Source of the DNA: Cellvibrionaceae bacterium 1162T.S.0a.05
GTDB taxonomy: Bacteria; Pseudomonadota; Gammaproteobacteria; Pseudomonadales; Cellvibrionaceae
Assembly: GCA_000964245.1 (NCBI GenBank)
Contig: LANB01000001.1
Location: forward strand, 847,501 to 911,500
DNA length: 64,000 bases
Reading direction: 5' to 3'
Numbering within the stretch: the first letter of the stretch is position 1; the number at the start of each line of letters is the position of its first letter. A program made the translations under genes and the position numbers. This document shows, piece after piece, positions 1-64,000 of the stretch. The notes under the pieces are model-generated. The model worked only from the letters and a program-made list of their open reading frames with translations, was not told the origin of the DNA and searched no databases.

Positions 1-361
1 TAGTGACCACAACCGCCACGGATTGGCGCTTGCCGTAACGCGATGCGATAAAGTCTGCAATGGAGTGGATATTTTCCTGACGACAAATGCGGGCAATGCG
101 TTTCAGCAGAGGATAACCGACAGTAAATAATAAAATCGGGCCGAGCAATATAGGTAAATAGAACCAGCCTTTGGACGCAGCGGTGCCAACCAGACCGTAA
201 AAAGTCCATGAGGTGCAATACACAGCAAGGGCCAACATGTAGACCAGAGGATGACGCGTCCAACTGTTGACCACGTAACGCTGCTTGTCCGCACGCCGCG
301 CAATACCAAACAACAAAGCGAGTAAAAGTGCGATTGCAACAACAATAATAATAGGAGACAT
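1..361 (-). CDS. CrbS/CbrA-type sodium:solute symporter-histidine kinase, N-terminal part (cut by window edge)
   Basis: The first 120 codons are present, starting at ATG 361; the rest lies outside the window. The peptide opens with a hydrophobic helix (SPIIIVVAIALLLALLFGI), then RRADK, then a second membrane segment with YCTSWTFYGLVG and a third (LPILLGPILLF), ending in a region with IADFIASRYGK. This is the typical start of an SLC5-type symporter domain, and the YCTSWTFYG signature is that of large sensor kinases of the CbrA/CrbS/MxtR group, in which about 13 helices precede PAS and kinase domains. It is divergent from the DUF4212/ActP-like pair. In Vibrio and Pseudomonas CrbS with its regulator CrbR controls acs and actP, so position supports CrbS over CbrA. 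The kinase domain cannot be seen, so a plain symporter is not excluded. Confidence 0.72.
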   Translation of the reverse strand, partial: MSPIIIVVAIALLLALLFGIARRADKQRYVVNSWTRHPLVYMLALAVYCTSWTFYGLVGTAASKGWFYLPILLGPILLFTVGYPLLKRIARICRQENIHSIADFIASRYGKRQSVAVVVT

Positions 362-499
362 AAGCCAGCTCCCCTTTTTATGCCCTGACGGTTTTAATTA
401 TTTTTAATTTATTCGATCTATGTTCTACTTTACTTGAGGGCTCCGCTTTTTTGGGCCGATTCAAGAGGGTACAGTGAATTTTACGACATTAGTCGAGCC

Positions 500-515
500 T
501 TAGACTAAAGTCCAA
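500..515. promoter_or_regulatory. Imperfect inverted repeat upstream of the acetate/solute symporter operon
   Basis: TTAGACT and AGTCCAA are separated by two bases and form a 7+7 inverted repeat with one mismatch. It lies 57 bp before the DUF4212 start, in the divergent region shared with the CrbS-like kinase. A similar TTAGACT..GTC element lies at 9625-9640. A LuxR-type partner such as CrbR is a reasonable reader; this is inference, as I cannot recall the published consensus with certainty. Confidence 0.4.
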
Positions 516-571
516 AATCACAGCAGAATAACAACTGGTACCCTCGATGTGTTAAACCCTGGGAGGATACA

Positions 572-835
572 ATGGCAAATAATAATTCAGAATCAAGGCA
601 AGCCTACTGGCAAGCCAACCTCAAACTAGTGGCCATTCTACTGGCTATCTGGTTTTTCATCTCCTACGTCTGCGGCATTCTACTTGTAGATCAGCTAAAT
701 GCCATCAAGATTGGAGGCTATAAACTCGGCTTCTGGTTTGCGCAGCAAGGCTCCATGTATGGCTTTGTCGCACTCATCTTTGTGTACGCACGGTTGATGG
801 GCAAGTTGGACCGTGAACACGGCGTACAAGATTAA
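572..835 (+). CDS. DUF4212 protein, small subunit of a sodium/solute symporter
   Basis: 87 residues. GGGAGG sits a few bases before the ATG. Two membrane helices are visible (about residues 18-40 and 52-75), with YWQANLKL at the N-terminus and KLGFWFAQQGS before the second helix; these are typical of the DUF4212 family. Family members are encoded just before a VC_2705-type sodium:solute symporter and are thought to be an accessory subunit, comparable to YjcH beside ActP in E. coli. The downstream symporter begins 14 bp after the stop, so the two are almost certainly co-transcribed and translated together. Confidence 0.88.
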   Translation: MANNNSESRQAYWQANLKLVAILLAIWFFISYVCGILLVDQLNAIKIGGYKLGFWFAQQGSMYGFVALIFVYARLMGKLDREHGVQD

Positions 836-849
836 GGGGGCAAACGACA

Positions 850-2580
850 ATGGAATTACAAACACTCACATTTATCGTCGTTGGCATCACTTTTGCGATC
901 TACATTGGTATCGCATTTTGGGCCAAAGCAAGCAGCACTAGCGACTTCTACGTTGCCGGCGGTGGTATTCACCCTGTTGCAAACGGTATGGCTACAGCAG
1001 CCGACTGGATGTCAGCAGCATCATTCATCTCAATGGCCGGTCTTATTGCATTCTTCGGCTACGGTGGTTCCGTTTTCTTAATGGGCTGGACCGGTGGTTA
1101 TGTGCTTCTCGCCATGCTGCTTGCCCCCTACTTGAGAAAGTTCGGGAAATTCACAGTACCTGAGTTTATTGGTGATCGTTACTATTCCAAGGCCGCTCGT
1201 ATCGTTGCAGTTATCTGCTTGATCGTCGCCTCGGTGACCTACGTAATCGGTCAGATGAAAGGTATCGGGGTCGCGTTCTCGCGTTTCCTTGAAACCACTT
1301 ACGAAATCGGCCTGTTAACAGGTATGGGTATCGTATTCATCTACGCGGTAATGGGGGGCATGAAAGGTATCACCTATACACAGATCGCCCAGTACGTGAT
1401 CTTGATCTTCGCATACACCATTCCAGCCATCTTTATTTCCGTTGAACTTACTGGTAACCCCTTACCACAACTTGGTTTGGGCTCAACCATGGTAGGTTCG
1501 GAAACTTATCTGCTGGATAAACTGGATCAGGTGGTGACCGAACTCGGTTTTGCGCAATATACGACACAGGCGAGGCTTAGTACCTTGAACACCTTTGTGT
1601 ATACCTTGTCATTAATGATTGGTACTGCGGGTCTGCCTCACGTAATCATTCGCTTCTTCACTGTGAAAAAAGTGAGTGACGCACGGAGTTCAGCTGGTTG
1701 GGCACTGGTGTTCATCACCATTCTCTACACCACTGCACCTGCTGTGGCCGCAATGGCGCGCTTGAACCTGCACCAAACCATCGAGCCTCAAAAAGGCGAA
1801 TATCTCGAATACGAAAAACGTCCTAACTGGTTTAAAAACTGGGAAAAAACCGGACTTCTCGCTTTCGAAGATAAAAATGGTGACGGCAAAATTACCTATA
1901 CTGCAGATGCTGCCACCAACGAAATGGTGAAAGTTGACCGCGATATTATGGTATTGGCTAACCCTGAAATTGCACGCTTACCGAAGTGGGTAATCGCCCT
2001 GGTAGCAGCAGGCGGTCTGGCTGCGGCACTGTCAACAGCAGCAGGTCTGCTACTGGCAATCGCTTCCGCTATTTCGCATGACTTGCTCAAGGGTGTATTC
2101 AAACCCGATATCTCAGAGAAAAATGAATTGCTGGCCAGCCGGATCGCTATGGCGGGCGCAATTGTTCTCGCGGGCTATCTCGGTTTCCGACCGCCCGACT
2201 TTGCAGCGGGTACGGTGGCCCTGGCCTTCGGTCTTGCGGCATCGTCAATCTTCCCTGCCTTGATGATGGGTATCTTCAGCAAGCGCATCAATAAGGAAGG
2301 TGCAATCGCCGGTATGATTGCAGGTATCTCTGTTACTCTGCTCTACGTATTCCAGCACAAAGGTATTATGTTTATCGCCAGCACTTCATTCCTCGGCGAC
2401 ATGAAAGCCAACTGGTTCCTCGGTATCGAGCCTAACGCCTTCGGTGCAATTGGTGCGGTTGTGAACTTCGTTGTTGCGATTGTTGTATCGAAGATGACTG
2501 CTGAACCTCCCGAGCACATCCAGCACCTGGTGGAAGACATTCGTGTTCCAGCTGGCGCAGGCGAAGCAACTGGGCACTAA
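850..2580 (+). CDS. ActP-like sodium:solute symporter (VC_2705 family)
   Basis: 576 residues, inner membrane, about 13 helices of the SLC5/SSF fold. Family signatures include DFYVAGGGIHP, GMATAADWMSAASFI and GLPHVIIRFFTVK (the GxPHxxxRFF motif shared with ActP). A soluble loop at about residues 315-370 contains DKNGDGKI, which looks like an EF-hand calcium loop but lacks the final acidic residue; as I recall the VC_2705 group has this loop generally, so it is not peculiar to this gene. The likely substrate is acetate or another short carboxylate, driven by sodium. The gene follows DUF4212 by 14 bp and ends at a strong terminator. The CrbS-like kinase next door supports the acetate assignment, but substrate cannot be read from sequence. 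Confidence 0.88.
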   Translation: MELQTLTFIVVGITFAIYIGIAFWAKASSTSDFYVAGGGIHPVANGMATAADWMSAASFISMAGLIAFFGYGGSVFLMGWTGGYVLLAMLLAPYLRKFGKFTVPEFIGDRYYSKAARIVAVICLIVASVTYVIGQMKGIGVAFSRFLETTYEIGLLTGMGIVFIYAVMGGMKGITYTQIAQYVILIFAYTIPAIFISVELTGNPLPQLGLGSTMVGSETYLLDKLDQVVTELGFAQYTTQARLSTLNTFVYTLSLMIGTAGLPHVIIRFFTVKKVSDARSSAGWALVFITILYTTAPAVAAMARLNLHQTIEPQKGEYLEYEKRPNWFKNWEKTGLLAFEDKNGDGKITYTADAATNEMVKVDRDIMVLANPEIARLPKWVIALVAAGGLAAALSTAAGLLLAIASAISHDLLKGVFKPDISEKNELLASRIAMAGAIVLAGYLGFRPPDFAAGTVALAFGLAASSIFPALMMGIFSKRINKEGAIAGMIAGISVTLLYVFQHKGIMFIASTSFLGDMKANWFLGIEPNAFGAIGAVVNFVVAIVVSKMTAEPPEHIQHLVEDIRVPAGAGEATGH

Positions 2581-2611
2581 TACTTAAAGCAAACTGATCT
2601 CCTCAGTACAA

Positions 2612-2645
2612 AAGCACGCTTACCTTCGGGTAGCGTGCTTTTTTT
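2612..2645 (+). terminator. Rho-independent terminator after the symporter operon
   Basis: An AAGCACGC..TACC stem pairs with GGTA GCGTGCTT around a TTCG tetraloop, with one bulged T, and is followed by a run of seven T. It ends the DUF4212/symporter transcript. Confidence 0.88.
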
Positions 2646-2769
2646 ATGTCTGTAACAAAGTAATTTTTACGGGTTTGGAGAAAACCTGATGATTAATAAA
2701 GTGGATTAACGGTAGGTTAAAAACAAAATTAGCGTTAAACTTGTCATTAAAAATAAGACGTGACATGCA

Positions 2770-3279
2770 ATGAAATTTTTTACAAATAAACACATGATTG
2801 CCGCGATGATTATCGCCCCCATTCTCGCGGTTTTAGCTTACTTTGCTACAGACTATGTTGTCGGTGAAAAGCCACACGCCGCGATTGATGGTGCAAACTA
2901 TAAACTTGTCGCAGGCCCTGACTGCCGTTACCAAAGCGGTTCCTGCACTTTGCGCAACGGTGATATCAAGCTTGTTATATTGGCAAAGCGCGCGAGCGAA
3001 AACAGCAACCAGATTCGCCTATCACTCTTTAGTGAGACCCCTATAGAACAGGCGCTTGCAAGCTTTTCTACCGATGACAATGCTCTACCAACACCTTTTA
3101 CAGCAGATGATGAAGAAGGTAAGTGGGTAAGTGAATTATCTTTACAAGATTCACAAACCGCCCCCTTCCGTTTCGTTGCATTCATACAGGGCTCGAGTTA
3201 TTACGTCGAAACGCGCTCCATGTTCGTTGATTATGAAACAAGTTTTTCTCAGGAAAACTTTGCGGAAGAGCAGGACTAG
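2770..3279 (+). CDS. Small protein with one N-terminal membrane anchor, unknown function
   Basis: 169 residues. A hydrophobic segment (about residues 9-27, AAMIIAPILAVLAYFA) anchors the protein; the rest should be periplasmic. A short cysteine pair (CRYQSGSC, about residues 56-63) could form a disulfide. The body has a beta-rich look without a motif I recognise. The stop is three bases before the start of the cNMP/CBS/DUF294 protein, so the two are probably co-translated. In that context it may serve the same regulatory unit, but no function can be assigned. Confidence 0.7.
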   Translation: MKFFTNKHMIAAMIIAPILAVLAYFATDYVVGEKPHAAIDGANYKLVAGPDCRYQSGSCTLRNGDIKLVILAKRASENSNQIRLSLFSETPIEQALASFSTDDNALPTPFTADDEEGKWVSELSLQDSQTAPFRFVAFIQGSSYYVETRSMFVDYETSFSQENFAEEQD

Positions 3280-3282
3280 GAA

Positions 3283-5151
3283 ATGGTTAGTGAAGTCAGC
3301 GATATAAAGAAATTTATCGCGGAGCTCACGCCATTTAACGACGCCGAGGATGCGGCGCTGGACCGCATCAGCCAAAATGTCAGTGTCGACTTCCAAAAAG
3401 CTGGCAAACACCTCTTTGACAATATCGAAAAAGAAAAACTGCCTTTCCTGGTCATACTGCGTTCTGGCAGCCTGGAAATTCGCGACAAACAAAACAAACT
3501 CAAAGACAAACTCACTGCAGGTGATTTGTTCTTCCCCAACATTCTATTATCCAGCCCACAACCCTATGCACTTGCTGTTCTTGAAGATTGTTTGTTTTAC
3601 GAATTGGTAGGGCCGACCCTGCAAGGCCTGTTCAACAGTGACGCAAAGTTTAAAGCCCTTTTGGATGGCCATCAGCGCATCTACAATCCGGAAGTAAAAC
3701 AGGAACAAGACAAAGGCAAGCTCGAAGAGCAAAATTATCGCAATCAAACGCTCCGTGAATTTATGTCCAGCCCTGCTATTTGTGTTGGCCCAAATGTGAG
3801 TGTGCAGCAAGCCGCAATTTTGATGCGTAATAAAAGTATTTCTTCGCTACTGGTCACCGAGGAAAACAGACTGGTTGGCATTGTCACTGATAGGGATTTT
3901 CGAACACGCGTACTGGCCGAAGCCCTCCCTCTTGACACTCCTTTATTCAAAGTGATGACCCACTCGCCTTCTGCTATCGAAGCGAATCGCAGTTTACATG
4001 AGGCACAAATGAGTATGATGTCTGCGGGCATTCACCACCTCCCGGTAGTTAAAGGTGAATTACCCATTGGAATCATATCCTTAAGCGATATTCTTCAAGC
4101 TAGTAATACCGAGCCGCTTTCCTTAATTAGTACAATAAAAAATGCTGACAGCTCTGAAGAGCTGGCCGAACTCGCAACGAGGTTGCCAGAACTCGTTGCC
4201 AACTTGATAGAACGCGATACACGTGCAATGGAGATTGGCGAGGTCATTACTTCCTTTACCGATGCCATGACCAAAAGGTTATTAATCCTGGCCACAGATC
4301 AGTTTGGTCCGTCGCCTGTACCCTATACCTGGCTTGCTTTCGGTTCGCAGGCGAGACAAGAACAAATGCTGGGTTCCGATCAGGATAACGCCATTATTTT
4401 CTCTCGTGCATTAAAAAATGAAGATGAGCACGAATATTTCGATAAGCTAACTCACTTCGTTAATGATGGTTTGCACCATTGCGGGATTCCACATTGTCCG
4501 GGCAACATTATGGCATCCAATACAAAGTGGCAACTCAGCCTCAATGATTGGAAACGCTGTTTTACCGAGTGGATAAAACGGCCTAGCCCAAAAGCCCTTA
4601 TGCATGCCAGTATCTTTTTCGATATGCGCCGGGTTCACGGCAAACCGGATTTGGTTGAAAGTTTACAGGCCTATGTATTAAAACTTGCAAGACAAAACAC
4701 CATCTTTCAAGCATTAATGACCAACAACTCACTCGATCATACTCCACCTCTCGGATTTTTTAAGACCTTTGTCCTCGAGGACGATGGCAATCATGTACAT
4801 AGCCTCGATTTAAAAAAACGCGGCACCATCCCCATCGTTGACTTCGCACGCAACTATGTTCTTTCCGCGGGGCTCACGCAAGTCAATACGCTTTCACGCT
4901 TGCAAGCCTTGCGTGAGGAAAACGTCGTGTCCAATGAACTTGCAAGCAGTTTGATTGATGCACACGAATTTATTGCAGGCATAAGACTGGAATCCCAGGC
5001 TCAGGAATACCGAGCTAATGCACGCGTCGATAATTATCTCGACCCGCGTGAACTCTCCCCGCTGCTTCGCCAGCAACTTAAAGAAGCGTTTCAGGTTGTT
5101 CGCAATGCGCAAACAGCGATGAAAGCGAGGTTTGGAGCCGGTGTTTTCTAA
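3283..5151 (+). CDS. cNMP-binding / CBS pair / DUF294 putative nucleotidyltransferase regulator
   Basis: 622 residues, cytosolic. Order: cyclic-nucleotide-binding-like domain (1-130), two CBS domains (about 150-280; VGIVTDRDFRTRV in the first, GIISLSDIL in the second), a DUF294 GlnD-like nucleotidyltransferase domain (about 305-440; GSQARQEQMLGSDQDNA, the GS..R.E...SD.D pattern) and the DUF294 C-terminal helical domain to the end. Such proteins sit beside acetate/solute symporters in many gammaproteobacteria and are thought to sense adenine nucleotides and modify a target, by analogy with GlnD. The target is unknown. The gene starts three bases after the preceding stop and overlaps the exonuclease gene by 20 bp, forming a tight unit. 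Confidence 0.88.
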   Translation: MVSEVSDIKKFIAELTPFNDAEDAALDRISQNVSVDFQKAGKHLFDNIEKEKLPFLVILRSGSLEIRDKQNKLKDKLTAGDLFFPNILLSSPQPYALAVLEDCLFYELVGPTLQGLFNSDAKFKALLDGHQRIYNPEVKQEQDKGKLEEQNYRNQTLREFMSSPAICVGPNVSVQQAAILMRNKSISSLLVTEENRLVGIVTDRDFRTRVLAEALPLDTPLFKVMTHSPSAIEANRSLHEAQMSMMSAGIHHLPVVKGELPIGIISLSDILQASNTEPLSLISTIKNADSSEELAELATRLPELVANLIERDTRAMEIGEVITSFTDAMTKRLLILATDQFGPSPVPYTWLAFGSQARQEQMLGSDQDNAIIFSRALKNEDEHEYFDKLTHFVNDGLHHCGIPHCPGNIMASNTKWQLSLNDWKRCFTEWIKRPSPKALMHASIFFDMRRVHGKPDLVESLQAYVLKLARQNTIFQALMTNNSLDHTPPLGFFKTFVLEDDGNHVHSLDLKKRGTIPIVDFARNYVLSAGLTQVNTLSRLQALREENVVSNELASSLIDAHEFIAGIRLESQAQEYRANARVDNYLDPRELSPLLRQQLKEAFQVVRNAQTAMKARFGAGVF

Positions 5152-5821
5152 TTTTCGTTACCATTATCTCCACTGGCGCTATGCCAAACGGTCGCAAAAA
5201 ACGGGGGTCAAATCCCTCTACAACACACCTTTTCCGCCACAATCACAAAAAATTATAAACACAAAATTTACTGTTGTTGATTGCGAGATGAGTGGACTCA
5301 ACCCTCGTGAGAACGAACTGCTTAGTATCGGTTGGACCACAATCAAAAACGGAAAAATAGTGAATAGCGAAAGCGGTCAAGTATTGATTCATTCAAATGA
5401 AGGAAGCGGTGAAAGTATCAAAATTCATGGACTCAGTGATCGCGACCTCGCCAACGCGGTCAGCCTGCCCTCAGCACTTTCACGTCTTATTGCAAAACTG
5501 CAAAATACAATCGTGGTTTTTCATTTTGCCCCCATTGATCTGGCTTTTCTCCAGAAAGCCAGCATGCAGTGTTTTCAGTGCCCCTTGATATTCCCGTATT
5601 TCGACACCTTACAAATTGAAAAGAAACGTCTAGCGCTGCAAGGCAAAAGCGGTGGATTGCGTCTTCATGAATGTCGAAGTCGCTACAATCTGGATGACAG
5701 CGCTCAACACAACGCAATGGCCGATGCGCATGCCACTGCTGAACTATTTATTGCGCAACTTCACTACAGCGGTGATCTGGAAAATTTGCAGTTATCACAT
5801 CTCCCATTCAATTGCGCCTGA
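5132..5821 (+). CDS. DnaQ-type 3'-5' exonuclease (DEDDh family)
   Basis: Up to 229 residues. The three exonuclease motifs are complete: Exo I DCEMSGL (DxE) near residue 50, Exo II FHFAPIDLAFL near 130, and Exo III HNAMADA (H-x4-D) near 193, so it is of the DEDDh class with two metal ions. It resembles the epsilon-like exonucleases found after DUF294 proteins beside actP, rather than the replicative DnaQ. The first possible start is TTG 5132, inside the DUF294 gene; GTG 5141 is an alternative with an AGG ten bases upstream. Either way it is translationally coupled to the upstream gene. Confidence 0.83.
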   Translation: MEPVFSNFRYHYLHWRYAKRSQKTGVKSLYNTPFPPQSQKIINTKFTVVDCEMSGLNPRENELLSIGWTTIKNGKIVNSESGQVLIHSNEGSGESIKIHGLSDRDLANAVSLPSALSRLIAKLQNTIVVFHFAPIDLAFLQKASMQCFQCPLIFPYFDTLQIEKKRLALQGKSGGLRLHECRSRYNLDDSAQHNAMADAHATAELFIAQLHYSGDLENLQLSHLPFNCA

Positions 5822-5985
5822 TCACGCGTATTGTTCCCGCTTTGATATCAGGTCATTTCATCCCTGTCGTCAGCTTTCACATATTCCATCAATGAGAAAA
5901 ATCCAGTCGAATCCTGCGCCAAAATAAAGAATACATTAGCGGATTTGAACTATGCTTTTCGTAGCAACACATAACGGAAACCACA

Positions 5986-7593
5986 ATGAACCTAAGCATA
6001 CGCCTCAAGCTCGCCCTGCCGCTTTGCGCCGCCTGTATCCTCGTTGTTATTTTGTTGACAAGCTACTACTGGGTGATGGTAAACAGCAATCGAATCAATG
6101 AGCGCATGGGCGCCAATTTTCTACCAGCAATATCTGCAGTTTTGAATGCTGATCGAGATCTTTATCAAGCCCGTCTTGCACAACTAGAATATTTGGATGC
6201 CGTGAGTGAGGAGAAGCGTCAAACAGCGCGTGCGGCATTTGACGAAAACAACCAGCAAGCACTCGAGCGCATGAATCGCTTTCTTGAACTGACGCAAGGC
6301 CTACTGGGGAATGGCCAGAAGCAACTGGAAAATTTTAAAAACCTTTACAATGCATGGGCGCACGACTCCACAAACTACTTCACTAGCCCTACCCTTGATA
6401 CATTCAACACATTAAATGACAGCTTTGAAGCCTTGCGGGAGAAATACGACATCGCTGGCGAACTGGCGGATGCCGTCGCGTCACAGTCGCGTGCCGATGC
6501 CGTACGCTCATCGAAAAATAATTTTATTTTGGTAACTGTGCTAGCACTGATCACGCTTATCGTATTGGGCGCATTTACCTACCTCGGGCCCCGGTTCGTT
6601 TCACAGCGGCTGCTCAGGTTAGCTGCGATTATAGAAGGCATTGCCACTGGGTCCGGTGACTTACGCTCAAGAATTTCGATCACAACAAATGACGAAGCAG
6701 GGAAGCTTGCAGATTCTGTCAATCATTTAATGGACTCTATTTCGCAACTCGTTGCTCAAACACGCGAGATTGCTCACAGTATCGATGCCGAGGCACAACA
6801 TCTTTTTAGTAATATTCAGACTCTCGAGTCAAGTTCAATAGAACAAAGTAAAGCGTTAAGCTCACTATCCGCGTCCTACTACGAATCGAGCACGGCAAAT
6901 CTTGAAGTCGCAAAAATTACAAATGAAAGTTCTGAACTCACACAGCAAACTTTACTATTATCTGAAGCTGGCGCCCAGGCCATTCGCGATTCCAATCAAC
7001 AAGTGCATTCACTTGCCACAGCATTTAAAGAAACATTCGGTGTCGCCGATGATTTAAAGAGCAACTCTCAGGAAATTGTCACACTAATGGAGACAATTCG
7101 AAGCATTGCAGAACAAACAAATTTACTCGCTCTTAACGCGGCGATTGAAGCTGCACGTGCAGGTGACCAAGGGAGAGGGTTTGCGGTTGTCGCCGATGAG
7201 GTTAGAACACTAGCCAGCCGCACCCAGGAATCAACCGATCAAATCAATACCATTGTTAATGGCTTTTCAGATCAGGTTGACAATGTCTTTCAGGCAATAA
7301 GTCAAGGTTGCGAAAAATTAGAGACCACTGGAACCCATTCCGAAAAAGCCGAAAAGCAATTTCTCGACATTCGTGAAATGATTACCCGTATAAACGATTT
7401 AACGCTTTTAACCGCGAGCGCAACGGAAGAACAGAATTCGGTGAGCAACGAAATAAATCGCAATCTCAATTTGATTGAAGAAAAATCGCAAGTAAATTCA
7501 GAAAATGCAAGCGATACTAAAACCATCGCTGAAAAACTGCAAACAGGGTCTACCTCCCTTCAGCAACAGGTTAGCCGCTTTATTCTTAATTGA
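5986..7593 (+). CDS. Methyl-accepting chemotaxis protein
   Basis: 535 residues. TM1 at about 10-31, a periplasmic four-helix-bundle type sensor of about 150 residues, TM2 at about 182-203, a HAMP region (about 205-258) and a cytoplasmic signalling coiled coil. The hairpin tip that binds CheA/CheW is plain at about residues 375-410 ([32 protein letters not shown]). The C-terminus ends soon after the bundle with no NWETF-like pentapeptide, so CheR/CheB would have to act without tethering. The ligand is unknown. It stands alone, convergent with the acetylxylan esterase gene, and no che genes are adjacent. Confidence 0.93.
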
Positions 7594-7614
7594 GAAAACA
7601 GGCTTTCCTGATTT

Positions 7615-7688
7615 AAAAGCCGCGAGTCATTTATTCCATATTTCTTCGTGAGAAAGAATATATTTTGAAAAATAACTACGCGGCTTTT
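7615..7688. terminator. Nested inverted repeat between convergent genes
   Basis: AAAAGCCGCG (7615-7624) pairs perfectly with CGCGGCTTTT (7679-7688). The loop holds a second imperfect hairpin (ATATTTCTT / AAAGAATAT). The A-run on one side and T-run on the other suit termination in both directions, for the chemoreceptor and the esterase. Confidence 0.55.
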
Positions 7689-7710
7689 GAGTTTCCAGAA
7701 TTAAAAAATT

Positions 7711-9345
7711 CTAGTTACACTCGACACCGCCAAGGCTCCACTGCCCCTGATTATTACAGGTTTGCTCACCGATACAGCTTTGTCCATTTTCATATCCCCA
7801 GCCATTGCTTGTGTTGTTACACAAGGGCCAATCACCTTGACCATACCAGTTACATACGCAAGCCCCACTGCCGCCAGAACTGGAACTGCTGCTTGACGAG
7901 GCACTGCTGGACGACGAACTGCTGCTCGAGGAAGAGCTACTTGACGATGAACTGCTGGATGATGAGCTGCTGGATGAAGAACTGGAACTGCTGCTTGACG
8001 AGCTGCTCGAACTGCCACCACTCACTTGTCCAAAGCCAATAGACCCATTGCAGTGCAGCATTTCTGAATAAGAACCCGCACCACAACTGCCATCCCAGGC
8101 TCCGGTATTGTCCTGCTGGTCTTCGGCCTGACGGATCTGACCGTTGACACTCACATAGTCGACACGCACATCACGGTTGCCGTTGTCATTGGTAAACGCC
8201 ACGCGCAATTCACCGCTTGAATTGGTTGAGACAGAGTAATTTTGCATACTGGTTCCCAGTGTCCAGGTTTGAATGGTCGAACCACCAATTTGCAAACTGA
8301 CACTCTCACTGCCTTGCGTGCCGCTCATACGCACAATAATGTTCAAACTACCTCCACCTGAAGAGCTACTGGATGACGAACTTGAAGACGAACTTGAAGA
8401 CGAACTTGAAGAAGAGCTCGAAGAGGAACTGGATGAAGAGCTGCCGTTTTGATCAAGACCAAAAAAACGAATGACGGCTTCTTCTTCAACAGGCAAATTA
8501 TGGCTGACACCTTGCAAGCTAATCGCTTCAACCGGAGCTTGCTCGCCACTACTACCGTAACGTGTGCGTGTTGCGCCGCTGAAAGGTGTGTCGGTGCTTG
8601 TCGGGTTTTGCGATAAACCGTGAACGTTGGTCCACTGCTTAATTTCTTCACCGAAATTATTGTAATGCAGGGTTTCGTCATTGGTGCCGTGCCAAAGCTG
8701 CATGCGTGGGCGCTGGCCACCATAACCGGGGAACGCGTTGCGCACTGCATCACCCCACTCCTGTGCACTGCGGGAAATATTTCCGCCGGAGCATTGGCTA
8801 TTCCACTCCGAGCCACCCGAGGTCGCGAAACAGGTAAACGGAACGCCCGCGAAGGCTGAACCCGCAGCAAATACATCCGGGTAAAGCGCCAACATCACAT
8901 TTGTCGTCATCGCACCGGAAGAGACACCCGTAACGAAAATACGGCTGTTATCGACGTTGTAGTTATTTTGCACATAGCTGATCATGGATCGCATGGCAAC
9001 GGGATCACTACCGCCATTGCGGGTTAACGCTTGTGAGGAGTAAACATCAAAACAGCGAGAGCTGCGTGTTGCTGTTGGGTAGATAACAATAAAACCATAT
9101 TGATCAGCGAGATTATTGTAGCTCGTGTTTTGATAAAAAGTCGGGCCACTGCCCGTGCAATAATGCACCGCGAGTAACACGGGTGCATTATTCTGTACAT
9201 TGTCCGGAACGTATAAATGCATCTGGAGATTTGAAGGGTTAGTGCCAAAGTTATTAATCTGTTGCAGCGAAGCAGAAAAGCTCGAACTCGCGAAACTCAT
9301 AAGAAAAAACAGGCATACTAATATTTTGTGTGAATACGCTTTCAT
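7711..9345 (-). CDS. Secreted modular acetylxylan esterase: CE1 - CBM60-like - CBM10
   Basis: 544 residues from ATG 9345, which has AGGTGAG just upstream; GTG 9354 would add three residues. A signal peptide (about 1-25) precedes a CE1 / PHB-depolymerase-type esterase (about 27-297) with nucleophile elbow GVSSG (Ser142), Asp223 in GTNDE and His282 in GVSHN. A poly-Ser linker (about 302-329) leads to a CBM60/CBM36-like xylan-binding domain (about 330-442; RMSGTQGSESVSLQIGG, DVRVDYVSVNG). A second poly-Ser linker (about 447-489) leads to a CBM10 (about 494-544; CNWYGQGDWPLC, NGWGYENGQSC). The enzyme should remove acetyl, or perhaps feruloyl, groups from plant xylan outside the cell. Acetylxylan is the best guess; a feruloyl or related ester is possible for CE1. 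Confidence 0.88.
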   Translation of the reverse strand: MKAYSHKILVCLFFLMSFASSSFSASLQQINNFGTNPSNLQMHLYVPDNVQNNAPVLLAVHYCTGSGPTFYQNTSYNNLADQYGFIVIYPTATRSSRCFDVYSSQALTRNGGSDPVAMRSMISYVQNNYNVDNSRIFVTGVSSGAMTTNVMLALYPDVFAAGSAFAGVPFTCFATSGGSEWNSQCSGGNISRSAQEWGDAVRNAFPGYGGQRPRMQLWHGTNDETLHYNNFGEEIKQWTNVHGLSQNPTSTDTPFSGATRTRYGSSGEQAPVEAISLQGVSHNLPVEEEAVIRFFGLDQNGSSSSSSSSSSSSSSSSSSSSSSSSSSSSGGGSLNIIVRMSGTQGSESVSLQIGGSTIQTWTLGTSMQNYSVSTNSSGELRVAFTNDNGNRDVRVDYVSVNGQIRQAEDQQDNTGAWDGSCGAGSYSEMLHCNGSIGFGQVSGGSSSSSSSSSSSSSSSSSSSSSSSSSSSSSSSSSSSSSASSSSSSSSGGSGACVCNWYGQGDWPLCNNTSNGWGYENGQSCIGEQTCNNQGQWSLGGVECN

Positions 9346-9687
9346 GATTCTCACCTGAGGTTGTCGTAATTAAAACAATACCCGCCTGACAAACTGTTAT
9401 TGAACAGCCTGACGTACCTCAGGGTATTGCACGGTTTTCGGAAAGGAAATGTATTCAGGAATAACCCACACGATGAGCAAATTGAAACACCAGCATGAGA
9501 ACCCGAAATAACAAGGGTTTCCCCTCACAAACATGAATAAATAATTATTATTTGGAACAACTCAATCCGCGCACAGTATAGCGGCCGGCGTGGCGCAAAA
9601 CAGCCTGGTAACTGGCGCCAGGTCTTAGACTTTCGTCGAATATTCAGAATCGAAATATTGTGGGTGCCGAACGCATATAAAAGACGC
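9346..9687. other. Intergenic region upstream of the acetylxylan esterase
   Basis: No gene is supported here. It holds the esterase promoter region and the TTAGACT-type element at 9625-9640. A short open frame from 9658 is antisense to the DUF3301 gene and has no coding character. Confidence 0.6.
9625..9640. promoter_or_regulatory. TTAGACT-type inverted repeat upstream of the esterase gene
   Basis: TTAGACT and CGTCGAA are separated by two bases, an imperfect inverted repeat of the same size and spacing as the one at 500-515 upstream of the symporter operon. It lies about 280 bp before the esterase start, far for a direct activator site, so the link to that gene is tentative. Confidence 0.3.
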
Positions 9688-10023
9688 CTATTCGAGCGGC
9701 TCGCCCTTAAAATCTGTCTTAAACGCTTGCAGGGTTATGCCCGCCTGACGCGCACCGATAAAGACCACTTCGCCTTCATAGCGCTCATCCCCCAGGGAGG
9801 AGAATTCAAAGCGAAAGTGCCGTCTCAGGGCAACCAATGATGACGGAGAGGGCAAGAATGCCAGCTTCTTCAGAGTCAGGCTTTCATCCAGCAAGGTGAC
9901 CTGATGATGACGCGTATGTCTCAGCGCCGCCTCATACGCCCGCGCCCGAATTTGATGATGACGGACCAAAAACCAGAAAAAAAGTCCGCCAATTGTTAAC
10001 CAAATCACTTGCTCCAGATTCAC
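9688..10023 (-). CDS. DUF3301 family protein
   Basis: 111 residues. One N-terminal membrane helix (about 5-20, VIWLTIGGLFFWFLV) is followed by a basic, cytosolic domain. RARAYEAALRHTRHHQVTLLD, then LRRHFRFEFSS and GEVVFIGARQAGITLQ, match the DUF3301 family, small conserved proteins of gammaproteobacteria without a known role. No operon partner is adjacent. Confidence 0.83.
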   Translation of the reverse strand: MNLEQVIWLTIGGLFFWFLVRHHQIRARAYEAALRHTRHHQVTLLDESLTLKKLAFLPSPSSLVALRRHFRFEFSSLGDERYEGEVVFIGARQAGITLQAFKTDFKGEPLE

Positions 10024-10187
10024 CCACAGCCCCTTGATTCACATCGACAAATTGGCATTGTACACTTCTGCTCGAGCATATTTAGGAACCACTTCTGGCG
10101 CTAGCGCGTGTATCCAACAAAAACCCGACTCTTGAGCAAAGCAACTGTGAAATTTCGGGTTCTCTCATCAACATAAGGATGTATATT

Positions 10188-11048
10188 ATGACTAAAGCCC
10201 TACATACACTTCTTGTCTCCTTTGTACTCGCCCTGCTCGCAGCCTGTGGCGGCAGTGATAGCGATGGCAACAACAACAATGGGAACAACGGCGGCGCAAA
10301 TGAAGTCGAAGCGATTTCGGTCGTTGCCATTGAAACCTCGAAAAGTGCAATTTCTGCCGATGGCAGTGATTTCGGACAGATTTTCGCTTTTGCCCCTCCG
10401 CAAAATGGTTTCCAGAAAACAGCTAAACCTACTGAGGAATACAACGAAACCGTTCCGGGGACCTGCGGTGGCAACATCGAAGTCTCCATGCTGGTGACCA
10501 CGCCGGACTCCGAGGAAAGTATCTTCCCCTATTCCATTGATGGCCAGGCAGACATGAATAGTTACTGCATCGCGGTCGACACCTATCAAATTCTCTACAA
10601 CGGCATGATGGTCTATGAAGCGGATTTCGGTGAAGAGAGCCTGAGCCTCTGGTTTAACTATGATCTTACCTACAGCTCTGACCACCCCGAAATCGCCGAT
10701 GGCAGTATTTCAGCGAGCGAATCCTGCAGCGGCACGAGTTATGAAGATCTAACTTGCAGCTTCAGCTCAGACTACAGTTACGATGGCGAAAGCTACACTC
10801 TCTCTTCTGTTTCTGTCAGCGGTGACAGCAGCTCAGGCTATCTCATCATTGGCGATATCGAGGGCGAGGACGGCAGCAGTTACGAAATTTCCGCGTCGGG
10901 TTTGACCTTCTGTGATAACGGTAATTTCGCTTCCGGTGAAATTGAGATCACCATGGACGATGGTGAAACAGCGACCATTACCTTTCCTTCATGCACACAA
11001 TATAGCGTCTCCTTCATGGGTGAGACCGAAACTTATGACTATGACTAA
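10188..11048 (+). CDS. Lipoprotein of unknown function
   Basis: 286 residues from ATG 10188, chosen over ATG 10179 because AAGGA lies at the right distance before it. A signal peptide ends in a lipobox (LLAAC), followed by a flexible GGSDSDGNNNNGNNGG stretch. The mature part is acidic and rich in Ser, Tyr and Gly, with cysteines at regular places (PGTCGG, MNSYC, SESCSG, DLTCS, LTFCD, FPSCTQ) that could pair in the periplasm or at the surface. No known domain is recognised. It stands alone with its own terminator. Confidence 0.78.
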   Translation: MTKALHTLLVSFVLALLAACGGSDSDGNNNNGNNGGANEVEAISVVAIETSKSAISADGSDFGQIFAFAPPQNGFQKTAKPTEEYNETVPGTCGGNIEVSMLVTTPDSEESIFPYSIDGQADMNSYCIAVDTYQILYNGMMVYEADFGEESLSLWFNYDLTYSSDHPEIADGSISASESCSGTSYEDLTCSFSSDYSYDGESYTLSSVSVSGDSSSGYLIIGDIEGEDGSSYEISASGLTFCDNGNFASGEIEITMDDGETATITFPSCTQYSVSFMGETETYDYD

Positions 11049-11079
11049 CCGGGCGCTTCAGATACGGTCCTGAATATCG

Positions 11080-11106
11080 GGGCGCGGTCTTATCCGCGCC
11101 CTTTTC
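11080..11106 (+). terminator. Rho-independent terminator after the lipoprotein gene
   Basis: GGGCGCGG (11080-11087) pairs with CCGCGCCC (11094-11101) around TCTTAT, followed by TTTT. Confidence 0.85.
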
Positions 11107-11237
11107 CTATCATCTCACCCTGCCGCTATCCCTATCTTCTGGCAACCCCTATCGCCCGCATTTCGGAGCGCCTAAATTTCACGTACGCTATGTAATGATT
11201 ACTGAAAAACACAGTAATAATAATGCCGGGGGGTCGC

Positions 11238-12761
11238 ATGCGCAGCAGCAAATCCATTTTTACCACGCTTACTTTTTTCGCTTTCACCATCTTTGGATCA
11301 AATACTATGGCTGAATCTATCGGGCAGTTCGCTCATCACGCCGATATCGGTAAGGTTAAACACCCAGGTTCTCTGCAATATAACGAAGACGAACAGGTCT
11401 ACGTTATGTCTGGCTCGGGAACCAACATGTGGTACGGTGAAGACGAAATGCATTTCGCCTGGAACGAAATGGAAGGGGATTTTATTGTTCGGGCTAACAT
11501 GACCTTTATTGGTAAAGGCGTCGATCCGCACAGAAAAATTGGCTGGAATGTACGTCAGAACCTGGAAAGTGGTTCGCCACAAATTAATGCGACCTTGCAT
11601 GGTGACGGCCTGACATCACTGCAGTTTCGTGAAACACCTGGCGGCGACACTGAACAATACATTTTGAATATTACCGACACAGAAGTGGTGCAACTCGAAC
11701 GCCGCGGTGATGTCTTTATCATGTCAGCAGCCAAACACGGCGAGCCCTTTTCGGTAACTCAGGTTTCTCACGTAAAACTTCCTGAAAAAGTATACGTTGG
11801 GCTGGTGACTTGTGCACACAATCCTGATGTCGTGGAAAGCGCAAAATTTTCCAACGTTCGCATCATCCGACCCGCCAAAGCAGATTTTCGCCCCTACCAG
11901 GATTACATTGGAAGCAACCTGGAAATCATGGATATGGAGACGCTCAATCGCCGCATCATATATCGTGACCCGGATTCCATTCAGGCGCCCAACTGGACAC
12001 ATGATGGCAAGACCCTGATCTACAACTCAAAAGGGTTACTCTACAACTATGACCTTGCGACAAATAATATTTCTGTATTAAACACGGGCTTCGCGAACGA
12101 CAACAACAATGACCACGTATTGAGTTGGGACGGAAAAAATATCGCGATTAGCCATCACAATGCTGATGATGATCGCCGCTCAACCATTTACACACTTCCG
12201 TTAAGCGGCAGTGACAAGCCCAAACAAATCACGAAAACCGGCGTTGGCCATTCCTTCTTGCACGGCTACTCTGTCGATGACAAGGAATTAATTTTTACCG
12301 CGAACCGTAAAAACAAATGGGATATTTATAAAGTCAATATCGCCACCAGTGAAGAGACCCAATTGACCGACACGGCAACACTGGATGATGGCTCGGAATA
12401 CGGCCCCGATGGCAAGTATATTTATTTTAATTCCAACCGCACCGGTACCATGCAATTGTGGCGCATTGATGCAGACGGCAGCAATCCAACACAGCTGACT
12501 TTCGATAAGTATAACGACTGGTTCCCACACGTTAGCCCGGACAATAAGAAAATTGTTTTTCTTTCTTACATGGACGACATCAATTCAGGCGACCACCCGT
12601 TCTACCGTCATGTGTATTTAAGGGAAATGCCAATTGACGGTGGCGAACCCAAAATTCTCGCCTATGTGTATGGCGGCCAGGGCACGATCAACGTACCTAG
12701 CTGGTCACCCGACGGCAAATTCATTTCATTTGTGAGTAACACGATTTTGCCGGACCAGTAA
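11238..12761 (+). CDS. Exported TolB-like (PD40) beta-propeller with N-terminal jelly-roll domain
   Basis: 507 residues from ATG 11238, which has GGGGGG just upstream; ATG 11223 would lengthen the leader by five residues. A signal peptide (about 1-25, ending TMA-ES) leads to a lectin-like jelly-roll domain of about 180 residues (GDFIVRANMTFIG, KIGWNVRQNLESG, VYVGLVTCAHNPD) similar to DUF1349-type domains. Then come PD40/WD40-like propeller repeats with the TolB-type signature (APNWTHDGKTLIYNSKG, EYGPDGKYIYFNSNR, PHVSPDNKKIVFLSY, PSWSPDGKFISFVSN). It is not TolB itself, as no tol/pal genes are near. In polysaccharide degraders such proteins are thought to bind glycans or peptides in the periplasm; the ligand is unknown. 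Confidence 0.8.
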   Translation: MRSSKSIFTTLTFFAFTIFGSNTMAESIGQFAHHADIGKVKHPGSLQYNEDEQVYVMSGSGTNMWYGEDEMHFAWNEMEGDFIVRANMTFIGKGVDPHRKIGWNVRQNLESGSPQINATLHGDGLTSLQFRETPGGDTEQYILNITDTEVVQLERRGDVFIMSAAKHGEPFSVTQVSHVKLPEKVYVGLVTCAHNPDVVESAKFSNVRIIRPAKADFRPYQDYIGSNLEIMDMETLNRRIIYRDPDSIQAPNWTHDGKTLIYNSKGLLYNYDLATNNISVLNTGFANDNNNDHVLSWDGKNIAISHHNADDDRRSTIYTLPLSGSDKPKQITKTGVGHSFLHGYSVDDKELIFTANRKNKWDIYKVNIATSEETQLTDTATLDDGSEYGPDGKYIYFNSNRTGTMQLWRIDADGSNPTQLTFDKYNDWFPHVSPDNKKIVFLSYMDDINSGDHPFYRHVYLREMPIDGGEPKILAYVYGGQGTINVPSWSPDGKFISFVSNTILPDQ

Positions 12762-12805
12762 TAATCGCAGCGTTTAACACCCTCTTAAACACAGTCTTTA
12801 AGATA

Positions 12806-12836
12806 AAAAAAGCCGGCTCTCGCCGGCTTTTTTTAT
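12806..12836. terminator. Bidirectional terminator between the propeller gene and tex
   Basis: AGCCGGC (12811-12817) pairs with GCCGGCT (12822-12828); an A-run precedes and a T-run follows, so it can end transcripts on both strands. It overlaps the tex stop codon. Confidence 0.87.
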
Positions 12837-15157
12837 CGCTTCTTTTTCTGCATCGCTTGCTCAAACAAGGCGGCCATTGTACCTGTTTGTGCAGGGCGAG
12901 CATTGGCCTGCTGGCCCTTGCCACGGTTTTTACGGGCAGCTTGCCCATCTGACTTACTGGCGGGTTTTGCGGTTTGCTTGTTCTCTCCGGGAACATCATC
13001 AAGTCGCATCGACAAGGCAATACGTTTACGGGCTACATCCACTTCCATGACCTTGATGCGCACAATGTCGCCAGCCTTCACCACGGTACGCGGATCTTTG
13101 ACAAAGCTGCTTGATAAGGCTGAAATATGTACGAGGCCATCCTGATGCACACCTACATCAACGAAAGCACCGAAGTTAGTGACATTGGTCACTGTGCCCT
13201 CCAGCACCATGCCGGGAATCAGGTCCTTGATCTCTTCAACACCCTCTTGAAATTGCGCAGTTTTAAATTCTGGTCGCGGGTCACGGCCAGGCTTCTCCAG
13301 TTCGGCAATGATGTCCACTACCGTTGGCACACCCACCGTGTCACTGGTGTAATCCACCGCTTTCAGTGATCGCAAAAACCCGCTGTCTCCAATCAGTGAT
13401 TTCAGCTCGCGCTGATTTTTTACCGCAATGGCTTCAACCACGTTGTAAGACTCCGGGTGGACCGCAGAGCGGTCAAGCACATTCTCGCCGTTAGCAATTC
13501 GCAAAAAGCCCGCAGCCTGCTCAAAGGCTTTGGCGCCGAGGCGCGATACTTTTTTCAATTGGTCGCGATTGTTGAAAACACCGTTCTGGTTGCGAAACTC
13601 AACGATATTGGCCGCAATACTGGCATTCAAGCCCGAAACCCGGGCCAGTAGCGGCGCCGATGCAGTATTCACCTCCACACCGACACCATTCACACAATCT
13701 TCCACCACGGCATCGAGTGACTTCGCGAGTTTGCTCTGGCTGACATCATGTTGATACTGCCCCACCCCGATGGATTTGGGATCAATCTTAACCAGCTCGG
13801 CCAATGGATCCTGCAAACGACGCGCAATGGAGATGGCTCCACGAATGGTGACATCCAGGTCGGGAAATTCCCGCGCTGCAAATTCCGATGCCGAATACAC
13901 CGAAGCCCCAGCCTCATTCACCATCACTTTCTGGATTTTCAAATCCTTGTGCTTTTTCAAAAGGTCGCCAACAAACTTGTCGGTCTCACGGCTGGCAGTT
14001 CCGTTACCAATGGCGATAAGCGAAACCTGATATTTCTGGCAAAACGCCAACAGCACGGCCTCTGCTTCCGCAATTCGGTTCTGCGGCGGATTAGGAAAGA
14101 TAGCACCGTGATCCAGAACTGCGCCGGTATCGCTCACTACGGCGACCTTCACACCTGTTCGCAAACCGGGGTCGAGACCTATCGTCACTTTTTGGCCAGC
14201 TGGCGCGGCCAACAGTAAGTCCTTCAAGTTGTTGGCAAAGACATCAATAGCCGCCGCTTCCGCTCGCTCACGCAGTTCTCCAAGCAATTCGGTTTCCAGA
14301 TGAAGATTGAGCTTTACCCGCCAGGTCCAGCGCACGACCTCTTGCAGCCAAGTGTCTGCCGGGCGACCCTGATCTGTGATTTCACAATGTTGGGCAACAA
14401 TCTGTTCGCAGGGGTGACCCTGCCCCTCTGGCTCTTCCGCCAGCGCCAACTGCAAGCTCAATACCCCCTCATTGCGGCCGCGAAAGGCTGCCAGCGCGCG
14501 GTGTGAGGGAATATCTGCCAGCGCTTCGCGGTAATCGAAATAATCGCGAAATTTCTCGCCCTCTTTCTCCTTCCCTTCAATCACTGTTGAACGCAAATAG
14601 CCCTCGGTTTTGAAAAATTGTCGCAACTTCTCCAGCAAGTCCGCTTGTTCGCTAAAACGCTCCATCAGAATTTGCTTGGCGCCGTCCAGGGCGGCTTTGG
14701 CATCGTCGATTTTGTGCTCGCTGTTCAGGAAGGCGGCAGCCTCTTCTTCTGGTACACGCTGAGGTTCGGCGTAAAGCAGGTCTGCCAGTGGTTCAAGGCC
14801 AGCTTCACGCGCAATCTGCGCCTTGGTACGGCGCTTGGGCTTATAGGGAAGATACAAATCTTCCAGTCGGGTCTTGGTGTCTGCGGCAAGGATTTGCGCC
14901 TCCAATTCCGGGGTCAGTTTTTCCTGCTCAGCGATTGACTTTAATACGGTATCGCGGCGCTCTTCCAATTCGCGTAGATATCCCAGCCGTTGTTCGAGCG
15001 TACGCAATTGTGTGTCATCCAGGCCCCCTGTCACTTCTTTCCGGTATCGAGAAATAAAGGGCACTGTGGCGCCTTCATCCAGCAGCGCAACAGCGGCGCT
15101 GACTTGTTTCTCATTGACACTGAGTTCTTCGGCAATACGGGCATTAATTGGCAACAT
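12833..15157 (-). CDS. tex: Tex family S1 RNA-binding transcription accessory protein
   Basis: 774 residues from ATG 15157, the length usual for Tex; the reading frame stays open upstream to 15244 but lacks family similarity there. Features in order: N-terminal helical region ([29 protein letters not shown]), YqgF/RNase H-like domain around [15 protein letters not shown], helix-hairpin-helix region ([49 protein letters not shown]) and a C-terminal S1 domain ([31 protein letters not shown]). It ends in a lysine-rich tail. Tex is a cytosolic nucleic-acid-binding protein that affects transcription and stress tolerance; its molecular role is incompletely known. Confidence 0.95.
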
Positions 15158-15330
15158 AGGGGACACTCTTGGTAAATCGTTCTTGATAATTCGTTGTTGA
15201 TGAGCCGGCCCTAAAACTCGCGGCTCATGCGAAAACGCGGGCATTATGCAGATTTATTTTGTTGGAAAACAGACTTGAATTTTTTTATAAGCCCAGAATG
15301 GAGCAGGGCTTCACATTGCAGTGAAATCAA

Positions 15331-16008
15331 TCATGGCGCGTCAATGGAACACGCCAGGGTGCGGCTGATTTGCGCTAAATTCAGACCGCTTTCTTCGCGC
15401 CACTGATTAAAAGCATGCTGCACGTTTTGCAATGCCTGACGGCTGGTCGGGGCCTTATCGATGACACCCGCGTCAATCAACGCAGCCACTACATCCGCAC
15501 TGAGCACAAAGCCATCCTTACCCACCGCTCGACAAAAGTATTGGCAGGTTTGTAGTCCCAGACGCTGGGTACGTTTTTTCAAATCGTTGACAAGGCTTAC
15601 AAAGTCACGCTCATCCCAAGCGGCCAGGTATTTGCCAAAACTTCCATATTCCCCCGCGATATCCAGCACTGCCATTGCGTTATGCTGCACCGTTTGGATT
15701 TTTTTGAGATTGCGTACTATGGCTGTATTTTGACAGTGCGCATCGATATCTTCAGGGCTCATGGCCGCACAGCGACGAACATTAAACTGCCAGAAAGCTG
15801 TTTCGAAGTCTGGCCATTTACGATCGATGACTTTCCATACAAAACCGGCCTTAAAAACTGACTTGCTTAATTCTCCAAGGTAAAATTCATCCGCTCTTTT
15901 AGCCAGCGTTTTCACCGATACTATCCCTTGCGGCATGAGTTCTGCCAGGGCAACTTTCCCGCCCTTGCGTTTTTGGGCGCGCGCTTCAATTTCTTCAAAC
16001 GTTTTCAT
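15331..16008 (-). CDS. Divergent DNA-3-methyladenine glycosylase I-like protein
   Basis: 225 residues, cytosolic. The central part (about 50-125) aligns by eye with Tag: FVWKVIDRKWPDFETAFWQF, AAMSPEDIDAHCQNTAIVRNLKKIQTVQHNA and a downstream YGSFGKYLA. Tag removes 3-methyladenine from alkylated DNA. However, the N-terminal Cys/His and the C-terminal His/Cys that hold zinc in E. coli Tag are absent, as is the glutamate near AGLSW. The C-terminal third (about 130-225) looks like a different helical extension. It is either a zinc-free branch of the family or a protein with altered activity. It stands alone. Confidence 0.68.
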   Translation of the reverse strand: MKTFEEIEARAQKRKGGKVALAELMPQGIVSVKTLAKRADEFYLGELSKSVFKAGFVWKVIDRKWPDFETAFWQFNVRRCAAMSPEDIDAHCQNTAIVRNLKKIQTVQHNAMAVLDIAGEYGSFGKYLAAWDERDFVSLVNDLKKRTQRLGLQTCQYFCRAVGKDGFVLSADVVAALIDAGVIDKAPTSRQALQNVQHAFNQWREESGLNLAQISRTLACSIDAP

Positions 16009-16136
16009 ATCGGTTACGTGTTTGGTTTTTTTGCCAGTTCCAGCTATCTTACAACAAAGAGAAATATACTCGCAGCCTGCAAGAAATATTTTTACAGGTA
16101 GCTATCAGTGACAGCCAACTATAGTTGGGAGCATAT

Positions 16137-16721
16137 GTGTTGCAAGCACTTCTGGAAGACACAGAAAAAATTCTCGATACTGCATTCAGATCAAATACTG
16201 AATACAGTGTCTATGAATTGATGCGTGCACTTGAAGAAAAAGGGCATTTTGCATCGCTCACGGCGACAACATCACAATTGCTCTTGTATCAAAAAAACTT
16301 CCATTGCATGCACGCCCTCTATACCCTTCAAATCAGGTGGCTAGAGAAGCATTGGTATCTGGCCGTTTCAGCATTAAAAATCACCCTACAAAAATCGACA
16401 AACAAACAGCATTCCCGGGCACTAAGTGCTTCCGATACCAAGCTGGCAGAGTATTATTTTAACTGGCAAAACTACCATGAAGCCGATGAAGACAGCGTGG
16501 CTGAACTACAGTTAAATTTCATGAAACAAGTACAAGCCTGGTTAAATGCCGACGAAGCTTACCTCACGCTCGGCCTTGAAATGGATGCTAGCTGGCAGAC
16601 AATCAACAAACGATATCGAAGTCTGGTACAAAATCAACACCCCGATAAAGGCGGTAATACCGAGCGCTTTCTAAAAATTCAACGCGCCTATGACCAGTTA
16701 AAACAGAAGTTCAATCGCTAG
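16137..16721 (+). CDS. DNA-J-related protein with C-terminal J domain
   Basis: 194 residues from GTG 16137, which has GGGAG five bases before it; TTG 16125 in the same frame is the alternative. The N-terminal two thirds match the DNA-J-related domain (YELMRALEEKGHF, LLLYQKNFHCMHALYTLQ, YYFNWQNYHEADEDSV). The last 60 residues form a J domain with the HPD motif in NQHPDKGG and ERFLKIQRAYDQLK. It is probably a cytosolic DnaK co-chaperone; the client is unknown. Confidence 0.85.
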   Translation: MLQALLEDTEKILDTAFRSNTEYSVYELMRALEEKGHFASLTATTSQLLLYQKNFHCMHALYTLQIRWLEKHWYLAVSALKITLQKSTNKQHSRALSASDTKLAEYYFNWQNYHEADEDSVAELQLNFMKQVQAWLNADEAYLTLGLEMDASWQTINKRYRSLVQNQHPDKGGNTERFLKIQRAYDQLKQKFNR

Positions 16722-16942
16722 GGAACCTCTGAAAAATGGAAATATTTTTTCTGTGGCAAGGAAGCACCGCGCGGAGAACGGACTGAGCCGGCACCCCGGT
16801 TTACTGGAGTAAATGAGGATCGACTGGGCCGGCACACCGCAAATTTATACTTAGTGGACCGCTTTTCGGGGCTTGCCCCATGGCACTCATTCCTGCATTA
16901 TGCTCGCAAATAAAAAAACCTTGATTAAAGACTTGAATTTCA

Positions 16943-17353
16943 ATGCTAAAGATGCACCAGTTCACAAGCGCCAGCTTGCTACACATTGCTCTGACCCTGT
17001 TATTTTTATGGGTTGCCGCGCTCCAACTGAATGACCCGGACCCGCTGTTCTGGTGTCTACTTTATCTATTCACAGCCACCGTTCCGCTCATGGCTTTTTT
17101 TCATATCCCCGCTGAAAAGCAAGCGCCGGTGCTTGCACTGGCATGCGGGTTTTGTCTGGCAGGTTTCATTCTGGTATTGCCCGGCGCCAGTGAATACTTG
17201 AACCATATTAGCCAGGAATCGTTAGTACAGGATATGAGCCCGGAAAAACCCTATATCGAAGAAGCACGGGAATTGATCGGAACCGCCGTTGCACTTGCTG
17301 CAATCATTACGTATTGGATACTCAATAAGCGAAAAATCACACAGCCTGATTAA
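16943..17353 (+). CDS. TMEM220-family integral membrane protein
   Basis: 136 residues with about four membrane helices. ALQLNDPDPLFWCLLYL near residue 25 and EEARELIGTAVA near residue 108 are the signatures of the TMEM220 (transmembrane family 220) group, a small family shared by bacteria and animals with no known function. Its 3' end overlaps the end of the convergent hybrid kinase gene by 17 bp. No clear ribosome site is seen, and ATG 16952 is an alternative start. Confidence 0.8.
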   Translation: MLKMHQFTSASLLHIALTLLFLWVAALQLNDPDPLFWCLLYLFTATVPLMAFFHIPAEKQAPVLALACGFCLAGFILVLPGASEYLNHISQESLVQDMSPEKPYIEEARELIGTAVALAAIITYWILNKRKITQPD

Positions 17354-20300
17354 GTTGGCTCCGCCAACTTTCAACGCTGTCACTAAGCTGCGAGTGAGCG
17401 GCCTTTAGCAAATTATAAATTTCGATTTTATCTTCGCTAAACAAGCGCTCGAGTGAACGCTCAACCTCCAGCATCACCTGAGCCATTCGAAGCCCTCCAA
17501 AGTTGCCAATAACACCGCGCAGTTCATGCAGGCGTTTTTTAGCCGCGTCCAGGTCCCCCGTTTCTATTAATTTATACACATCCGCTAATCCATTCTGTAG
17601 ACGCTGCATAACATTTTCCAGCAGCTCCAGCGCTTTTTCCTTGCGCTCTTCACTGTGGCTCACCATTCGCTCCAATGTTCTCGGTACGAAAATTTCTGTC
17701 TTATTCACTTCTTCTGTATTAATAAACTCTGTCGTTTCCAGCAGCTCGGCTTTATGAGGCATATCCAAAGTATTATTCGTATTTTTTGAACCCGTCTCAG
17801 CTGAGTCATTATGCTCAAGCTTTATGTCCTTTTGGGGAAGACGTTTGGATGCCCAGTGCTTTAATACTGCTTCTACACAATCAAAATCAAGCGGCTTGGA
17901 AAGAAAGTCATTCATACCGGCATCCAAACACAGGTTCTTTTCCTTTGCTGTTACCCCGGCGGTAACGGCAACAATCGGAATCGCCAAGCCTAACTCACGG
18001 ATTTTTCTTGTTGCAGTAAACCCATCCATCTCAGGCATCTGTACATCCATCAATACCAGGTCGAAACTATCGGGCGCAACTGCAAGCGTATCCAACGCTT
18101 CCTTGCCATTGCCAACTATCGTCAATTGCACCTCAAAATCAGATAGCAGTTCCCTCGCCACAAGCTGATTAAAATCGTTATCTTCCGCCAACAATACGCG
18201 AAGCCCAACAAGACTGTTTTTCTCTATCGATTCGGATAAAACCTGGTCCTCTTGAGAACCTGTATTTGATACATAATTTTTACCCTCAACATTTTCACTG
18301 TCATCATCTTGACGAGTACTGCACCTTGATTCACCCTCAGGGATACCGGCCACACGGCCGAGCACATCATAGACATTTGATGCCAGCAAAGGCTTAAGCA
18401 GCAACGCAATATTATGCTCATCAGAAAACGCCTCAGCCTCTTCCAACTCGTCGTTATTAACAATAAACACCACTTGCTTTCGAAGCCCCGACTCCTCCAA
18501 CGGCTTGAGCAACTCGAGAGCTTGAGCCTTTCCTGGCCACGATAAAACCAAACAATCATATTCATCTGCAAGATTGCAAAATTCACTCGTTTCATCGACC
18601 ACGACGAGCTTCCACCCCCAGGGTGCGATAAAACTTTCCAGACTACGTTTTATCCACTGACCTTCATCTAAAAGCAATATTTTAACCTTGTCCGCACCAC
18701 CATCTTTTTCCATGTTTAAAACTGGCAGAGGGTTTTTCGCATCTTTTAAATTCAGTGAAAAATAAAATTCGCTTCCTTTACCTAATTCACTATTCAGTTT
18801 CAGAGTACCGCCCATCAACTCGACAAGTTTATAACTTATACTGAGACCCAACCCCGTTCCGCCAAACTTTCGGGAAATTGAGACATCTGATTGTGCAAAC
18901 GCTTGAAATATTTCATCTTGCATGTGCGTCGCAATACCGATCCCGGTATCTGTTACACAAAATTTTATTTTTTGGCTACCTTGCTCTAAGGCCTTTTCCA
19001 GAGAGACTTGCAAAACCACTGAGCCTTCCTGTGTAAATTTTAGAGCGTTACTCATCAAATTAAACAATACTTGACGCAAGTGCTGCTCATCCCCAAGAAC
19101 CGAAAGGTTAATCCTGTCATCAATTAACAAAGCCAGTTCTACCGCTTTATCATTTTTAGCCGCCACGCATATGTCGATGACCTCATCCAACACATCCCCT
19201 AAAGAAAAGTCGTGGTAATCAGCCTCCATCCTGCCGGCTTCAATCTTTGAGTAATCAAGAATATCGTTGATGGTATTCAGCAGGTTTTTTCCTGCTTTGG
19301 ATATCGTCGAAACATAATTTTTTTGTTTGGCATTTAGATCGGTATTACCAATAAATTTTGCTGTCGAGAGAATCGCGTTAAGAGGGGTGCGTATTTCATG
19401 GCTCATATTTGCCAGAAAGTTGGATTTCGCCAAACTGGCTTCTTCAGCGAGCGTACGTGCATTGCGCAAGCGCTCTTCGACTTCCTTTTGAATACTGACA
19501 TCATGCACGGTTGCAATAACCGAATACTGCCCACCCTCCCAAACCGGCGATAAATTTACAGTAACCGGAAACGTTACCCCATCCTTTCTGAGCGCTTCCA
19601 ATTGCTTGTTACCCAACATAGATCGGCTGGCTGGCGCCTTACCATAAGTCTCTCGATGATGAACATGCACTTCTTTAAATTTATCCGGCACCAGACTTTC
19701 AATACTCAAACCAATAAGTGCGCCTTTCGGATAGGCAAACATGAGATGTGCCTGCTGGTTTGCTTTTTCGATCTTTCCGAACTGATTCACTAACATTAAC
19801 GCATCAGGCGCCTGCTCGAAGAGCGTATTAACTTGATCAGCCTGGTCCGACAAGCGATCAAGCGTTTCATTCAATGCATTTCTTGTAGCGAACTCCATTC
19901 GCACATCTGCGGAAATACCCACATAACCATTTACTTTTCCCTCGGAACTCACAATTTTACTCACAGACAAGCGTATTGCTATTTTGGTCCCGCCCTTCCT
20001 TACGCATTGCCACTCCCGCGAATACGAGGGTCCCAGTTGAGCCTGATCAATATAAACAATTCCACACTGGGTATCGTTTAACCGTTCTGATATTTGATTT
20101 GCAAAGGCTTTTGCATCTTCTTTACTAAAAAGAATATTGGGTGATTTCTTTCCAACCAATTCATCCCTTGAATATTGGAATAATTTTTCAGCGCCTTTAT
20201 TAAAGTAATTAATGACGCCCTCCGTATCGCAGGCAACAATGGCAAAATTGTGGGAGGCTTCAAGAATTGCTTCAATTTGACCGCTAAAAATATGGAGCTT

Positions 20301-21185
20301 ATCAGTCGCAACTTCAAGTTCTTCGTGTTCTTTTATCCACAAAGCTCTCGCGAGACATATAAGTTGCGGAAAGTAAAAACACAGCGCAGCGCCACCAATG
20401 TTTGACAAGTCAACGAGCTGCCAGAACTCAGAGAAATGATCGGGGAATGTAGTCAGTGCAGCAAAAGCAACTAACGCAGAAGTATATAAAACAATATTAA
20501 GACGCAAAAAATCAATATACAGCGCCAGCACTGACATTCCAAAAGCGATGTATATAAAGGGACGAGGGATAAGAAACAATATAAGCAACAATATACTGCA
20601 TCCAATCAGTATTTGCGCAACCAATGAAAACAGGTTTTTCTCAGATATCAGCTCTTCAAAATCCTTGAGATCCAACATTAAAGCGGGCAATAAGATCAAA
20701 GCCAGACCACTTGCCGATGAAAAATACCAATTAATCCATGCTTGAAAATACGGCAAGTTAAAATGCCAGGACAAGGCCACTGCACTCACAAAACTGAAGA
20801 CGGGTAGCACAAAAACCGCATAGGCTGCGGATATTTGAATTAAGTCAGCAACTGAATTGCGCTCGCGAATATCCGGTTTCACCCAATTAATAACGCTCAC
20901 CGCCAATACAATTTCAGATGCATTTAAAATACAGAGCAATAGGTTGCTAATTAACGATAAGCCCATTAACAGGTTTGCACTAAAAATCGCTGCAATACCC
21001 AATGATAAGTAATACCTGTATTTTTGGGGGTCAGTGCGTAAAAGTGCAGCGAAAATCGCCGCGCTGGGGAGAAAAAGAAGAGCAAAACTGTTGGTGCGCG
21101 TGATCGCTATTGACGCAATCGCTGCAACAAGAATGGCCAGGAAGAAACCTGGATATTTAACATTAGAAAAAGAGCGACTGTTCAC
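17337..21185 (-). CDS. Hybrid sensor histidine kinase: membrane sensor - PAS - PAS - HisKA - HATPase - REC - REC - Hpt
   Basis: 1282 residues. About eight helices at the N-terminus (1-310) form a MASE1-like integral-membrane sensor. Two PAS domains follow (about 320-440 and 450-570), then HisKA with the phosphorylated His596 in SHEIRTP, and an ATPase domain (GTGLGLSISYKLVELMGG). The first receiver-like domain (about 830-940) has lost its phosphoacceptor: the strand reads YDCLVLSWPG. A second, intact receiver has Asp1047 in LVLMDVQMPEMDG and SKPL. An Hpt domain carries His1220 in LHELRG. This is a full internal phosphorelay of the BarA/ArcB layout, needing an outside response regulator that is not encoded here. 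Confidence 0.93.
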   Translation of the reverse strand: MNSRSFSNVKYPGFFLAILVAAIASIAITRTNSFALLFLPSAAIFAALLRTDPQKYRYYLSLGIAAIFSANLLMGLSLISNLLLCILNASEIVLAVSVINWVKPDIRERNSVADLIQISAAYAVFVLPVFSFVSAVALSWHFNLPYFQAWINWYFSSASGLALILLPALMLDLKDFEELISEKNLFSLVAQILIGCSILLLILFLIPRPFIYIAFGMSVLALYIDFLRLNIVLYTSALVAFAALTTFPDHFSEFWQLVDLSNIGGAALCFYFPQLICLARALWIKEHEELEVATDKLHIFSGQIEAILEASHNFAIVACDTEGVINYFNKGAEKLFQYSRDELVGKKSPNILFSKEDAKAFANQISERLNDTQCGIVYIDQAQLGPSYSREWQCVRKGGTKIAIRLSVSKIVSSEGKVNGYVGISADVRMEFATRNALNETLDRLSDQADQVNTLFEQAPDALMLVNQFGKIEKANQQAHLMFAYPKGALIGLSIESLVPDKFKEVHVHHRETYGKAPASRSMLGNKQLEALRKDGVTFPVTVNLSPVWEGGQYSVIATVHDVSIQKEVEERLRNARTLAEEASLAKSNFLANMSHEIRTPLNAILSTAKFIGNTDLNAKQKNYVSTISKAGKNLLNTINDILDYSKIEAGRMEADYHDFSLGDVLDEVIDICVAAKNDKAVELALLIDDRINLSVLGDEQHLRQVLFNLMSNALKFTQEGSVVLQVSLEKALEQGSQKIKFCVTDTGIGIATHMQDEIFQAFAQSDVSISRKFGGTGLGLSISYKLVELMGGTLKLNSELGKGSEFYFSLNLKDAKNPLPVLNMEKDGGADKVKILLLDEGQWIKRSLESFIAPWGWKLVVVDETSEFCNLADEYDCLVLSWPGKAQALELLKPLEESGLRKQVVFIVNNDELEEAEAFSDEHNIALLLKPLLASNVYDVLGRVAGIPEGESRCSTRQDDDSENVEGKNYVSNTGSQEDQVLSESIEKNSLVGLRVLLAEDNDFNQLVARELLSDFEVQLTIVGNGKEALDTLAVAPDSFDLVLMDVQMPEMDGFTATRKIRELGLAIPIVAVTAGVTAKEKNLCLDAGMNDFLSKPLDFDCVEAVLKHWASKRLPQKDIKLEHNDSAETGSKNTNNTLDMPHKAELLETTEFINTEEVNKTEIFVPRTLERMVSHSEERKEKALELLENVMQRLQNGLADVYKLIETGDLDAAKKRLHELRGVIGNFGGLRMAQVMLEVERSLERLFSEDKIEIYNLLKAAHSQLSDSVESWRSQLNQAV

Positions 21186-21309
21186 TCCATGGCGCCCCTC
21201 TCATTATTAGCAGGCTGCGTTAAACACCTCCCTTAAGAATAGAACAGCGGGCGAACTTCTGCTTATCCCTGTCTTTGGCTACAGAAAAAATTTAAAAAAA
21301 TGGCCCCGT

Positions 21310-22707
21310 TCAGGTCTCGCATAATTTCAGGAGGTAATTCTGAACAGAGGTGGCGGCCAATCCATCCTTTAGCGCCTCAGGTTCAAATAAACCGCTCTCT
21401 GAACACAGGAATAGCGCACCATCATCGGGCACATCACACAATGCCCCATGCGACCCTTTCACAAGAGAGGCATCCAGCGGGATCACATCCAGCAAGGTAC
21501 GAAAACCGAGTTTTTTCTTGATTAACTTTCCAATAATACGGGCTTTCACCAGGGAAAGTTGCGGATCCAGAAAAAGCTCGACGGGGTCATAACCCGGCTT
21601 GCGGTGGATATCTACAGTACGGGAAAAATCGGGTGCTTTTGTGTCTTCCAGCCAATAGTAGTAGGAGAACCAGGCATCACTATGGCTTACCGCGATCAAA
21701 TCACCACTACGCTCATGCGCCAACCCGAAATGCGCTTTCTGATCTTCACCGATAACCAGTTCAACCTCGGGTAACTTTTCAAGCAGTTCTCGAACTTTGC
21801 CAAGTAGACTCTTGTCCTGAACATGCACATGGGCAAATTGATGGTCTGCTACCGCAAATACCTTACTCGCACCGGCATCCAACAATTCCAGCCCCAATTC
21901 ATTACGCACACTGAGCCAGCCCTGCTTTCTGATTTCCCGATTGATATGGCACACGCGTTTTACGGGGCTGATTCCGTATTCAGAGAGTACAACAACACGA
22001 AAATTTTCTGCAGCGGCATAGTCAAGAAGATGACCACACAGGGTATCGATTTCCTTTAACGCACTTGCCGCTTCCGCATGGTCAGGCCCGTATTTTTGCA
22101 GCGCGTAATCTAGATGAGGTAAATAGACGATGCCGAGATCGGCCTGCTTTTTTTCCAGCACGTGTATTGCGGCATCTGCGATCCATTTTGACGATTGTAT
22201 GTTGGCATTGGGGCCCCAAAAATTAAATAAAGGGAAAGTACCCAGCTGTGCATTCAGCTCCTCTCTTAGTGCGGATGGCGCCGTGTAAATATCAGGTAAC
22301 TTGCGCCCATCTGCCGGGTACATCGGCCTTACCGTTACAGATACATCGGCGGGGTTGTACATGTTGTACCAGCAAAATAAATTCGCACTGCAGGCCTCTG
22401 GAAAACGTTGGCGGTAAACGTCCCAAATCTGCGGGCTTTGAATCAGGTGATTGCTTTGATGCCAGAATTTTATTTCAGCCAGATCTTTGAAGTACCAGCC
22501 GTTGCCGACGATGCCATGGTCGCTCGGTGTTTTGCCCGTAAAATAACTCGCCTGAACCGAGCAGGTGACCGCAGGCAACATTGACTGTATATGCGTGGCA
22601 CTGCCTTGTAAGGCGAGTTTTTGTAAATTGGGTGCAAACTCGCCAAGATGCCTGGGGCTTAGACCCACGACATTGAGAACCAATAATTTATTAGGGGACG
22701 TATTCAT
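21310..22707 (-). CDS. eboF: EboF, alkaline phosphatase/nucleotide pyrophosphatase-superfamily protein
   Basis: 465 residues, last gene of the ebo operon, starting 20 bp after eboB. It belongs to the alkaline phosphatase/phosphodiesterase superfamily: VVGLSPRHLGE at the start, nucleophile region LPAVTCSVQASYFTGKTPSDHGIVGNGWYF and HRKPGYDPVELFLDP near the end. Two places that hold metal ligands in ordinary nucleotide pyrophosphatases differ: P-D-x2-G-H reads LDYALQ, and S-D-H-G reads SEYGI. From memory these changes are shared by EboF homologues. The substrate is unknown. The ebo locus is linked to handling or export of small secondary metabolites, such as the scytonemin monomer in cyanobacteria. 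Confidence 0.88.
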   Translation of the reverse strand: MNTSPNKLLVLNVVGLSPRHLGEFAPNLQKLALQGSATHIQSMLPAVTCSVQASYFTGKTPSDHGIVGNGWYFKDLAEIKFWHQSNHLIQSPQIWDVYRQRFPEACSANLFCWYNMYNPADVSVTVRPMYPADGRKLPDIYTAPSALREELNAQLGTFPLFNFWGPNANIQSSKWIADAAIHVLEKKQADLGIVYLPHLDYALQKYGPDHAEAASALKEIDTLCGHLLDYAAAENFRVVVLSEYGISPVKRVCHINREIRKQGWLSVRNELGLELLDAGASKVFAVADHQFAHVHVQDKSLLGKVRELLEKLPEVELVIGEDQKAHFGLAHERSGDLIAVSHSDAWFSYYYWLEDTKAPDFSRTVDIHRKPGYDPVELFLDPQLSLVKARIIGKLIKKKLGFRTLLDVIPLDASLVKGSHGALCDVPDDGALFLCSESGLFEPEALKDGLAATSVQNYLLKLCET

Positions 22708-22727
22708 TGAATCAGGAATGGTTTATT

Positions 22728-23606
22728 TTATTTATCAATTTTCGGGCTCTGGCCACGCAACACAGAATTTCCTTCAAATAAATCGCTTTGATCAATTTTT
22801 TGCCCCTGCCAATCACTCTCCTGGATTTGCCCACTTTGCGCATAAGCATCCAGGGCATTTTGATAGCACATTAGGTGAACGTCATCCTTACTGACCCCAC
22901 TGTCCAGCATCAGTTGCGCGGTCTTCGGAACGGACAGCGGGTCACTCACTCCCCAATCGGCACTGGAATCAATAAATATGCGTTCCGGTCCATATTTTTT
23001 TGCAATATTGACCATGCGCTCACTGCCCATTTTAGTTTGCGGATAGAGCGTAAAGGCTGTCCAGTAGCCGCGATCCTTTACCACATCGACGGTTGTTTCA
23101 TTGTTGTGATCGATAATAACTTGAGAGGGCTCCAGGCCATGCTCTTCACATATATCCATGGTGCGAATGGTGCCTTGCAGCTTGTCACGATGGGGCGTAT
23201 GCACCATGACTGGAAGTGAAAACTCCTTTGCTAATTCCAATTGCAGGCGCAAATATTTTTCTTCGAGTGCGGTTTGTTCGTCAAAGCCAATTTCACCCAC
23301 GGCGACCACGCGCTCCTTGGCAAGAAAAAGCGGCAACACTTCCATAACCGCTTCAGCCAAAGCTTCGTTGTTTGCTTCTTTTGAATTCAGCCCAATGGTG
23401 CAGTAATGCTGAATACCAAATTGCGAAGAGCGAAAGCGTTCCCAGCCAACAAGAGAAGCGAGGTAATCCTTATAACTCTCTGCAGAAGTTCGCGGCTGCC
23501 CCAGCCAGAAGGCTGGCTCGATAACGGCAACAACACCTGCTGCCGCCATCGCTTGATAATCATCGGTCGTACGGGCACTCATATGAATGTGAGGGTCGAT
23601 ATACAT
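22728..23606 (-). CDS. eboB: EboB, TatD-like metal-dependent hydrolase
   Basis: 292 residues from ATG 23606, with AAGGTGA a few bases upstream. It is a TIM-barrel amidohydrolase of the TatD type: MYIDPHIHMS (HxH metal ligands), VAVGEIGFDEQT, VMVHTPHRD, VIIDHNNE and IFIDSSADWG give the set of His, Glu and Asp ligands. It follows eboA by 52 bp and precedes eboF by 20 bp. TatD proteins are DNases, but the Ebo branch is thought to act on a metabolite; substrate unknown. Confidence 0.88.
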   Translation of the reverse strand: MYIDPHIHMSARTTDDYQAMAAAGVVAVIEPAFWLGQPRTSAESYKDYLASLVGWERFRSSQFGIQHYCTIGLNSKEANNEALAEAVMEVLPLFLAKERVVAVGEIGFDEQTALEEKYLRLQLELAKEFSLPVMVHTPHRDKLQGTIRTMDICEEHGLEPSQVIIDHNNETTVDVVKDRGYWTAFTLYPQTKMGSERMVNIAKKYGPERIFIDSSADWGVSDPLSVPKTAQLMLDSGVSKDDVHLMCYQNALDAYAQSGQIQESDWQGQKIDQSDLFEGNSVLRGQSPKIDK

Positions 23607-23658
23607 GTATCACCTTTTTAGAACTTTAGACTTTTGTCAGTCATGTTTATTTATCGTT

Positions 23659-24567
23659 TTATTCCGCCTGCGTCTCTTTCAATTGTGCCAGGCCTTTCCA
23701 CGAAAGTACCTTTACTTGCGAACAATATTTTTCTTGCAGTGCTTTCGCTCGCGCTTCGAAACGCGCATTTTCAAGTAAACTCAACACGATAGCAGCCCGT
23801 GAAACATCATCAAGCTTTTCAGCTTGCTGTTCAAGGTAAGCCAGATCCTCCGCCGTTTCTGCGCGCCACCCAATGCAGGCCCAAATATCCCAAGGGAGAT
23901 CGCGACTCGCGGCCTGCCGCTCCCAGACATAGTGCTTTAACATTTTAACAAGTTCGTCGTTATTACGGTCAGACAAACCGACAATGCTATGAATGGGCAC
24001 AGCGAGAAATGCGGCTTTTAATATAAGCTGATTCCAGCCTTCGTGATCGAAATAGCGACGAGCATAGTCGCTCTTATGCGCAACGGCACTGAACACACTC
24101 ACAATATTACTGCGCGCTGCTTCACGTGCTCGCTCAACAAAACGTTCCGGGCGAGGAAAAAAATTCAAGCCTTGTACCAGTAGAATTTGTTCGTTGACAT
24201 CCGCCGTACTAAACAGTTGGTTGATACAATCGGCGAACGCAGCTTCATCAATAATCCGGGAAAGCTCAAGCAGAAACAACAAGCGCGACAGGCGAAAAGC
24301 CGACCACCTCTCGAGTAAGCCGTAGGGTGCAATCTTCGCCAAATTATTTTTCAGTCTCTCACGCGCTTCATCATTTTGTATCGCGCTACTGGAAACCGCA
24401 GACTCTTGCGACACACCACGCGCGCACAAGGCAAACTGCAGGAAAATATTTTTTTGCGATGTGTCTGCCTGGACTTTATCCAGGGCATTTTTTAAACGCG
24501 CTTTCGCTTGATTATCACTATCAAGCAGACTACTTAGTGTGTTTATTAGCAATTCGATTTCAGACAT
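23659..24567 (-). CDS. eboA: EboA, helical protein of the ebo metabolite-traffic locus
   Basis: 302 residues from ATG 24567, one base after the eboC stop (TGATATG), so translation is coupled; the frame is open upstream only as overlap with eboC. The protein is all-helical (LLINTLSSLLD, FLQFALCARGVS, ERWSAFRLSRLLFLLEL, FDHEGWNQLILKAAFLAVPI), like HEAT/ARM-type repeats, with no catalytic motif. It matches EboA by size, composition and place between eboC and eboB. The function is unknown; a scaffold or adaptor is possible. Confidence 0.8.
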   Translation of the reverse strand: MSEIELLINTLSSLLDSDNQAKARLKNALDKVQADTSQKNIFLQFALCARGVSQESAVSSSAIQNDEARERLKNNLAKIAPYGLLERWSAFRLSRLLFLLELSRIIDEAAFADCINQLFSTADVNEQILLVQGLNFFPRPERFVERAREAARSNIVSVFSAVAHKSDYARRYFDHEGWNQLILKAAFLAVPIHSIVGLSDRNNDELVKMLKHYVWERQAASRDLPWDIWACIGWRAETAEDLAYLEQQAEKLDDVSRAAIVLSLLENARFEARAKALQEKYCSQVKVLSWKGLAQLKETQAE

Positions 24568-24568
24568 A

Positions 24569-25435
24569 TCACGTCGCTGGAATAAATTTCTGAAAAACAA
24601 GACACAATACAAAACCCACAATTGCCCACCAAGCCAGTGTTAAATGCCCAACTGCGGCAATTAGCGCTGCATCAACCAGGCATATCCCTGCAAGCAGGGC
24701 CGCTACGGCTTGGCCAATAGCGCCCGGCTTTGCCGCGAAAACTTTATGGACTGCACGCATAATCCAGGCGAGGAGAAACATACTCAGCAAAAAACTCGAG
24801 GTTTTCTCATAACCCAAATAAAAACTATACGCCACCGGTGACAACAATAACACTAAGGGAATTGCCGAGCTGAGGCGGTTGTCATGTTCAGCGCGAGCCA
24901 GTGCAGTAATTCCTGCAATGTACAACATTAGCGCGATACCCGCGATAGACACCTCAAGTGGCAGTGCGAGCCCCACCAGGCAGATACCAACCGTGAGATA
25001 GACAAGTAGACGGCAGGCCCCCATCAATAGCGGCGCAATAAGCGGCCAGGATTTATGCTTCCAGTCATAGAGACAGATAAAAGCAAATAAGACAAGCGAC
25101 ACAAACAACCCGGAAAGTTTGAATGTCGCCGAAGCAAGGATCAACATCAAAGCCAGACACAGAAAAATCAGGGCAAAGAGTAATACCTGAGTTTTCGTGC
25201 ATTGTCCGGCGGGCAAAGGACGCCCCGGATTGTGTTGTGCGTCCCACTCCGCGTCGAAATAATCATTCAAATACATGCCAGAAACGTAAAACAAACTCAT
25301 CGCCAACATAAGGAACCCGAGCTGCACCGCGCCACCAAGGGGCAGAGCACACAGCACCGCGGCGGTAAGTACATTGGTCCATACCGTGGGCAAATTAGAG
25401 ACCCTGCCCAGCACAAACGCGGTACGCAAGTTCAT
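24569..25435 (-). CDS. eboC: EboC, UbiA-family prenyltransferase-like membrane protein
   Basis: 288 residues with about eight to nine helices. The first aspartate-rich motif of UbiA enzymes is present as NDYFDAEWD near residue 57, and the second is reduced to LYDWKHKS-type residues near 125. GRVSNLPTVWTNVL at the start is typical. UbiA proteins join prenyl chains to aromatic acceptors in the membrane; in the ebo locus it may prenylate or bind the transported metabolite. The start codon overlaps the eboE stop (TAATG), and eboA starts one base after its stop. Confidence 0.88.
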   Translation of the reverse strand: MNLRTAFVLGRVSNLPTVWTNVLTAAVLCALPLGGAVQLGFLMLAMSLFYVSGMYLNDYFDAEWDAQHNPGRPLPAGQCTKTQVLLFALIFLCLALMLILASATFKLSGLFVSLVLFAFICLYDWKHKSWPLIAPLLMGACRLLVYLTVGICLVGLALPLEVSIAGIALMLYIAGITALARAEHDNRLSSAIPLVLLLSPVAYSFYLGYEKTSSFLLSMFLLAWIMRAVHKVFAAKPGAIGQAVAALLAGICLVDAALIAAVGHLTLAWWAIVGFVLCLVFQKFIPAT

Positions 25436-26691
25436 TACAAACGCTCCTTCACCCAGAGAACTTCGCCGGCAATCGCTTGTTCAACAGAGCTTGCTCGCGC
25501 ACCCTGTGGCAAAACATCAAAGGTATAGGTTTCAACTTCCAAATGCGTGCTGTACTGTTCTTTTTTCTGAGCGGCTAAAAATGTAAGCAATTCCTGTTGC
25601 GTACTTTCAATCAAACCAAGTTGTTCCACAAAAACGGGCACATGAAAATGACTGCGCAAAATGCGCTGCTTTTCTTGCTGAGTATTTGCATCACTAAGCG
25701 TAGTGTTCATATGCGCGACCGCTTCTATGGCTTCCGGCAAATCGAGGAAGAACTGGTGGTGGCGACCAGTGAATAAAGTACTTTGATGCAGATATTGATT
25801 TTCTGCAAAGGGAGCAAGGGCCTCAAGTTTCGCATCGTTGGGCGCACTCACTTGTAAGGCCGTTGTCAATTGCAGTTTGGGCAGGCTGATATCAGCGGCA
25901 CGCATTTGCTCTGCAAACTCAACAGCATCTTCAAACATGACGGCTGCATGGCAAGTATCAAGGCAAATACCCAGATAACGTTTAATCGTTTCCTGCGAAC
26001 ACAAGTGCGGCTCAAGGCCCTGATTCGCGAGGTAGGCTTTCGCCTCGTTTGAATAAACGTAATCCTTAAAGAATGCGAGTGTACCTCTAGCATCTTCGAG
26101 GTAACAGGAAGGTTCCGGTTCAAGTGCAAGCTGAATCCATTTACCCGTGTTTTGCTCAAGCTCCCAGGCAAAACTGACCCAGGCCATCAGGTTTTGTAAC
26201 GCGGCCTGACGCGCGGCTTCTTCGGCAAACAGGCGCTTGAATCCGACTGGCACCGTCGAAATCGAACCGCGCTGACTTTCAACCCCTTGCCCCAATTTTT
26301 CCTGAGCGCGCAACAGCTCTGCCAGAATCACAGCAAGTTGGCGTGTATACACTAACCGTTCAGTGGCTCCCCAATGAGGAAGATAGACATTTTCCTTAAT
26401 GGCTTCACCATGAAAGGTGCCGTAGGGGAAACCATTCAACGTAAAAACGTAAAGCGCTTCTTCGGTTAGCCAGCGACAGAAGCTTTCGAGTTCAGCCGGT
26501 TTTTGAGTAAGCGCAGAAGCTGCTTCAGCAGACAGCCGCAAACCCACACCAAAAGGTTCATTCGCAGATACGCGGTTTTTAACTTCGGGTAAATAACGTT
26601 TTAAAGACGCGAAGCACTGACGCCAACTTTCACCGGGATGAATATTCGTGCAGTAACTCAGATGACAGGCGGGCGAAGCGGGAATTTTCAT
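25435..26691 (-). CDS. eboE: EboE, TIM-barrel sugar isomerase-like protein
   Basis: 418 residues. Xylose isomerase-like TIM barrel: LSYCTNIHPGESW at the start, FTLNGFPYGTFHG, LALEPEPSCYLED and GICLDTCHAAVMFED carry the Glu, His and Asp ligands expected of such barrels. This set is diagnostic of EboE. It starts 36 bp after eboD and its stop overlaps the eboC start. The reaction is unknown; an isomerase or epimerase acting on a sugar-like cyclic intermediate made by EboD is plausible. Confidence 0.88.
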   Translation of the reverse strand: MKIPASPACHLSYCTNIHPGESWRQCFASLKRYLPEVKNRVSANEPFGVGLRLSAEAASALTQKPAELESFCRWLTEEALYVFTLNGFPYGTFHGEAIKENVYLPHWGATERLVYTRQLAVILAELLRAQEKLGQGVESQRGSISTVPVGFKRLFAEEAARQAALQNLMAWVSFAWELEQNTGKWIQLALEPEPSCYLEDARGTLAFFKDYVYSNEAKAYLANQGLEPHLCSQETIKRYLGICLDTCHAAVMFEDAVEFAEQMRAADISLPKLQLTTALQVSAPNDAKLEALAPFAENQYLHQSTLFTGRHHQFFLDLPEAIEAVAHMNTTLSDANTQQEKQRILRSHFHVPVFVEQLGLIESTQQELLTFLAAQKKEQYSTHLEVETYTFDVLPQGARASSVEQAIAGEVLWVKERL

Positions 26692-26727
26692 AAACCTGTG
26701 CGGAACCTCTGTAAAATAGCCTAATTT

Positions 26728-28539
26728 TCAGAATTTCCTTAATTTTTCTCGCGCGCGCAACAACGCTGCCGTTTCTATTTGATTGACTTCGAGCGTAGTA
26801 CCGATACCGGTCAACAAGGTTATACAGAGTTCACCGCCCAAATGTTGACGAAACTCCTCCAACCCAAGCACCAAAGCACTTTCACCCGCTTCATTCTCCC
26901 AGCATAGTGCTGGATGCCAAACATTGAAACCCAAAGCGCTGATAAGCTCAATCACTTTCTCAGAGACATCCTCGGTACATAAACCAACTTCAGCAGCGTA
27001 GAGTGCATCAAGCGCCATTCCGATAGCCACCGCTTCACCGTGCGATAGTTCATGTTTCGTCAGTGCTTCCAGTTTATGCGCAGCCCAATGACCGTAATCC
27101 AATGGACGGGCACTGCCCTGCTCGAAGGGATCACCACCGTTACATATTTGATTGAGATGCAGTTCCGCACAACGCTGAATGAGGTAGCGCGCAGCTTTTT
27201 CATCACGGCGGTTCAAAGCGTCAATATTTTTTTCTATCCAATAAAAAAACTGCCCATCCCGAATGAGGGCAACTTTAATCGCTTCAGCAAAGCCGGAACG
27301 GTAATCACGCTTCGAAAGCGTTTGTAAAAAATCGAGGTCATTGATGATGGCAGTAGGAACTGCGAAGCTACCGTAAAGGTTTTTTATGCCCATCGCATTA
27401 ATACCGTTCTTGACGCCCACGCCGGCATCGTTTTGCGCCAACACAGTCGTCGGCATGCGAACAAGACGAATACCGCGATGGAAGGTTGCCGCTGCATAGC
27501 CGACTGCATCCAGCACACCGCCACCGCCTATGGCAACCACGTAGCTTTGTCTGTCTAACGCAACGTCGAGCATATTTTGATACATGGCTTCTATTTGCGT
27601 CTGGGACTTTGCCGCATCACCTCCGGGCACAACATGCAATTGATCACAGTAATGAATGTTGTGCGCTTGGCAATAACTCTGAATGGCTTGTTTTAGATTT
27701 GCGTTTGCATCCCAAACACATTGATCAATAAAAAATTGTGCTTTAACTTGCTTGTGCGGATTTGCACCAAGGGTTTGTGCAAAGCAGGGATTGTTTTCCT
27801 GAAAAACACCGTGACAAAAATGCAGTGGGTAGTGAAAACGCAGTGTGAATTCCGGGTTTAATGTATCCGGCAAGTTTTCACTCGTTGAACTGACCTTGCT
27901 TTTACTGGCAAACTTTTTCCAGGCAAACATAAGCGAAGCTGGCAGTGCAACACTGGCGAAAAAAGCCAAAACAAAAGACGCTTCCTGCACAGCCCATACA
28001 GCAATAAGCGTGTAAACCAGTGCAATACCGGCATTCGCCATCGCACACACAAGCAAAAAGCGCTTGAACGAAATTTTTAACCAACCCGCAGCGACAACAC
28101 TGACTTCTGCCATCACTGGTACAGCGCGAAAAAAGACCAGGGCCAGCAAGCCCCAACGATTGGCGTAATCGCGCGCAATGCGCCATTCTTTTTCGCTAAA
28201 AAATTGTTTTATGATTTTTCCTCGTGACACGGAACCAAGAAAGTACCCGAAGCAGCAAGCCGCGCACAAACCCAGCCAAACACACACAAAACCCAACCAA
28301 AAGCCGAGGGACAGTGCGGAACCCACCGCAATCACACTGGAAGGAATGGGCAACAGGATATCCGAGGTGAGCAAGGCAAGGCTCACAAAAAACACAGCGA
28401 TTTTATTGACACCCTCGGACAGAATCGACGCCACAAAGGCCTGCAAGGGCGCATCCAGAACAAAATGAAGACCAACAATTACGGCGAAAGCCGCCAGGAC
28501 TAATATGCCCCAATTTTTGAGGGCGAACATACGCTGCAT
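26728..28539 (-). CDS. eboD: EboD with N-terminal VTT/DedA-like membrane domain fused to a dehydroquinate synthase-like cyclase
   Basis: 603 residues, first gene of the operon. Residues 1-215 hold about five to six helices of the VTT/TVP38/DedA type (LLPIPSSVIAVGSALSLGFW, GYFLGSVSRGKII, ALVFFRAVPVMAEVSVVAAGW, whose FFRAVPV resembles the F/GRF.P motif). A 15-residue linker leads to a sugar phosphate cyclase domain (about 228-603): GGGGVLDAVGYAAATFHRG for NAD, PTTVLAQNDAGVGVKNGIN, and metal ligands in GFAEAIK, YGHWAAH and LSHGEAVAIGM. Ordinary EboD and AroB are about 350-400 residues, so the membrane half is extra. The frame is open through the junction. The cyclase probably makes a cyclitol or dehydroquinate-like compound; an AroB role is less likely in this operon. 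Confidence 0.85.
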   Translation of the reverse strand: MQRMFALKNWGILVLAAFAVIVGLHFVLDAPLQAFVASILSEGVNKIAVFFVSLALLTSDILLPIPSSVIAVGSALSLGFWLGFVCVWLGLCAACCFGYFLGSVSRGKIIKQFFSEKEWRIARDYANRWGLLALVFFRAVPVMAEVSVVAAGWLKISFKRFLLVCAMANAGIALVYTLIAVWAVQEASFVLAFFASVALPASLMFAWKKFASKSKVSSTSENLPDTLNPEFTLRFHYPLHFCHGVFQENNPCFAQTLGANPHKQVKAQFFIDQCVWDANANLKQAIQSYCQAHNIHYCDQLHVVPGGDAAKSQTQIEAMYQNMLDVALDRQSYVVAIGGGGVLDAVGYAAATFHRGIRLVRMPTTVLAQNDAGVGVKNGINAMGIKNLYGSFAVPTAIINDLDFLQTLSKRDYRSGFAEAIKVALIRDGQFFYWIEKNIDALNRRDEKAARYLIQRCAELHLNQICNGGDPFEQGSARPLDYGHWAAHKLEALTKHELSHGEAVAIGMALDALYAAEVGLCTEDVSEKVIELISALGFNVWHPALCWENEAGESALVLGLEEFRQHLGGELCITLLTGIGTTLEVNQIETAALLRAREKLRKF

Positions 28540-28618
28540 AGGGTACCTCTGTTTATTAATTATTATTTTAGTTTTGCTCTCGACGACTTGCTTAATTTAC
28601 TGAACTTGCCTTATTTAG

Positions 28619-28690
28619 TTAAGTGACTGTTAACCTAACTAACTGTTTAGCTAACTGACTGCTTACCTAACTGACTGCTTACCTAACTGA
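28619..28690. repeat. 16-bp tandem repeat, four and a half copies, upstream of the ebo operon
   Basis: Two identical units CTAACTGACTGCTTAC (28651-28666, 28667-28682), a half unit (28683-28690) and two diverged units (28619-28634, 28635-28650) lie end to end. The block starts 80 bp upstream of the eboD start, in the promoter region. It may be a set of binding sites or a slippage product. Confidence 0.85.
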
Positions 28691-28807
28691 TTAAAACGCT
28701 CTCTAATGTGTATCACGTTGCGTGTGGCTGACACTTAAACACACTCTACATAATTAAGAACGGGTCTTATTGTGCCACAGCAGCGGTTAAAACAGGGAAA
28801 CGGGCTT

Positions 28808-29332
28808 CTAATCTTTTACCAGGCGAAGCATCTTATTGCGTATTCGTTCATCATATGTGGGAATTCCGCCCGCAAAATCAACATACCAGGAATAGTGGGT
28901 GTAGAAATGATAAGGCGAGGACGTCCATACATGCGATGAGGGTGTCCCGGGGAACACCGCAGTGTTTATCGCCGGGTTTGCACATTGGGTTTCCACCAGG
29001 GTACTCAATTCACGGATATTGGGCAGACGCCAGCCTGATTGAGGGTTTTCCTGAAGGTAGGCCAGCGCCTGCCCCCAATGCAATTCAAGGGCTTCCCCCG
29101 TGCCACACAGATCGCCTTGTAAACCCTCAACACAGCGCTTCCAAACCAGGCCGGTTTTACTGTCCAACACTTCCTCACCCGTTACAGTAAAGCGCTCAAG
29201 GGGAGTTGAAGCTGGAATATTGTCAGCCTGACATACAGGTTCTGCTTGTTGCGCCCAACCAAAGTTCACTGTCAAAGCCAGCAAGCCTGACGTAAGAATT
29301 AAATAGATTTTCATTCGCTCGTTGTTCTTCAT
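28808..29332 (-). CDS. DUF1566 (Lcl-like) exported protein
   Basis: 174 residues from ATG 29332, which overlaps the previous stop (ATGA). A signal peptide of about 25 residues ends after FGWAQ. The single DUF1566 domain is clear: SKTGLVWKRC, WGQALAYLQ, GWRLPNIRELSTLVE and the closing RNKMLRLVKD. DUF1566 is a formylglycine/C-type-lectin-like fold seen in surface adhesins such as Lcl. It is the last gene of the operon that begins with the giant redox protein. Confidence 0.85.
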   Translation of the reverse strand: MKNNERMKIYLILTSGLLALTVNFGWAQQAEPVCQADNIPASTPLERFTVTGEEVLDSKTGLVWKRCVEGLQGDLCGTGEALELHWGQALAYLQENPQSGWRLPNIRELSTLVETQCANPAINTAVFPGTPSSHVWTSSPYHFYTHYSWYVDFAGGIPTYDERIRNKMLRLVKD

Positions 29333-30165
29333 TTGACCGCCTCCGCCTGTGCATCCCATGTTCTTACAAGACGGACACTGCGCCCATTATCACGCTTCAT
29401 TTGCGCACTGAAACCAAATTGAAAACTGACTGCCCAGGCCATAGCGGGCTGACCAACAACCGGGGTATCACTCCAATAAAAGTTGTTTTTGGTATAGGGG
29501 AAGAAATCAGTATCAATTGCCGGCATGGTGCGACCAAAATGCACAAGGCTCTCAAGTTCAGCCCGGCTTGGGACCCGCCAATCCTGAAAACCACAAATAC
29601 CGTGTTTGTTCACACGGCTAACAAATTCTTCAATATTACAAAAGGTCATCGGCTGACCCTGGGTATAGCCAGTACACTGGTCGAAGCGCGCATTCCAGTC
29701 GCCCACTGCACCGCCATTCATTTTTGGGCGCGCGTTATACCAGGTAAACAAATCGTCACCATCGTGTAAACCGCGATTGCCGTAGGTATCATCCATGCCC
29801 ACTTTCACTTCCCAAACCAGGCCGCTCACTTTATCCAGCACACAGGCCCAGTCTTCCGTCTTATTATCCAGAAACTCGCCACTCGCGCTCATTTTTTGAT
29901 ACGCAAATGCAGGCTTCTGCTTGCCGGCATCAGCGCCTTGCATACAATCCTGAAAAGGCAGGATATCGCCACTGAATTCATCGCCGTCCAGCAACAAATC
30001 GCTGCGCACTTTCGCGCTGCAATCGTCGTTGATTTCCTTGGGGTAATCGGCGCCCCAGGTAATCCCTGTATCGTTGAGTTTACGCACGGGTTCGTCCGCA
30101 GATTGCTCACAAGAGGCGAGCAGAATTAAAGCGAAACAGGGCAAGGTTTTAATTAACTTATACAT
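29329..30165 (-). CDS. DUF1566 lipoprotein
   Basis: 278 residues. The leader MYKLIKTLPCFALILLASC has a lipobox (LASC), so it is a lipoprotein. The DUF1566 domain (about 100-270) shows CVLDKVSGLVWEVK, NKHGICGFQDWRVPSRAELESLV and a closing NGRSVRLVRTW. It is a longer paralogue of the next gene, with which it overlaps by four bases. Such proteins often accompany DUF1592/DUF1552 genes; binding of a surface glycan or protein is possible. Confidence 0.85.
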   Translation of the reverse strand: MYKLIKTLPCFALILLASCEQSADEPVRKLNDTGITWGADYPKEINDDCSAKVRSDLLLDGDEFSGDILPFQDCMQGADAGKQKPAFAYQKMSASGEFLDNKTEDWACVLDKVSGLVWEVKVGMDDTYGNRGLHDGDDLFTWYNARPKMNGGAVGDWNARFDQCTGYTQGQPMTFCNIEEFVSRVNKHGICGFQDWRVPSRAELESLVHFGRTMPAIDTDFFPYTKNNFYWSDTPVVGQPAMAWAVSFQFGFSAQMKRDNGRSVRLVRTWDAQAEAVK

Positions 30166-30228
30166 CGAAATACGTCACAAGTCAGAGCCCGGCCGAAGCC
30201 GGGCTGATCACTTTCAGGTCGATTCCTA

Positions 30229-31485
30229 TCAGGTCAACACACCAGGAATCACATTGTTAGAGTAACCCTGATAGGCGGGATGCTCATCCGCACCCAAGGC
30301 TACCGCCGCTGTGTGAATCATATCGAGAGGTGTATAGGAAGAGCCACCCGCGTTGGACACACCACGTTGAATGGCGCCACCACCGCCCGCCATAACCAGC
30401 GGAACATTGTTGGAACCATGGCCATCGCCGTCGCCCATATCGGTCACTTCACACACAATGGTGCTATCGATAAGACCTGCGTTTCTCAGTGAACTGATAA
30501 CATTGGCCGACAAACTGCTCATGTGTGCGCGTGTTTCGCGGTAATGCGGATAGGTGGGATCACCACCGTTACCTCCATGAATACTCGCATGGTAGATGCC
30601 CGAGAAGTTGAGATACGGGAAAGCGAACTCTCCCTGGTGGTTACCAAAGGCTATGGAGGCCGACGAGGTCAAATTACACTGGAATGCCAGAGTAATGATC
30701 TCGGCTTGCAATTCCGCCTGCTGTTGGAAGGTGGAATATTCAAGCGGGAAAGTACTGGGCGCTGCGCCCGCATTACAGGAACCCGGCTCGCTATTGAGTG
30801 CATTCAAGCGCGCCTCGGTTTCTTCGATTGCCGTCAAATGGGAATCCAGGCGGTGTAACTCGTAGGAACCGAGCTTGCCTTTCAACGCATCCACACCTTC
30901 TTTATGTGCATCGATGATGTTGCCTTTGGGGTTGCCGCCCCCGCCACCGCCGCCACTTCCGCCATTACCGAATAGACGGTCAAAAGCATTGAAGGGGTTG
31001 TCTTCAAAAGGTACTTCCGTGTTGTTATCACGCGTCAAGTAACCATGACCGTTGGAGTGAACCCCGAGGTTAATGTAGGGGAAGGGGTTATTCTCACCGA
31101 TAGTGCGCCCAATGTTCACGTCGAAACTGTCGCCGGTCCATTGGTTGTTAATAATGGTTGGCATTACCCCATGCCCACCGCGGTGGTGACTCATATTGCG
31201 CAGAAAGTTACAGTCACTGGCCACTGACTGATAGGGCGCAGACATGGCGGGGAATGACGTTAGATTACTGTTCGGGAACCAATAGTTTGGCAAAGCACCA
31301 TCGGGGCAATAAATAACGACCGAACGGCTCGGGCCACTGCCTTGCGCTTCAGCCAGGCGGCTCAGCATCATGCCACCAACGAGAGGCGTCGAACGCAGTA
31401 ATCCACGCGTAATTCCCGCAGAAGTCAGGATTTTCAGTAGATCCCGACGCTTTTTATCAAATTTATTCTTGTATCGCTTTTTCAT
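30229..31485 (-). CDS. DUF1552 protein with Tat-type signal
   Basis: 418 residues. The N-terminus KKRRDLLKIL is a twin-arginine type signal followed by a hydrophobic stretch, so a folded, perhaps metal-bearing protein may be exported by Tat. The body matches DUF1552: SVVIYCPDGALPNYWFP, FLRNMSHHRGGHG, ITLAFQCNLTSSASIAFG, VTDMGDGDGHGSNNVPLVMAGG, an alkaline-phosphatase/sulfatase-like layout rich in His and Asp. A seven-glycine run occurs near residue 182. DUF1552 is nearly always next to DUF1592-group genes, as here (69 bp downstream of the giant protein). The reaction is unknown. Confidence 0.87.
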   Translation of the reverse strand: MKKRYKNKFDKKRRDLLKILTSAGITRGLLRSTPLVGGMMLSRLAEAQGSGPSRSVVIYCPDGALPNYWFPNSNLTSFPAMSAPYQSVASDCNFLRNMSHHRGGHGVMPTIINNQWTGDSFDVNIGRTIGENNPFPYINLGVHSNGHGYLTRDNNTEVPFEDNPFNAFDRLFGNGGSGGGGGGGNPKGNIIDAHKEGVDALKGKLGSYELHRLDSHLTAIEETEARLNALNSEPGSCNAGAAPSTFPLEYSTFQQQAELQAEIITLAFQCNLTSSASIAFGNHQGEFAFPYLNFSGIYHASIHGGNGGDPTYPHYRETRAHMSSLSANVISSLRNAGLIDSTIVCEVTDMGDGDGHGSNNVPLVMAGGGGAIQRGVSNAGGSSYTPLDMIHTAAVALGADEHPAYQGYSNNVIPGVLT

Positions 31486-31554
31486 AATTTAAACCTACTT
31501 TTTTATCCAATGTTGAGTAAACGAGCAGGCGCGGCACAGAGGCCGCGCACTGGC

Positions 31555-34500
31555 TTAACGCGCCCAGGCTTTACGGAATCTCACCGCATCCATAACGCCC
31601 ATGCTTTCCAGCATGGCGCGCGGGCTGTCCTGCAACATCGTGTTTGTCAGGCTTTGTACTTCACAGGCATAACCGGTTTGCTCGGCGTCCGCCAAAGTCG
31701 GGCCTTCGGGGTTATCCACATCGATACCATCAACACCTACACCCACCACATAGCGGAAGAGGTTTTGTGGCACACACTGTTGTGCACTTGGCAAGGTCGC
31801 GAGTAATTCGCCCAAGCCTCGTGTACCTGAGAAGTTATGGAATATGTCCTTGTCATTCAGGCTTTCCGGTGCGTAGAGCTGGCCACTGGCATCAATCACA
31901 TTACCAGCGAGGTCAGTCGAACGTGGGTTACCCACCGCATTGAAGTCTTCCATACCGAAGCCCAGTGGGTTGATCCATTCACCGTGACAGACCTGACACT
32001 CTTCTGCACTGGTAATGGCTTCGTACTTCATACGGTTGGTTGTACTCGGATCCGACAGTAGGTCTGCAAAATCCTCCAGCGCTTGCGCACGGCCGAGAGC
32101 GATACCTGCAGGCGGCTCAGGTTGGTTCTGACACAACATTCTGCGTCGGACTCGCACTGAACGGCGAATTGGCGAGGTTTCAACTTCTTCTGCCCAGCGA
32201 GCCATAAAGGCGCCGTTGGCCAAAATACCGCCGCGGTCAGTGGTGCCGACTTCCTGGAAGCCATTGCCACTTACGCCATTGATGCCGTAGTGTTGCGCCA
32301 GCGGCCCATTCACAAAGGTGAAGTCGCCATTGTAGAGCGAGTCGTAACTTTCGTTGCCATCCAACATCACGTGAGCAAATACCAAACGGATTTCCTCTTT
32401 CATGTGCGGAATCAAGCTGTCGAAGTTAGACCAGGTCGCACTGTCTTTCGGTGCGCTCTCCAAACGGTCGGTATCAAGCCAGTTGCCGATGAAATCACCC
32501 ATCTTGCCGGATGCACGCGAGTCATTGAGCAGACGTTGTGCCTCAGTAAGAATGCCGGACTCTGATCGCAATTGATCATTTGCCGCTTTCTGCAGCGCCG
32601 TTGCGTCGGGTGTCGAACCGGTGAAGGTATAGGCCAACCAGGTCGCCATCTCATAAGAAGTCAACTCGAAGGCATCAGAATCAATCTGATTATTCGTGCC
32701 TTGTTCACCCACCTCATGGCGATAGAGGAACTGCGGAGAGGACAGCACGGCTTCAAGCGCCATCTGGATACCTGCCTTCACATCGCCGTTTGTTGCAGTA
32801 CCGTTGGCCATGGCCAGATAGGTATTGCGCTCATTGTTGTCGAGGGGACGTCGGAAAGCCCTGGTTCCGAAAGTGTCGACAAACTGGTTCGCACATGTCT
32901 GGTTGTAGTTACCACCACAGCTCAAAGCGCCCAAGAAGTCGCGATCCGCAGACCACTGAGCAAGCTCTTCAGCCACCGTTAAATAACGGTCGTAGGTGCT
33001 GGACACCACAGTCGCATGCGTGTTGTTAATGAAGTAACCGACAACAGCATCTGATGAAAGTCCATCAGCGGCGTCGAAGTTTACTCCCAACAAGTCTTCT
33101 ACCGTGTTCTGGTATTCACTGCGCGTGAGCAGTTTGATTTGGCGAGCCCCGTAAGGACGACTATCACAAATCAACTCCTGGTTTTGACTCCAATAGGTGT
33201 CCTCGAGATAGTCAGCCACCTTCTCGGCACACTCGGTACCACACGCGGCCGGATCAAATCGTGGCATCTCATCAGCAACGAAGGTGATGAAAGAATCCCG
33301 CGGGAAACTTTCATTCAACGCCACGCCGACAGTACCGCCACCCGCATCTGCGCCGTGACACTCGGAACACTCCTGTCGGTACCAATCTGCACCGGTAAGC
33401 GTGCCGCTGGACGAGGAGGAACTGGCTGAGCTACTGGAGCTACTTGAACTTGAAGAACTGCTGCTTGAACCTGGTCCGGTACACGTGGGCATTTCAAAAC
33501 TGCCATCGTGGGTGCCCTGGATGCCAAAGCTACCGGTTCCGCCATTCGCAGACAGGTTGCCATTGTGACCAACATCGGAAGCGGTAATAGTATTGCCACT
33601 CTCAACGAGGTTCACATTCCAGCTACCTGTAATGTTTGGCGACTCAGGGAAGTCGAGGGTAATTTCCCAACCGCTAACAGAAGCGCTGCCGTTGTTGGTT
33701 ACCGTCACATCCAGCTGATAGCCACTGTTCCAGACATTGGAGCCAGTAATGTCACAGGTCACGCCATTCCCACCACCGCCAGAAGAACTGGAGCTACTGC
33801 TGGATGAGCTTGAGCTGCTTGAGCTACTGCTCGAGCTGGAAGATGACGAACTTGAACTGGAGCTGGAAATTCCACCTTCGGGGTCAATGCGGTAAAGCTC
33901 GCCGCCATAATCCACGACGAAAATCTCACCGCCATTACTTTGACCAAAAGACGAAATATTCAGGCTGGTTTGAGCAACAAGGTAACGCTCATACACATCC
34001 GGAGCCGGATGACCGACAGCCCAAACTTCACCCACTTCGTAGTCGCCTACAAAGTAGAAACCATCGAGACCGGGGATGTTTGTTCCGCGATACACGAAGC
34101 CACCGGTAATAGAGGCGCCCTCGTTGTGCTGATAACCCTCAACCGGATCAACATAGGGACCTGAGCTGCCTTCACAACCGTAAGAGGTCTGATTGTAGCC
34201 TTCACGACAACTCCAACCGTAGTTGCCACCTTTTTCGATAATGTTAATTTCTTCAAAGGCATCCTCACCCACGTCGGCAAGCCAGATGCGGCCTGTCAGG
34301 CTGTCCACACTCCAGCGCCAGGGGTTACGCAAACCGTAAGCCCAGACTTCATCGAGTATGTTGGGATCGTTCACAAAGGGGTTATCCGCCGGTACGGTGT
34401 AGGTTTGACCACTATCCACATTGATACGAATCATTGTACTCGGGAAGTTGCCGCCATCCTGACCGCGATTCTGTGGATCGCGCTGCGAGCCACCATCACC

Positions 34501-37101
34501 AAAGGCTGCATAAAGGTAGCCATCGTGACCGAAGTGGATATCTCCACCATTGTGGTTTGAGTAAGGCTGATCGAATGTAAAGACGTCTTCTCGCGAATTC
34601 GGATCCAGATTGCCATTGGAGCTTTCGGTATAACGCGCGATCACTGTGCGCATCGGGCTCGCCTGACTGGTCGTCATCGAAATATAGACTTCTTTGTTAT
34701 TCGCATAATTCGGGTGGAAGGCAATGCCTAGCAAGCCGCCTTCGTTATTGGTGTTCACCGTATTACGCAAATCGATGTACGTGTTCTTCTGGGACGTTTG
34801 CTCGTTATTGGCATCAATCCAATAGAGCATGCCGCCCTTCTCTAACACGAAGTAGCGTGAATTATCACCCGGCGCCTGCGCGAAGCCCAGTGGAGACTGG
34901 AACCAGATATTCGGGTACGCACGCGTCAGCTGCACCGCTGGTGGCGCGCCCGGCGCAGAATAGCCGCCAGAACTGGTTGACGAACTGGAGCTGCTCGAAC
35001 TCGAGCTACTTGAGCTTGACGAACTGGAGCTGGAAGACGAGCTGGACGAGGAGCTGGAAGAACTCGAAGAGCTGCTCGAACTGCTGCTGGATGAGCTCGA
35101 GGAACTGGAGGAGCCATTGCCACCTTGAGAACCAGTCACATCAAGATCAATACTCCACACACGTTGCGCACCTGTGATGTACAGGGTTTTGCCATCTGCA
35201 CCACCGAAGGTTGAATTGGTGACATTGGCATCCACACTGATCGTCGCGAGTTGTGAGCCACTTGGGCTAAACACGCGAACACGGGCTTGCTCATGCTCAG
35301 AAATATAGAGGTTGCCGTGACAGTCAATCGTCATTCCGTCAGGGTTGCTCAATCCGGTAATGAAATTACTGCCGCTTTGGACTTGACCGTTAACGATGTT
35401 GTAAGCGCGCATCACGCCGGACACACTGCCCACGTAGAGCACATCTTCATTGGGCGACAGTGCAATCCCGTTGGGATTGTTCAAGCCGCTCTCAATCAAG
35501 GTCACCGTGCCATTGGTTGCAACCTGGTACACCCCTGTCACCGGTTGGCCAGGGTTCGAGCCCTGCTGATAATTCGGGTCAGTGAAATAAATCGTACCGT
35601 TAGAGGCAATTGCAATATCGTTCGGTGAATTAAAACCGGAACCGTTGTAGCTGTTAACGATGTCTGTGCGAGTACCCGACAAGGTGTAACGTGAAAGACC
35701 GGCAGTCGAGTGGGTCGCCGCAATAATGTTGCCCTGCGCATCCACAGCCAAACCGTTTGAACCACTGTTATTGATTTGCGTGGTCATATTGCCATTCGCG
35801 CTCAGACGCTGAATACGCGAGGGGTAACCGGACTGGAAGGTAAAGTCAGAGAAGTACAGCGCATCGTTAATCCATACAGGACCTTCGTACAAACCCGAGG
35901 TGTTGCGGGTTGTATCCGCGCCCGGGATGCGAGTCGCGGTGAGGTTACCCGATGGCGCAATGCCACACGCCGAACCGCCAGAACTCGAACTGGACGAGCT
36001 CGAGGAGCTGGACGAACTTGAGCTTGAGCTGCTGGAACTGGACGAACTCGAAGAACTACTGGAGTTGCCATTGCTGCCGCTGATACTGCCTGAAGCAACT
36101 GACAAGGTAACATTGTCGAGTTGTGCTCCGTCTTCACGGCGCTCAATGCGCAAGGTGTGGTTACCAGCTGACAAATTGTAGCTGGTGATCGCCAGAGAAC
36201 CCCAACCCGAGGTCTGGGTATTATTCTGGGTTGACCAGGTTCCGTTATCCATCTTGTAATGGAAAGAATCGTCGTCACCACTCGGCATATTCACGCGAAT
36301 TGCAAAATCCACGGTTGTTGCCTGCGACAAGCTGAAATCAATCGCCATCTGGCCGCTAGTGCTATCGGAAGCAGAAGAGTTAATCTGGTTAGAACCATTG
36401 TTCGGCCAAACTACATACTGGCCACCGGAAGCGCCCGCAGCACTTTGCACGCTAAAAGGCGAGAAATTGCTTTGACCAGACAAACTTTCCAGCTCAACTG
36501 TCAGTGATGTACCGCCACCACCCGAGGAACTCGAGCTACTGGACGAACTGGAGCTTGAACTGCTGGACGAGCTTGAACTCGAAGAACTCGAGCTGCTGGA
36601 ACTTGAGCTGGACGAACTCGAGCTTGAGGAACTTGAACTTGAGCTGGACGAACTCGAAGAAGAGCTGGAACTGCTCGACGAGGACGAACTGGAGCTCGAA
36701 CTGGAAGAGGTACTTCCACCGCCACACACATCACCCGTTACAACCGGTATTTCGGGGTCGCCGCTGCCACCCTTTGTGCCCTGGAAACCAAACTGGACCG
36801 ACTGTCCCGGTCCAATAGTCGCGTTCCAGGCTAGAGGTGTTGCAGTGTGGGGGTTGGAACCGCTGAAATTCGCATTCCAGCCACTGTCGAAGCTATCGCT
36901 GGCGTATTGCCAGGTGACTTCCCAGTCGTTGATAGTGGAGTTGGTGTCATTAGTGATTTCAATGTAAGCGACAAAACCGCTACTCCATTGATTGCTAATA
37001 CCGTATTCGCATGCGGCCATTGCTTGCTGTACGCCAAACAGCATGCCACACACGGCTGCGCCAGATAGCCATCTGGACAGGCGTGTTTTAGGGTTTTTCA
37101 T
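31555..37101 (-). CDS. Giant secreted redox scaffold: CBM2 - CBM35/6 - SMP-30 - PQQ sugar dehydrogenase - CBM2 - cytochrome c - DUF1592 group
   Basis: 1848 residues. Signal peptide 1-29; CBM2 (about 30-126, SGFVAYIEITN, GFQGTKGG); poly-Ser (132-193); CBM35/6-like (198-340, VELESLSGQ, LDNVTLSV); poly-Ser; SMP-30/gluconolactonase-like propeller (380-657, YEGPVWINDALYFSD, NSPNDIAIASNGTIYFTD); poly-Ser (664-711); PQQ sugar dehydrogenase-like propeller (716-1074, EGGLLGIAFHPNY, HNGGDIHFGHDGYLYAAFGDGG, VWAYGLRNPWRW); poly-Ser; second CBM2 (1112-1205); poly-Ser; cytochrome c with CSECH (1245-1249); then DUF1587/1595/1592/1588/1585-type domains to the end (LLTRSEYQNTVEDLLGV, SPQFLYRHE, TDRGGILANGAFMA), with a second heme motif CQVCH (1702-1706). 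It should be extracellular, bound to cellulose or chitin, and oxidise sugars. No in-frame interruption is seen. Confidence 0.88.
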   Translation of the reverse strand: MKNPKTRLSRWLSGAAVCGMLFGVQQAMAACEYGISNQWSSGFVAYIEITNDTNSTINDWEVTWQYASDSFDSGWNANFSGSNPHTATPLAWNATIGPGQSVQFGFQGTKGGSGDPEIPVVTGDVCGGGSTSSSSSSSSSSSSSSSSSSSSSSSSSSSSSSSSSSSSSSSSSSSSSSSSSSSSSSSSSSSSSSGGGGTSLTVELESLSGQSNFSPFSVQSAAGASGGQYVVWPNNGSNQINSSASDSTSGQMAIDFSLSQATTVDFAIRVNMPSGDDDSFHYKMDNGTWSTQNNTQTSGWGSLAITSYNLSAGNHTLRIERREDGAQLDNVTLSVASGSISGSNGNSSSSSSSSSSSSSSSSSSSSSSSSSSSSGGSACGIAPSGNLTATRIPGADTTRNTSGLYEGPVWINDALYFSDFTFQSGYPSRIQRLSANGNMTTQINNSGSNGLAVDAQGNIIAATHSTAGLSRYTLSGTRTDIVNSYNGSGFNSPNDIAIASNGTIYFTDPNYQQGSNPGQPVTGVYQVATNGTVTLIESGLNNPNGIALSPNEDVLYVGSVSGVMRAYNIVNGQVQSGSNFITGLSNPDGMTIDCHGNLYISEHEQARVRVFSPSGSQLATISVDANVTNSTFGGADGKTLYITGAQRVWSIDLDVTGSQGGNGSSSSSSSSSSSSSSSSSSSSSSSSSSSSSSSSSSSSSSSSSSSSSTSSGGYSAPGAPPAVQLTRAYPNIWFQSPLGFAQAPGDNSRYFVLEKGGMLYWIDANNEQTSQKNTYIDLRNTVNTNNEGGLLGIAFHPNYANNKEVYISMTTSQASPMRTVIARYTESSNGNLDPNSREDVFTFDQPYSNHNGGDIHFGHDGYLYAAFGDGGSQRDPQNRGQDGGNFPSTMIRINVDSGQTYTVPADNPFVNDPNILDEVWAYGLRNPWRWSVDSLTGRIWLADVGEDAFEEINIIEKGGNYGWSCREGYNQTSYGCEGSSGPYVDPVEGYQHNEGASITGGFVYRGTNIPGLDGFYFVGDYEVGEVWAVGHPAPDVYERYLVAQTSLNISSFGQSNGGEIFVVDYGGELYRIDPEGGISSSSSSSSSSSSSSSSSSSSSSSSSSSSSGGGGNGVTCDITGSNVWNSGYQLDVTVTNNGSASVSGWEITLDFPESPNITGSWNVNLVESGNTITASDVGHNGNLSANGGTGSFGIQGTHDGSFEMPTCTGPGSSSSSSSSSSSSSSASSSSSSGTLTGADWYRQECSECHGADAGGGTVGVALNESFPRDSFITFVADEMPRFDPAACGTECAEKVADYLEDTYWSQNQELICDSRPYGARQIKLLTRSEYQNTVEDLLGVNFDAADGLSSDAVVGYFINNTHATVVSSTYDRYLTVAEELAQWSADRDFLGALSCGGNYNQTCANQFVDTFGTRAFRRPLDNNERNTYLAMANGTATNGDVKAGIQMALEAVLSSPQFLYRHEVGEQGTNNQIDSDAFELTSYEMATWLAYTFTGSTPDATALQKAANDQLRSESGILTEAQRLLNDSRASGKMGDFIGNWLDTDRLESAPKDSATWSNFDSLIPHMKEEIRLVFAHVMLDGNESYDSLYNGDFTFVNGPLAQHYGINGVSGNGFQEVGTTDRGGILANGAFMARWAEEVETSPIRRSVRVRRRMLCQNQPEPPAGIALGRAQALEDFADLLSDPSTTNRMKYEAITSAEECQVCHGEWINPLGFGMEDFNAVGNPRSTDLAGNVIDASGQLYAPESLNDKDIFHNFSGTRGLGELLATLPSAQQCVPQNLFRYVVGVGVDGIDVDNPEGPTLADAEQTGYACEVQSLTNTMLQDSPRAMLESMGVMDAVRFRKAWAR

Positions 37102-37902
37102 TATTAGCCCCTGATTTTAGTTTTATATTGTGATGGCATTAATGCATACACTAATGCCAGCTTCGCAAACATGTCACGGAAGGATACCCCCAGGGTGGGG
37201 GCTTGTCTACACACTAACCAACAAAGCGTGACCCGATAGCCGTGGAATCTGTGCCTTGCTTCTACTGCCAAAAAAGAAAAGCGGGACAGCCCGCCCGATT
37301 CAGAATGGAGCGCAAGCATTCAAGCGACAAACTCGCTGAGACAGCACCTCTTTCCCTGCATCATTCGACTTCCTGATATTCAACGACCCATTCCTGAATA
37401 AAGAGAAAAAACAGCACTGACTTTTTGCAAGTGACCAACGATCCGAAAAAACATTTCCGCCTGCGCAGTTTTTTAATTCGACATTATTATTTCAATGTGG
37501 GCATTAAAAACGACGCCCTGCATTGCATTGATTAAAAACGGTTATTTCAAAAAAATGACACACTAAAACAAATCCTTTTTAAGGAAGTACGCATATTTTT
37601 ACAAAATTAAATAATTAATATTTTTTATACAGACAATTACCCAAATCTAAACACAATGTATTCAACGACAAGATTACCAGATAATTTATCGCCCTCATTT
37701 AAATAATTTATTTAAAAAATATTTTTTATTTAGAAAAAACTGATCACGCTTTGTTAAATTTTTTCAATCACAGTGATTCAGATTTTTATGTGGCCTTCTT
37801 GCACCAATAAGTGGCAATGTCTGCCCACCAAAAACGGGCATTGATTAACATGAAGCAAATGCCAAAGCAGTAAAACAAATGACAACTCTTTACGGAGGCA
37901 TT
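37102..37902. other. Long intergenic region between the giant redox gene and katG
   Basis: Nothing here looks coding. It holds the divergent promoters. A G/C hairpin (CCCCC AGGG TGGGG, about 37177-37191) lies near the giant gene. From about 37540 to 37760 the sequence is strikingly A/T-rich with many A- and T-tracts, which suggests curved DNA or a nucleoid-protein binding region. An AATCAC-A-GTGATT inverted repeat sits at 37766-37778. Confidence 0.65.
37766..37778. promoter_or_regulatory. Perfect inverted repeat upstream of katG
   Basis: AATCAC and GTGATT flank a single A, about 125 bp before the katG start. The symmetry suggests a dimeric repressor or activator site; it does not look like an OxyR site. 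Confidence 0.3.
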
Positions 37903-40110
37903 ATGAAAATAAAACAGACATTGTTTGCCATTGGCATTAGCGCAGGCTTGGCATGGCAACCTTCTTATGCACAAGACGACATCAAAACAAATGACTATTG
38001 GTGGCCTAATCGTCTTAACCTGGAACCGCTGCGAAAACATTCCGAAAAATCCAATCCAATGGGCGACGAATTTAATTACGCTCAAGCCTTTTCCCAACTT
38101 GATCTCGATGCCGTAAAAAAAGATTTAATTGACGTTATGACAACATCGCAAGATTGGTGGCCGGCTGACTACGGACATTACGGTCCATTTTTTATTCGTA
38201 TGGCCTGGCACAGCGCTGGCACCTACCGAACAAGTGATGGTCGTGGCGGCTCAGACGGCGGCATGCAACGTTTCGCACCGCTAAACAGTTGGCCCGACAA
38301 CGCCAACCTGGATAAAGCCCAACGTTTACTTTGGCCCATCAAACAAAAATATGGTCGCAATATTTCATGGGGTGACTTAATGGTTCTGGCGGGCACTGTT
38401 GCCATGGAATCCATGGGCTTTAAAACCTACGGTTTCGCAGGCGGACGCGAAGACAAATGGGAACCCGAGTGGGTAAACTGGGGCAGTGAAGGAAAATGGC
38501 TCGAAGCAAAACGCCGTGATAAAAGTGGCAGCCTTAAAAAACCCTTTGGCGCCACCCAAATGGGTTTGATTTATGTAAATCCGGAAGGCCCGGGCGGCAA
38601 TCATGATCCTCTCGCTGCAGCACAAGCAATACGTGAAGCCTTCGGTCGCATGGCGATGAACGATGAAGAAACGGCAGCCCTGATTGCCGGCGGCCACACA
38701 TTTGGTAAAGCGCACGGCGCACACAAACCTGAAGAGTGTGTGGGTGTCGAACCGGAAGCCGCGGGTCTTGAAGAACAGGGTTTGGGTTGGCGCAACAAAT
38801 GTGGCAGTGGTAAAGGTGCAGACACGGTAACAAGCGGACTCGAAGGCGCCTGGACTGTGAGCCCAGCCGAATGGACCCACAACTATTTGCAAAACCTCTA
38901 CGGTTTCGAGTGGGTCAAAACCAAAAGCCCGGCAGGTGCAACCCAATGGATACCGGCAGATGGTGCTGGCGCTAATCTTGTTCCGGACGCACATGACCCC
39001 AACAAGCGTCATGCTCCCATCATGTTCACCACCGACCTCGCATTAAGAGAAGACCCCGCCTACCGCAAAATTACATCGCGCTGGCTGAAAAACCCTGAAG
39101 AATTTGAACTCGCTTTTGCAAAAGCGTGGTTTAAACTCACGCACCGTGACCTCGGCCCGCGCGCACGCTATCTCGGTAAATACGCCCCCCAGGAAGATCT
39201 GGTCTGGCAGGACCCTGTGCCCGAAGTTGATTACAAATTGGCAAGCAAGCGCGACATCGCGAAGCTTAAAAAGAAAATCATGGAAACAGGCTTGAGTCAG
39301 GATGCCCTCATACGTACCGCCTGGGCTTCAGCCTCAACCTACCGCAACACCGATATGCGTGGCGGCGCGAATGGTGGCCACATTCGTCTCGAACCACAAA
39401 AAAACTGGCGCGTGAACAACCCATCCGAACTCAACAAAGTGCTCACGGCGCTTGAAAAAATTCAGAAAGAATTTAACAGCAAATCGGGTAGCAAAAAAAT
39501 CTCGATGGCAGATTTAATTGTACTCGGTGGCGCAGCAGCAATTGAGCAAGCAGCCAGGAAAGGTGGCTATGACATTGATGTACCTTTTACGCCTGGTCGC
39601 GCCGACGCGCTGCAAGAGCACACTGACATTGATTCCTTTAATGCCCTTAAACCAACAGCCGATGGCTTCCGGAATTATTTTTCTGCTAGCTACAGCACCA
39701 CACCTGTCGACGCCCTTGTCAATAAAGCAGAAATGCTCGGCTTGAGTGTACCGGAAATGACAGCTTTAGTTGGTGGCCTGCGTGTCCTCAATGCAAACTA
39801 CCAGGAGGCGGCTCACGGCGTGTTTACCGACAAACCCGGAACGCTCAGTAATGATTTCTTCGTAAACCTTCTGGATCTTTCCTTGCAATGGCGCAAGGCA
39901 AAACAAGCAGGCATTTATGAAGGGGTTGATCGAGCGAGCGGCAAAGTACGTTGGACTGGTACGCCAGTGGATTTGATTTTTGGATCCAATTCGGAACTGC
40001 GTGCTGTAGCCGAGTTTTACGCGGCTAACGATGCCAAAGACCAGTTTGCGCAAGATTTTGTCAACGCCTGGGCAAAAGTGATGACTGCAGATCGCTTCGA
40101 TCTTAATTGA
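37903..40110 (+). CDS. katG: Exported catalase-peroxidase KatG
   Basis: 735 residues from ATG 37903, preceded by GGAGG; ATG 37879 would spoil the signal peptide. The leader [23 protein letters not shown] predicts cleavage after residue 23, so the enzyme acts in the periplasm, like E. coli O157 KatP. Active-site residues are all present: Arg99, Trp102 and His103 ([11 protein letters not shown]), proximal His265 ([10 protein letters not shown]) and the Trp102-Tyr224-Met250 cofactor ([17 protein letters not shown]). The C-terminal half is the usual heme-free duplicate. It removes hydrogen peroxide; beside an extracellular redox operon it may protect against peroxide made outside the cytoplasm. 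It stands alone, facing two heme/WxxW genes across a shared terminator. Confidence 0.95.
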
Positions 40111-40137
40111 GGTTGAGGTTGAGCTTGAAACGAACGA

Positions 40138-40162
40138 AACCGCGCTTCGGCGCGGTTTTTTT
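40138..40162. terminator. Terminator between katG and the convergent heme/WxxW operon
   Basis: AACCGCGC (40138-40145) and GCGCGGTT (40150-40157) pair around TTCG, followed by TTTTT. The preceding A residues allow weak use on the other strand. Confidence 0.85.
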
Positions 40163-40174
40163 ATACCTTGAACT

Positions 40175-41497
40175 TTATTCAATATCGCAAATAAACCTGA
40201 CAACATAATTAGAACAGTTGCCATTGGGTTGGTCTTCGTTTTTACACACCAAACCCGTTGTACCAAACTCACGCAATTCATCGTTGGGCGCATAAACATG
40301 ATATTCGCCACGTTCATGAACTCGCGCCTGCATCACGGTTGGGTTTGCACATAGCCCATTGATGCGCGAGCGCCGTTCAGTGTCATAATTTCCTCCGGGG
40401 CTGTCGGTATTAAACCACTCGGTCCATTCGCCGTCACAAAGGTAACGTGTTGAATAATCACTGCACTGACCATCACTTTGGTCTGAGTTTTTACACACCA
40501 GCCCCTCCCTCAAACTGAATTTTCTGAACTTGTCAGGAAAGTCATAACCACCCGGCCCACCACCGGAACGAAAAATATAATCACTGCCAACAACTCGAGC
40601 TTCCATATATTGGGGGCTGTCACAATGAAAATGGGGATACTCCCTTTTTACATCCCGCAGGCGCTCATGATCACCTGTTCCACCCTGGGTGTCCCTGTTG
40701 ATCCAACGGTAATCACTGTAGCGATTTTGAGTCGGTGGCATCGCATCACCAACCGTTGAGATGACAGTAGCAATTGAGGGCAAGACCCTAAAGGAACGGC
40801 CAAAGTTGTCTGTGTGTATCACATCTGCGCGAGTCGAGTTTAACGCGATCGCGTGGCAAGCATTTGCACAGGTATCGGTATCGACAAAAGTATCAGCCAA
40901 CGTATCCCAGTGACTAAAGGCCTGCCCCACTGCCGAATAGCGCTCAGCAAACACATCATGCCCGTTGTTTAACAAACCAAACTTCGCCAGGGCCGGAGCA
41001 ATACGCTCAGTCACAATGTAAGGACCTTTTGCATGGCAGGAAATACATTGCATTTCACTATTAGCAAAATCATCCGGCTGCTCCCAATATTGCTCAGCCT
41101 GCCAGCTTGTCGGTGAAATCATACGCGCAGAAACTTCGGTCTGCGGATCATTGTCTGCATCCTTTGCACTGAAATAACAGGTCTTACCACTGGTTCGATT
41201 GTGGATCATCATTTCAACACTTTGCGCCGTTCCATCAGGAAAATCTGAAGCCCACCGACACGCAAAGGTCAAATCGACACTTGGCGTTAAACGACGATAG
41301 CCAACATAATCGTTGATTGGCGTTACCGGAGGATTATAAAAAAGTTCACCATCTGTAAAACAATCCAGTTCAGGAACGTGTTCAAAACCCAGCTCTGCTT
41401 TGCAGGTATTCACGTATTGCCACAAAGCTTCGGCTGGAAGCGCTGGTGAAAACACGATAAGGGGGGCAATTAAAAAACGATAAATCCTTTTTTTCAT
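40175..41497 (-). CDS. Exported c-type heme protein with two mucin-like WxxW (CysD) domains, paralogue 2
   Basis: 440 residues from ATG 41497; upstream codons to 41524 overlap the previous gene and would bury the signal peptide (MKKRIYRFLIAPLIVFSPALPAEA). The N-terminal part (25-255) has a heme c motif CISCH (151-155) and a wider CANACH (210-215). The C-terminal half holds two repeats of about 85 residues: YRWINRDTQGGTGDHE..HCDSPQYMEAR..GLVCKNSDQ..CSDYSTRYLC (263-354) and WTEWFNTDSPGG..LCANPTVMQAR..GLVCKNEDQ..CSNYVVRFIC (358-437). These fit the Mucin2_WxxW family of vertebrate mucins by the W-x2-W, conserved cysteines and CxNxDQ. It follows its paralogue by 13 bp. Function unknown; an extracellular electron-carrying or peroxidase-like protein is possible. 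Confidence 0.8.
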   Translation of the reverse strand: MKKRIYRFLIAPLIVFSPALPAEALWQYVNTCKAELGFEHVPELDCFTDGELFYNPPVTPINDYVGYRRLTPSVDLTFACRWASDFPDGTAQSVEMMIHNRTSGKTCYFSAKDADNDPQTEVSARMISPTSWQAEQYWEQPDDFANSEMQCISCHAKGPYIVTERIAPALAKFGLLNNGHDVFAERYSAVGQAFSHWDTLADTFVDTDTCANACHAIALNSTRADVIHTDNFGRSFRVLPSIATVISTVGDAMPPTQNRYSDYRWINRDTQGGTGDHERLRDVKREYPHFHCDSPQYMEARVVGSDYIFRSGGGPGGYDFPDKFRKFSLREGLVCKNSDQSDGQCSDYSTRYLCDGEWTEWFNTDSPGGNYDTERRSRINGLCANPTVMQARVHERGEYHVYAPNDELREFGTTGLVCKNEDQPNGNCSNYVVRFICDIE

Positions 41498-41510
41498 ATC
41501 CAGGCCCCTA

Positions 41511-42869
41511 TCAGTCGCAATCAAAACGGACTATATAGTTATTACACTTGCCATCATCCTGGTCATCGTTTTTACAAACAAGGCCATTGCGATCAAATTT
41601 CCGTAAGCGGTCGGGGCTACCATTGAGTTTCACTGTGTGCGTGAAGAGGCCAAGGATATCCACAGTAAATCGCGCCTGAATTGCACTGGGGTTTGCGCAT
41701 AAATTTGGAAAACGTGAACGACTTTCATTGTCAGCCGTACCAGAGGGACTGTCTGTACTTTTCCAACCTGTCCAACTTGATCCACATTTGTAACGCGTTT
41801 GGAAATCAGGACAACTCGCGCCATCCTGATCTTCATTTTTGCAAAGCAGACCCTGCTCAAGATTAAAGTAACGCAAATTCGCGACCGTATCGTTTCCGTA
41901 ATAGACTTTATCGCTCCCCACTGTGCGGGCCTCAATAGCCTTCGGGTTGTCACAGTGAAGTTTGGGATAATCTTTTTTAACATCCGACATGCGCTCGTGA
42001 TCACCACTCCCGCCGGCGGTATCCCGATTAATCCAACGAAATTCGCTTAGCCTCGAAAGCGGTGGCATCATGTCTTCGCGCTCAATTTCACCAATAACAT
42101 GATGGATGGAAGGCATGACAACCTGTTCTGTGCCACCAAAATCCTGAATGTCATTACCAATAATGGAATCCACACGAGGATAATCGCGCATCACATGGCA
42201 ACCCGCAGCACAAGAGGGCTGATAAACGTCATCCAGATGCCCATTGAGGGTGTTCACGTTCGAGAGACTTGTGCGGCCGGCGGCGTGATAACGTGTATTG
42301 AAGGTGTCATGTTTGTCGTTGATTAGACCGTATTTTGCCAATGGCCCAACTATACCCGGAGAAGCAATATAGGGCCCGGCAGTATGGCACTCTGTACAAT
42401 TTTCACCGGCATCCCAAAAAGTGGGGCCTTTCGAATGCGTCGGTGAAACCGGCTTTATATCGTACTGTGGCCACACCCGATCAGAGAACGTGTCTTTTTT
42501 TAATTCGAAAAAACACGTTCCGCCTGTTTTCCTGTTGTGAACGATCATTTCACCACTGACGGTTTTGCCGTTATGACCAAACGCACCCACCCATCGGCAG
42601 GCATAAATCGCATCAACATTATTGGTGATACTCCGGTGCGCAACATAATCATTGGAGAAACCAAAATTCAATTGCGTGACATTTCGGTCTGAGCTCGAGC
42701 GAAATAAATCATCAACACAACTGAAGGAAGGCAAACTGTTAAAGTCGAGCTCCTCCTTACAATCTGCAACATATTTTTTAAAATCACTTTCACTTAAAGT
42801 TACAGCAGACGTCGACGCCGGCACCCAAACCAGAGCCAATGAAAAAATGGCAAGTATTAAACGTATCAA
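41511..42869 (-). CDS. Exported c-type heme protein with two mucin-like WxxW (CysD) domains, paralogue 1
   Basis: 452 residues with signal peptide MIRLILAIFSLALVWVPASTSA. It has the same layout as the next gene: heme c motif CTECH (158-162), a conserved wider CAAGCH (220-225), and a conserved Cys-rich N-terminal part (CKEEL, FSCVDDLF, ACRWVG, CFFEL). Two WxxW-type repeats follow: FRWINRDTAGGSGDHE..HCDNPKAIEAR..GLLCKNEDQ..CPDFQTRYKC (about 277-362) and WTGWKSTDSPSGT..LCANPSAIQAR..GLVCKNDDQ..CNNYIVRFDC (366-451). The cysteines suggest disulfides, so it should act outside the cytoplasm. The pair looks like a tandem duplication kept as an operon. I know no named bacterial family for the whole chain. 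Confidence 0.8.
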   Translation of the reverse strand: MIRLILAIFSLALVWVPASTSAVTLSESDFKKYVADCKEELDFNSLPSFSCVDDLFRSSSDRNVTQLNFGFSNDYVAHRSITNNVDAIYACRWVGAFGHNGKTVSGEMIVHNRKTGGTCFFELKKDTFSDRVWPQYDIKPVSPTHSKGPTFWDAGENCTECHTAGPYIASPGIVGPLAKYGLINDKHDTFNTRYHAAGRTSLSNVNTLNGHLDDVYQPSCAAGCHVMRDYPRVDSIIGNDIQDFGGTEQVVMPSIHHVIGEIEREDMMPPLSRLSEFRWINRDTAGGSGDHERMSDVKKDYPKLHCDNPKAIEARTVGSDKVYYGNDTVANLRYFNLEQGLLCKNEDQDGASCPDFQTRYKCGSSWTGWKSTDSPSGTADNESRSRFPNLCANPSAIQARFTVDILGLFTHTVKLNGSPDRLRKFDRNGLVCKNDDQDDGKCNNYIVRFDCD

Positions 42870-43223
42870 TGTTCCCCTCCCCCCAATGAAACCGGGAATT
42901 ATTATTGAGTGTCATACAAAGGCCAGAAGGAGATGAGTGCACAGCAGCACCCGTGTCCGTGACAAACTCAAGGCCCCAGCCTGCTTGTATACATGCATAT
43001 CATAATATAATTTAAAGAAATGGAAAATCCTTTAAGCCCAGTAATTACGCGGGCTACAGAGGATTTTGGGGCGGCTATAAGATAGCTAATATGCAAAAAA
43101 AATCGAAAACCTTTCAAAAGGCAGTTGGGCATTCCCTCTCCCCCTATACGACAAGGTGGACACTCACGCCACCTTTGGCTAGTATCCATGTGCACAATAA
43201 GAAAACAAAGGGAGTGCAATTTA
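42870..43223. other. Intergenic region with a stem-loop upstream of the DUF3015 gene
   Basis: No gene is supported. A perfect stem AAGGTGG (43153-43159) and CCACCTT (43169-43175) with a nine-base loop lies about 50 bp before the DUF3015 start, in its probable 5' leader. I do not recognise a riboswitch class. The divergent promoter of the heme/WxxW operon lies at the other end. Confidence 0.5.
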
Positions 43224-43742
43224 ATGAAAATCAAAAAAATTCTTACAATTTCCACCTTGTGTTCAGGACTTATCATTGCCGGTAGCGCATTTGCAGATGA
43301 TCACGGAGATGATGAAGCGAAGGCCCCAGGCTCCGGTCCCAATCCTTTTACTGATTGTGGTATTGGTGCAGCTCTGTTCCCCAATTCGAACGTCGGTGCT
43401 GTCACATCGAACGTCATATGGGATGCGGGTACAACGGCTGTAACTTCAGCAACTGCAAGTCCAGAAACCTGTAGCGGAAAAAATGTCGCTGCAGCTGAGT
43501 TTATTTTGGAAACCTATGACAGCCTGGCCGAAGAAACAGCAAAAGGCTCCGGAGAACATCTTGCAACTCTGCTTGACTTGCTTGAAACCACTCCAGAATC
43601 AAGAGACCAAATTATTGCTGATATTCGTTCAAAAGTAGCAGGCGTTGTCGCATCCGATAGCTATGCAGAAAAATCACAGGTTCAAAAGGCCAGTGATTAT
43701 TACGCAATTGTGTCGCAGTCAGCTGCAAAGCACTCCTCGTAA
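43224..43742 (+). CDS. DUF3015 family exported protein
   Basis: 172 residues from ATG 43224, preceded by AGGGAG. A signal peptide (MKIKKILTISTLCSGLIIAGSAFA) is followed by the diagnostic NPFTDCGIGAALFPN, VTSNVIWDAGTTAVTSATASPETCSGK core of DUF3015, with two cysteines. These small periplasmic proteins are widespread in proteobacteria and are often next to DUF4105/Lnb genes, as here (95 bp). The function is unknown. Confidence 0.87.
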   Translation: MKIKKILTISTLCSGLIIAGSAFADDHGDDEAKAPGSGPNPFTDCGIGAALFPNSNVGAVTSNVIWDAGTTAVTSATASPETCSGKNVAAAEFILETYDSLAEETAKGSGEHLATLLDLLETTPESRDQIIADIRSKVAGVVASDSYAEKSQVQKASDYYAIVSQSAAKHSS

Positions 43743-43837
43743 GTCAATCATGAGCTGATGTGGTTTCGGCCACATCAGTTCAATTTCATATAACTCTTCA
43801 AACACTATAATCGATAAATTCCTCACAAGACTTTTGC

Positions 43838-45721
43838 GTGATTCGTTCTTTATTTTTATTTTTTCTTGTCGTTGCTAGCTGTAATTCTTTAAGCCTTACG
43901 CTGGATGAGCTGCTATCAGAAGCAGAAAACCTAAAGCTTTCATCGCACCCTCAGTGGCTCGCACTCGGTGTTTATAAAAAGCAGCTTAATCTGAATTCTT
44001 ACAAAAGCGCTATTAAAAGCCAGAATTTCTTTCTCGCTAATGACGGCCGCACCAACCCTGAATCTGAGCTCAGGGAAACCCTGAAAGCATTTTTTCAAAC
44101 GGGAATGGATAACCCCAATGAACACCCTCTCTGTAAGTTTCGCGGGCGATATTTTTGGCTAAAGGAAAAACTGAACCTCGAGAAGACTACAATTCCCAAA
44201 GTAGCATGTCCGGATTTTGAAGCCTGGTCTCTTAACGGTAAAACGCAATCAATTAGCATCGTTTTTGCTTCGGGCTACCTGAAAAACCCTGCATCCTATT
44301 ATGGACATATGCTTTTAAAAATGAATGGCGAACCTGGCAAACAACAATCCAGACTGGAAGATGTAACTGTTAATTATGGCGCTATCGATACAGAACATGA
44401 CGGCACTATCATCTACATTCTTAAAGGTTTGTTTGGGGGCTATGACGCAGGTTTTAGCCACATTCAATTTTATTACCACACGCACAACTACGGACAAGCA
44501 CAAAACCGCAACCTGTGGGAATACGAATTAAATCTATCGCCCTCTGAAGTTGAGCTCGTACTTGGACACACCTGGGAAGTGCTTGGCAAGAAATACACCT
44601 ACTATTTCCTCGCTCGAAACTGCGCATACAGAATGGGGGAACTTATTGACATTCTTGAAGGCGTAAAAGTTACACCAAGCAACCCTGTCTGGGTCATGCC
44701 GCAGTCCATCTTGCAAAAGATAAGCAGTGAGGAACGCGACGGAAGGAAACTTGTTAGACACGTTCAACATCACCCTTCCCGGCAAGATATTTTGCACAAT
44801 CGATTCTCAGAGCTTAACTCGCTTCAAAAACAAACTGTAAGGAGAATTGTCAAGGATTTTGAAGAAATCGAACATGCCAGGTTTGCAGAACTACAACAAG
44901 AAGACCAACTCAGGGTCGTCGATACTTTAATTGACTACTACAATTTTATGAAAACCGATTCTGACGAAGAAATTTATGAAAGCCGGTACAACTCGGTTCT
45001 TCTTAAAAGGTTTTCTCTTCCCCCAGCCAATACCAACTTGAAAATTGCCGATAAGCCCGCCCCACACAATGGACGAAAACCCAGCAGAACCAGCATATCC
45101 CATACGCAAAATGACGCGCTCGGAGACATAACAAAACTGCAAATTCGCCCCGCTTACTATGACGCTCTGGACGGCGACTCTGCGCATATTGCTAATGCAG
45201 AGCTGAGAATGGGTGAACTAAATTTTGGCATCTCAGAAAGCAACTCCTTCTATCTTGAACACCTGAAAATTGTTTCTGTAAGCAGCGTCGCGAATTCCGT
45301 GACAAACCTACCCGGTGATTCAGGTGAAAACTGGAAGATAGAAGCCGGCATTAGACAAGCGCGAAATGATTGCAATGACTGTCTAACACCCTACTTTAGC
45401 GCAGAAAAAGGGGTGGGGAAAACGTTACTGGACTCAAGGCTTTTTTTAGGCGGATATATTGGGCTTGGAATACAGTCAAATCAATTCGACTATGGAACGA
45501 CCTTTGCCAATTCATCGTTTAAGCTGAATTTTAAGCCTCTGGATAGACTCGGGATTCACCTAAAATATGGCTACATGGACTATCTGAACTCTCATACAGG
45601 TGATGCTCTGGATGCGAGTTTTACTTTCAGATACAAGCTTCACAAAAACAGCGACTTACGCTTTGAATATAAAAAAATGAACACTGAGGAGAAATCGATC
45701 GTTTTTGGTTTTTATTGGTAG
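43838..45721 (+). CDS. DUF4105 protein with Lnb N-terminal periplasmic domain
   Basis: 627 residues from GTG 43838; no better start is seen and the ribosome site is weak. A signal peptide (FLFFLVVASCNSLSL) precedes a helical domain (about 20-130) and the DUF4105/Lnb core (about 140-300; FASGYLKNPASYYGHMLLKMN, HIQFYYHTHNYG, YYFLARNCAYRMGELIDIL), whose His, Asn and Cys resemble a papain-like (NlpC/P60-type) active site. The C-terminal third (about 400-627) is rich in alternating beta strands and may form an outer-membrane barrel ending in FGFYW. It probably works with DUF3015 just upstream; role unknown. Confidence 0.85.
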   Translation: MIRSLFLFFLVVASCNSLSLTLDELLSEAENLKLSSHPQWLALGVYKKQLNLNSYKSAIKSQNFFLANDGRTNPESELRETLKAFFQTGMDNPNEHPLCKFRGRYFWLKEKLNLEKTTIPKVACPDFEAWSLNGKTQSISIVFASGYLKNPASYYGHMLLKMNGEPGKQQSRLEDVTVNYGAIDTEHDGTIIYILKGLFGGYDAGFSHIQFYYHTHNYGQAQNRNLWEYELNLSPSEVELVLGHTWEVLGKKYTYYFLARNCAYRMGELIDILEGVKVTPSNPVWVMPQSILQKISSEERDGRKLVRHVQHHPSRQDILHNRFSELNSLQKQTVRRIVKDFEEIEHARFAELQQEDQLRVVDTLIDYYNFMKTDSDEEIYESRYNSVLLKRFSLPPANTNLKIADKPAPHNGRKPSRTSISHTQNDALGDITKLQIRPAYYDALDGDSAHIANAELRMGELNFGISESNSFYLEHLKIVSVSSVANSVTNLPGDSGENWKIEAGIRQARNDCNDCLTPYFSAEKGVGKTLLDSRLFLGGYIGLGIQSNQFDYGTTFANSSFKLNFKPLDRLGIHLKYGYMDYLNSHTGDALDASFTFRYKLHKNSDLRFEYKKMNTEEKSIVFGFYW

Positions 45722-45804
45722 GCCTGCTGTAATTGCGCGCGGAAAACGTTAAAACAATTTGGGCAAAATACGAAGGCGAAGAAACCATTCTTGTAATCAG
45801 TAAT

Positions 45805-45846
45805 GGCCCGGCAACCATGACAGTAAAATCATTGAATTACCGGGCC
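45805..45846. terminator. Possible stem-loop between convergent genes
   Basis: GGCCCGG (45805-45811) pairs with CCGGGCC (45840-45846) across a 28-base loop. No strong T-run follows, so the role as terminator is uncertain. Confidence 0.3.
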
Positions 45847-45854
45847 TCCTTATA

Positions 45855-45890
45855 CAGCTCAACATATAGCCCAACATACAGCCCAACATT
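45855..45890. repeat. 12-bp tandem repeat, three copies
   Basis: CAGCTCAACATA, TAGCCCAACATA and CAGCCCAACATT lie end to end in the non-coding gap between DUF4105 and the poly-Ser lipoprotein gene. It is probably a slippage product. Confidence 0.75.
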
Positions 45891-45937
45891 GTACGAAGTT
45901 TAGCAAGCTACAGTTTCGCTTATCGTCCACGCTATCT

Positions 45938-48502
45938 TCAGTTTGGCGTTACTAATACCCTGTCACCAGAATAAATATCGATCACCAACAATCTGTAATT
46001 ATTATCTGCATATAAGTATTGTCTCTCAGTATCCAGAACAAATTGCATGTAACCGAAATCTACCCCGTTTCCGATTTCCCATGAGGCAAGGGTGCTACGA
46101 CTATTGTCATCAAGATCGAATTTAACAAGTTGTGTTGTCGATGGGTCCAGTGCGTTAGCGTCTTCATATCGCTCAAAACCGTTGAAATATATTACATTTC
46201 GATTCACATCAAATTGACTCGCATATGTGACATAGTAGGGAGTCCATGGAGCAACCAACTCTTCGATATCACCTTCCTTATTCAGAATACTCACATATCC
46301 GTTGTTCCATTCCGTAAGAATTACACCATTGAGCCCAGTGTAAAACGGACTCAAATAAGGGTCATCAATCTGTTCCCCTCCGCCATAAAGCGTCTCTGTC
46401 AGTGTAGTGATATTCCCTTTGTCCAACTCAAGCGCATATACGCCTTCAGTTCCACCGGCTCCGCCGTCAAATGTGATCACCAGAGCGAACCAAATAATGT
46501 TGTCATTGTCAGTGTGTACCACCTCACCTATTCGATAATGCGCATCAACATATCCAAAATGAGCTTGCAATTCGTTGCCCGTTAATATTGGCGTATTCTG
46601 CAATGCATCCAGGTCGATCAATTGAATATGAGCAGTTTCATCAGCGGGCGTTCCACCCCAGTTCTCAACGATGTGACGGTAAAAGCTGTTATTTTCCCAG
46701 GAAAAACTTACTTGTTCATTTACCGCAGTATCGACAATGCTGGATAGATCCCAACTTTCGCTAAACTCGAAGGTATCCAGGTTTAACTTCCTTGCATTTT
46801 GTCGATAAAAATCATAAGAAAACAACTGTGAATTATCAGGGCTTAAACTTAAGCTTGTTGATCGAAAATATTGTGAAGGCGTAACACTTGCATTTAATTG
46901 TGTTACCAAGCCATCAGCGGCATTCACCTTCACAATACTGTCTGTCAAACTATCGCGAACTATGACTCCCGTGGAATCACAGGTTAGCGCCGAGATTGAA
47001 CTCCACCCTTCCGCGCCGAAGTCTTCTGCCAGGAACACATAATCTTCCAGTACATTTTCTTCCCTGTTATAAATATATAAGATATCAGCGGAAACGAAAT
47101 ACATGTTTTCTTCAATGTTGCAAAATGTGTTTGACAGGTAATAGTTGAACGCAAACCCGGTGGAAACTGTCTCTACATCAGTGTCTGAATCAATCACAGC
47201 TTGAATATCAAAAGTTGCAAATGATCTACCCTCGGTATTGTCAAATGCATAAAAATACACCTTGCTTCCCTGAACAAAAAGGTCACTTGCCGTCAAATTT
47301 GTGCTGGTGGCATGCTGTAATACAAATGAATCATATGAGCCATCGTCCCTGTTAACCAGGGCCATTGAGCTATCATCGACACTCATTAAAAAATAACTGT
47401 CGTTTATTACGGCAAATCCCGAATTATTTGCACTAATACCACTGATATCAAGCCAGAAAACCTCGGTCGTCGAATTTGTCAGGTCATGCATCAATATTGT
47501 CGTACCCTCACTTTCGGCAGCCTGGCATTTCACAAACAATTGACTCTCGTCATCACTTAGACGAACCTGGGCAAAACCAGGACATTGTGTCTCTACAGGT
47601 AAATCTTCGAGTGCAATCAGTACCTCTGGATCACTACCATCGGGATTCATGCTTAACACATAGTTAGCGCCAAGCGAAAGACTATAAAACTGTGGCGCCA
47701 GGGATGCATCAATCGAATAATTGTTTGCCAAGGGTTTATTGGAAAAATTTAAACTTGTTGAATGTTGCACACTCTCAGCAACTTGCACCTCTATCGTGGC
47801 ACTAACTTCTGTATGTCCCACCGGGATTTCAGCAAGCCAGGTTCCTGTACCATCATCAGTAAAAGTCGCGCTTACGCCATTGACGATTACCTGCACCTCT
47901 TCACCCGGGATCAATTCTCGCTGACCGTCGTTGTTTAGATAGCCTCGAATAGTGAAACGGTCACCAACACCACCAATATCCGACCCCGCAGGAGGAAATT
48001 CTGTCACCGCCTCATATTCAGCGGCATTCAAAATCGTCACGATCAGACTGGCTTCGGCAGTTTGTTCATTTGTATCCGTAACACGAATCTGTAACTCATA
48101 ACGACCATCTGCGTTTGCATCGTTGGGAGATTCAAAATCAAAAGCACTCGCTGAGATTTCTCCACTGGTTTCGTCAATTGCAAAAAATGACATATCGGGC
48201 GAGCTTACAAGGCTCCAAACAAGATCGCTGCCACCACTGGCTGAAGGAAGAAAGCTAAACTCCAGATTCTCTAGCCAATCCATTTCTCCAGACATCGAAA
48301 TAACAGGTGGCTGTATTGCACCACTCGAACTTGAACTACTTGCAGAAGAAGATGATGAACTGGCACTACTGGAAGCACTTGACGAGGCGCTTGAGGAAGA
48401 ACTTGAGGACGTACTGGATCCACCGCCGCCTGATCCGCCACCGCAGGCCGCTAAAATGAATATGCAGGTGAAAACTAAAAACAGGTTTTGATTAACTTTC
48501 AT
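45938..48502 (-). CDS. Surface lipoprotein: poly-Ser linker, cadherin-like domain, predicted beta-propeller
   Basis: 854 residues. Leader with lipobox LAAC (Cys20), then GGGSGGGG and a Ser/Ala linker (about 28-60). A cadherin-like domain (about 62-160: FFAIDETSGEISAS, DANADGRYELQIRVTD) is followed by a small beta-domain (about 175-255: GEEVQVIVNGVSATFTDDGTGTWLAEIPVG, as in Bacteroidetes/Cellvibrio adhesion proteins). The rest (about 260-854) alternates short strands with S/T-x-D motifs (LSPDNSQLFSYD, FDLDDNSRSTL, LVIDIYSGDRVLV), consistent with a large propeller. No catalytic site is recognised. It is likely an outer-surface binding protein. Neighbours give no further clue. Confidence 0.78.
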   Translation of the reverse strand: MKVNQNLFLVFTCIFILAACGGGSGGGGSSTSSSSSSSASSSASSSASSSSSSASSSSSSGAIQPPVISMSGEMDWLENLEFSFLPSASGGSDLVWSLVSSPDMSFFAIDETSGEISASAFDFESPNDANADGRYELQIRVTDTNEQTAEASLIVTILNAAEYEAVTEFPPAGSDIGGVGDRFTIRGYLNNDGQRELIPGEEVQVIVNGVSATFTDDGTGTWLAEIPVGHTEVSATIEVQVAESVQHSTSLNFSNKPLANNYSIDASLAPQFYSLSLGANYVLSMNPDGSDPEVLIALEDLPVETQCPGFAQVRLSDDESQLFVKCQAAESEGTTILMHDLTNSTTEVFWLDISGISANNSGFAVINDSYFLMSVDDSSMALVNRDDGSYDSFVLQHATSTNLTASDLFVQGSKVYFYAFDNTEGRSFATFDIQAVIDSDTDVETVSTGFAFNYYLSNTFCNIEENMYFVSADILYIYNREENVLEDYVFLAEDFGAEGWSSISALTCDSTGVIVRDSLTDSIVKVNAADGLVTQLNASVTPSQYFRSTSLSLSPDNSQLFSYDFYRQNARKLNLDTFEFSESWDLSSIVDTAVNEQVSFSWENNSFYRHIVENWGGTPADETAHIQLIDLDALQNTPILTGNELQAHFGYVDAHYRIGEVVHTDNDNIIWFALVITFDGGAGGTEGVYALELDKGNITTLTETLYGGGEQIDDPYLSPFYTGLNGVILTEWNNGYVSILNKEGDIEELVAPWTPYYVTYASQFDVNRNVIYFNGFERYEDANALDPSTTQLVKFDLDDNSRSTLASWEIGNGVDFGYMQFVLDTERQYLYADNNYRLLVIDIYSGDRVLVTPN

Positions 48503-48800
48503 TGTCTACTTGGTCCTGATTATCATGTTTTATTTGAAACAAGTGTTTGCCTGGTAGCAAACTACAGCTCATTTCAACAATGTTATTTTTTATTTGATTT
48601 CTCAGGCAGCCAAATTCTACTGATGAACTCTCCGGGAGAATTAGCGATAATGCCTATCCAGCCACCCGTGTCGGGCGCGATTTTCACCTAAAACACGGTG
48701 GCATGTAAACCTGAATACCGGCTCCATACATTATTTTCAAGCTAATGAATAAAAACCGCTAGAATGCTGGTCACTTTTTTCTATACAAGGGGGGACCTTT

Positions 48801-49820
48801 ATGATTTACCAACGCATTTCAGACACTATAGGACATACACCCGTCGTAAAAATCAATAAACTCGCCCCAAGCGATGTCAATCTCTACGTAAAAATGGAGT
48901 CTTTCAACCCACTCTCCTCTGTGAAGGACAGACTCGCACTTGGTGTTATAGAGGCCGCCGAAAAGAGTGGAGAATTGAAGCCAGGTCAAACCATTGTCGA
49001 AGCAACCAGTGGCAATACGGGTATCGGTCTCGCCATGATTTGTGCCGAACGCGGTTACCCGTTGGTTGTCACGATGGCAGAAAGCTTTAGTATCGAGAGA
49101 CGCAAGCTTATGCGTTTTCTTGGAGCCAAAGTCGTTCTCACACCAGCGGCTGAGCGCGGCACAGGTATGGTAAGAAAAGCCGCTGAACTTGCAAAGAAGC
49201 ATGGCTGGTGGCAGAGCCGCCAGTTCGAGAACCCTGCCAACGCAGAAATCCATCGCACAACGACCGCAGTTGAAATTCTCGAAGACTTTGCGGATATTGG
49301 ACTTGATTACTGGGTCAGCGGTTTTGGAACTGGCGGAACACTCAATGGCGTTGCCAGTGTGTTGCGCGAAAAAAGCCCCAACACAGAAATTGTGGTTTGC
49401 GAACCCGCAGGTGCTCCCATGCTGAGTAGCGGCACAGAACAGCAAACGGACTCTGATGGCAGCTATATCAGCCACCCCAGTTTTACGCCGCACCCTATGC
49501 AGGGGTGGTCACCTGATTTCATTTCCAGACTCATGCAAGAAGCAAAAGATAAATATCAATTAGACAAAGTTCTTTTAATAGAAGGACCTGATGCACTCAA
49601 AGCCTCTCTGGAACTGGCACAAAAAGAAGGAATCTTTGTCGGTATCTCATCCGGCGCAACGTTTGCGGGCGCCCTGCAAGTCGCACGAGAGGCAAAAGCA
49701 GGTACAAATATTTTATGTATGCTTCCTGACACAGGCGAGCGCTATTTATCGACTCCATTATTTGAGCTGGTCGACGCTGAAATGAACGAGGAAGAACGGG
49801 CAATTCTCGCGTCTGTTTAA
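48801..49820 (+). CDS. cysK: Cysteine synthase A (O-acetylserine sulfhydrylase)
   Basis: 339 residues with GGGGGG just before the ATG. It is a PLP enzyme of fold type II: the lysine is in NPLSSVKDRLA, the phosphate-binding loop in SGNTGIGLA, and FGTGGTLNGV and LLIEGPDAL-type regions follow. It makes cysteine from O-acetylserine and sulfide in the cytosol. The sequence resembles CysK more than CysM. The C-terminal stretch before the PDTGERYLST motif (ISSGATFAGALQVA) is normal. It is monocistronic, ending at a G/C hairpin. Confidence 0.92.
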   Translation: MIYQRISDTIGHTPVVKINKLAPSDVNLYVKMESFNPLSSVKDRLALGVIEAAEKSGELKPGQTIVEATSGNTGIGLAMICAERGYPLVVTMAESFSIERRKLMRFLGAKVVLTPAAERGTGMVRKAAELAKKHGWWQSRQFENPANAEIHRTTTAVEILEDFADIGLDYWVSGFGTGGTLNGVASVLREKSPNTEIVVCEPAGAPMLSSGTEQQTDSDGSYISHPSFTPHPMQGWSPDFISRLMQEAKDKYQLDKVLLIEGPDALKASLELAQKEGIFVGISSGATFAGALQVAREAKAGTNILCMLPDTGERYLSTPLFELVDAEMNEEERAILASV

Positions 49821-50301
49821 TAAACCTTGAACGGCCCGGTTATTACCGGGCCATGTTCTATATAGGGTGTCTAACTCAACCCGGCAAGAATGACATAAAT
49901 ATTGTATTTTTATATTCACCGCTTCTTAAACTTTCAATTTTCTTAAACTATTTATTCATCTAATCTCAAGTACAACTTCTTATTGAATATATCACTGCCC
50001 CAAAAGAGATATAGTCAATTTGAAATCAGACTCTATTAATTAGAATCATTAAGACTTAAAAAGTCTCATTGCGTTCTTTCGACGTCAATCCAGATAAATC
50101 AGCACCAAGAGTGCGCACCCAAATGAACCAAAAAAGTGCGAACAATGTGCTTAATAACGCTTTTAAACCTTGAAAGTATTTCTTATACCCCTGGATCGCA
50201 GGTATTTCACACTTTTCAATAAATCAACTTGTGCTAATAGTTACTAAAAGGTCAATGCTAAATAGCGTGAATTACTTAAGTGGTAAATAGAGGTGTGAAA
50301 C
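49821..50301. other. Intergenic region between cysK and the CheA-like kinase
   Basis: No coding frame is convincing. Apart from the hairpin at 49833-49852 it is A/T-rich and probably holds the promoter of the kinase operon; AGAGGTG precedes the kinase start. Confidence 0.6.
49833..49852 (+). terminator. Hairpin after cysK
   Basis: GGCCCGGT and ACCGGGCC pair perfectly around TATT. Only a weak T-rich tail follows, so termination may need help. Confidence 0.55.
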
Positions 50302-52410
50302 ATGTGGTCAGCTTTAGGAAAATACCGGGGTGTCGTAATTTCCATTGCGCTATTTATTATTCTCGACGCATCGGTATTAAGTCTCAACTTTTACATTTCG
50401 TTTAAAATTGCTGACGACGCAGTGGGAGTGAACCTTGCCGGTCGGCAACGGATGCTATCCCAGCGCACAGTAAAAACCCTTTATGAAATTCGCGAGGCAA
50501 GAGCCTCTCAGGAAAATTATCAAAAAGCACTTCAAGAACTACAACTTACCTACAACTTATTTAATACGACACTATTTGCCTTTGATGAAGGCGGCTCCAC
50601 TACAGGGGCTAACGGTGAAGACGTATCGCTAAAACAGGTTAATTCGCCAGAAGGCCGCGCAGCCCTGGAAGACGCCAAGTCAATCTGGGCTCCCTATTCA
50701 ACGCTCATCCAAAACGTACTCACGGCACCCTCACAAGCAAGAGACAGCCATTTGCAAAGCGCAATCACCTATGCTGCTGCAAATAATCTGACACTTCTTA
50801 AACTCATGAACGACCTGACAGTAAACCTCGAAAATGTTGCGACTGCTCAGGCGCAAACATTGCGTTACATTCAAACCGCGGGTATTACTCTGGCAATCAT
50901 CAACTTTTTCATTATCCTGTTCCACTTTATTGGTGAGCTTAGAGTCAACGATAAAAAACTCGAAGCCGCACGAAAAGAAACAACCGACATTCTCGATACC
51001 GTGAACGAAGGGCTTTTTCTGCTTGATAAAAGCATGAATCTCGGAAGCCAGCACTCGGCGAAACTCTCGGAGATATTTGGCGGCAAGGAAATATCAAATA
51101 TTAATTTTTCAGATCTAATTGGTGATCTGGTCAAACCCAAGGATCTTGAAACCGCTCAACGCTTCGTCGGCCTATTGTTCAGACCAGACGTTAAAGATTC
51201 CTTGATCAAGGATCTAAACCCACTCAATGAAATCGAAATCAATTTCCCCGATCAATCTGGCGGTTACACTACCCGCTACTTAAGCTTCGATTTTAAACGT
51301 GTTCACCAACAGGGCAGCAAGGAAAGCGCAGTATTGGTAACGGTAATTGATGTTACAAGAAGCGTGCTGCTTACTCGACAGCTCGCCGAAGCAGAGGAAA
51401 AAAGCGAGCAGCAAATGGCTACCCTCAGCAGCATATTGCATACAGACCCCCGAATGCTCAAACGCTTTATCAAGGATGCTCTCGATACCTTTGCCAAAAT
51501 CAATGAGTATTTGAAAGACCAGTCAAAATCGAAAGATGCGATTTCACAAAAACTTAAGAATATTTTCATCGAAATTCACAATTTCAAGGGCGATGCCTCA
51601 GCCATGGAATTGAGTAATTTTGCTGATTTAGCGAATCGCTTCGAGACAGACATTCAGAATATGCAAGCCAATACCAATGTTGGCGGCAATGACTTCCTGA
51701 AACTCACGATTCACCTTGAAAACCTGATTCGTTATACCGAGTCAGTACAACAAATTGCAGAAAAACTTGCCAGCTTCGCAATAATGAAAAGCAAGGCTGA
51801 GAAGAAAAACGCCAACAACGTGGTCACACATGACACTGCACGCTGGCACCACCTTGAAAAACTCGCGCAAAATGTTGCAGAACGCGAAGGCAAAAAAGTC
51901 AACCTTGTACTTACCGGACTTAATGAAACAATTATGGATGACGTTACGGCAACATTTGTAAATGATTCATGCATCCAATTTATTCGAAATGCCATCGTGC
52001 ACAGCATTGAAGACCCCGCATTTCGACGCGGAAGAGGCAAGCCCGAGGCAGGTCGTATCGACGTGCGCCTGGTAACCCTGCCAACAGGCGAGCTTGAGCT
52101 CGCGGTTCACGATGATGGTGCTGGCATTAACTACGAAAAAATTCGCAAGAAAACCGCAGAGAATCAAAATTTGGATGCCGCCTCGGTCGAAGCCATGTCC
52201 AACAAACAACTGCTACAGAAGATATTCGAACCCGGATTTTCAACAGCCGATAAACTCAGTGAAGATGCAGGCCGCGGCGTCGGCATGGATGTGATCAAGG
52301 ATCGAATTCGCAACCTGAATGGCCGAATTAAAATTGCCAGTCGCAGCGGGTTGGATTGCCAATTCACTGTCACCCTGCCACCACAGAAGCTGCTAAGCCA
52401 AATTGCTTAA
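50302..52410 (+). CDS. Membrane CheA-like histidine kinase: PilJ-type sensor - PAS - Hpt - ATPase
   Basis: 702 residues. TM1 (about 10-30) and TM2 (about 195-215) enclose a PilJ/NarX-type helical sensor with the signature VNLAGRQRMLSQRTVKTLYEI. A PAS-like region (about 225-360; DILDTVNEGLFLLDKSMN) is followed by an Hpt domain with His426 in IHNFKGDASA. The C-terminus is a CheA-type ATPase (FIRNAIVHSIED, HDDGAGIN, GRGVGMDVI). There is no HisKA dimer domain and no CheW-like domain, so this is not a chemotaxis kinase proper: it should pass phosphate from its own Hpt to the receiver encoded 12 bp downstream. The input signal is unknown. Confidence 0.88.
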   Translation: MWSALGKYRGVVISIALFIILDASVLSLNFYISFKIADDAVGVNLAGRQRMLSQRTVKTLYEIREARASQENYQKALQELQLTYNLFNTTLFAFDEGGSTTGANGEDVSLKQVNSPEGRAALEDAKSIWAPYSTLIQNVLTAPSQARDSHLQSAITYAAANNLTLLKLMNDLTVNLENVATAQAQTLRYIQTAGITLAIINFFIILFHFIGELRVNDKKLEAARKETTDILDTVNEGLFLLDKSMNLGSQHSAKLSEIFGGKEISNINFSDLIGDLVKPKDLETAQRFVGLLFRPDVKDSLIKDLNPLNEIEINFPDQSGGYTTRYLSFDFKRVHQQGSKESAVLVTVIDVTRSVLLTRQLAEAEEKSEQQMATLSSILHTDPRMLKRFIKDALDTFAKINEYLKDQSKSKDAISQKLKNIFIEIHNFKGDASAMELSNFADLANRFETDIQNMQANTNVGGNDFLKLTIHLENLIRYTESVQQIAEKLASFAIMKSKAEKKNANNVVTHDTARWHHLEKLAQNVAEREGKKVNLVLTGLNETIMDDVTATFVNDSCIQFIRNAIVHSIEDPAFRRGRGKPEAGRIDVRLVTLPTGELELAVHDDGAGINYEKIRKKTAENQNLDAASVEAMSNKQLLQKIFEPGFSTADKLSEDAGRGVGMDVIKDRIRNLNGRIKIASRSGLDCQFTVTLPPQKLLSQIA

Positions 52411-52422
52411 AGGAGCAACACA

Positions 52423-52803
52423 ATGTCAGCGCCTCTCAAGATGCTTATTGTCGATGACTCAAATGTCATACGTAGAAAAATTGATCGCGGTCACGATCGC
52501 AGCTTGTTCACTGTTGTCGGTAGCGCAAATAACGGCGCAGATGCAGTCGCTAAATTCAAGGAGCTTGACCCGGATGTTGTGACGATGGATATCACCATGC
52601 CAAATATGGATGGTATTGAATGCATCGGCCGTTTGATGGAAATAAAACCGCAGGCAAAAATTCTCGTTATTTCTGCCCTGTCAGACAAAGCCACCGGCAT
52701 CGAGGCACTTGAACGCGGCGCACAGGGTTTTTTATGTAAACCCTTCGATGATGAAAAATTAAGTAACGCACTAAAAGAATTGGTGGAAAATAGTCATGTC
52801 TGA
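52423..52803 (+). CDS. Stand-alone CheY-like response regulator
   Basis: 126 residues, a single receiver domain. Asp11/Asp12 (VDDS), phosphoacceptor Asp56 (VVTMDITMPNMDG), Ser84 and Lys106 (CKPF) are all present. There is no output domain. It lies 12 bp after the CheA-like kinase and overlaps the CheX gene by eight bases, so it is the natural partner of both. DRGHDRSLF in helix 1 is unusual but lies away from the active site. Its target, perhaps a motor or pilus, is not encoded nearby. Confidence 0.92.
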   Translation: MSAPLKMLIVDDSNVIRRKIDRGHDRSLFTVVGSANNGADAVAKFKELDPDVVTMDITMPNMDGIECIGRLMEIKPQAKILVISALSDKATGIEALERGAQGFLCKPFDDEKLSNALKELVENSHV

Positions 52804-53245
52804 AGAAACATTGCAGGTATTTATTAACGGCGTCCTAAACTATTTCCAGCACACGTCAGACAAGGATGTGAAAGTTGGCTCGCCGTATTTAATCGAAAAT
52901 ACCAAACCGGCCTCCTTTGACTTCACAGGTATCATCGGTGTTTCAGGCCCCTATCGAGGCACCGTCTATTTTACTGCACCCAAAGCTTTGATGACGCACC
53001 TTCTACTTTCTATAGGTGAGGACGATATCTCAGTCGATCACATACTGGATCTGGTTGGCGAAGTCGCCAATACAATATCAGGGAATGCCCGGTCTGAATT
53101 CGGGCAGGAATTTATGATTTCTGTTCCTGTCGTGATTGAAGGCAGCCCCAATCATATTCATTTGCCTAAAGAGTTACGCTCCTATGTCATTCCTGTGTAC
53201 TGGAAAGCTTACAGCGCCGCTGTGGTAATTTGCCTCGAACACTGA
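52796..53245 (+). CDS. CheX-like CheY-phosphate phosphatase
   Basis: 149 residues, cytosolic. The catalytic pair of CheX/CheC phosphatases is present as GEVANTISGNA (Glu89 and Asn92). The fold pattern (INGVLNYF, GVSGPYRGTVYFTAPKALM, FMISVPVVIEG) fits CheX, of usual length. It should remove phosphate from the receiver encoded just upstream, with which it overlaps. The set kinase-receiver-phosphatase forms a closed signalling loop. Confidence 0.85.
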   Translation: MSEETLQVFINGVLNYFQHTSDKDVKVGSPYLIENTKPASFDFTGIIGVSGPYRGTVYFTAPKALMTHLLLSIGEDDISVDHILDLVGEVANTISGNARSEFGQEFMISVPVVIEGSPNHIHLPKELRSYVIPVYWKAYSAAVVICLEH

Positions 53246-53393
53246 GCCCTATCAGTATTCTTAGGGATTATTCTACTTATTTGCATGCTGGATTCAGCTT
53301 TTGGTCCAGCTCACGCCATTTAATACCTTGAGCATTGCCATTCGAGTTGGTTTTTCTTAATCTGGGAATTTCAGCACGTAGAAGACGTTCCAG

Positions 53394-54383
53394 ATGAAAT
53401 GCATAGAAATCATTGCCAGCACCAGTAATAAGGAACAGTTACAGACCCTACTGGAACAACAGGAAATTGAGGAGCATTGGTCGGTACGCATGGAAGACCC
53501 CTCTCTTTGTTGCTTTCGACTTATTGTGGGGGATGACAAACGACAACCATTAATGGATAGCCTGTAGGCAACACTGAAAGGCGAACACCCCAGAATCATT
53601 GTTTCACCAATTGAAGCAGTGGTATTAAAACATCCCCACCAAGACAAGGATATTGATACATCGTCTCCCAGCGCCACGCGCGAGGAACTCTATTCCAGTA
53701 TCTCCAAGGGCGCGCAGCTGAATGCGAACTTTGTATTTTTTGTTATCGCTTCAGTAATTGTCGCAGCTATTGGCTTGCTTGAAGACAATATCGCTGTGGT
53801 TATTGGTGCAATGGTCATTGCGCCTTTGTTGGGGCCAAATGTCGCACTGGCTTTTTCCGCCGTACTGGGCGATCTTGAATTTTTATGGCGATCCTTAAAA
53901 ATAAACGCAGCAGGGCTCTTGCTCACCTTGGGCTTGTCGCTTGCAATCGGTTTTTTATGGCCTGTGAACTTACTGAGCAATGAAATATTGGCCAGAACAG
54001 ATATCGGGTACGGCGGTGTCGCACTCGCTCTCGCCTCCGGTGCCGCCGCAGTGCTGTCCTTGACCAGTGGCGTATCCAGTGCTCTTGTTGGGGTTATGGT
54101 AGCCGTCGCACTGATGCCCCCGGCTGTCACTCTCGGCATGCTGGTGGCCGCCGGCGAATTCAGGCTTGCCACAGGAGCCTCCCTCTTACTCGCCGGCAAT
54201 GTGATATGCGTTAATCTTTCTGCCAGTCTAGTTTTTTTACTAAAAGGGATAAAACCGCGAACGTGGCTTGAAAAAAGAAAGGCCCAGCAATCTATCAGAT
54301 GGAGCTTGCTATTTTGGACAATTGCGTTGAGTTTACTTTTGCTTGTTATTTATATTCGACAACTCATTGTTTCCGCGTCTTGA
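53394..54383 (+). pseudogene. TIGR00341/DUF389 membrane protein gene with an in-frame TAG
   Basis: The frame from ATG 53394 to the stop at 54383 encodes a complete TIGR00341 protein of about 329 residues, except that codon 58 is TAG (53565-53567), where glutamine (CAG) would fit. Upstream are MKCIEIIASTSNKEQLQTLL and CCFRLIVGDDKRQPLMDSL; downstream ATLKGEHPRIIVSPIEAVVL continues the family's N-terminal domain. The membrane domain is intact (VIGAMVIAPLLGPNVALAF, VSSALVGVMVAVALMPPAVTLG). Translation could restart at GTG 53619 and make a 254-residue membrane part. It is probably a recent nonsense mutation, or a sequencing error. The family's function is unknown. Confidence 0.78.
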
Positions 54384-54410
54384 TTCCGGCGTGACTGAAT
54401 TATGTGAACC

Positions 54411-54560
54411 TTATATCGTAATTATTTGCCCTGATGCAGGTATCTTTGCATTCCAACCGGTGGCTTTCGCTGCTTTTTGTAATTCATGTTTTGCTTTCTC
54501 TTCACCATGAATCAAAAACAACTCAGGCTTCTTTCTGATCAGGGGCATTCCCAATAACTT
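54411..54560 (-). pseudogene. C-terminal remnant of a beta-CASP metallo-beta-lactamase-fold RNase-like gene
   Basis: The reverse strand encodes KLLGMPLIRKKPELFLIHGE, then EKAKHELQKAAKATGWNAKI and PASGQIITI before a TAA. This matches the last part of beta-CASP nuclease-like proteins, which end with a P..x-VHGE..A...L motif and a short strand. The rest of the gene is missing: upstream in this frame only unrelated sequence to a stop at 54648 is found. It is a relic of a deleted gene. Confidence 0.55.
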
Positions 54561-54643
54561 CGGGCAGCGAATGTGCTGCTGCTGTTGCCATCCATAGTAA
54601 TGCTGAGTTGTAAGCGATACTGGACAATACCAGCCATGTTCAA

Positions 54644-54973
54644 GTGATTAGAAACACGATTTACTTTGATACTCCTCCTCCGGCAACACAAAATATTTTT
54701 GGCATACTCGCTTCAGGGTTTAGTGAATTGGGTGATTTTGAGTTCAATGGCACTCTCGATATTTGGTCCAATACTATTCAAATTTCCGGCCAGGAAAATG
54801 AGTTCAGTACAGGTATTGCACTTGCAGACCTGGCGGTTCCGGAGAACACGCCTGCTAAAGATTCCCGAGTACTTGTGAGCTTAAATAAAATCATAGGCGC
54901 GGCTGAAATCTCTGCCATTTTAGTTGACGGTGTGCCGAACATAATCGAAAGAGGAAATGAGATAATTAACTAG
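54644..54973 (+). CDS. Short ORF, possibly the end of a lost beta-helical surface protein
   Basis: 109 residues from GTG 54644; no ribosome site or signal peptide is visible. The text has the feel of a beta-helix or repeat protein (DFEFNGTLDIWSNTIQISG, ALADLAVPENTPA, SLNKIIGAAEISAILVDG). It lies in a degenerate patch beside two gene relics, so it may be the 3' fragment of a larger gene and not expressed. No family is recognised. Confidence 0.35.
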   Translation: MIRNTIYFDTPPPATQNIFGILASGFSELGDFEFNGTLDIWSNTIQISGQENEFSTGIALADLAVPENTPAKDSRVLVSLNKIIGAAEISAILVDGVPNIIERGNEIIN

Positions 54974-54981
54974 CATTATGA

Positions 54982-55004
54982 GTGAGCGTCGTTTAGGCGC
55001 TCAC
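54982..55004. terminator. Hairpin between convergent short genes
   Basis: GTGAGCG (54982-54988) pairs with CGCTCAC (54998-55004) around a nine-base loop. The tail is not T-rich, so it is a weak terminator at best. Confidence 0.4.
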
Positions 55005-55022
55005 ACTTAAACCGGGCAGGAA

Positions 55023-55361
55023 TTAGTCGCCGGTTCGACTCCAGATATCAAAAGGGATGTCATTGTCACAAAGAAATTGGAACAAGCTTGTCGCTTTGTC
55101 ATTGGCGAAATGTTTTTTGAGAATGCCGAGTATGTTTCCCTGTGATTCAAAGTGGCTCTTGAGAATATCGATATCAGGGCGGCGGATTGTCCACACCCAC
55201 TCGTACTCAATACAGTCAAAGATTTCCTTCACACGCGGTCCCAGATCCTGCCCCTCAATGAGCAAATCTCCGTCCTGATTAATTTTTGCGCTGAGATAGT
55301 AGTAGCCGTCTTCGTTTCTGTCTTCTCGCAAAACCACAGCCTTATTGATGTGAGCAAACAC
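55023..55361 (-). CDS. Small cytosolic protein of unknown function
   Basis: 112 residues from GTG 55361, with GGGGA seven bases upstream; TTG 55364 is the alternative. No signal peptide or membrane helix. The text is acidic and rich in Asp and Trp (YYYLSAKINQDGDLLIEGQD, DCIEYEWVWTIRRPDIDIL), and looks like a compact alpha/beta protein. Such small acidic proteins are sometimes immunity proteins or plasmid-type orphans, but there is no toxin partner here. Confidence 0.6.
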   Translation of the reverse strand: MFAHINKAVVLREDRNEDGYYYLSAKINQDGDLLIEGQDLGPRVKEIFDCIEYEWVWTIRRPDIDILKSHFESQGNILGILKKHFANDKATSLFQFLCDNDIPFDIWSRTGD

Positions 55362-55474
55362 CAAAGTCCCCTTTTGTAACTCTCCTGATCCTGTCGTAAA
55401 GCCTACCTTGACTGAGTTAGACAGAGCAAAGTACTTAACGGAATAAAAATTACCGCGCTAAATAATCACCCCTC

Positions 55475-57076
55475 TTAAGTGCTTGATTTTTCGAGACTTG
55501 CAAGTAAGGCCGAACAGCGTTGGTAATTTTCACCTTCCGGCTGCTGCTGCCAATTTCCACACAATCCTTTAAGGCTCGTGGCTACTGTGCGTAATTCTGC
55601 ATCATAGATTCCCTGTTCATTCCAGGTCAGCAAGGCCTTTTCGATGCGTTTTGCACGCAATTGATTGCGGTTGAAAAACGCATCCTCACGATTATGCAGC
55701 TGCCCTAAAACATCCTGCGCAATGGTCACAATCAATTCTTTCTTTTCCGGAAACATTTCCACAGCACCTTCCAGATACATTACCCCCCACTGAAATTTGG
55801 TTGCGCCATCCTTGGCCTCCTCGTAGGCGCGCTGCAACCACTCTAACGCTTCTTCATGTCGACCTAATTCCTGAGCACTTTGTGCAACATCCACCATAAA
55901 ATAATAAGGCGCATCAGAATTAGCCAATTCCTCCTTGAAAATCCTATCGGCTTCTTCATATAAACCTGCGGTTGTTAGCATGTACCAAAATAAATTCATT
56001 ACTACTGAATGTTCGTAACTTTTTAGTTTGGACTTTCTTGTTGTTTCAACCGTATCGATAATTTCTTGTTTGAGCGTGGGGCTAACCGTGAATGCTTCTG
56101 GTTCCTTGCCAGGGTTTTCCAGGTATATTTTTGTTCGAATCGGTGTGAGCTGGGCTAGCAGCGGCAGTGATTTATTGCCCTGTGTTTTTTCAAGCGCCTT
56201 ATACCACATTGCGATAAAGCGCTCTTGTTGCTCATCAAGCAAAGTTAACAACGCTCCCCGATCATAAAGCACAAATTCCAGGTTGTTGTAGATCAGCTCT
56301 TCATTCAAAAGAATTGTTTCACTTTCTTGCAATAACACCTGTTTTTTTTCATCAGATAACACATAACCTTCTTGTTGCAAGTGGGTGTTTTTTAGAAAAT
56401 ACCACCAAACTGAAAACAGGCGGCTTTTGGCTATACTTTGGGAGGGCGGACACGCTTGATACAAAGCATACAACAGGCTTTCTTCTTCCCCCTCAACCAA
56501 AACCTGCCCTCTGTCTTGCCACCAGGAATAGAGTGCAAGCACAGAAAAATCTTTTTCCGAAAGAGAATTGCCATTTTGAAAATTTTCAACAATCTGGCTA
56601 ACGGGTTTCTGCTCTTGCAGTACCAATTGTAAAACCTCGGGATAACGCTGCAAATCCATTCCTCCCGGAATGCGCGTCAGCTCTTGCTGATCCGGCGTTA
56701 ATACAACCAGCGTCGGATAGCCGCTTACACCGTAGGTTTCTCCGTGAATTTGAGCGCGCTCGGTATCCCCGTCGAGATAAACGGGAACAAAAAACTGCGT
56801 AAGGGCAATAAAGTCTGGCTCTTTAAAAAGCGTGGCCTTGAGTTGGTTACAGGGTGGGCACCACTCTGCTCCCCAATAGAGAAAAACCGGGCGATCACTT
56901 GCCTGGGCTTCGCGAAATGCGCTTTCAAGATCTCCGGAATGCCAGGCAATTTCGCTTTGCGTTTTGCTTTGAGATACGCTGGACACCGACAATTCGGTTT
57001 CTGAATCAGATTGCTGTTGCTTTTCTGAACAAGACGCTAGCACCAGCATAAATACGATTAATAATTTGTGTATCAT
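55475..57076 (-). CDS. Thioredoxin-fold lipoprotein with helical repeat tail
   Basis: 533 residues from ATG 57076, which gives a lipoprotein leader (MIHKLLIVFMLVLASC); codons upstream to 57136 would spoil it. The thioredoxin domain (about 40-165) has WCPPC (Cys73, Cys76) and the cis-proline loop GVSGYPTLVVL. CPPC is seen in thiol reductases of the thioredoxin_7 group. The rest (170-533) is helical, with TPR-like parts (HEEALEWLQRAYEEAKDG). It should act in the periplasm to reduce or shuffle disulfides. It is divergent from the SDR gene, with 46 bp between starts. Confidence 0.83.
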   Translation of the reverse strand: MIHKLLIVFMLVLASCSEKQQQSDSETELSVSSVSQSKTQSEIAWHSGDLESAFREAQASDRPVFLYWGAEWCPPCNQLKATLFKEPDFIALTQFFVPVYLDGDTERAQIHGETYGVSGYPTLVVLTPDQQELTRIPGGMDLQRYPEVLQLVLQEQKPVSQIVENFQNGNSLSEKDFSVLALYSWWQDRGQVLVEGEEESLLYALYQACPPSQSIAKSRLFSVWWYFLKNTHLQQEGYVLSDEKKQVLLQESETILLNEELIYNNLEFVLYDRGALLTLLDEQQERFIAMWYKALEKTQGNKSLPLLAQLTPIRTKIYLENPGKEPEAFTVSPTLKQEIIDTVETTRKSKLKSYEHSVVMNLFWYMLTTAGLYEEADRIFKEELANSDAPYYFMVDVAQSAQELGRHEEALEWLQRAYEEAKDGATKFQWGVMYLEGAVEMFPEKKELIVTIAQDVLGQLHNREDAFFNRNQLRAKRIEKALLTWNEQGIYDAELRTVATSLKGLCGNWQQQPEGENYQRCSALLASLEKSST

Positions 57077-57122
57077 GCCCACTCCATTCAAATGGAAAAA
57101 TTCATTACCGGGAAAAAAAGCC

Positions 57123-57872
57123 ATGCCCAAACCCAATTTATTTGTTACCGGTGGTAGTCGCGGTATCGGCGCCAGTCTTACACAACTCGCGGCCGAACAA
57201 GGGTATCGCGTTATTCTAAGTTACAACAAAAATGCCGAAAGCGCGAAATCTATTGTAGAACACGTACAGGATTCAGGCGGTGAAGCCGAGTGTGTTCAAC
57301 TGGATATCACCCAGTATGACGCGGTTATAAATTTCTTCGAAAAATTCGAAGGCCGCTTCGGTCAACTCAATGCCCTGGTTAATAATGCCGGTGCGGTAGC
57401 GCCTGCGAGTCGATTTGAAGAACTCAGTGTCGAACGCCTACAACAAACCTTTGCCGCGAATTATTTCGGCACGGCTTATTGTTGCCAGGAAGCGGTCAAA
57501 TTAATGTCTACACGCTACGGTAAAGCGGGTGGCGTCATTATTAATGTGTCATCCATTGCCGCCAGCCTCGGCTCCCCATTCGAATACGTGGATTATGCTT
57601 CCGCCAAGGCCGCAGTGGACACGCTGAGCATTGGCCTTGCCAAAGAAGTTGCCGATGAGGGTATACGGGTAGTCAGTGTTCGGCCGGGTTTGATTGATAC
57701 AGACTTACACGCCGACTCAGGTGATCGCGAGCGCCCCTATAAATTGAGCCACCTGGTCCCCATGAAACGGCCAGGCACACCGAGCGAGGTCGCGCACACC
57801 ATTTTATATTTGCTATCTGAGCGGGCCTCCTACATTACCGGCACATTGATTGATGTCGGCGGTGGTCGCTAA
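57123..57872 (+). CDS. Short-chain dehydrogenase/reductase
   Basis: 249 residues from ATG 57123; earlier ATG codons run into the divergent promoter. Classical SDR: TGGSRGIG nucleotide-binding loop, NNAG, catalytic Ser in INVSSIAAS, YASAK (Tyr-x3-Lys), and a late RPGLIDTDLHADSG. The absence of an acidic residue at the end of beta-2 (LSYNKNAES) suggests NADP(H). Resembles glucose 1-dehydrogenase/FabG-type oxidoreductases; the substrate is unknown. Its stop overlaps the HAD gene start (TAATG). Confidence 0.9.
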   Translation: MPKPNLFVTGGSRGIGASLTQLAAEQGYRVILSYNKNAESAKSIVEHVQDSGGEAECVQLDITQYDAVINFFEKFEGRFGQLNALVNNAGAVAPASRFEELSVERLQQTFAANYFGTAYCCQEAVKLMSTRYGKAGGVIINVSSIAASLGSPFEYVDYASAKAAVDTLSIGLAKEVADEGIRVVSVRPGLIDTDLHADSGDRERPYKLSHLVPMKRPGTPSEVAHTILYLLSERASYITGTLIDVGGGR

Positions 57873-58507
57873 TGCCAGTATTGCTATTTGACAACGACGG
57901 CACCTTGATTGAAAGCGAACAACTCTGCTGTCAAACCATCGCTGAAATCTATCGAGATGAAAAATCCATAAACCTCGACGCATTTCATTTGTTTAAGCAT
58001 TATCGTGGATGGGAATTGGCGAAAATCCTGGATGCCATTGAACTGCAAACAGGTGCACCATGGGATGAGGCTTTCGTCGAACGTTACCGTGAGCGGATGC
58101 TCAATAATTTTGAAACGCAATTGCAGGCGATTCCCGATGTAAAACCCGCCCTGGATCAGCTCCCCTTCCCCAAGGCCGTCGTCTCCAATGGCCCACTCAA
58201 AAAAATGCAAGACTCGCTGAGAATTACCGGACTTGCGCCCTATTTCGGTGACAAGCTACTCAGCGCCTATGACATAAACATTTGGAAACCCGACCCCGGC
58301 ATTTATTTACATGCTGCCAAACTTTTAGATGCGGCGCCGTCGGAGTGCATCGTGATAGAGGATTCACCCACAGGCGTTGAAGCGGGAGTCCGTGCGGGCA
58401 TGCGCGTATTGTTTTATAACACACACCAGGACCCTTGTGAGTTTGATGAAGTCTATCAGTTTCAGTCGATGAAAGAACTCCCTCGACTGGTAAACCAAAT
58501 TAAATGA
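57872..58507 (+). CDS. HAD-superfamily sugar phosphatase (YieH/GPH-like)
   Basis: 211 residues. HAD motifs: FDNDGTLIESE (DxDGT), VVSNGP, KPDPGIYLHAAKLL and VIEDSPTGVEAGVRAGM. The cap domain lies between motif I and II. The pattern is that of E. coli YieH (6-phosphogluconate phosphatase) and related phosphoglycolate or beta-phosphoglucomutase-like enzymes. It overlaps the SDR stop by one base, so it may act on the same metabolite. Confidence 0.88.
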   Translation: MPVLLFDNDGTLIESEQLCCQTIAEIYRDEKSINLDAFHLFKHYRGWELAKILDAIELQTGAPWDEAFVERYRERMLNNFETQLQAIPDVKPALDQLPFPKAVVSNGPLKKMQDSLRITGLAPYFGDKLLSAYDINIWKPDPGIYLHAAKLLDAAPSECIVIEDSPTGVEAGVRAGMRVLFYNTHQDPCEFDEVYQFQSMKELPRLVNQIK

Positions 58508-58539
58508 TGAAAGCCAAAATAAAATAAAAATTTTAAAGA

Positions 58540-60021
58540 CTAGTTTGCCCGGACTGCGCGATTCTTCGCCCACATTTGCAATTGCGCCATTTTTTCGGCC
58601 ATTACAATCGAGAGCGGCTGCGTTTTCTGCAGCGCTTCGAATATTTTTGCGGTACTCATTCCTTCCTGCTGTGCAACAGAAGCGTAAAGCGCTGAAACCA
58701 CAGCCTGTTCAATTTCAGCCCCGGTAAAACCCTCACTTTCCTGAGCGAGCCAGGCTGTATCAAAATCATCTGCGTCGCAAGCGCGTTTATTCAAATGAAT
58801 TTCAAAAATACGTTTACGGGTTTGGGCATCCGGCAGGTCAACAAAAAAGATTTCATCAAAGCGCCCTTTTCGCATGAGTTCGGGCGGTAATTTTGATATG
58901 TCGTTACTGGTAGCCACCATAAATACCGAAGTTTTTCGCTCAGACATCCAGGTTAACAAGGTTCCCAATAGGCGTTGTGGGGTGCCGGAATCAGAATCGC
59001 CTTGCGCCATTCCTTTTTCAATTTCATCCATCCACAAAACGCAGGGCGACATAATATCAGCGAGCTTTAAAGCTTCACGCAAATTACGCTCGGTTTCGCC
59101 AACATATTTATTAAAAAGGGACGCCATATCAAGGCGTAAAAGTGGCAAACCCCAAACCCCGGCAATCGCCTTTGCCGCCAAACTTTTACCTCCCCCTTGC
59201 ACACCAAAAAGCAGGACACCTTTAGGTGGATCGAGTGTGATATTTCCCGATTCCTGTTTAATTGCATGGCGACGATCTTCCAGCCAGTCCTTCAAGTTAT
59301 TCAAGCCCGCGACATCTCCAAGGTGAGCAGTGCTGTATTCAAAATGCAGCACACCCTCCATGTCCATCAATTCGAATTTCGCGCGCGTTAACTCCGGCAA
59401 GTCTTCTTCAGTAATCGCGCCGTCGTCTGCAATTGCGCCGTGCGCCAAACGCCTGACATCCTGATGCGGCAAACCCTTAAGATTATTCACCAATTTATCG
59501 AGGGTTACGTTATCTGTTTTAATCCGGCTTTGGTGGTTGCGCTTGGCCCATTGACGCGCCTCATCGCGAATGATCGTCATAATTTCCTCGTCACTCGGCA
59601 TCGAAAGTGTCACCGATGCAGCGTAACGAGTCAGCTCCGCAGGCAACTTTAATTGATGGCTAATCAATACAACTTTGTGCTCGCAAAAACGGTAGTTCAA
59701 TGCAATTTCTTTCAGAAGACGTACGTTCAGAGCCTCATCAAAAAACGGATGAAAATCACAGAGTACAAAGGCCGAAGCCGGTCGATGGTTTTTAATATGG
59801 CGAAGTACATCAGCGGGTTTTTTACACGCCTGCTCGTCAGATGGTTTTATACCGAAACCCAGGGGATCGAGGCCTTCGCTTATTGACCAACGCCAGGCGG
59901 GCTTACTGTTTTGCTTGAACAAGCTTTGTAACATTGCCAAAGCACGCAATTCATCCCAGGTTTCGATCACGATAATCGCAACATTGGAATTTAATATCAG
60001 TTTTAAATCGTTGTTATCCAT
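58540..60021 (-). CDS. Ycf46-like AAA+ ATPase
   Basis: 493 residues, cytosolic. A helical N-terminal region with a P-loop-like DELR.. section (about 1-230) precedes the AAA domain: Walker A GVQGGGKS (273-280), Walker B CVLWMDEIEKG, sensor 1 VATSND, and arginine finger region RKGRFDEIFF, then a C-terminal lid (ESEGFTGAEIEQAV). This is the Ycf46 family, known from algal plastids and many bacteria; its role is unclear, with links to photosynthetic carbon use in cyanobacteria. It is alone on this strand. Confidence 0.9.
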   Translation of the reverse strand: MDNNDLKLILNSNVAIIVIETWDELRALAMLQSLFKQNSKPAWRWSISEGLDPLGFGIKPSDEQACKKPADVLRHIKNHRPASAFVLCDFHPFFDEALNVRLLKEIALNYRFCEHKVVLISHQLKLPAELTRYAASVTLSMPSDEEIMTIIRDEARQWAKRNHQSRIKTDNVTLDKLVNNLKGLPHQDVRRLAHGAIADDGAITEEDLPELTRAKFELMDMEGVLHFEYSTAHLGDVAGLNNLKDWLEDRRHAIKQESGNITLDPPKGVLLFGVQGGGKSLAAKAIAGVWGLPLLRLDMASLFNKYVGETERNLREALKLADIMSPCVLWMDEIEKGMAQGDSDSGTPQRLLGTLLTWMSERKTSVFMVATSNDISKLPPELMRKGRFDEIFFVDLPDAQTRKRIFEIHLNKRACDADDFDTAWLAQESEGFTGAEIEQAVVSALYASVAQQEGMSTAKIFEALQKTQPLSIVMAEKMAQLQMWAKNRAVRAN

Positions 60022-60100
60022 CGGGTGCAGTATTCATCCCTTTTCATGGTTATTGTTGTTTTCTTTCATGTGGTATCGCGGTCTTCAGGATTGTGTTTTC

Positions 60101-60150
60101 CCCTTCATCCCTTCACCCTTGCATCCCTTCACTCCTTCACCCCTTGCCCT
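60101..60150. repeat. Low-complexity CCCTTCA-type repeat
   Basis: A run of CCCTTCA/CTTCACC words (about six) lies in the 288-bp gap between the Ycf46 and ParA genes. The gap holds no gene I can support. The run is C/T-rich on this strand and G/A-rich on the other. Confidence 0.6.
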
Positions 60151-60309
60151 CGCGATTGCTGCCGGGCCCACATAACACATACCAGCAATGTTGGATAAAG
60201 ATAAACAGGTCGATTATTCCCAGTTTAGTCAGGAATTTCCACTAAACGCGCCAACCAAACCCGATCGAATTTGCTATAAATAATGTATATTTCCTGTTTT
60301 CGTGCACCC

Positions 60310-60987
60310 ATGCCCCAAATCTTCATCGCCAACCCAAAAGGCGGATGTGGTAAAACGACTCTGGCTACGCAGCTCGCAGGCTATTTTGCGGATAAAAAAG
60401 CCAATGTCCTTTTGCTCGATCACGATGCCCAGCGGTCCTCTCACGATTGGCTGCAAAACCGCCCAGCGGCTTGTTCGCCCATTGCACTGGAGATTTTTGG
60501 AGACAGCAATAGCCAACCCGACGCCGACCAACTGTTAATTCATGATATGCCCGCTGCCTGCGGCATTGACGATTTTATGTCGCAGATCAATCCGGGGGAT
60601 TACCTCATTATTCCGGTTCTGCCTTCGCCCACCGATATCAAAGCCTGTTTGCGCTTTGTCATGGCGCTATATCGATTTGGCTTTCTGCAAAAAGAGCTAT
60701 CTATCGGCCTGGTTGCCAACAGAGTGAAATTGCGGACCGTTTATTTCAAAACCCTGGAAAGTTTTCTGCAACGCTTGCAACTTCCCTTAATCGCTACGCT
60801 CAGGGATAGCCAAAATTACATTCGCGTCATGGATGCCGGGCTCACAATTTTTGACTTGCCTCCCTCGCGATCAAAAACTGACCGAGACCAATGGCAAGCC
60901 CTATTGGACTGGCTCGAAGCAGATACCTTGATTGAGCGATATCCCATAAGAGACCGCAGCAAACAACACCTGTTACAATCTGCCTGA
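60310..60987 (+). CDS. Orphan ParA-family ATPase
   Basis: 225 residues from ATG 60310; ATG 60283 would add nine residues without a better ribosome site. The deviant Walker A ([12 protein letters not shown]) with the signature lysine, [12 protein letters not shown] and later [10 protein letters not shown] are typical of ParA/MinD-like ATPases. The D..D-type switch II is replaced by IHDMPA. No parB or parS is next to it, so it may position a protein complex and not DNA. The 3' end lies 23 bp before coq7. Confidence 0.83.
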
Positions 60988-61010
60988 AACTCTTTACCTC
61001 CTTGAGCACT

Positions 61011-61655
61011 ATGACACAGAGACAACTCAACCTCGTCGACAATCTGATTTGCAGCGTCAATCGCGCCCTGTTTACGCTGAGCAGTAACACGCGCAGCCCC
61101 GGCCGTGCTTCACCTGCAATGCAAGAGGCAAACGTCGACATGAGCGAGGTGGAACAGCGCCATGCAGCAGGCTTGATGCGTGTGAACCATGCCGGTGAAG
61201 TGTGTGCGCAAGCGCTTTATCAAGGTCAAGCATTGACGGCAAAACTGCCTGATGTCCGCAAGGAGATGGAAATTGCGGCAGAAGAAGAAGTGGAACATCT
61301 CGCCTGGTGTGAAGATCGTTTGCGTGAGCTGGAGGCTCGCCCGAGCCTGCTCAACCCATTGTGGTACAGCATGTCATTCGGCATTGGCGCAGCCGCAGGC
61401 TTGATTAGTGATAAAGTCAGCCTTGGTTTTGTTGCGGCAACCGAGGAGCAAGTGTGTAAACACTTACAAAGCCACCTGGAGTCATTACCGGATCAGGATG
61501 CGCGCTCTCGCGCTGTTGTAAAACAAATGCTTATTGACGAGGAAAAGCACGGCCATGCTGCCCTGGATGCCGGAGGCCTGGTATTTCCCGCTGTTGTTAA
61601 AGCCGCGATGACCGCCGTCTCAAAGCTTATGACCTTCAGCAGTTATCGCGTTTAA
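61011..61655 (+). CDS. coq7: Coq7, demethoxyubiquinone hydroxylase
   Basis: 214 residues from ATG 61011 (TTG 61002 would add three). It is a di-iron hydroxylase of ubiquinone synthesis: [31 protein letters not shown] and [13 protein letters not shown] give the Glu and His ligands (E..ExxH twice). It acts at the inner membrane on demethoxyubiquinone. The last four bases overlap the end of the convergent osmC gene. The order coq7-osmC-vfr-trpC matches the Pseudomonas chromosome. Confidence 0.95.
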
Positions 61656-62074
61656 TTCATTTCCTCAATACGATATGCATGGCTCACGTTAACGCCTGCA
61701 GCCTGCATCATCAATGTCGCCGAACAGTATTGTTCTGCAGATAATTTCACTGCGCGCGCCACCTGGGCCTCCTTAAGGTTTTCACCCTTTACTACAAAGG
61801 TCATAGCGACTTTCGTAAAGGGCGACGGCACGCCATCAGCACGCTCAGCCTCCAGCAACACTTCGCATGAATACACTTTTTGCCGCGATTTTTCGAGAAT
61901 ACTGATCACGTCGAAGGAGGCACAGCCACCCATTCCCATCAACATCATCTCCATTGGGCGCACACCCTTATTCTCACCGCCATGATCCGGGGGCCCATCC
62001 ATAACCACGCAATGGCCACTGCCAGATTCGGCGACAAACTTTCTTTTTTCGAGCCACTTCACTTTCGCTTGCAT
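61652..62074 (-). CDS. OsmC family peroxiredoxin-like protein
   Basis: 140 residues from ATG 62074, with AGG upstream; GTG 62077 is adjacent. OsmC/Ohr fold: [17 protein letters not shown] carries one cysteine and [13 protein letters not shown] the second, the pair needed for hydroperoxide reduction. It probably protects from organic hydroperoxides, though some family members of this YhfA-like group have no known substrate. It faces coq7. Confidence 0.88.
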
Positions 62075-62369
62075 CACTTACACCTGGAATTGCTTTGACA
62101 GAAGGGCGCGAAGCCTAGCATATTCAGCGTTTTTACGCTGCTCGCCACCGACAATGTCTTACAAATTGGGTATGAGAAAAGGTTCGGTTTTTACCTGGAA
62201 GGCGTTATACTCGGCGCGACAAGTCTGTTTTGGAAAGAGGAAGAGACCAAAATACGCTTATAAAAGAGCACACAACAAAATTAAAAATAAAAACTACACT
62301 TAATAAAAGAAAGTGTTAAAACGAATTTCTAAACGAAATATCTAAACGAAAAGCAATGAGGGATCTATT

Positions 62370-63005
62370 TTGGTTGCTGTATCACTAACACCCCATATAC
62401 AAAATGTGGACGAGTTTCTAAGCCACTGCCACAGGCGCCGCTATCCAGCCAAGAGCACATTGATTTATGCCGGCGATAAGAGTGATTCCCTGTACTACAT
62501 TATTAAAGGTTCCGTCACGGTTCTGATTGAAGATGAAGAAGGCCGTGAAATGATTGTTGCCTACTTAAACGATGGTGACTTTTTCGGTGAAATGGGCCTT
62601 TTTGACGAGCAGGACAATCGCAGCGCCTGGGTTCGCGCTAAATCTGAATGTGAAATTGGCGAGATTTCATATGCGAAATTTCAGGAGCTTTCAGAATCTC
62701 ATCCGGAATTCCTGTTTGCGCTCGGCACGCAAATGGCGCGACGCCTGCGCAAAACAACCCGTAAAGTCGGCGACCTCGCCTTTTTGGACGTAACCGGCCG
62801 TGTTGCGCGGACCTTGCTGGATTTATGCAAGGAGCCCGATGCGATGACACACCCGGACGGGATGCAGATAAAAATTACCCGCCAAGAGATTGGCCGCATT
62901 GTAGGCTGCTCGCGGGAGATGGTCGGCCGAGTGCTAAAAACCCTTGAAGATCAAGGGCTTGTGTCCGTCAAGGGCAAAACCATGGTTGTCTTCGGTACCC
63001 GCTAA
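62370..63005 (+). CDS. vfr: Vfr/CRP-type cAMP-responsive global regulator
   Basis: 211 residues. The start is TTG 62370, with GAGGGA at the right distance; [10 protein letters not shown] fits the Vfr N-terminus, so this rare start is well supported. The cAMP domain has [22 protein letters not shown] (phosphate-binding cassette) and [20 protein letters not shown] with the Thr-Ser-like contact helix. The C-terminal helix-turn-helix reads [25 protein letters not shown]. It is close to Pseudomonas Vfr, a regulator of motility, secretion and carbon use. A terminator follows. Confidence 0.95.
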
Positions 63006-63022
63006 GCCGCATTTGTTGAGCA

Positions 63023-63051
63023 CAAAAAAGCCCGCGATTGCGGGCTTTTTT
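63023..63051. terminator. Bidirectional terminator between vfr and trpC
   Basis: AGCCCGC (63029-63035) and GCGGGCT (63040-63046) pair around GATT, with an A-run before and a T-run after. It can end both convergent transcripts. Confidence 0.88.
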
Positions 63052-63076
63052 GTATTCAGAAACTTGCGCCAGCTAG

Positions 63077-63880
63077 CTACTGCGCGAAAAATAGTTCGTG
63101 CAGTTTTTCTCCTGGTGACGCTGCGCGCATAAAAGATTCTCCAACCAAAAAACTATTCACGCCCCTGGCTCGCATTTGTGCGACGTCCTGCGGCCCAAGA
63201 ATGCCGCTTTCGGTGACGACAATTTTGTCTTCCGGAATGGCATCCAACAAATCGAAGGTCGTATCGAGACTGACATCAAAGGTGTGCAGGTTGCGATTGT
63301 TAATCCCCACGAGTGTATTTGGCAATTCCAGAGCCAAATCCAGCTCTTGCTTGTCGTGTACTTCAACCAACACATCCAGGCCCAGCGCGAGCGCTAGACG
63401 ATTTAAATTGAATAGCTCGTCTTCTGTCAGCGCTGACACAATAAGCAGTACACAGTCTGCGCCTATCGCACGCGATTCAACAATCTGGTAAGAGTCTACC
63501 ATGAAATCCTTTCGTATTACGGGCAGATTCACTGCGGATCGCGCTTCCTGCAGGTAGCTGTCCGCGCCCTGGAAAAAATCGATGTCGGTAAGTACTGACA
63601 AACACGCAGCCCCGCCCTTTTCATAGTCTTTGGCGATTTCTGCCGGGCGAAAATCCTCTCGAATAACGCCCTTACTCGGGGACGCTTTCTTGATTTCAGC
63701 GATGACTGCCGATTCTCCAGCGTCTAACTTATTGCAAATGGCTTGCACGAAACCGCGAGTCCGCGGCAGGTCGACAACATCCGTTTCCAGCTGCGTCAAA
63801 CTGCGCCGGCAGCGGCGTTCACTCACTTCCTTGCGCTTCCGTTCAATGATTTTTTTTAGAATTGTAGGTGTATCGCTCAC
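63077..63880 (-). CDS. trpC: Indole-3-glycerol phosphate synthase
   Basis: 267 residues from GTG 63880, with GGAG five bases upstream. TIM barrel of tryptophan synthesis that closes CdRP to indole glycerol phosphate. Catalytic set visible: [52 protein letters not shown] and VTESGI. It is a single TrpC, not fused to TrpF. In Pseudomonas trpD lies just upstream of trpC, beyond this window. Confidence 0.95.
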
Positions 63881-63914
63881 ATGATCTCCATCGACTTACT
63901 GCTTGCTTTTTGTA

Positions 63915-63948
63915 TGTTGGAATACTTTGTGTGTTGGAATACTTTGTG
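63915..63948. repeat. Perfect 17-bp tandem direct repeat
   Basis: TGTTGGAATACTTTGTG occurs twice end to end (63915-63931, 63932-63948) in the gap upstream of trpC. Nothing else is seen in the last 120 bases. Confidence 0.85.
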
Positions 63949-64000
63949 TCCTGCAATAGTGTGCTCAGGCATGTACGTGGTCTTATGCATCCACTTGTGA

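Follow-up and report, generated by a model that had tools for sequence, protein, structure and literature searches.

The window (the whole 64,000-nucleotide stretch of DNA analysed) carries on its minus strand an ORF of 1848 amino acids, followed downstream by genes for a DUF1552 protein and two Lcl_C-domain proteins. By Pfam, the domain order of the ORF is CBM2, a binding module, SGL (an SMP-30/gluconolactonase-like propeller), GSDH, a second CBM2, cytochrome c (X183) and X132 (PSD3/PSD5/PSD4/PSCyt3):

31555..37101, minus strand: whole ORF, 1848 aa (ATG start, no internal stop)
37015..37101, minus strand: signal peptide, residues 1-29 (Sec-type, by eye)
36724..37014, minus strand: N-terminal CBM2, residues 30-126 (Pfam, the best of the two CBM2 stretches)
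36094..36510, minus strand: binding module of no Pfam CBM family, residues 198-336 (own-genome match)
35167..35886, minus strand: SGL propeller, residues 406-645 (Pfam, E 1e-38)
33910..34899, minus strand: GSDH propeller of HHIP type, residues 735-1064 (Pfam, E 1.9e-49)
33472..33768, minus strand: second CBM2, residues ~1112-1210
33205..33396, minus strand: cytochrome c (X183-like), residues 1236-1299 (Pfam, E 6.7e-8; PDB 8q1w/8q1v)
31558..33174, minus strand: X132 (PSD3-PSD5-PSD4-PSCyt3), residues 1310-1848
30229..31485, minus strand: DUF1552 (HXXSHH) protein, 418 aa, with a twin-arginine N-terminus, 69 bp downstream of the 1848-aa ORF
29329..30165, minus strand: LclC_1, Lcl_C-domain protein of 278 aa (lipobox-like N-terminus by eye)
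28808..29359, minus strand: LclC_2, Lcl_C-domain protein of 183 aa, its gene overlapping that of LclC_1 by 31 bp (judged by eye, an internal Met probably starts a Sec signal)

Every Pfam family named for the ORF scores above its cut-off, far beyond chance, and X132 resolves into PSD3 (1324-1383), PSD5 (1403-1463), PSD4 (1480-1607) and PSCyt3 (1623-1730). Heme motifs are found at residues 1245 (CSECH) and 1702 (CQVCH), and runs of Ser at 132-193, 347-374, 664-708, 1079-1107 and 1212-1225. The first-pass annotation had described a single exported chain of 1848 residues with two CBM2s, a cytochrome c with CSECH, DUF1592-group domains with CQVCH and poly-Ser linkers, and the reading frame, the Pfam matches and the motifs agree with that domain set and order, the signal peptide being assigned by eye. 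It had also placed a CBM35/6-like module at residues 198-336; this stretch recurs in the same genome, in a protein with GH10, CBM60 and CBM10 matches (120 aa at 73% identity), but the family label is not confirmed, as the cut-off of no Pfam CBM family is reached. The prediction of an exported cellulose-binding redox protein is supported.

The nearest published kin, fixed through PDB matches, are TERTU_3803 and Cbp2D. The ORF of genome G044 is taken as TERTU_3803 because its residues 135-375 are matched (555 bits) by PDB 8q28, a "Gluconolactonase domain protein" that we take to be TtX122A. By sequence, the 1848-aa ORF is an ortholog of TERTU_3803 (69% identity in X132 and 61% in GSDH) and kin to Cellvibrio Cbp2D, with a CBM, an X183 cytochrome and a C-terminal X132 bearing its own CxxCH as in proteins of this type, and its architecture is not new: TERTU_3803, from Teredinibacter turnerae, was published in IUCrJ in 2024 (PMC10916295, available text).

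The CxxCH of the cytochrome is accompanied by a distal Met (Met1279) whose column holds Met in 9/9 aligned sequences, and which is likely the axial heme ligand. In X132, PSD3, PSD5, PSD4 and PSCyt3 follow one another in the DUF1592-group order with CxxCH inside PSCyt3, a heme motif that is present in 37/37 ORFs; PSD2 was not found by Pfam in the 1848-aa ORF and is over cut-off in three CBM26 relatives scanned. A PDB search with X132 matches no chain, and the DUF1552 protein has a single PDB match (E 0.47) and a single-sequence structure model of pLDDT 37. DUF1552 lies beside X132, on the same strand and within 190 bp, in 37/37 loci, a set composed of the window, eight loci with a GSDH match in an ORF >1300 aa and 28 chosen via DUF1552 itself (picked among 63 DUF1552 places, four further loci being read separately). 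In an order-wide draw of 76 genomes, 7/8 over-cut-off DUF1552 places lie within 0.7 kb of PSCyt3 (4/5 outside the family); conversely, DUF1552 lies within 0.7 kb of 7/9 over-cut-off PSCyt3 places, and its match is absent at 2/9. The first-pass annotation had passed over both this partner gene and the published twin TERTU_3803. An adjoining KatG gene was rejected as a part of the system, as the 36 loci other than the window, read with flanks of unequal length, contain no KatG match.

Two heme motifs here, and up to four in relatives, would suit an extracellular wire, proposed by the TERTU authors (PMC10916295, available text of section 13), in which the hemes would conduct electrons from intracellular respiration to an acceptor outside the cell and the binding modules would serve for attachment only. 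We consider this very unlikely: just two motifs are spread over 1848 aa, separated by long domains and Ser linkers, and no porin or multiheme family was found among the 18 neighbouring window proteins scanned.

The GSDH propeller had been annotated as PQQ dehydrogenase-like, and the family and the His/Arg/Asn triad hold, whereas canonical PQQ chemistry is not supported. His850 and Arg925/Asn926 match the catalytic His144 and the quinone-contact Arg228/Asn229 of sGDH, and these residues, together with Gly945, are kept in 21/21 GSDH+X132 proteins. The positions of sGDH Pro248, Arg406 and Arg408 are occupied by Glu946, Asn1048 and Ser1050, and neither the equivalent of Arg406 or Arg408 nor that of Pro248 is kept in any of these proteins (0/21 for each); Arg406 and Arg408 of sGDH are PQQ carboxylate-binding residues. 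The Asd of the same genome, used as a control, retains the Arg pair and the calcium-site Pro, and RxR is visible in five aligned PDB enzymes. At the calcium site (Gly247-Pro248 in sGDH), Gly945 is retained and Glu946 replaces Pro, a loss that is a soft criterion because, in the available text, the bacterial PQQ enzymes are described as binding calcium in part through main-chain carbonyls. Gln76 was rejected as a marker of PQQ loss because PDB enzymes 3a9g and 2ism likewise have an aligned Glu there.

HHIP, which is not known to be an enzyme, is the best PDB profile match of this domain (143 bits vs 101 bits for sGDH) and also the top match by fold (a 3-sequence GSDH model of pLDDT 60, which supports the HHIP ranking only). 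The propeller could then be a non-catalytic binding module as in HHIP, with a chain of cytochrome c, X132 and DUF1552 fed from elsewhere. The isolated pf08450-X173 pair of TERTU_3803, the SGL-GSDH pair also present in the 1848-aa ORF, showed no detectable PQQ binding and no glucose dehydrogenase activity according to the available text of PMC10916295, which agrees with such a module, as does the replacement of GSDH by YceI described below; however, human HHIP shows His-Asp where the bacterial proteins have Arg-Asn, the conservation of His/Arg/Asn/Gly in 21/21 proteins speaks against it, and GSDH is repeatedly fused to cytochromes. In the same genome, 4/5 GSDH proteins examined, drawn from 13 places matching an SGL+GSDH query, are joined to c-type heme motifs. 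A purely binding role is, on balance, unlikely. Relatives of the GSDH numbered two in a genome-contig scan (42% and 37% in the best segment), and viral-contig scans for X132 and GSDH relatives gave none; the 11/19 obtained in genomes picked partly for long GSDH ORFs is no frequency.

The SGL assignment is sound, and its ligand motifs are in place (Glu406, Asn494, Asn544 and Asp588) and intact in 4/4 aligned SGL proteins, the Glu/Asn/Asn/Asp positions for a divalent metal being assumed from regucalcin. SGL is carried by 6/21 GSDH-type X132 proteins and 0/16 non-GSDH loci (Fisher p 0.03, or 0.06 without two loci, L066 and L075, cut at contig ends), and the six carriers all belong to two genera, so that the loci are not independent. 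The association of SGL with GSDH is therefore weak, and the lactonase is optional in GSDH+X132 proteins. A stand-alone SGL gene beside GSDH, considered as independent support for a cascade, appeared in 0/13 loci with ~1.5 kb read on each side.

The cascade in question, in which a true PQQ sugar dehydrogenase would make an aldonolactone, SGL would open it and the hemes would remove the electrons, as a bacterial counterpart of fungal AA12-AA8-CBM1, draws on the strong GSDH and SGL family matches, the conserved His and Arg/Asn and the intact SGL motifs. For a 202-aa GSDH stretch taken by itself, E. coli Asd outscores HHIP by a small margin (77.8 vs 76.0 bits), and AA12 binds PQQ without the bacterial residue set (PMC4133262 and PMC6881789, available text). 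Against it stand the loss of the Arg406/Arg408/Pro248 equivalents, the negative assay of the TERTU_3803 pair, the 15/21 GSDH-type proteins that lack SGL, and the NCBIfam PQQ subfamily TIGR03606, which gives 78 bits for a cut-off of 434.55. PqqE over cut-off is present in only 1/21 GSDH-type genomes (absent from 20/21), although by another count it is not rarer with the operon (1/22 genomes) than without it (11/122; p 0.69). We did not retain its absence as proof against PQQ, because bacteria that make no PQQ themselves, E. coli among them, use what the environment supplies (PMC6881789, available text) and the genome under study has an Asd with an intact PQQ site, yet no PqqE over cut-off. A dehydrogenase-lactonase-heme cascade is possible, with its middle step weakened, and a strictly PQQ-dependent one is improbable.

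The front end of these proteins is exchangeable. YceI stands in place of GSDH in 13/34 typed X132 proteins, a count that leaves out 6/40 rows (four "other" and two cut by contig ends), and the two front ends have been switched at least three times on the X132 tree (from which row L081 was dropped by length), so the engine needs no dehydrogenase. Proteins with CBM26, GSDH, cytochrome and X132 also exist, with DUF1552 adjoining in 3/3 loci with flank, and the three whose GSDH residues were mapped show the same pattern as the 1848-aa ORF; since this version is starch-binding, the engine is not tied to cellulose. With respect to the literature searched, two points are new: the part that stays constant is cytochrome c-X132 with the DUF1552 gene behind it, also beside Cbp2D, and ahead of this unit both the input (GSDH or YceI) and the binding module (CBM2/CBM10, or CBM26) are exchanged.

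An electron partner on cellulose could be an AA10 LPMO. An LPMO was reduced by CjX183, the X183 domain of Cbp2D, which also activated the degradation of cellulose (PMC8981238, available text), but the X183 domains of TERTU_2913 (TtX183) gave no electrons to TtAA10 and were quickly oxidised by O2; the X183 domains tested for donation among the relatives are those of TERTU_2913 and Cbp2D. LPMO10 occurs in 20/22 genomes with a close DUF1552 ortholog (a match at E 2.6e-174 or better) and in 70/122 others (p 0.003, uncorrected for kinship), a co-occurrence that is suggestive and confounded by kinship, and was set aside as a demonstration of coupling. An LPMO10 match is absent from 2/21 GSDH-type genomes, and the starch-binding version also speaks against a dedicated LPMO donor. 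The evidence for direct donation by the 1848-aa ORF is ambiguous, and we hold this role to be quite unlikely.

The 1848-aa ORF most likely encodes an oxidoreductase platform that is tethered to polysaccharide and whose cofactor site is altered. The best explanation as a whole, to which we give slightly under an even chance, is a secreted, Cbp2D/TERTU_3803-like oxidoreductase that is tethered to cellulose, with an exchangeable propeller input and a constant X183-X132/DUF1552 engine. The HHIP-type GSDH propeller would be the electron-input module and most likely still oxidises a sugar-like donor through the conserved His/Arg/Asn triad, its cofactor being held otherwise than PQQ in sGDH/Asd (either another quinone, or PQQ in an altered, AA12-like pocket); where SGL is present, it would open the lactone product. 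Electrons would pass to the heme at 1245 and then to that at 1702 and DUF1552, the engine consisting of the c-type X183 cytochrome linked to X132 with its own heme and probably working with the DUF1552 protein. Docking of the complex to the cell surface may fall to the two Lcl_C proteins, of which one is likely a lipoprotein. The negative assay of the TERTU_3803 pair, HHIP as top PDB match and the replacement of GSDH by YceI count against this explanation, and so do the PSCyt3 places without DUF1552, the weak SGL/GSDH association and the poor PDB and model results for X132 and DUF1552. A broader proposal, which we regard as doubtful, is that Cbp2D, TERTU_3803, the 1848-aa ORF and the CBM26 proteins all represent a single, undescribed redox platform tethered to polysaccharides. 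Its constant cytochrome c-X132/DUF1552 engine would be directed to cellulose or starch by binding modules that can be swapped, and supplied by quinone-type inputs that are likewise interchangeable (an HHIP-type propeller with the triad and without the PQQ clamp, or YceI), with a DUF1552-X132 catalytic centre acting on the glucan itself.

Proteins of the Cbp2D/Cbp2E type bear on the question of how extracellular electrons are provided or consumed by bacteria attacking cellulose, and Cbp2D and Cbp2E matter for growth on filter paper. In the available text of the literature searched, the full-length protein could not be produced and isolated domains were studied instead; the constant DUF1552 neighbour offers a tangible explanation for any activity that studies of this sort may have overlooked. 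The existence of a starch-binding version points to an engine that serves glucans more widely than in LPMO-cellulose chemistry alone, and with the triad conserved and the PQQ clamp lost, the annotation as PQQ dehydrogenase becomes a question about the cofactor that can be checked.

Among the known systems, TERTU_3803 (CBM10, CBM2, X122, pf08450-X173, X183, X132) has the same SGL-GSDH-CBM2-cytochrome c-X132 order and the same downstream DUF1552 and Lcl_C genes, and differs in its N-terminal modules, which are CBM10 and X122 there, whereas the 1848-aa ORF has CBM2 and the binding module without a Pfam family. Cbp2D/Cbp2E of Cellvibrio japonicus, associated with growth defects on cellulose (PMC12542752 and PMC8981238, available text), share CBM2, cytochrome c (X183), X132 and an adjoining DUF1552, but in the Cbp2D locus SGL/GSDH are replaced by YceI (X158) domains together with a distinct CBM2-YceI protein, YceI being assigned by Pfam in relatives and by homology in the locus itself. 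The CBM26 proteins share GSDH, cytochrome c, X132 and the DUF1552 neighbour, and differ in their starch-binding CBM26 repeats, an extra di-heme stretch and the lack of an SGL or CBM2 match; one of 2284 aa, found in the Cbp2D-bearing genome, is probably Cbp26A. sGDH/Asd and HHIP have the GSDH fold in common with the 1848-aa ORF, which lacks the Pro248/Arg406/Arg408 kept by the former and retains the Arg-Asn missing from the latter. Finally, the fungal AA12 enzyme CcPDH (AA8-AA12-CBM1), whose likeness to TERTU_3803 is pointed out in the available text of PMC12055684, likewise has a six-bladed GSDH-like propeller, a cytochrome and a module for cellulose binding on a single polypeptide, although it has a b-type AA8 heme and proven PQQ, bound by the AA12-specific residues Arg273, His539, His560 and Arg621 (PMC6881789, available text), whereas the 1848-aa ORF has c-type motifs, X132 and a putative cofactor.

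The single minus-strand ORF at 31555-37101 codes for an exported protein of 1848 aa, as claimed by the first-pass annotation, and Pfam returns the same domain order: CBM2, an SMP-30/gluconolactonase-like propeller (SGL), a PQQ sugar dehydrogenase-like propeller (GSDH), a second CBM2, a cytochrome c (X183) and the PSD3-PSD5-PSD4-PSCyt3 block (X132). Both heme motifs, CSECH at 1245 and CQVCH at 1702, also match that description, as do the poly-Ser runs; the architecture is real and was well described. Only the CBM35/6 label given to residues 198-336 was not borne out: they match no Pfam CBM family; this module recurs (73% identity over 120 aa) in a protein of the same genome with GH10, CBM60 and CBM10 matches. 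The ORF and other genes of the window are:

31555-37101, minus strand: the 1848-aa protein
directly downstream of it (69 bp), same strand: DUF1552 (HXXSHH) gene, then two Lcl_C genes
21310-28539, minus strand: cluster with phosphodiesterase, TatD, UbiA, two proteins without Pfam match and a 3-dehydroquinate-synthase-like protein fused to an N-terminal VTT domain
37879-40110, plus strand: KatG catalase-peroxidase, divergent from the 1848-aa ORF, with an apparent signal peptide (by eye)
40175-42869, minus strand: two adjacent proteins with Mucin2_WxxW repeats

The cluster resembles the ebo/edb genes, and Mucin2_WxxW repeats are, to our knowledge, unusual in bacteria. Across the other 36 loci, read with flanks of unequal length, KatG had no match.

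In each of the 37 loci read (window included), the DUF1552 gene lies downstream of the X132 ORF, co-oriented with it and no more than 190 bp away; of the other 36, eight were chosen by GSDH and 28 by DUF1552 itself, so that in these 28 the informative direction is that X132 always adjoins. Lcl_C genes are nearby in 25 of the 37, some of the other 12 being cut by contig ends (L045, L070, L075). An order-wide draw of 76 genomes placed seven of eight DUF1552 places above the cut-off within 0.7 kb of PSCyt3 (four of five near it outside the family, the exception being in G194, a genome 75% complete), and DUF1552 lies within that distance of 7/9 PSCyt3 places above the cut-off. All 17 aligned DUF1552 proteins have both arginines of their N-terminal twin-arginine motif. 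In the genome with a 1122-aa ORF that includes PDB 7b21 ('cbp2D'), DUF1552 also comes after Cbp2D (Cellvibrio japonicus); among the papers listed by a literature search, none names Cbp2D together with HXXSHH, DUF1552 or PF07586. In Verrucomicrobia, PSCyt2/PSCyt3 genes are described as usually adjoining two unknown gene families (PMC5615132). The window's genome has a second X132+DUF1552 pair (contig C1, about 2,485,200-2,491,000), with an X132 protein of 1393 aa and four CxxCH motifs, near a GH10 protein in which the binding module of residues 198-336 recurs.

The front ends, on the other hand, are exchangeable. The 40 X132 proteins in the tree carry SGL+GSDH (6), GSDH (15), YceI (13) or other modules (4), and two are cut; the GSDH/YceI choice requires at least four changes (three if one long branch is left out), and a tree with YceI as one clade is rejected (p-AU 0.023), several branches being long. 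The YceI-type loci scanned also encode a separate CBM2-YceI protein, which is the arrangement of Cbp2E. A second class, about 1900-2280 aa long, combines starch-binding CBM26 repeats, GSDH, a di-heme stretch, cytochrome c and X132 with PSD2 (Pfam, three proteins), and DUF1552 adjoins in all three loci with a flank (L086, L087, L090), that of L088 being cut. CBM26 was found within ORFs of 1904-2323 aa in 11/19 genomes, a set partly picked for such ORFs, and we infer that a 2284-aa ORF is Cbp26A. The only CBM26-family Cbp of C. japonicus is encoded by cbp26A, whose expression rises on cellulose, mannans, xyloglucan and starch (PMC12542752); a description of the CBM26-GSDH-cytochrome-X132 architecture was not found in the available text of PMC12055684 and PMC12542752. 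Proteins of about 670 aa that pair CBM2 with GSDH and lack a heme motif occur at L050 7050-9050 and L051 7249-9267 (Pfam on the L050 copy); by eye, the C-terminus is CBM10-like in the G060 copy and CBM2-like in that of G019.

The propeller was first read as a dehydrogenase making an aldonolactone that the lactonase opens, with hemes carrying the electrons away. Human Hedgehog-interacting protein (HHIP) scores 143 bits against a profile built from nine orthologous GSDH domains, above the 101 bits of the PQQ enzyme sGDH, and by fold an AlphaFold model (pLDDT 60, from three sequences) comes closest to HHIP, followed by sGDH and Asd; a non-catalytic, HHIP-like propeller is one of the two next most likely readings. 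By contrast, when only a 202-aa stretch of the window domain is used, E. coli Asd scores marginally higher (77.8 bits) than HHIP (76.0). Mapping of sGDH positions onto 21 GSDH+X132 proteins found His144, Arg228, Asn229 and Gly247 equivalents in 21/21 and those of Pro248, Arg406 (presumably a PQQ-binding position) and Arg408 in 0/21; the control, the own-genome Asd, keeps all of them. The pattern is identical in three CBM26-type and three further own-genome GSDH proteins, and the five PDB enzymes aligned carry RxR and GP. Human HHIP has His-Asp in place of the retained Arg-Asn, which argues for a bacterial propeller under constraint as an enzyme. In sGDH, Lys377 pairs with a PQQ carboxylate, Gly247/Pro248 hold calcium, and Arg408 is the counterpart of a PQQ-binding Arg of the fungal AA12 enzymes (PMC6881789, PMC6881810). 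Since AA12 binds PQQ through a different residue set (PMC6881789, PMC4133262), PQQ binding may be compatible with the loss of the bacterial one.

PqqE is above the cut-off in 12/144 family genomes, in one of the 21 GSDH-type genomes (G016) and not in the window's own. This scarcity is weak evidence, because E. coli uses outside PQQ (PMC6881789) and PqqE is no rarer in genomes with the operon than in those without it. The Asd-type dehydrogenase of the window's genome (L078 1286-2707, minus strand), which has a cytochrome c at its N-terminus and keeps its PQQ residues, is a candidate user of scavenged PQQ. All four SMP-30-type ligand residues, whose metal-binding roles we presume, are present in the window's SGL, as expected by the first reading, and their motifs in 4/4 aligned SGL proteins. 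SGL occurs in 6/21 GSDH-type loci against 0/16 others (p 0.03; 0.06 leaving out two loci cut at contig ends), and its six carriers belong to the window's genus and one other, so that it is an accessory weakly associated with GSDH.

One published test of the first-read cascade, on isolated domains, came out negative. For the pf08450-X173 pair of TERTU_3803, from Teredinibacter turnerae, PMC10916295 reports that ITC showed no PQQ binding and that glucose dehydrogenase activity was absent whether or not PQQ was added; X183 domains of TERTU_2913, from the same species, donated no electrons to TtAA10, and the purified domains described there did not include X183 of TERTU_3803. CjX183 of Cbp2D activated an LPMO (PMC8981238). 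The isolated-domain negatives make the canonical PQQ cascade less likely, leaving it the other of the two next most likely readings. Its central enzymatic step is weakened by the three lost residues and the TERTU_3803 result.

AA10 is present in 90/144 genomes, in 20/22 with a close DUF1552 ortholog (Fisher p 0.003, kinship uncorrected) and in 19/21 of GSDH type, with no match in G108 and G120. Because a starch-binding version exists, LPMO donation is at most one use of the system. Most likely, the CBM2 modules would anchor the protein to cellulose, the propeller would oxidise a soluble sugar or similar donor through a putative cofactor, and electrons would flow first to the X183 heme, then to X132 with its DUF1552 partner, an optional lactonase removing the product lactone. 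Observed are the domains, the retained and missing residues, the order of the genes and the swapping of modules; the chemistry is inferred from family knowledge. What makes the system of interest is its constant DUF1552 partner together with the swaps between cellulose and starch binding and between GSDH and YceI, through which the open question about Cbp2D becomes testable.

The ORF of genome G044 is taken as TERTU_3803, because PDB 8q28 ('Gluconolactonase domain protein'), which we take to be TtX122A, matches it over residues 135-375 (555 bits). It shares the SGL-GSDH-CBM2-cytochrome-X132 order with the window protein, the two being 61% identical over GSDH and 69% over X132. Both T. turnerae proteins have been published, TERTU_3803 as CBM10, CBM2, X122, pf08450-X173, X183 and X132 (PMC10916295), and a 2025 secretome detected its E7MBN homolog in cellulose-grown culture and likened TERTU_3803 to the AA12 pyranose dehydrogenase CcPDH (PMC12055684). 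The architecture and the idea of the first-pass annotation are therefore both already in print, and the window protein is a further case of the published kind, with TERTU_3803 as its published twin.
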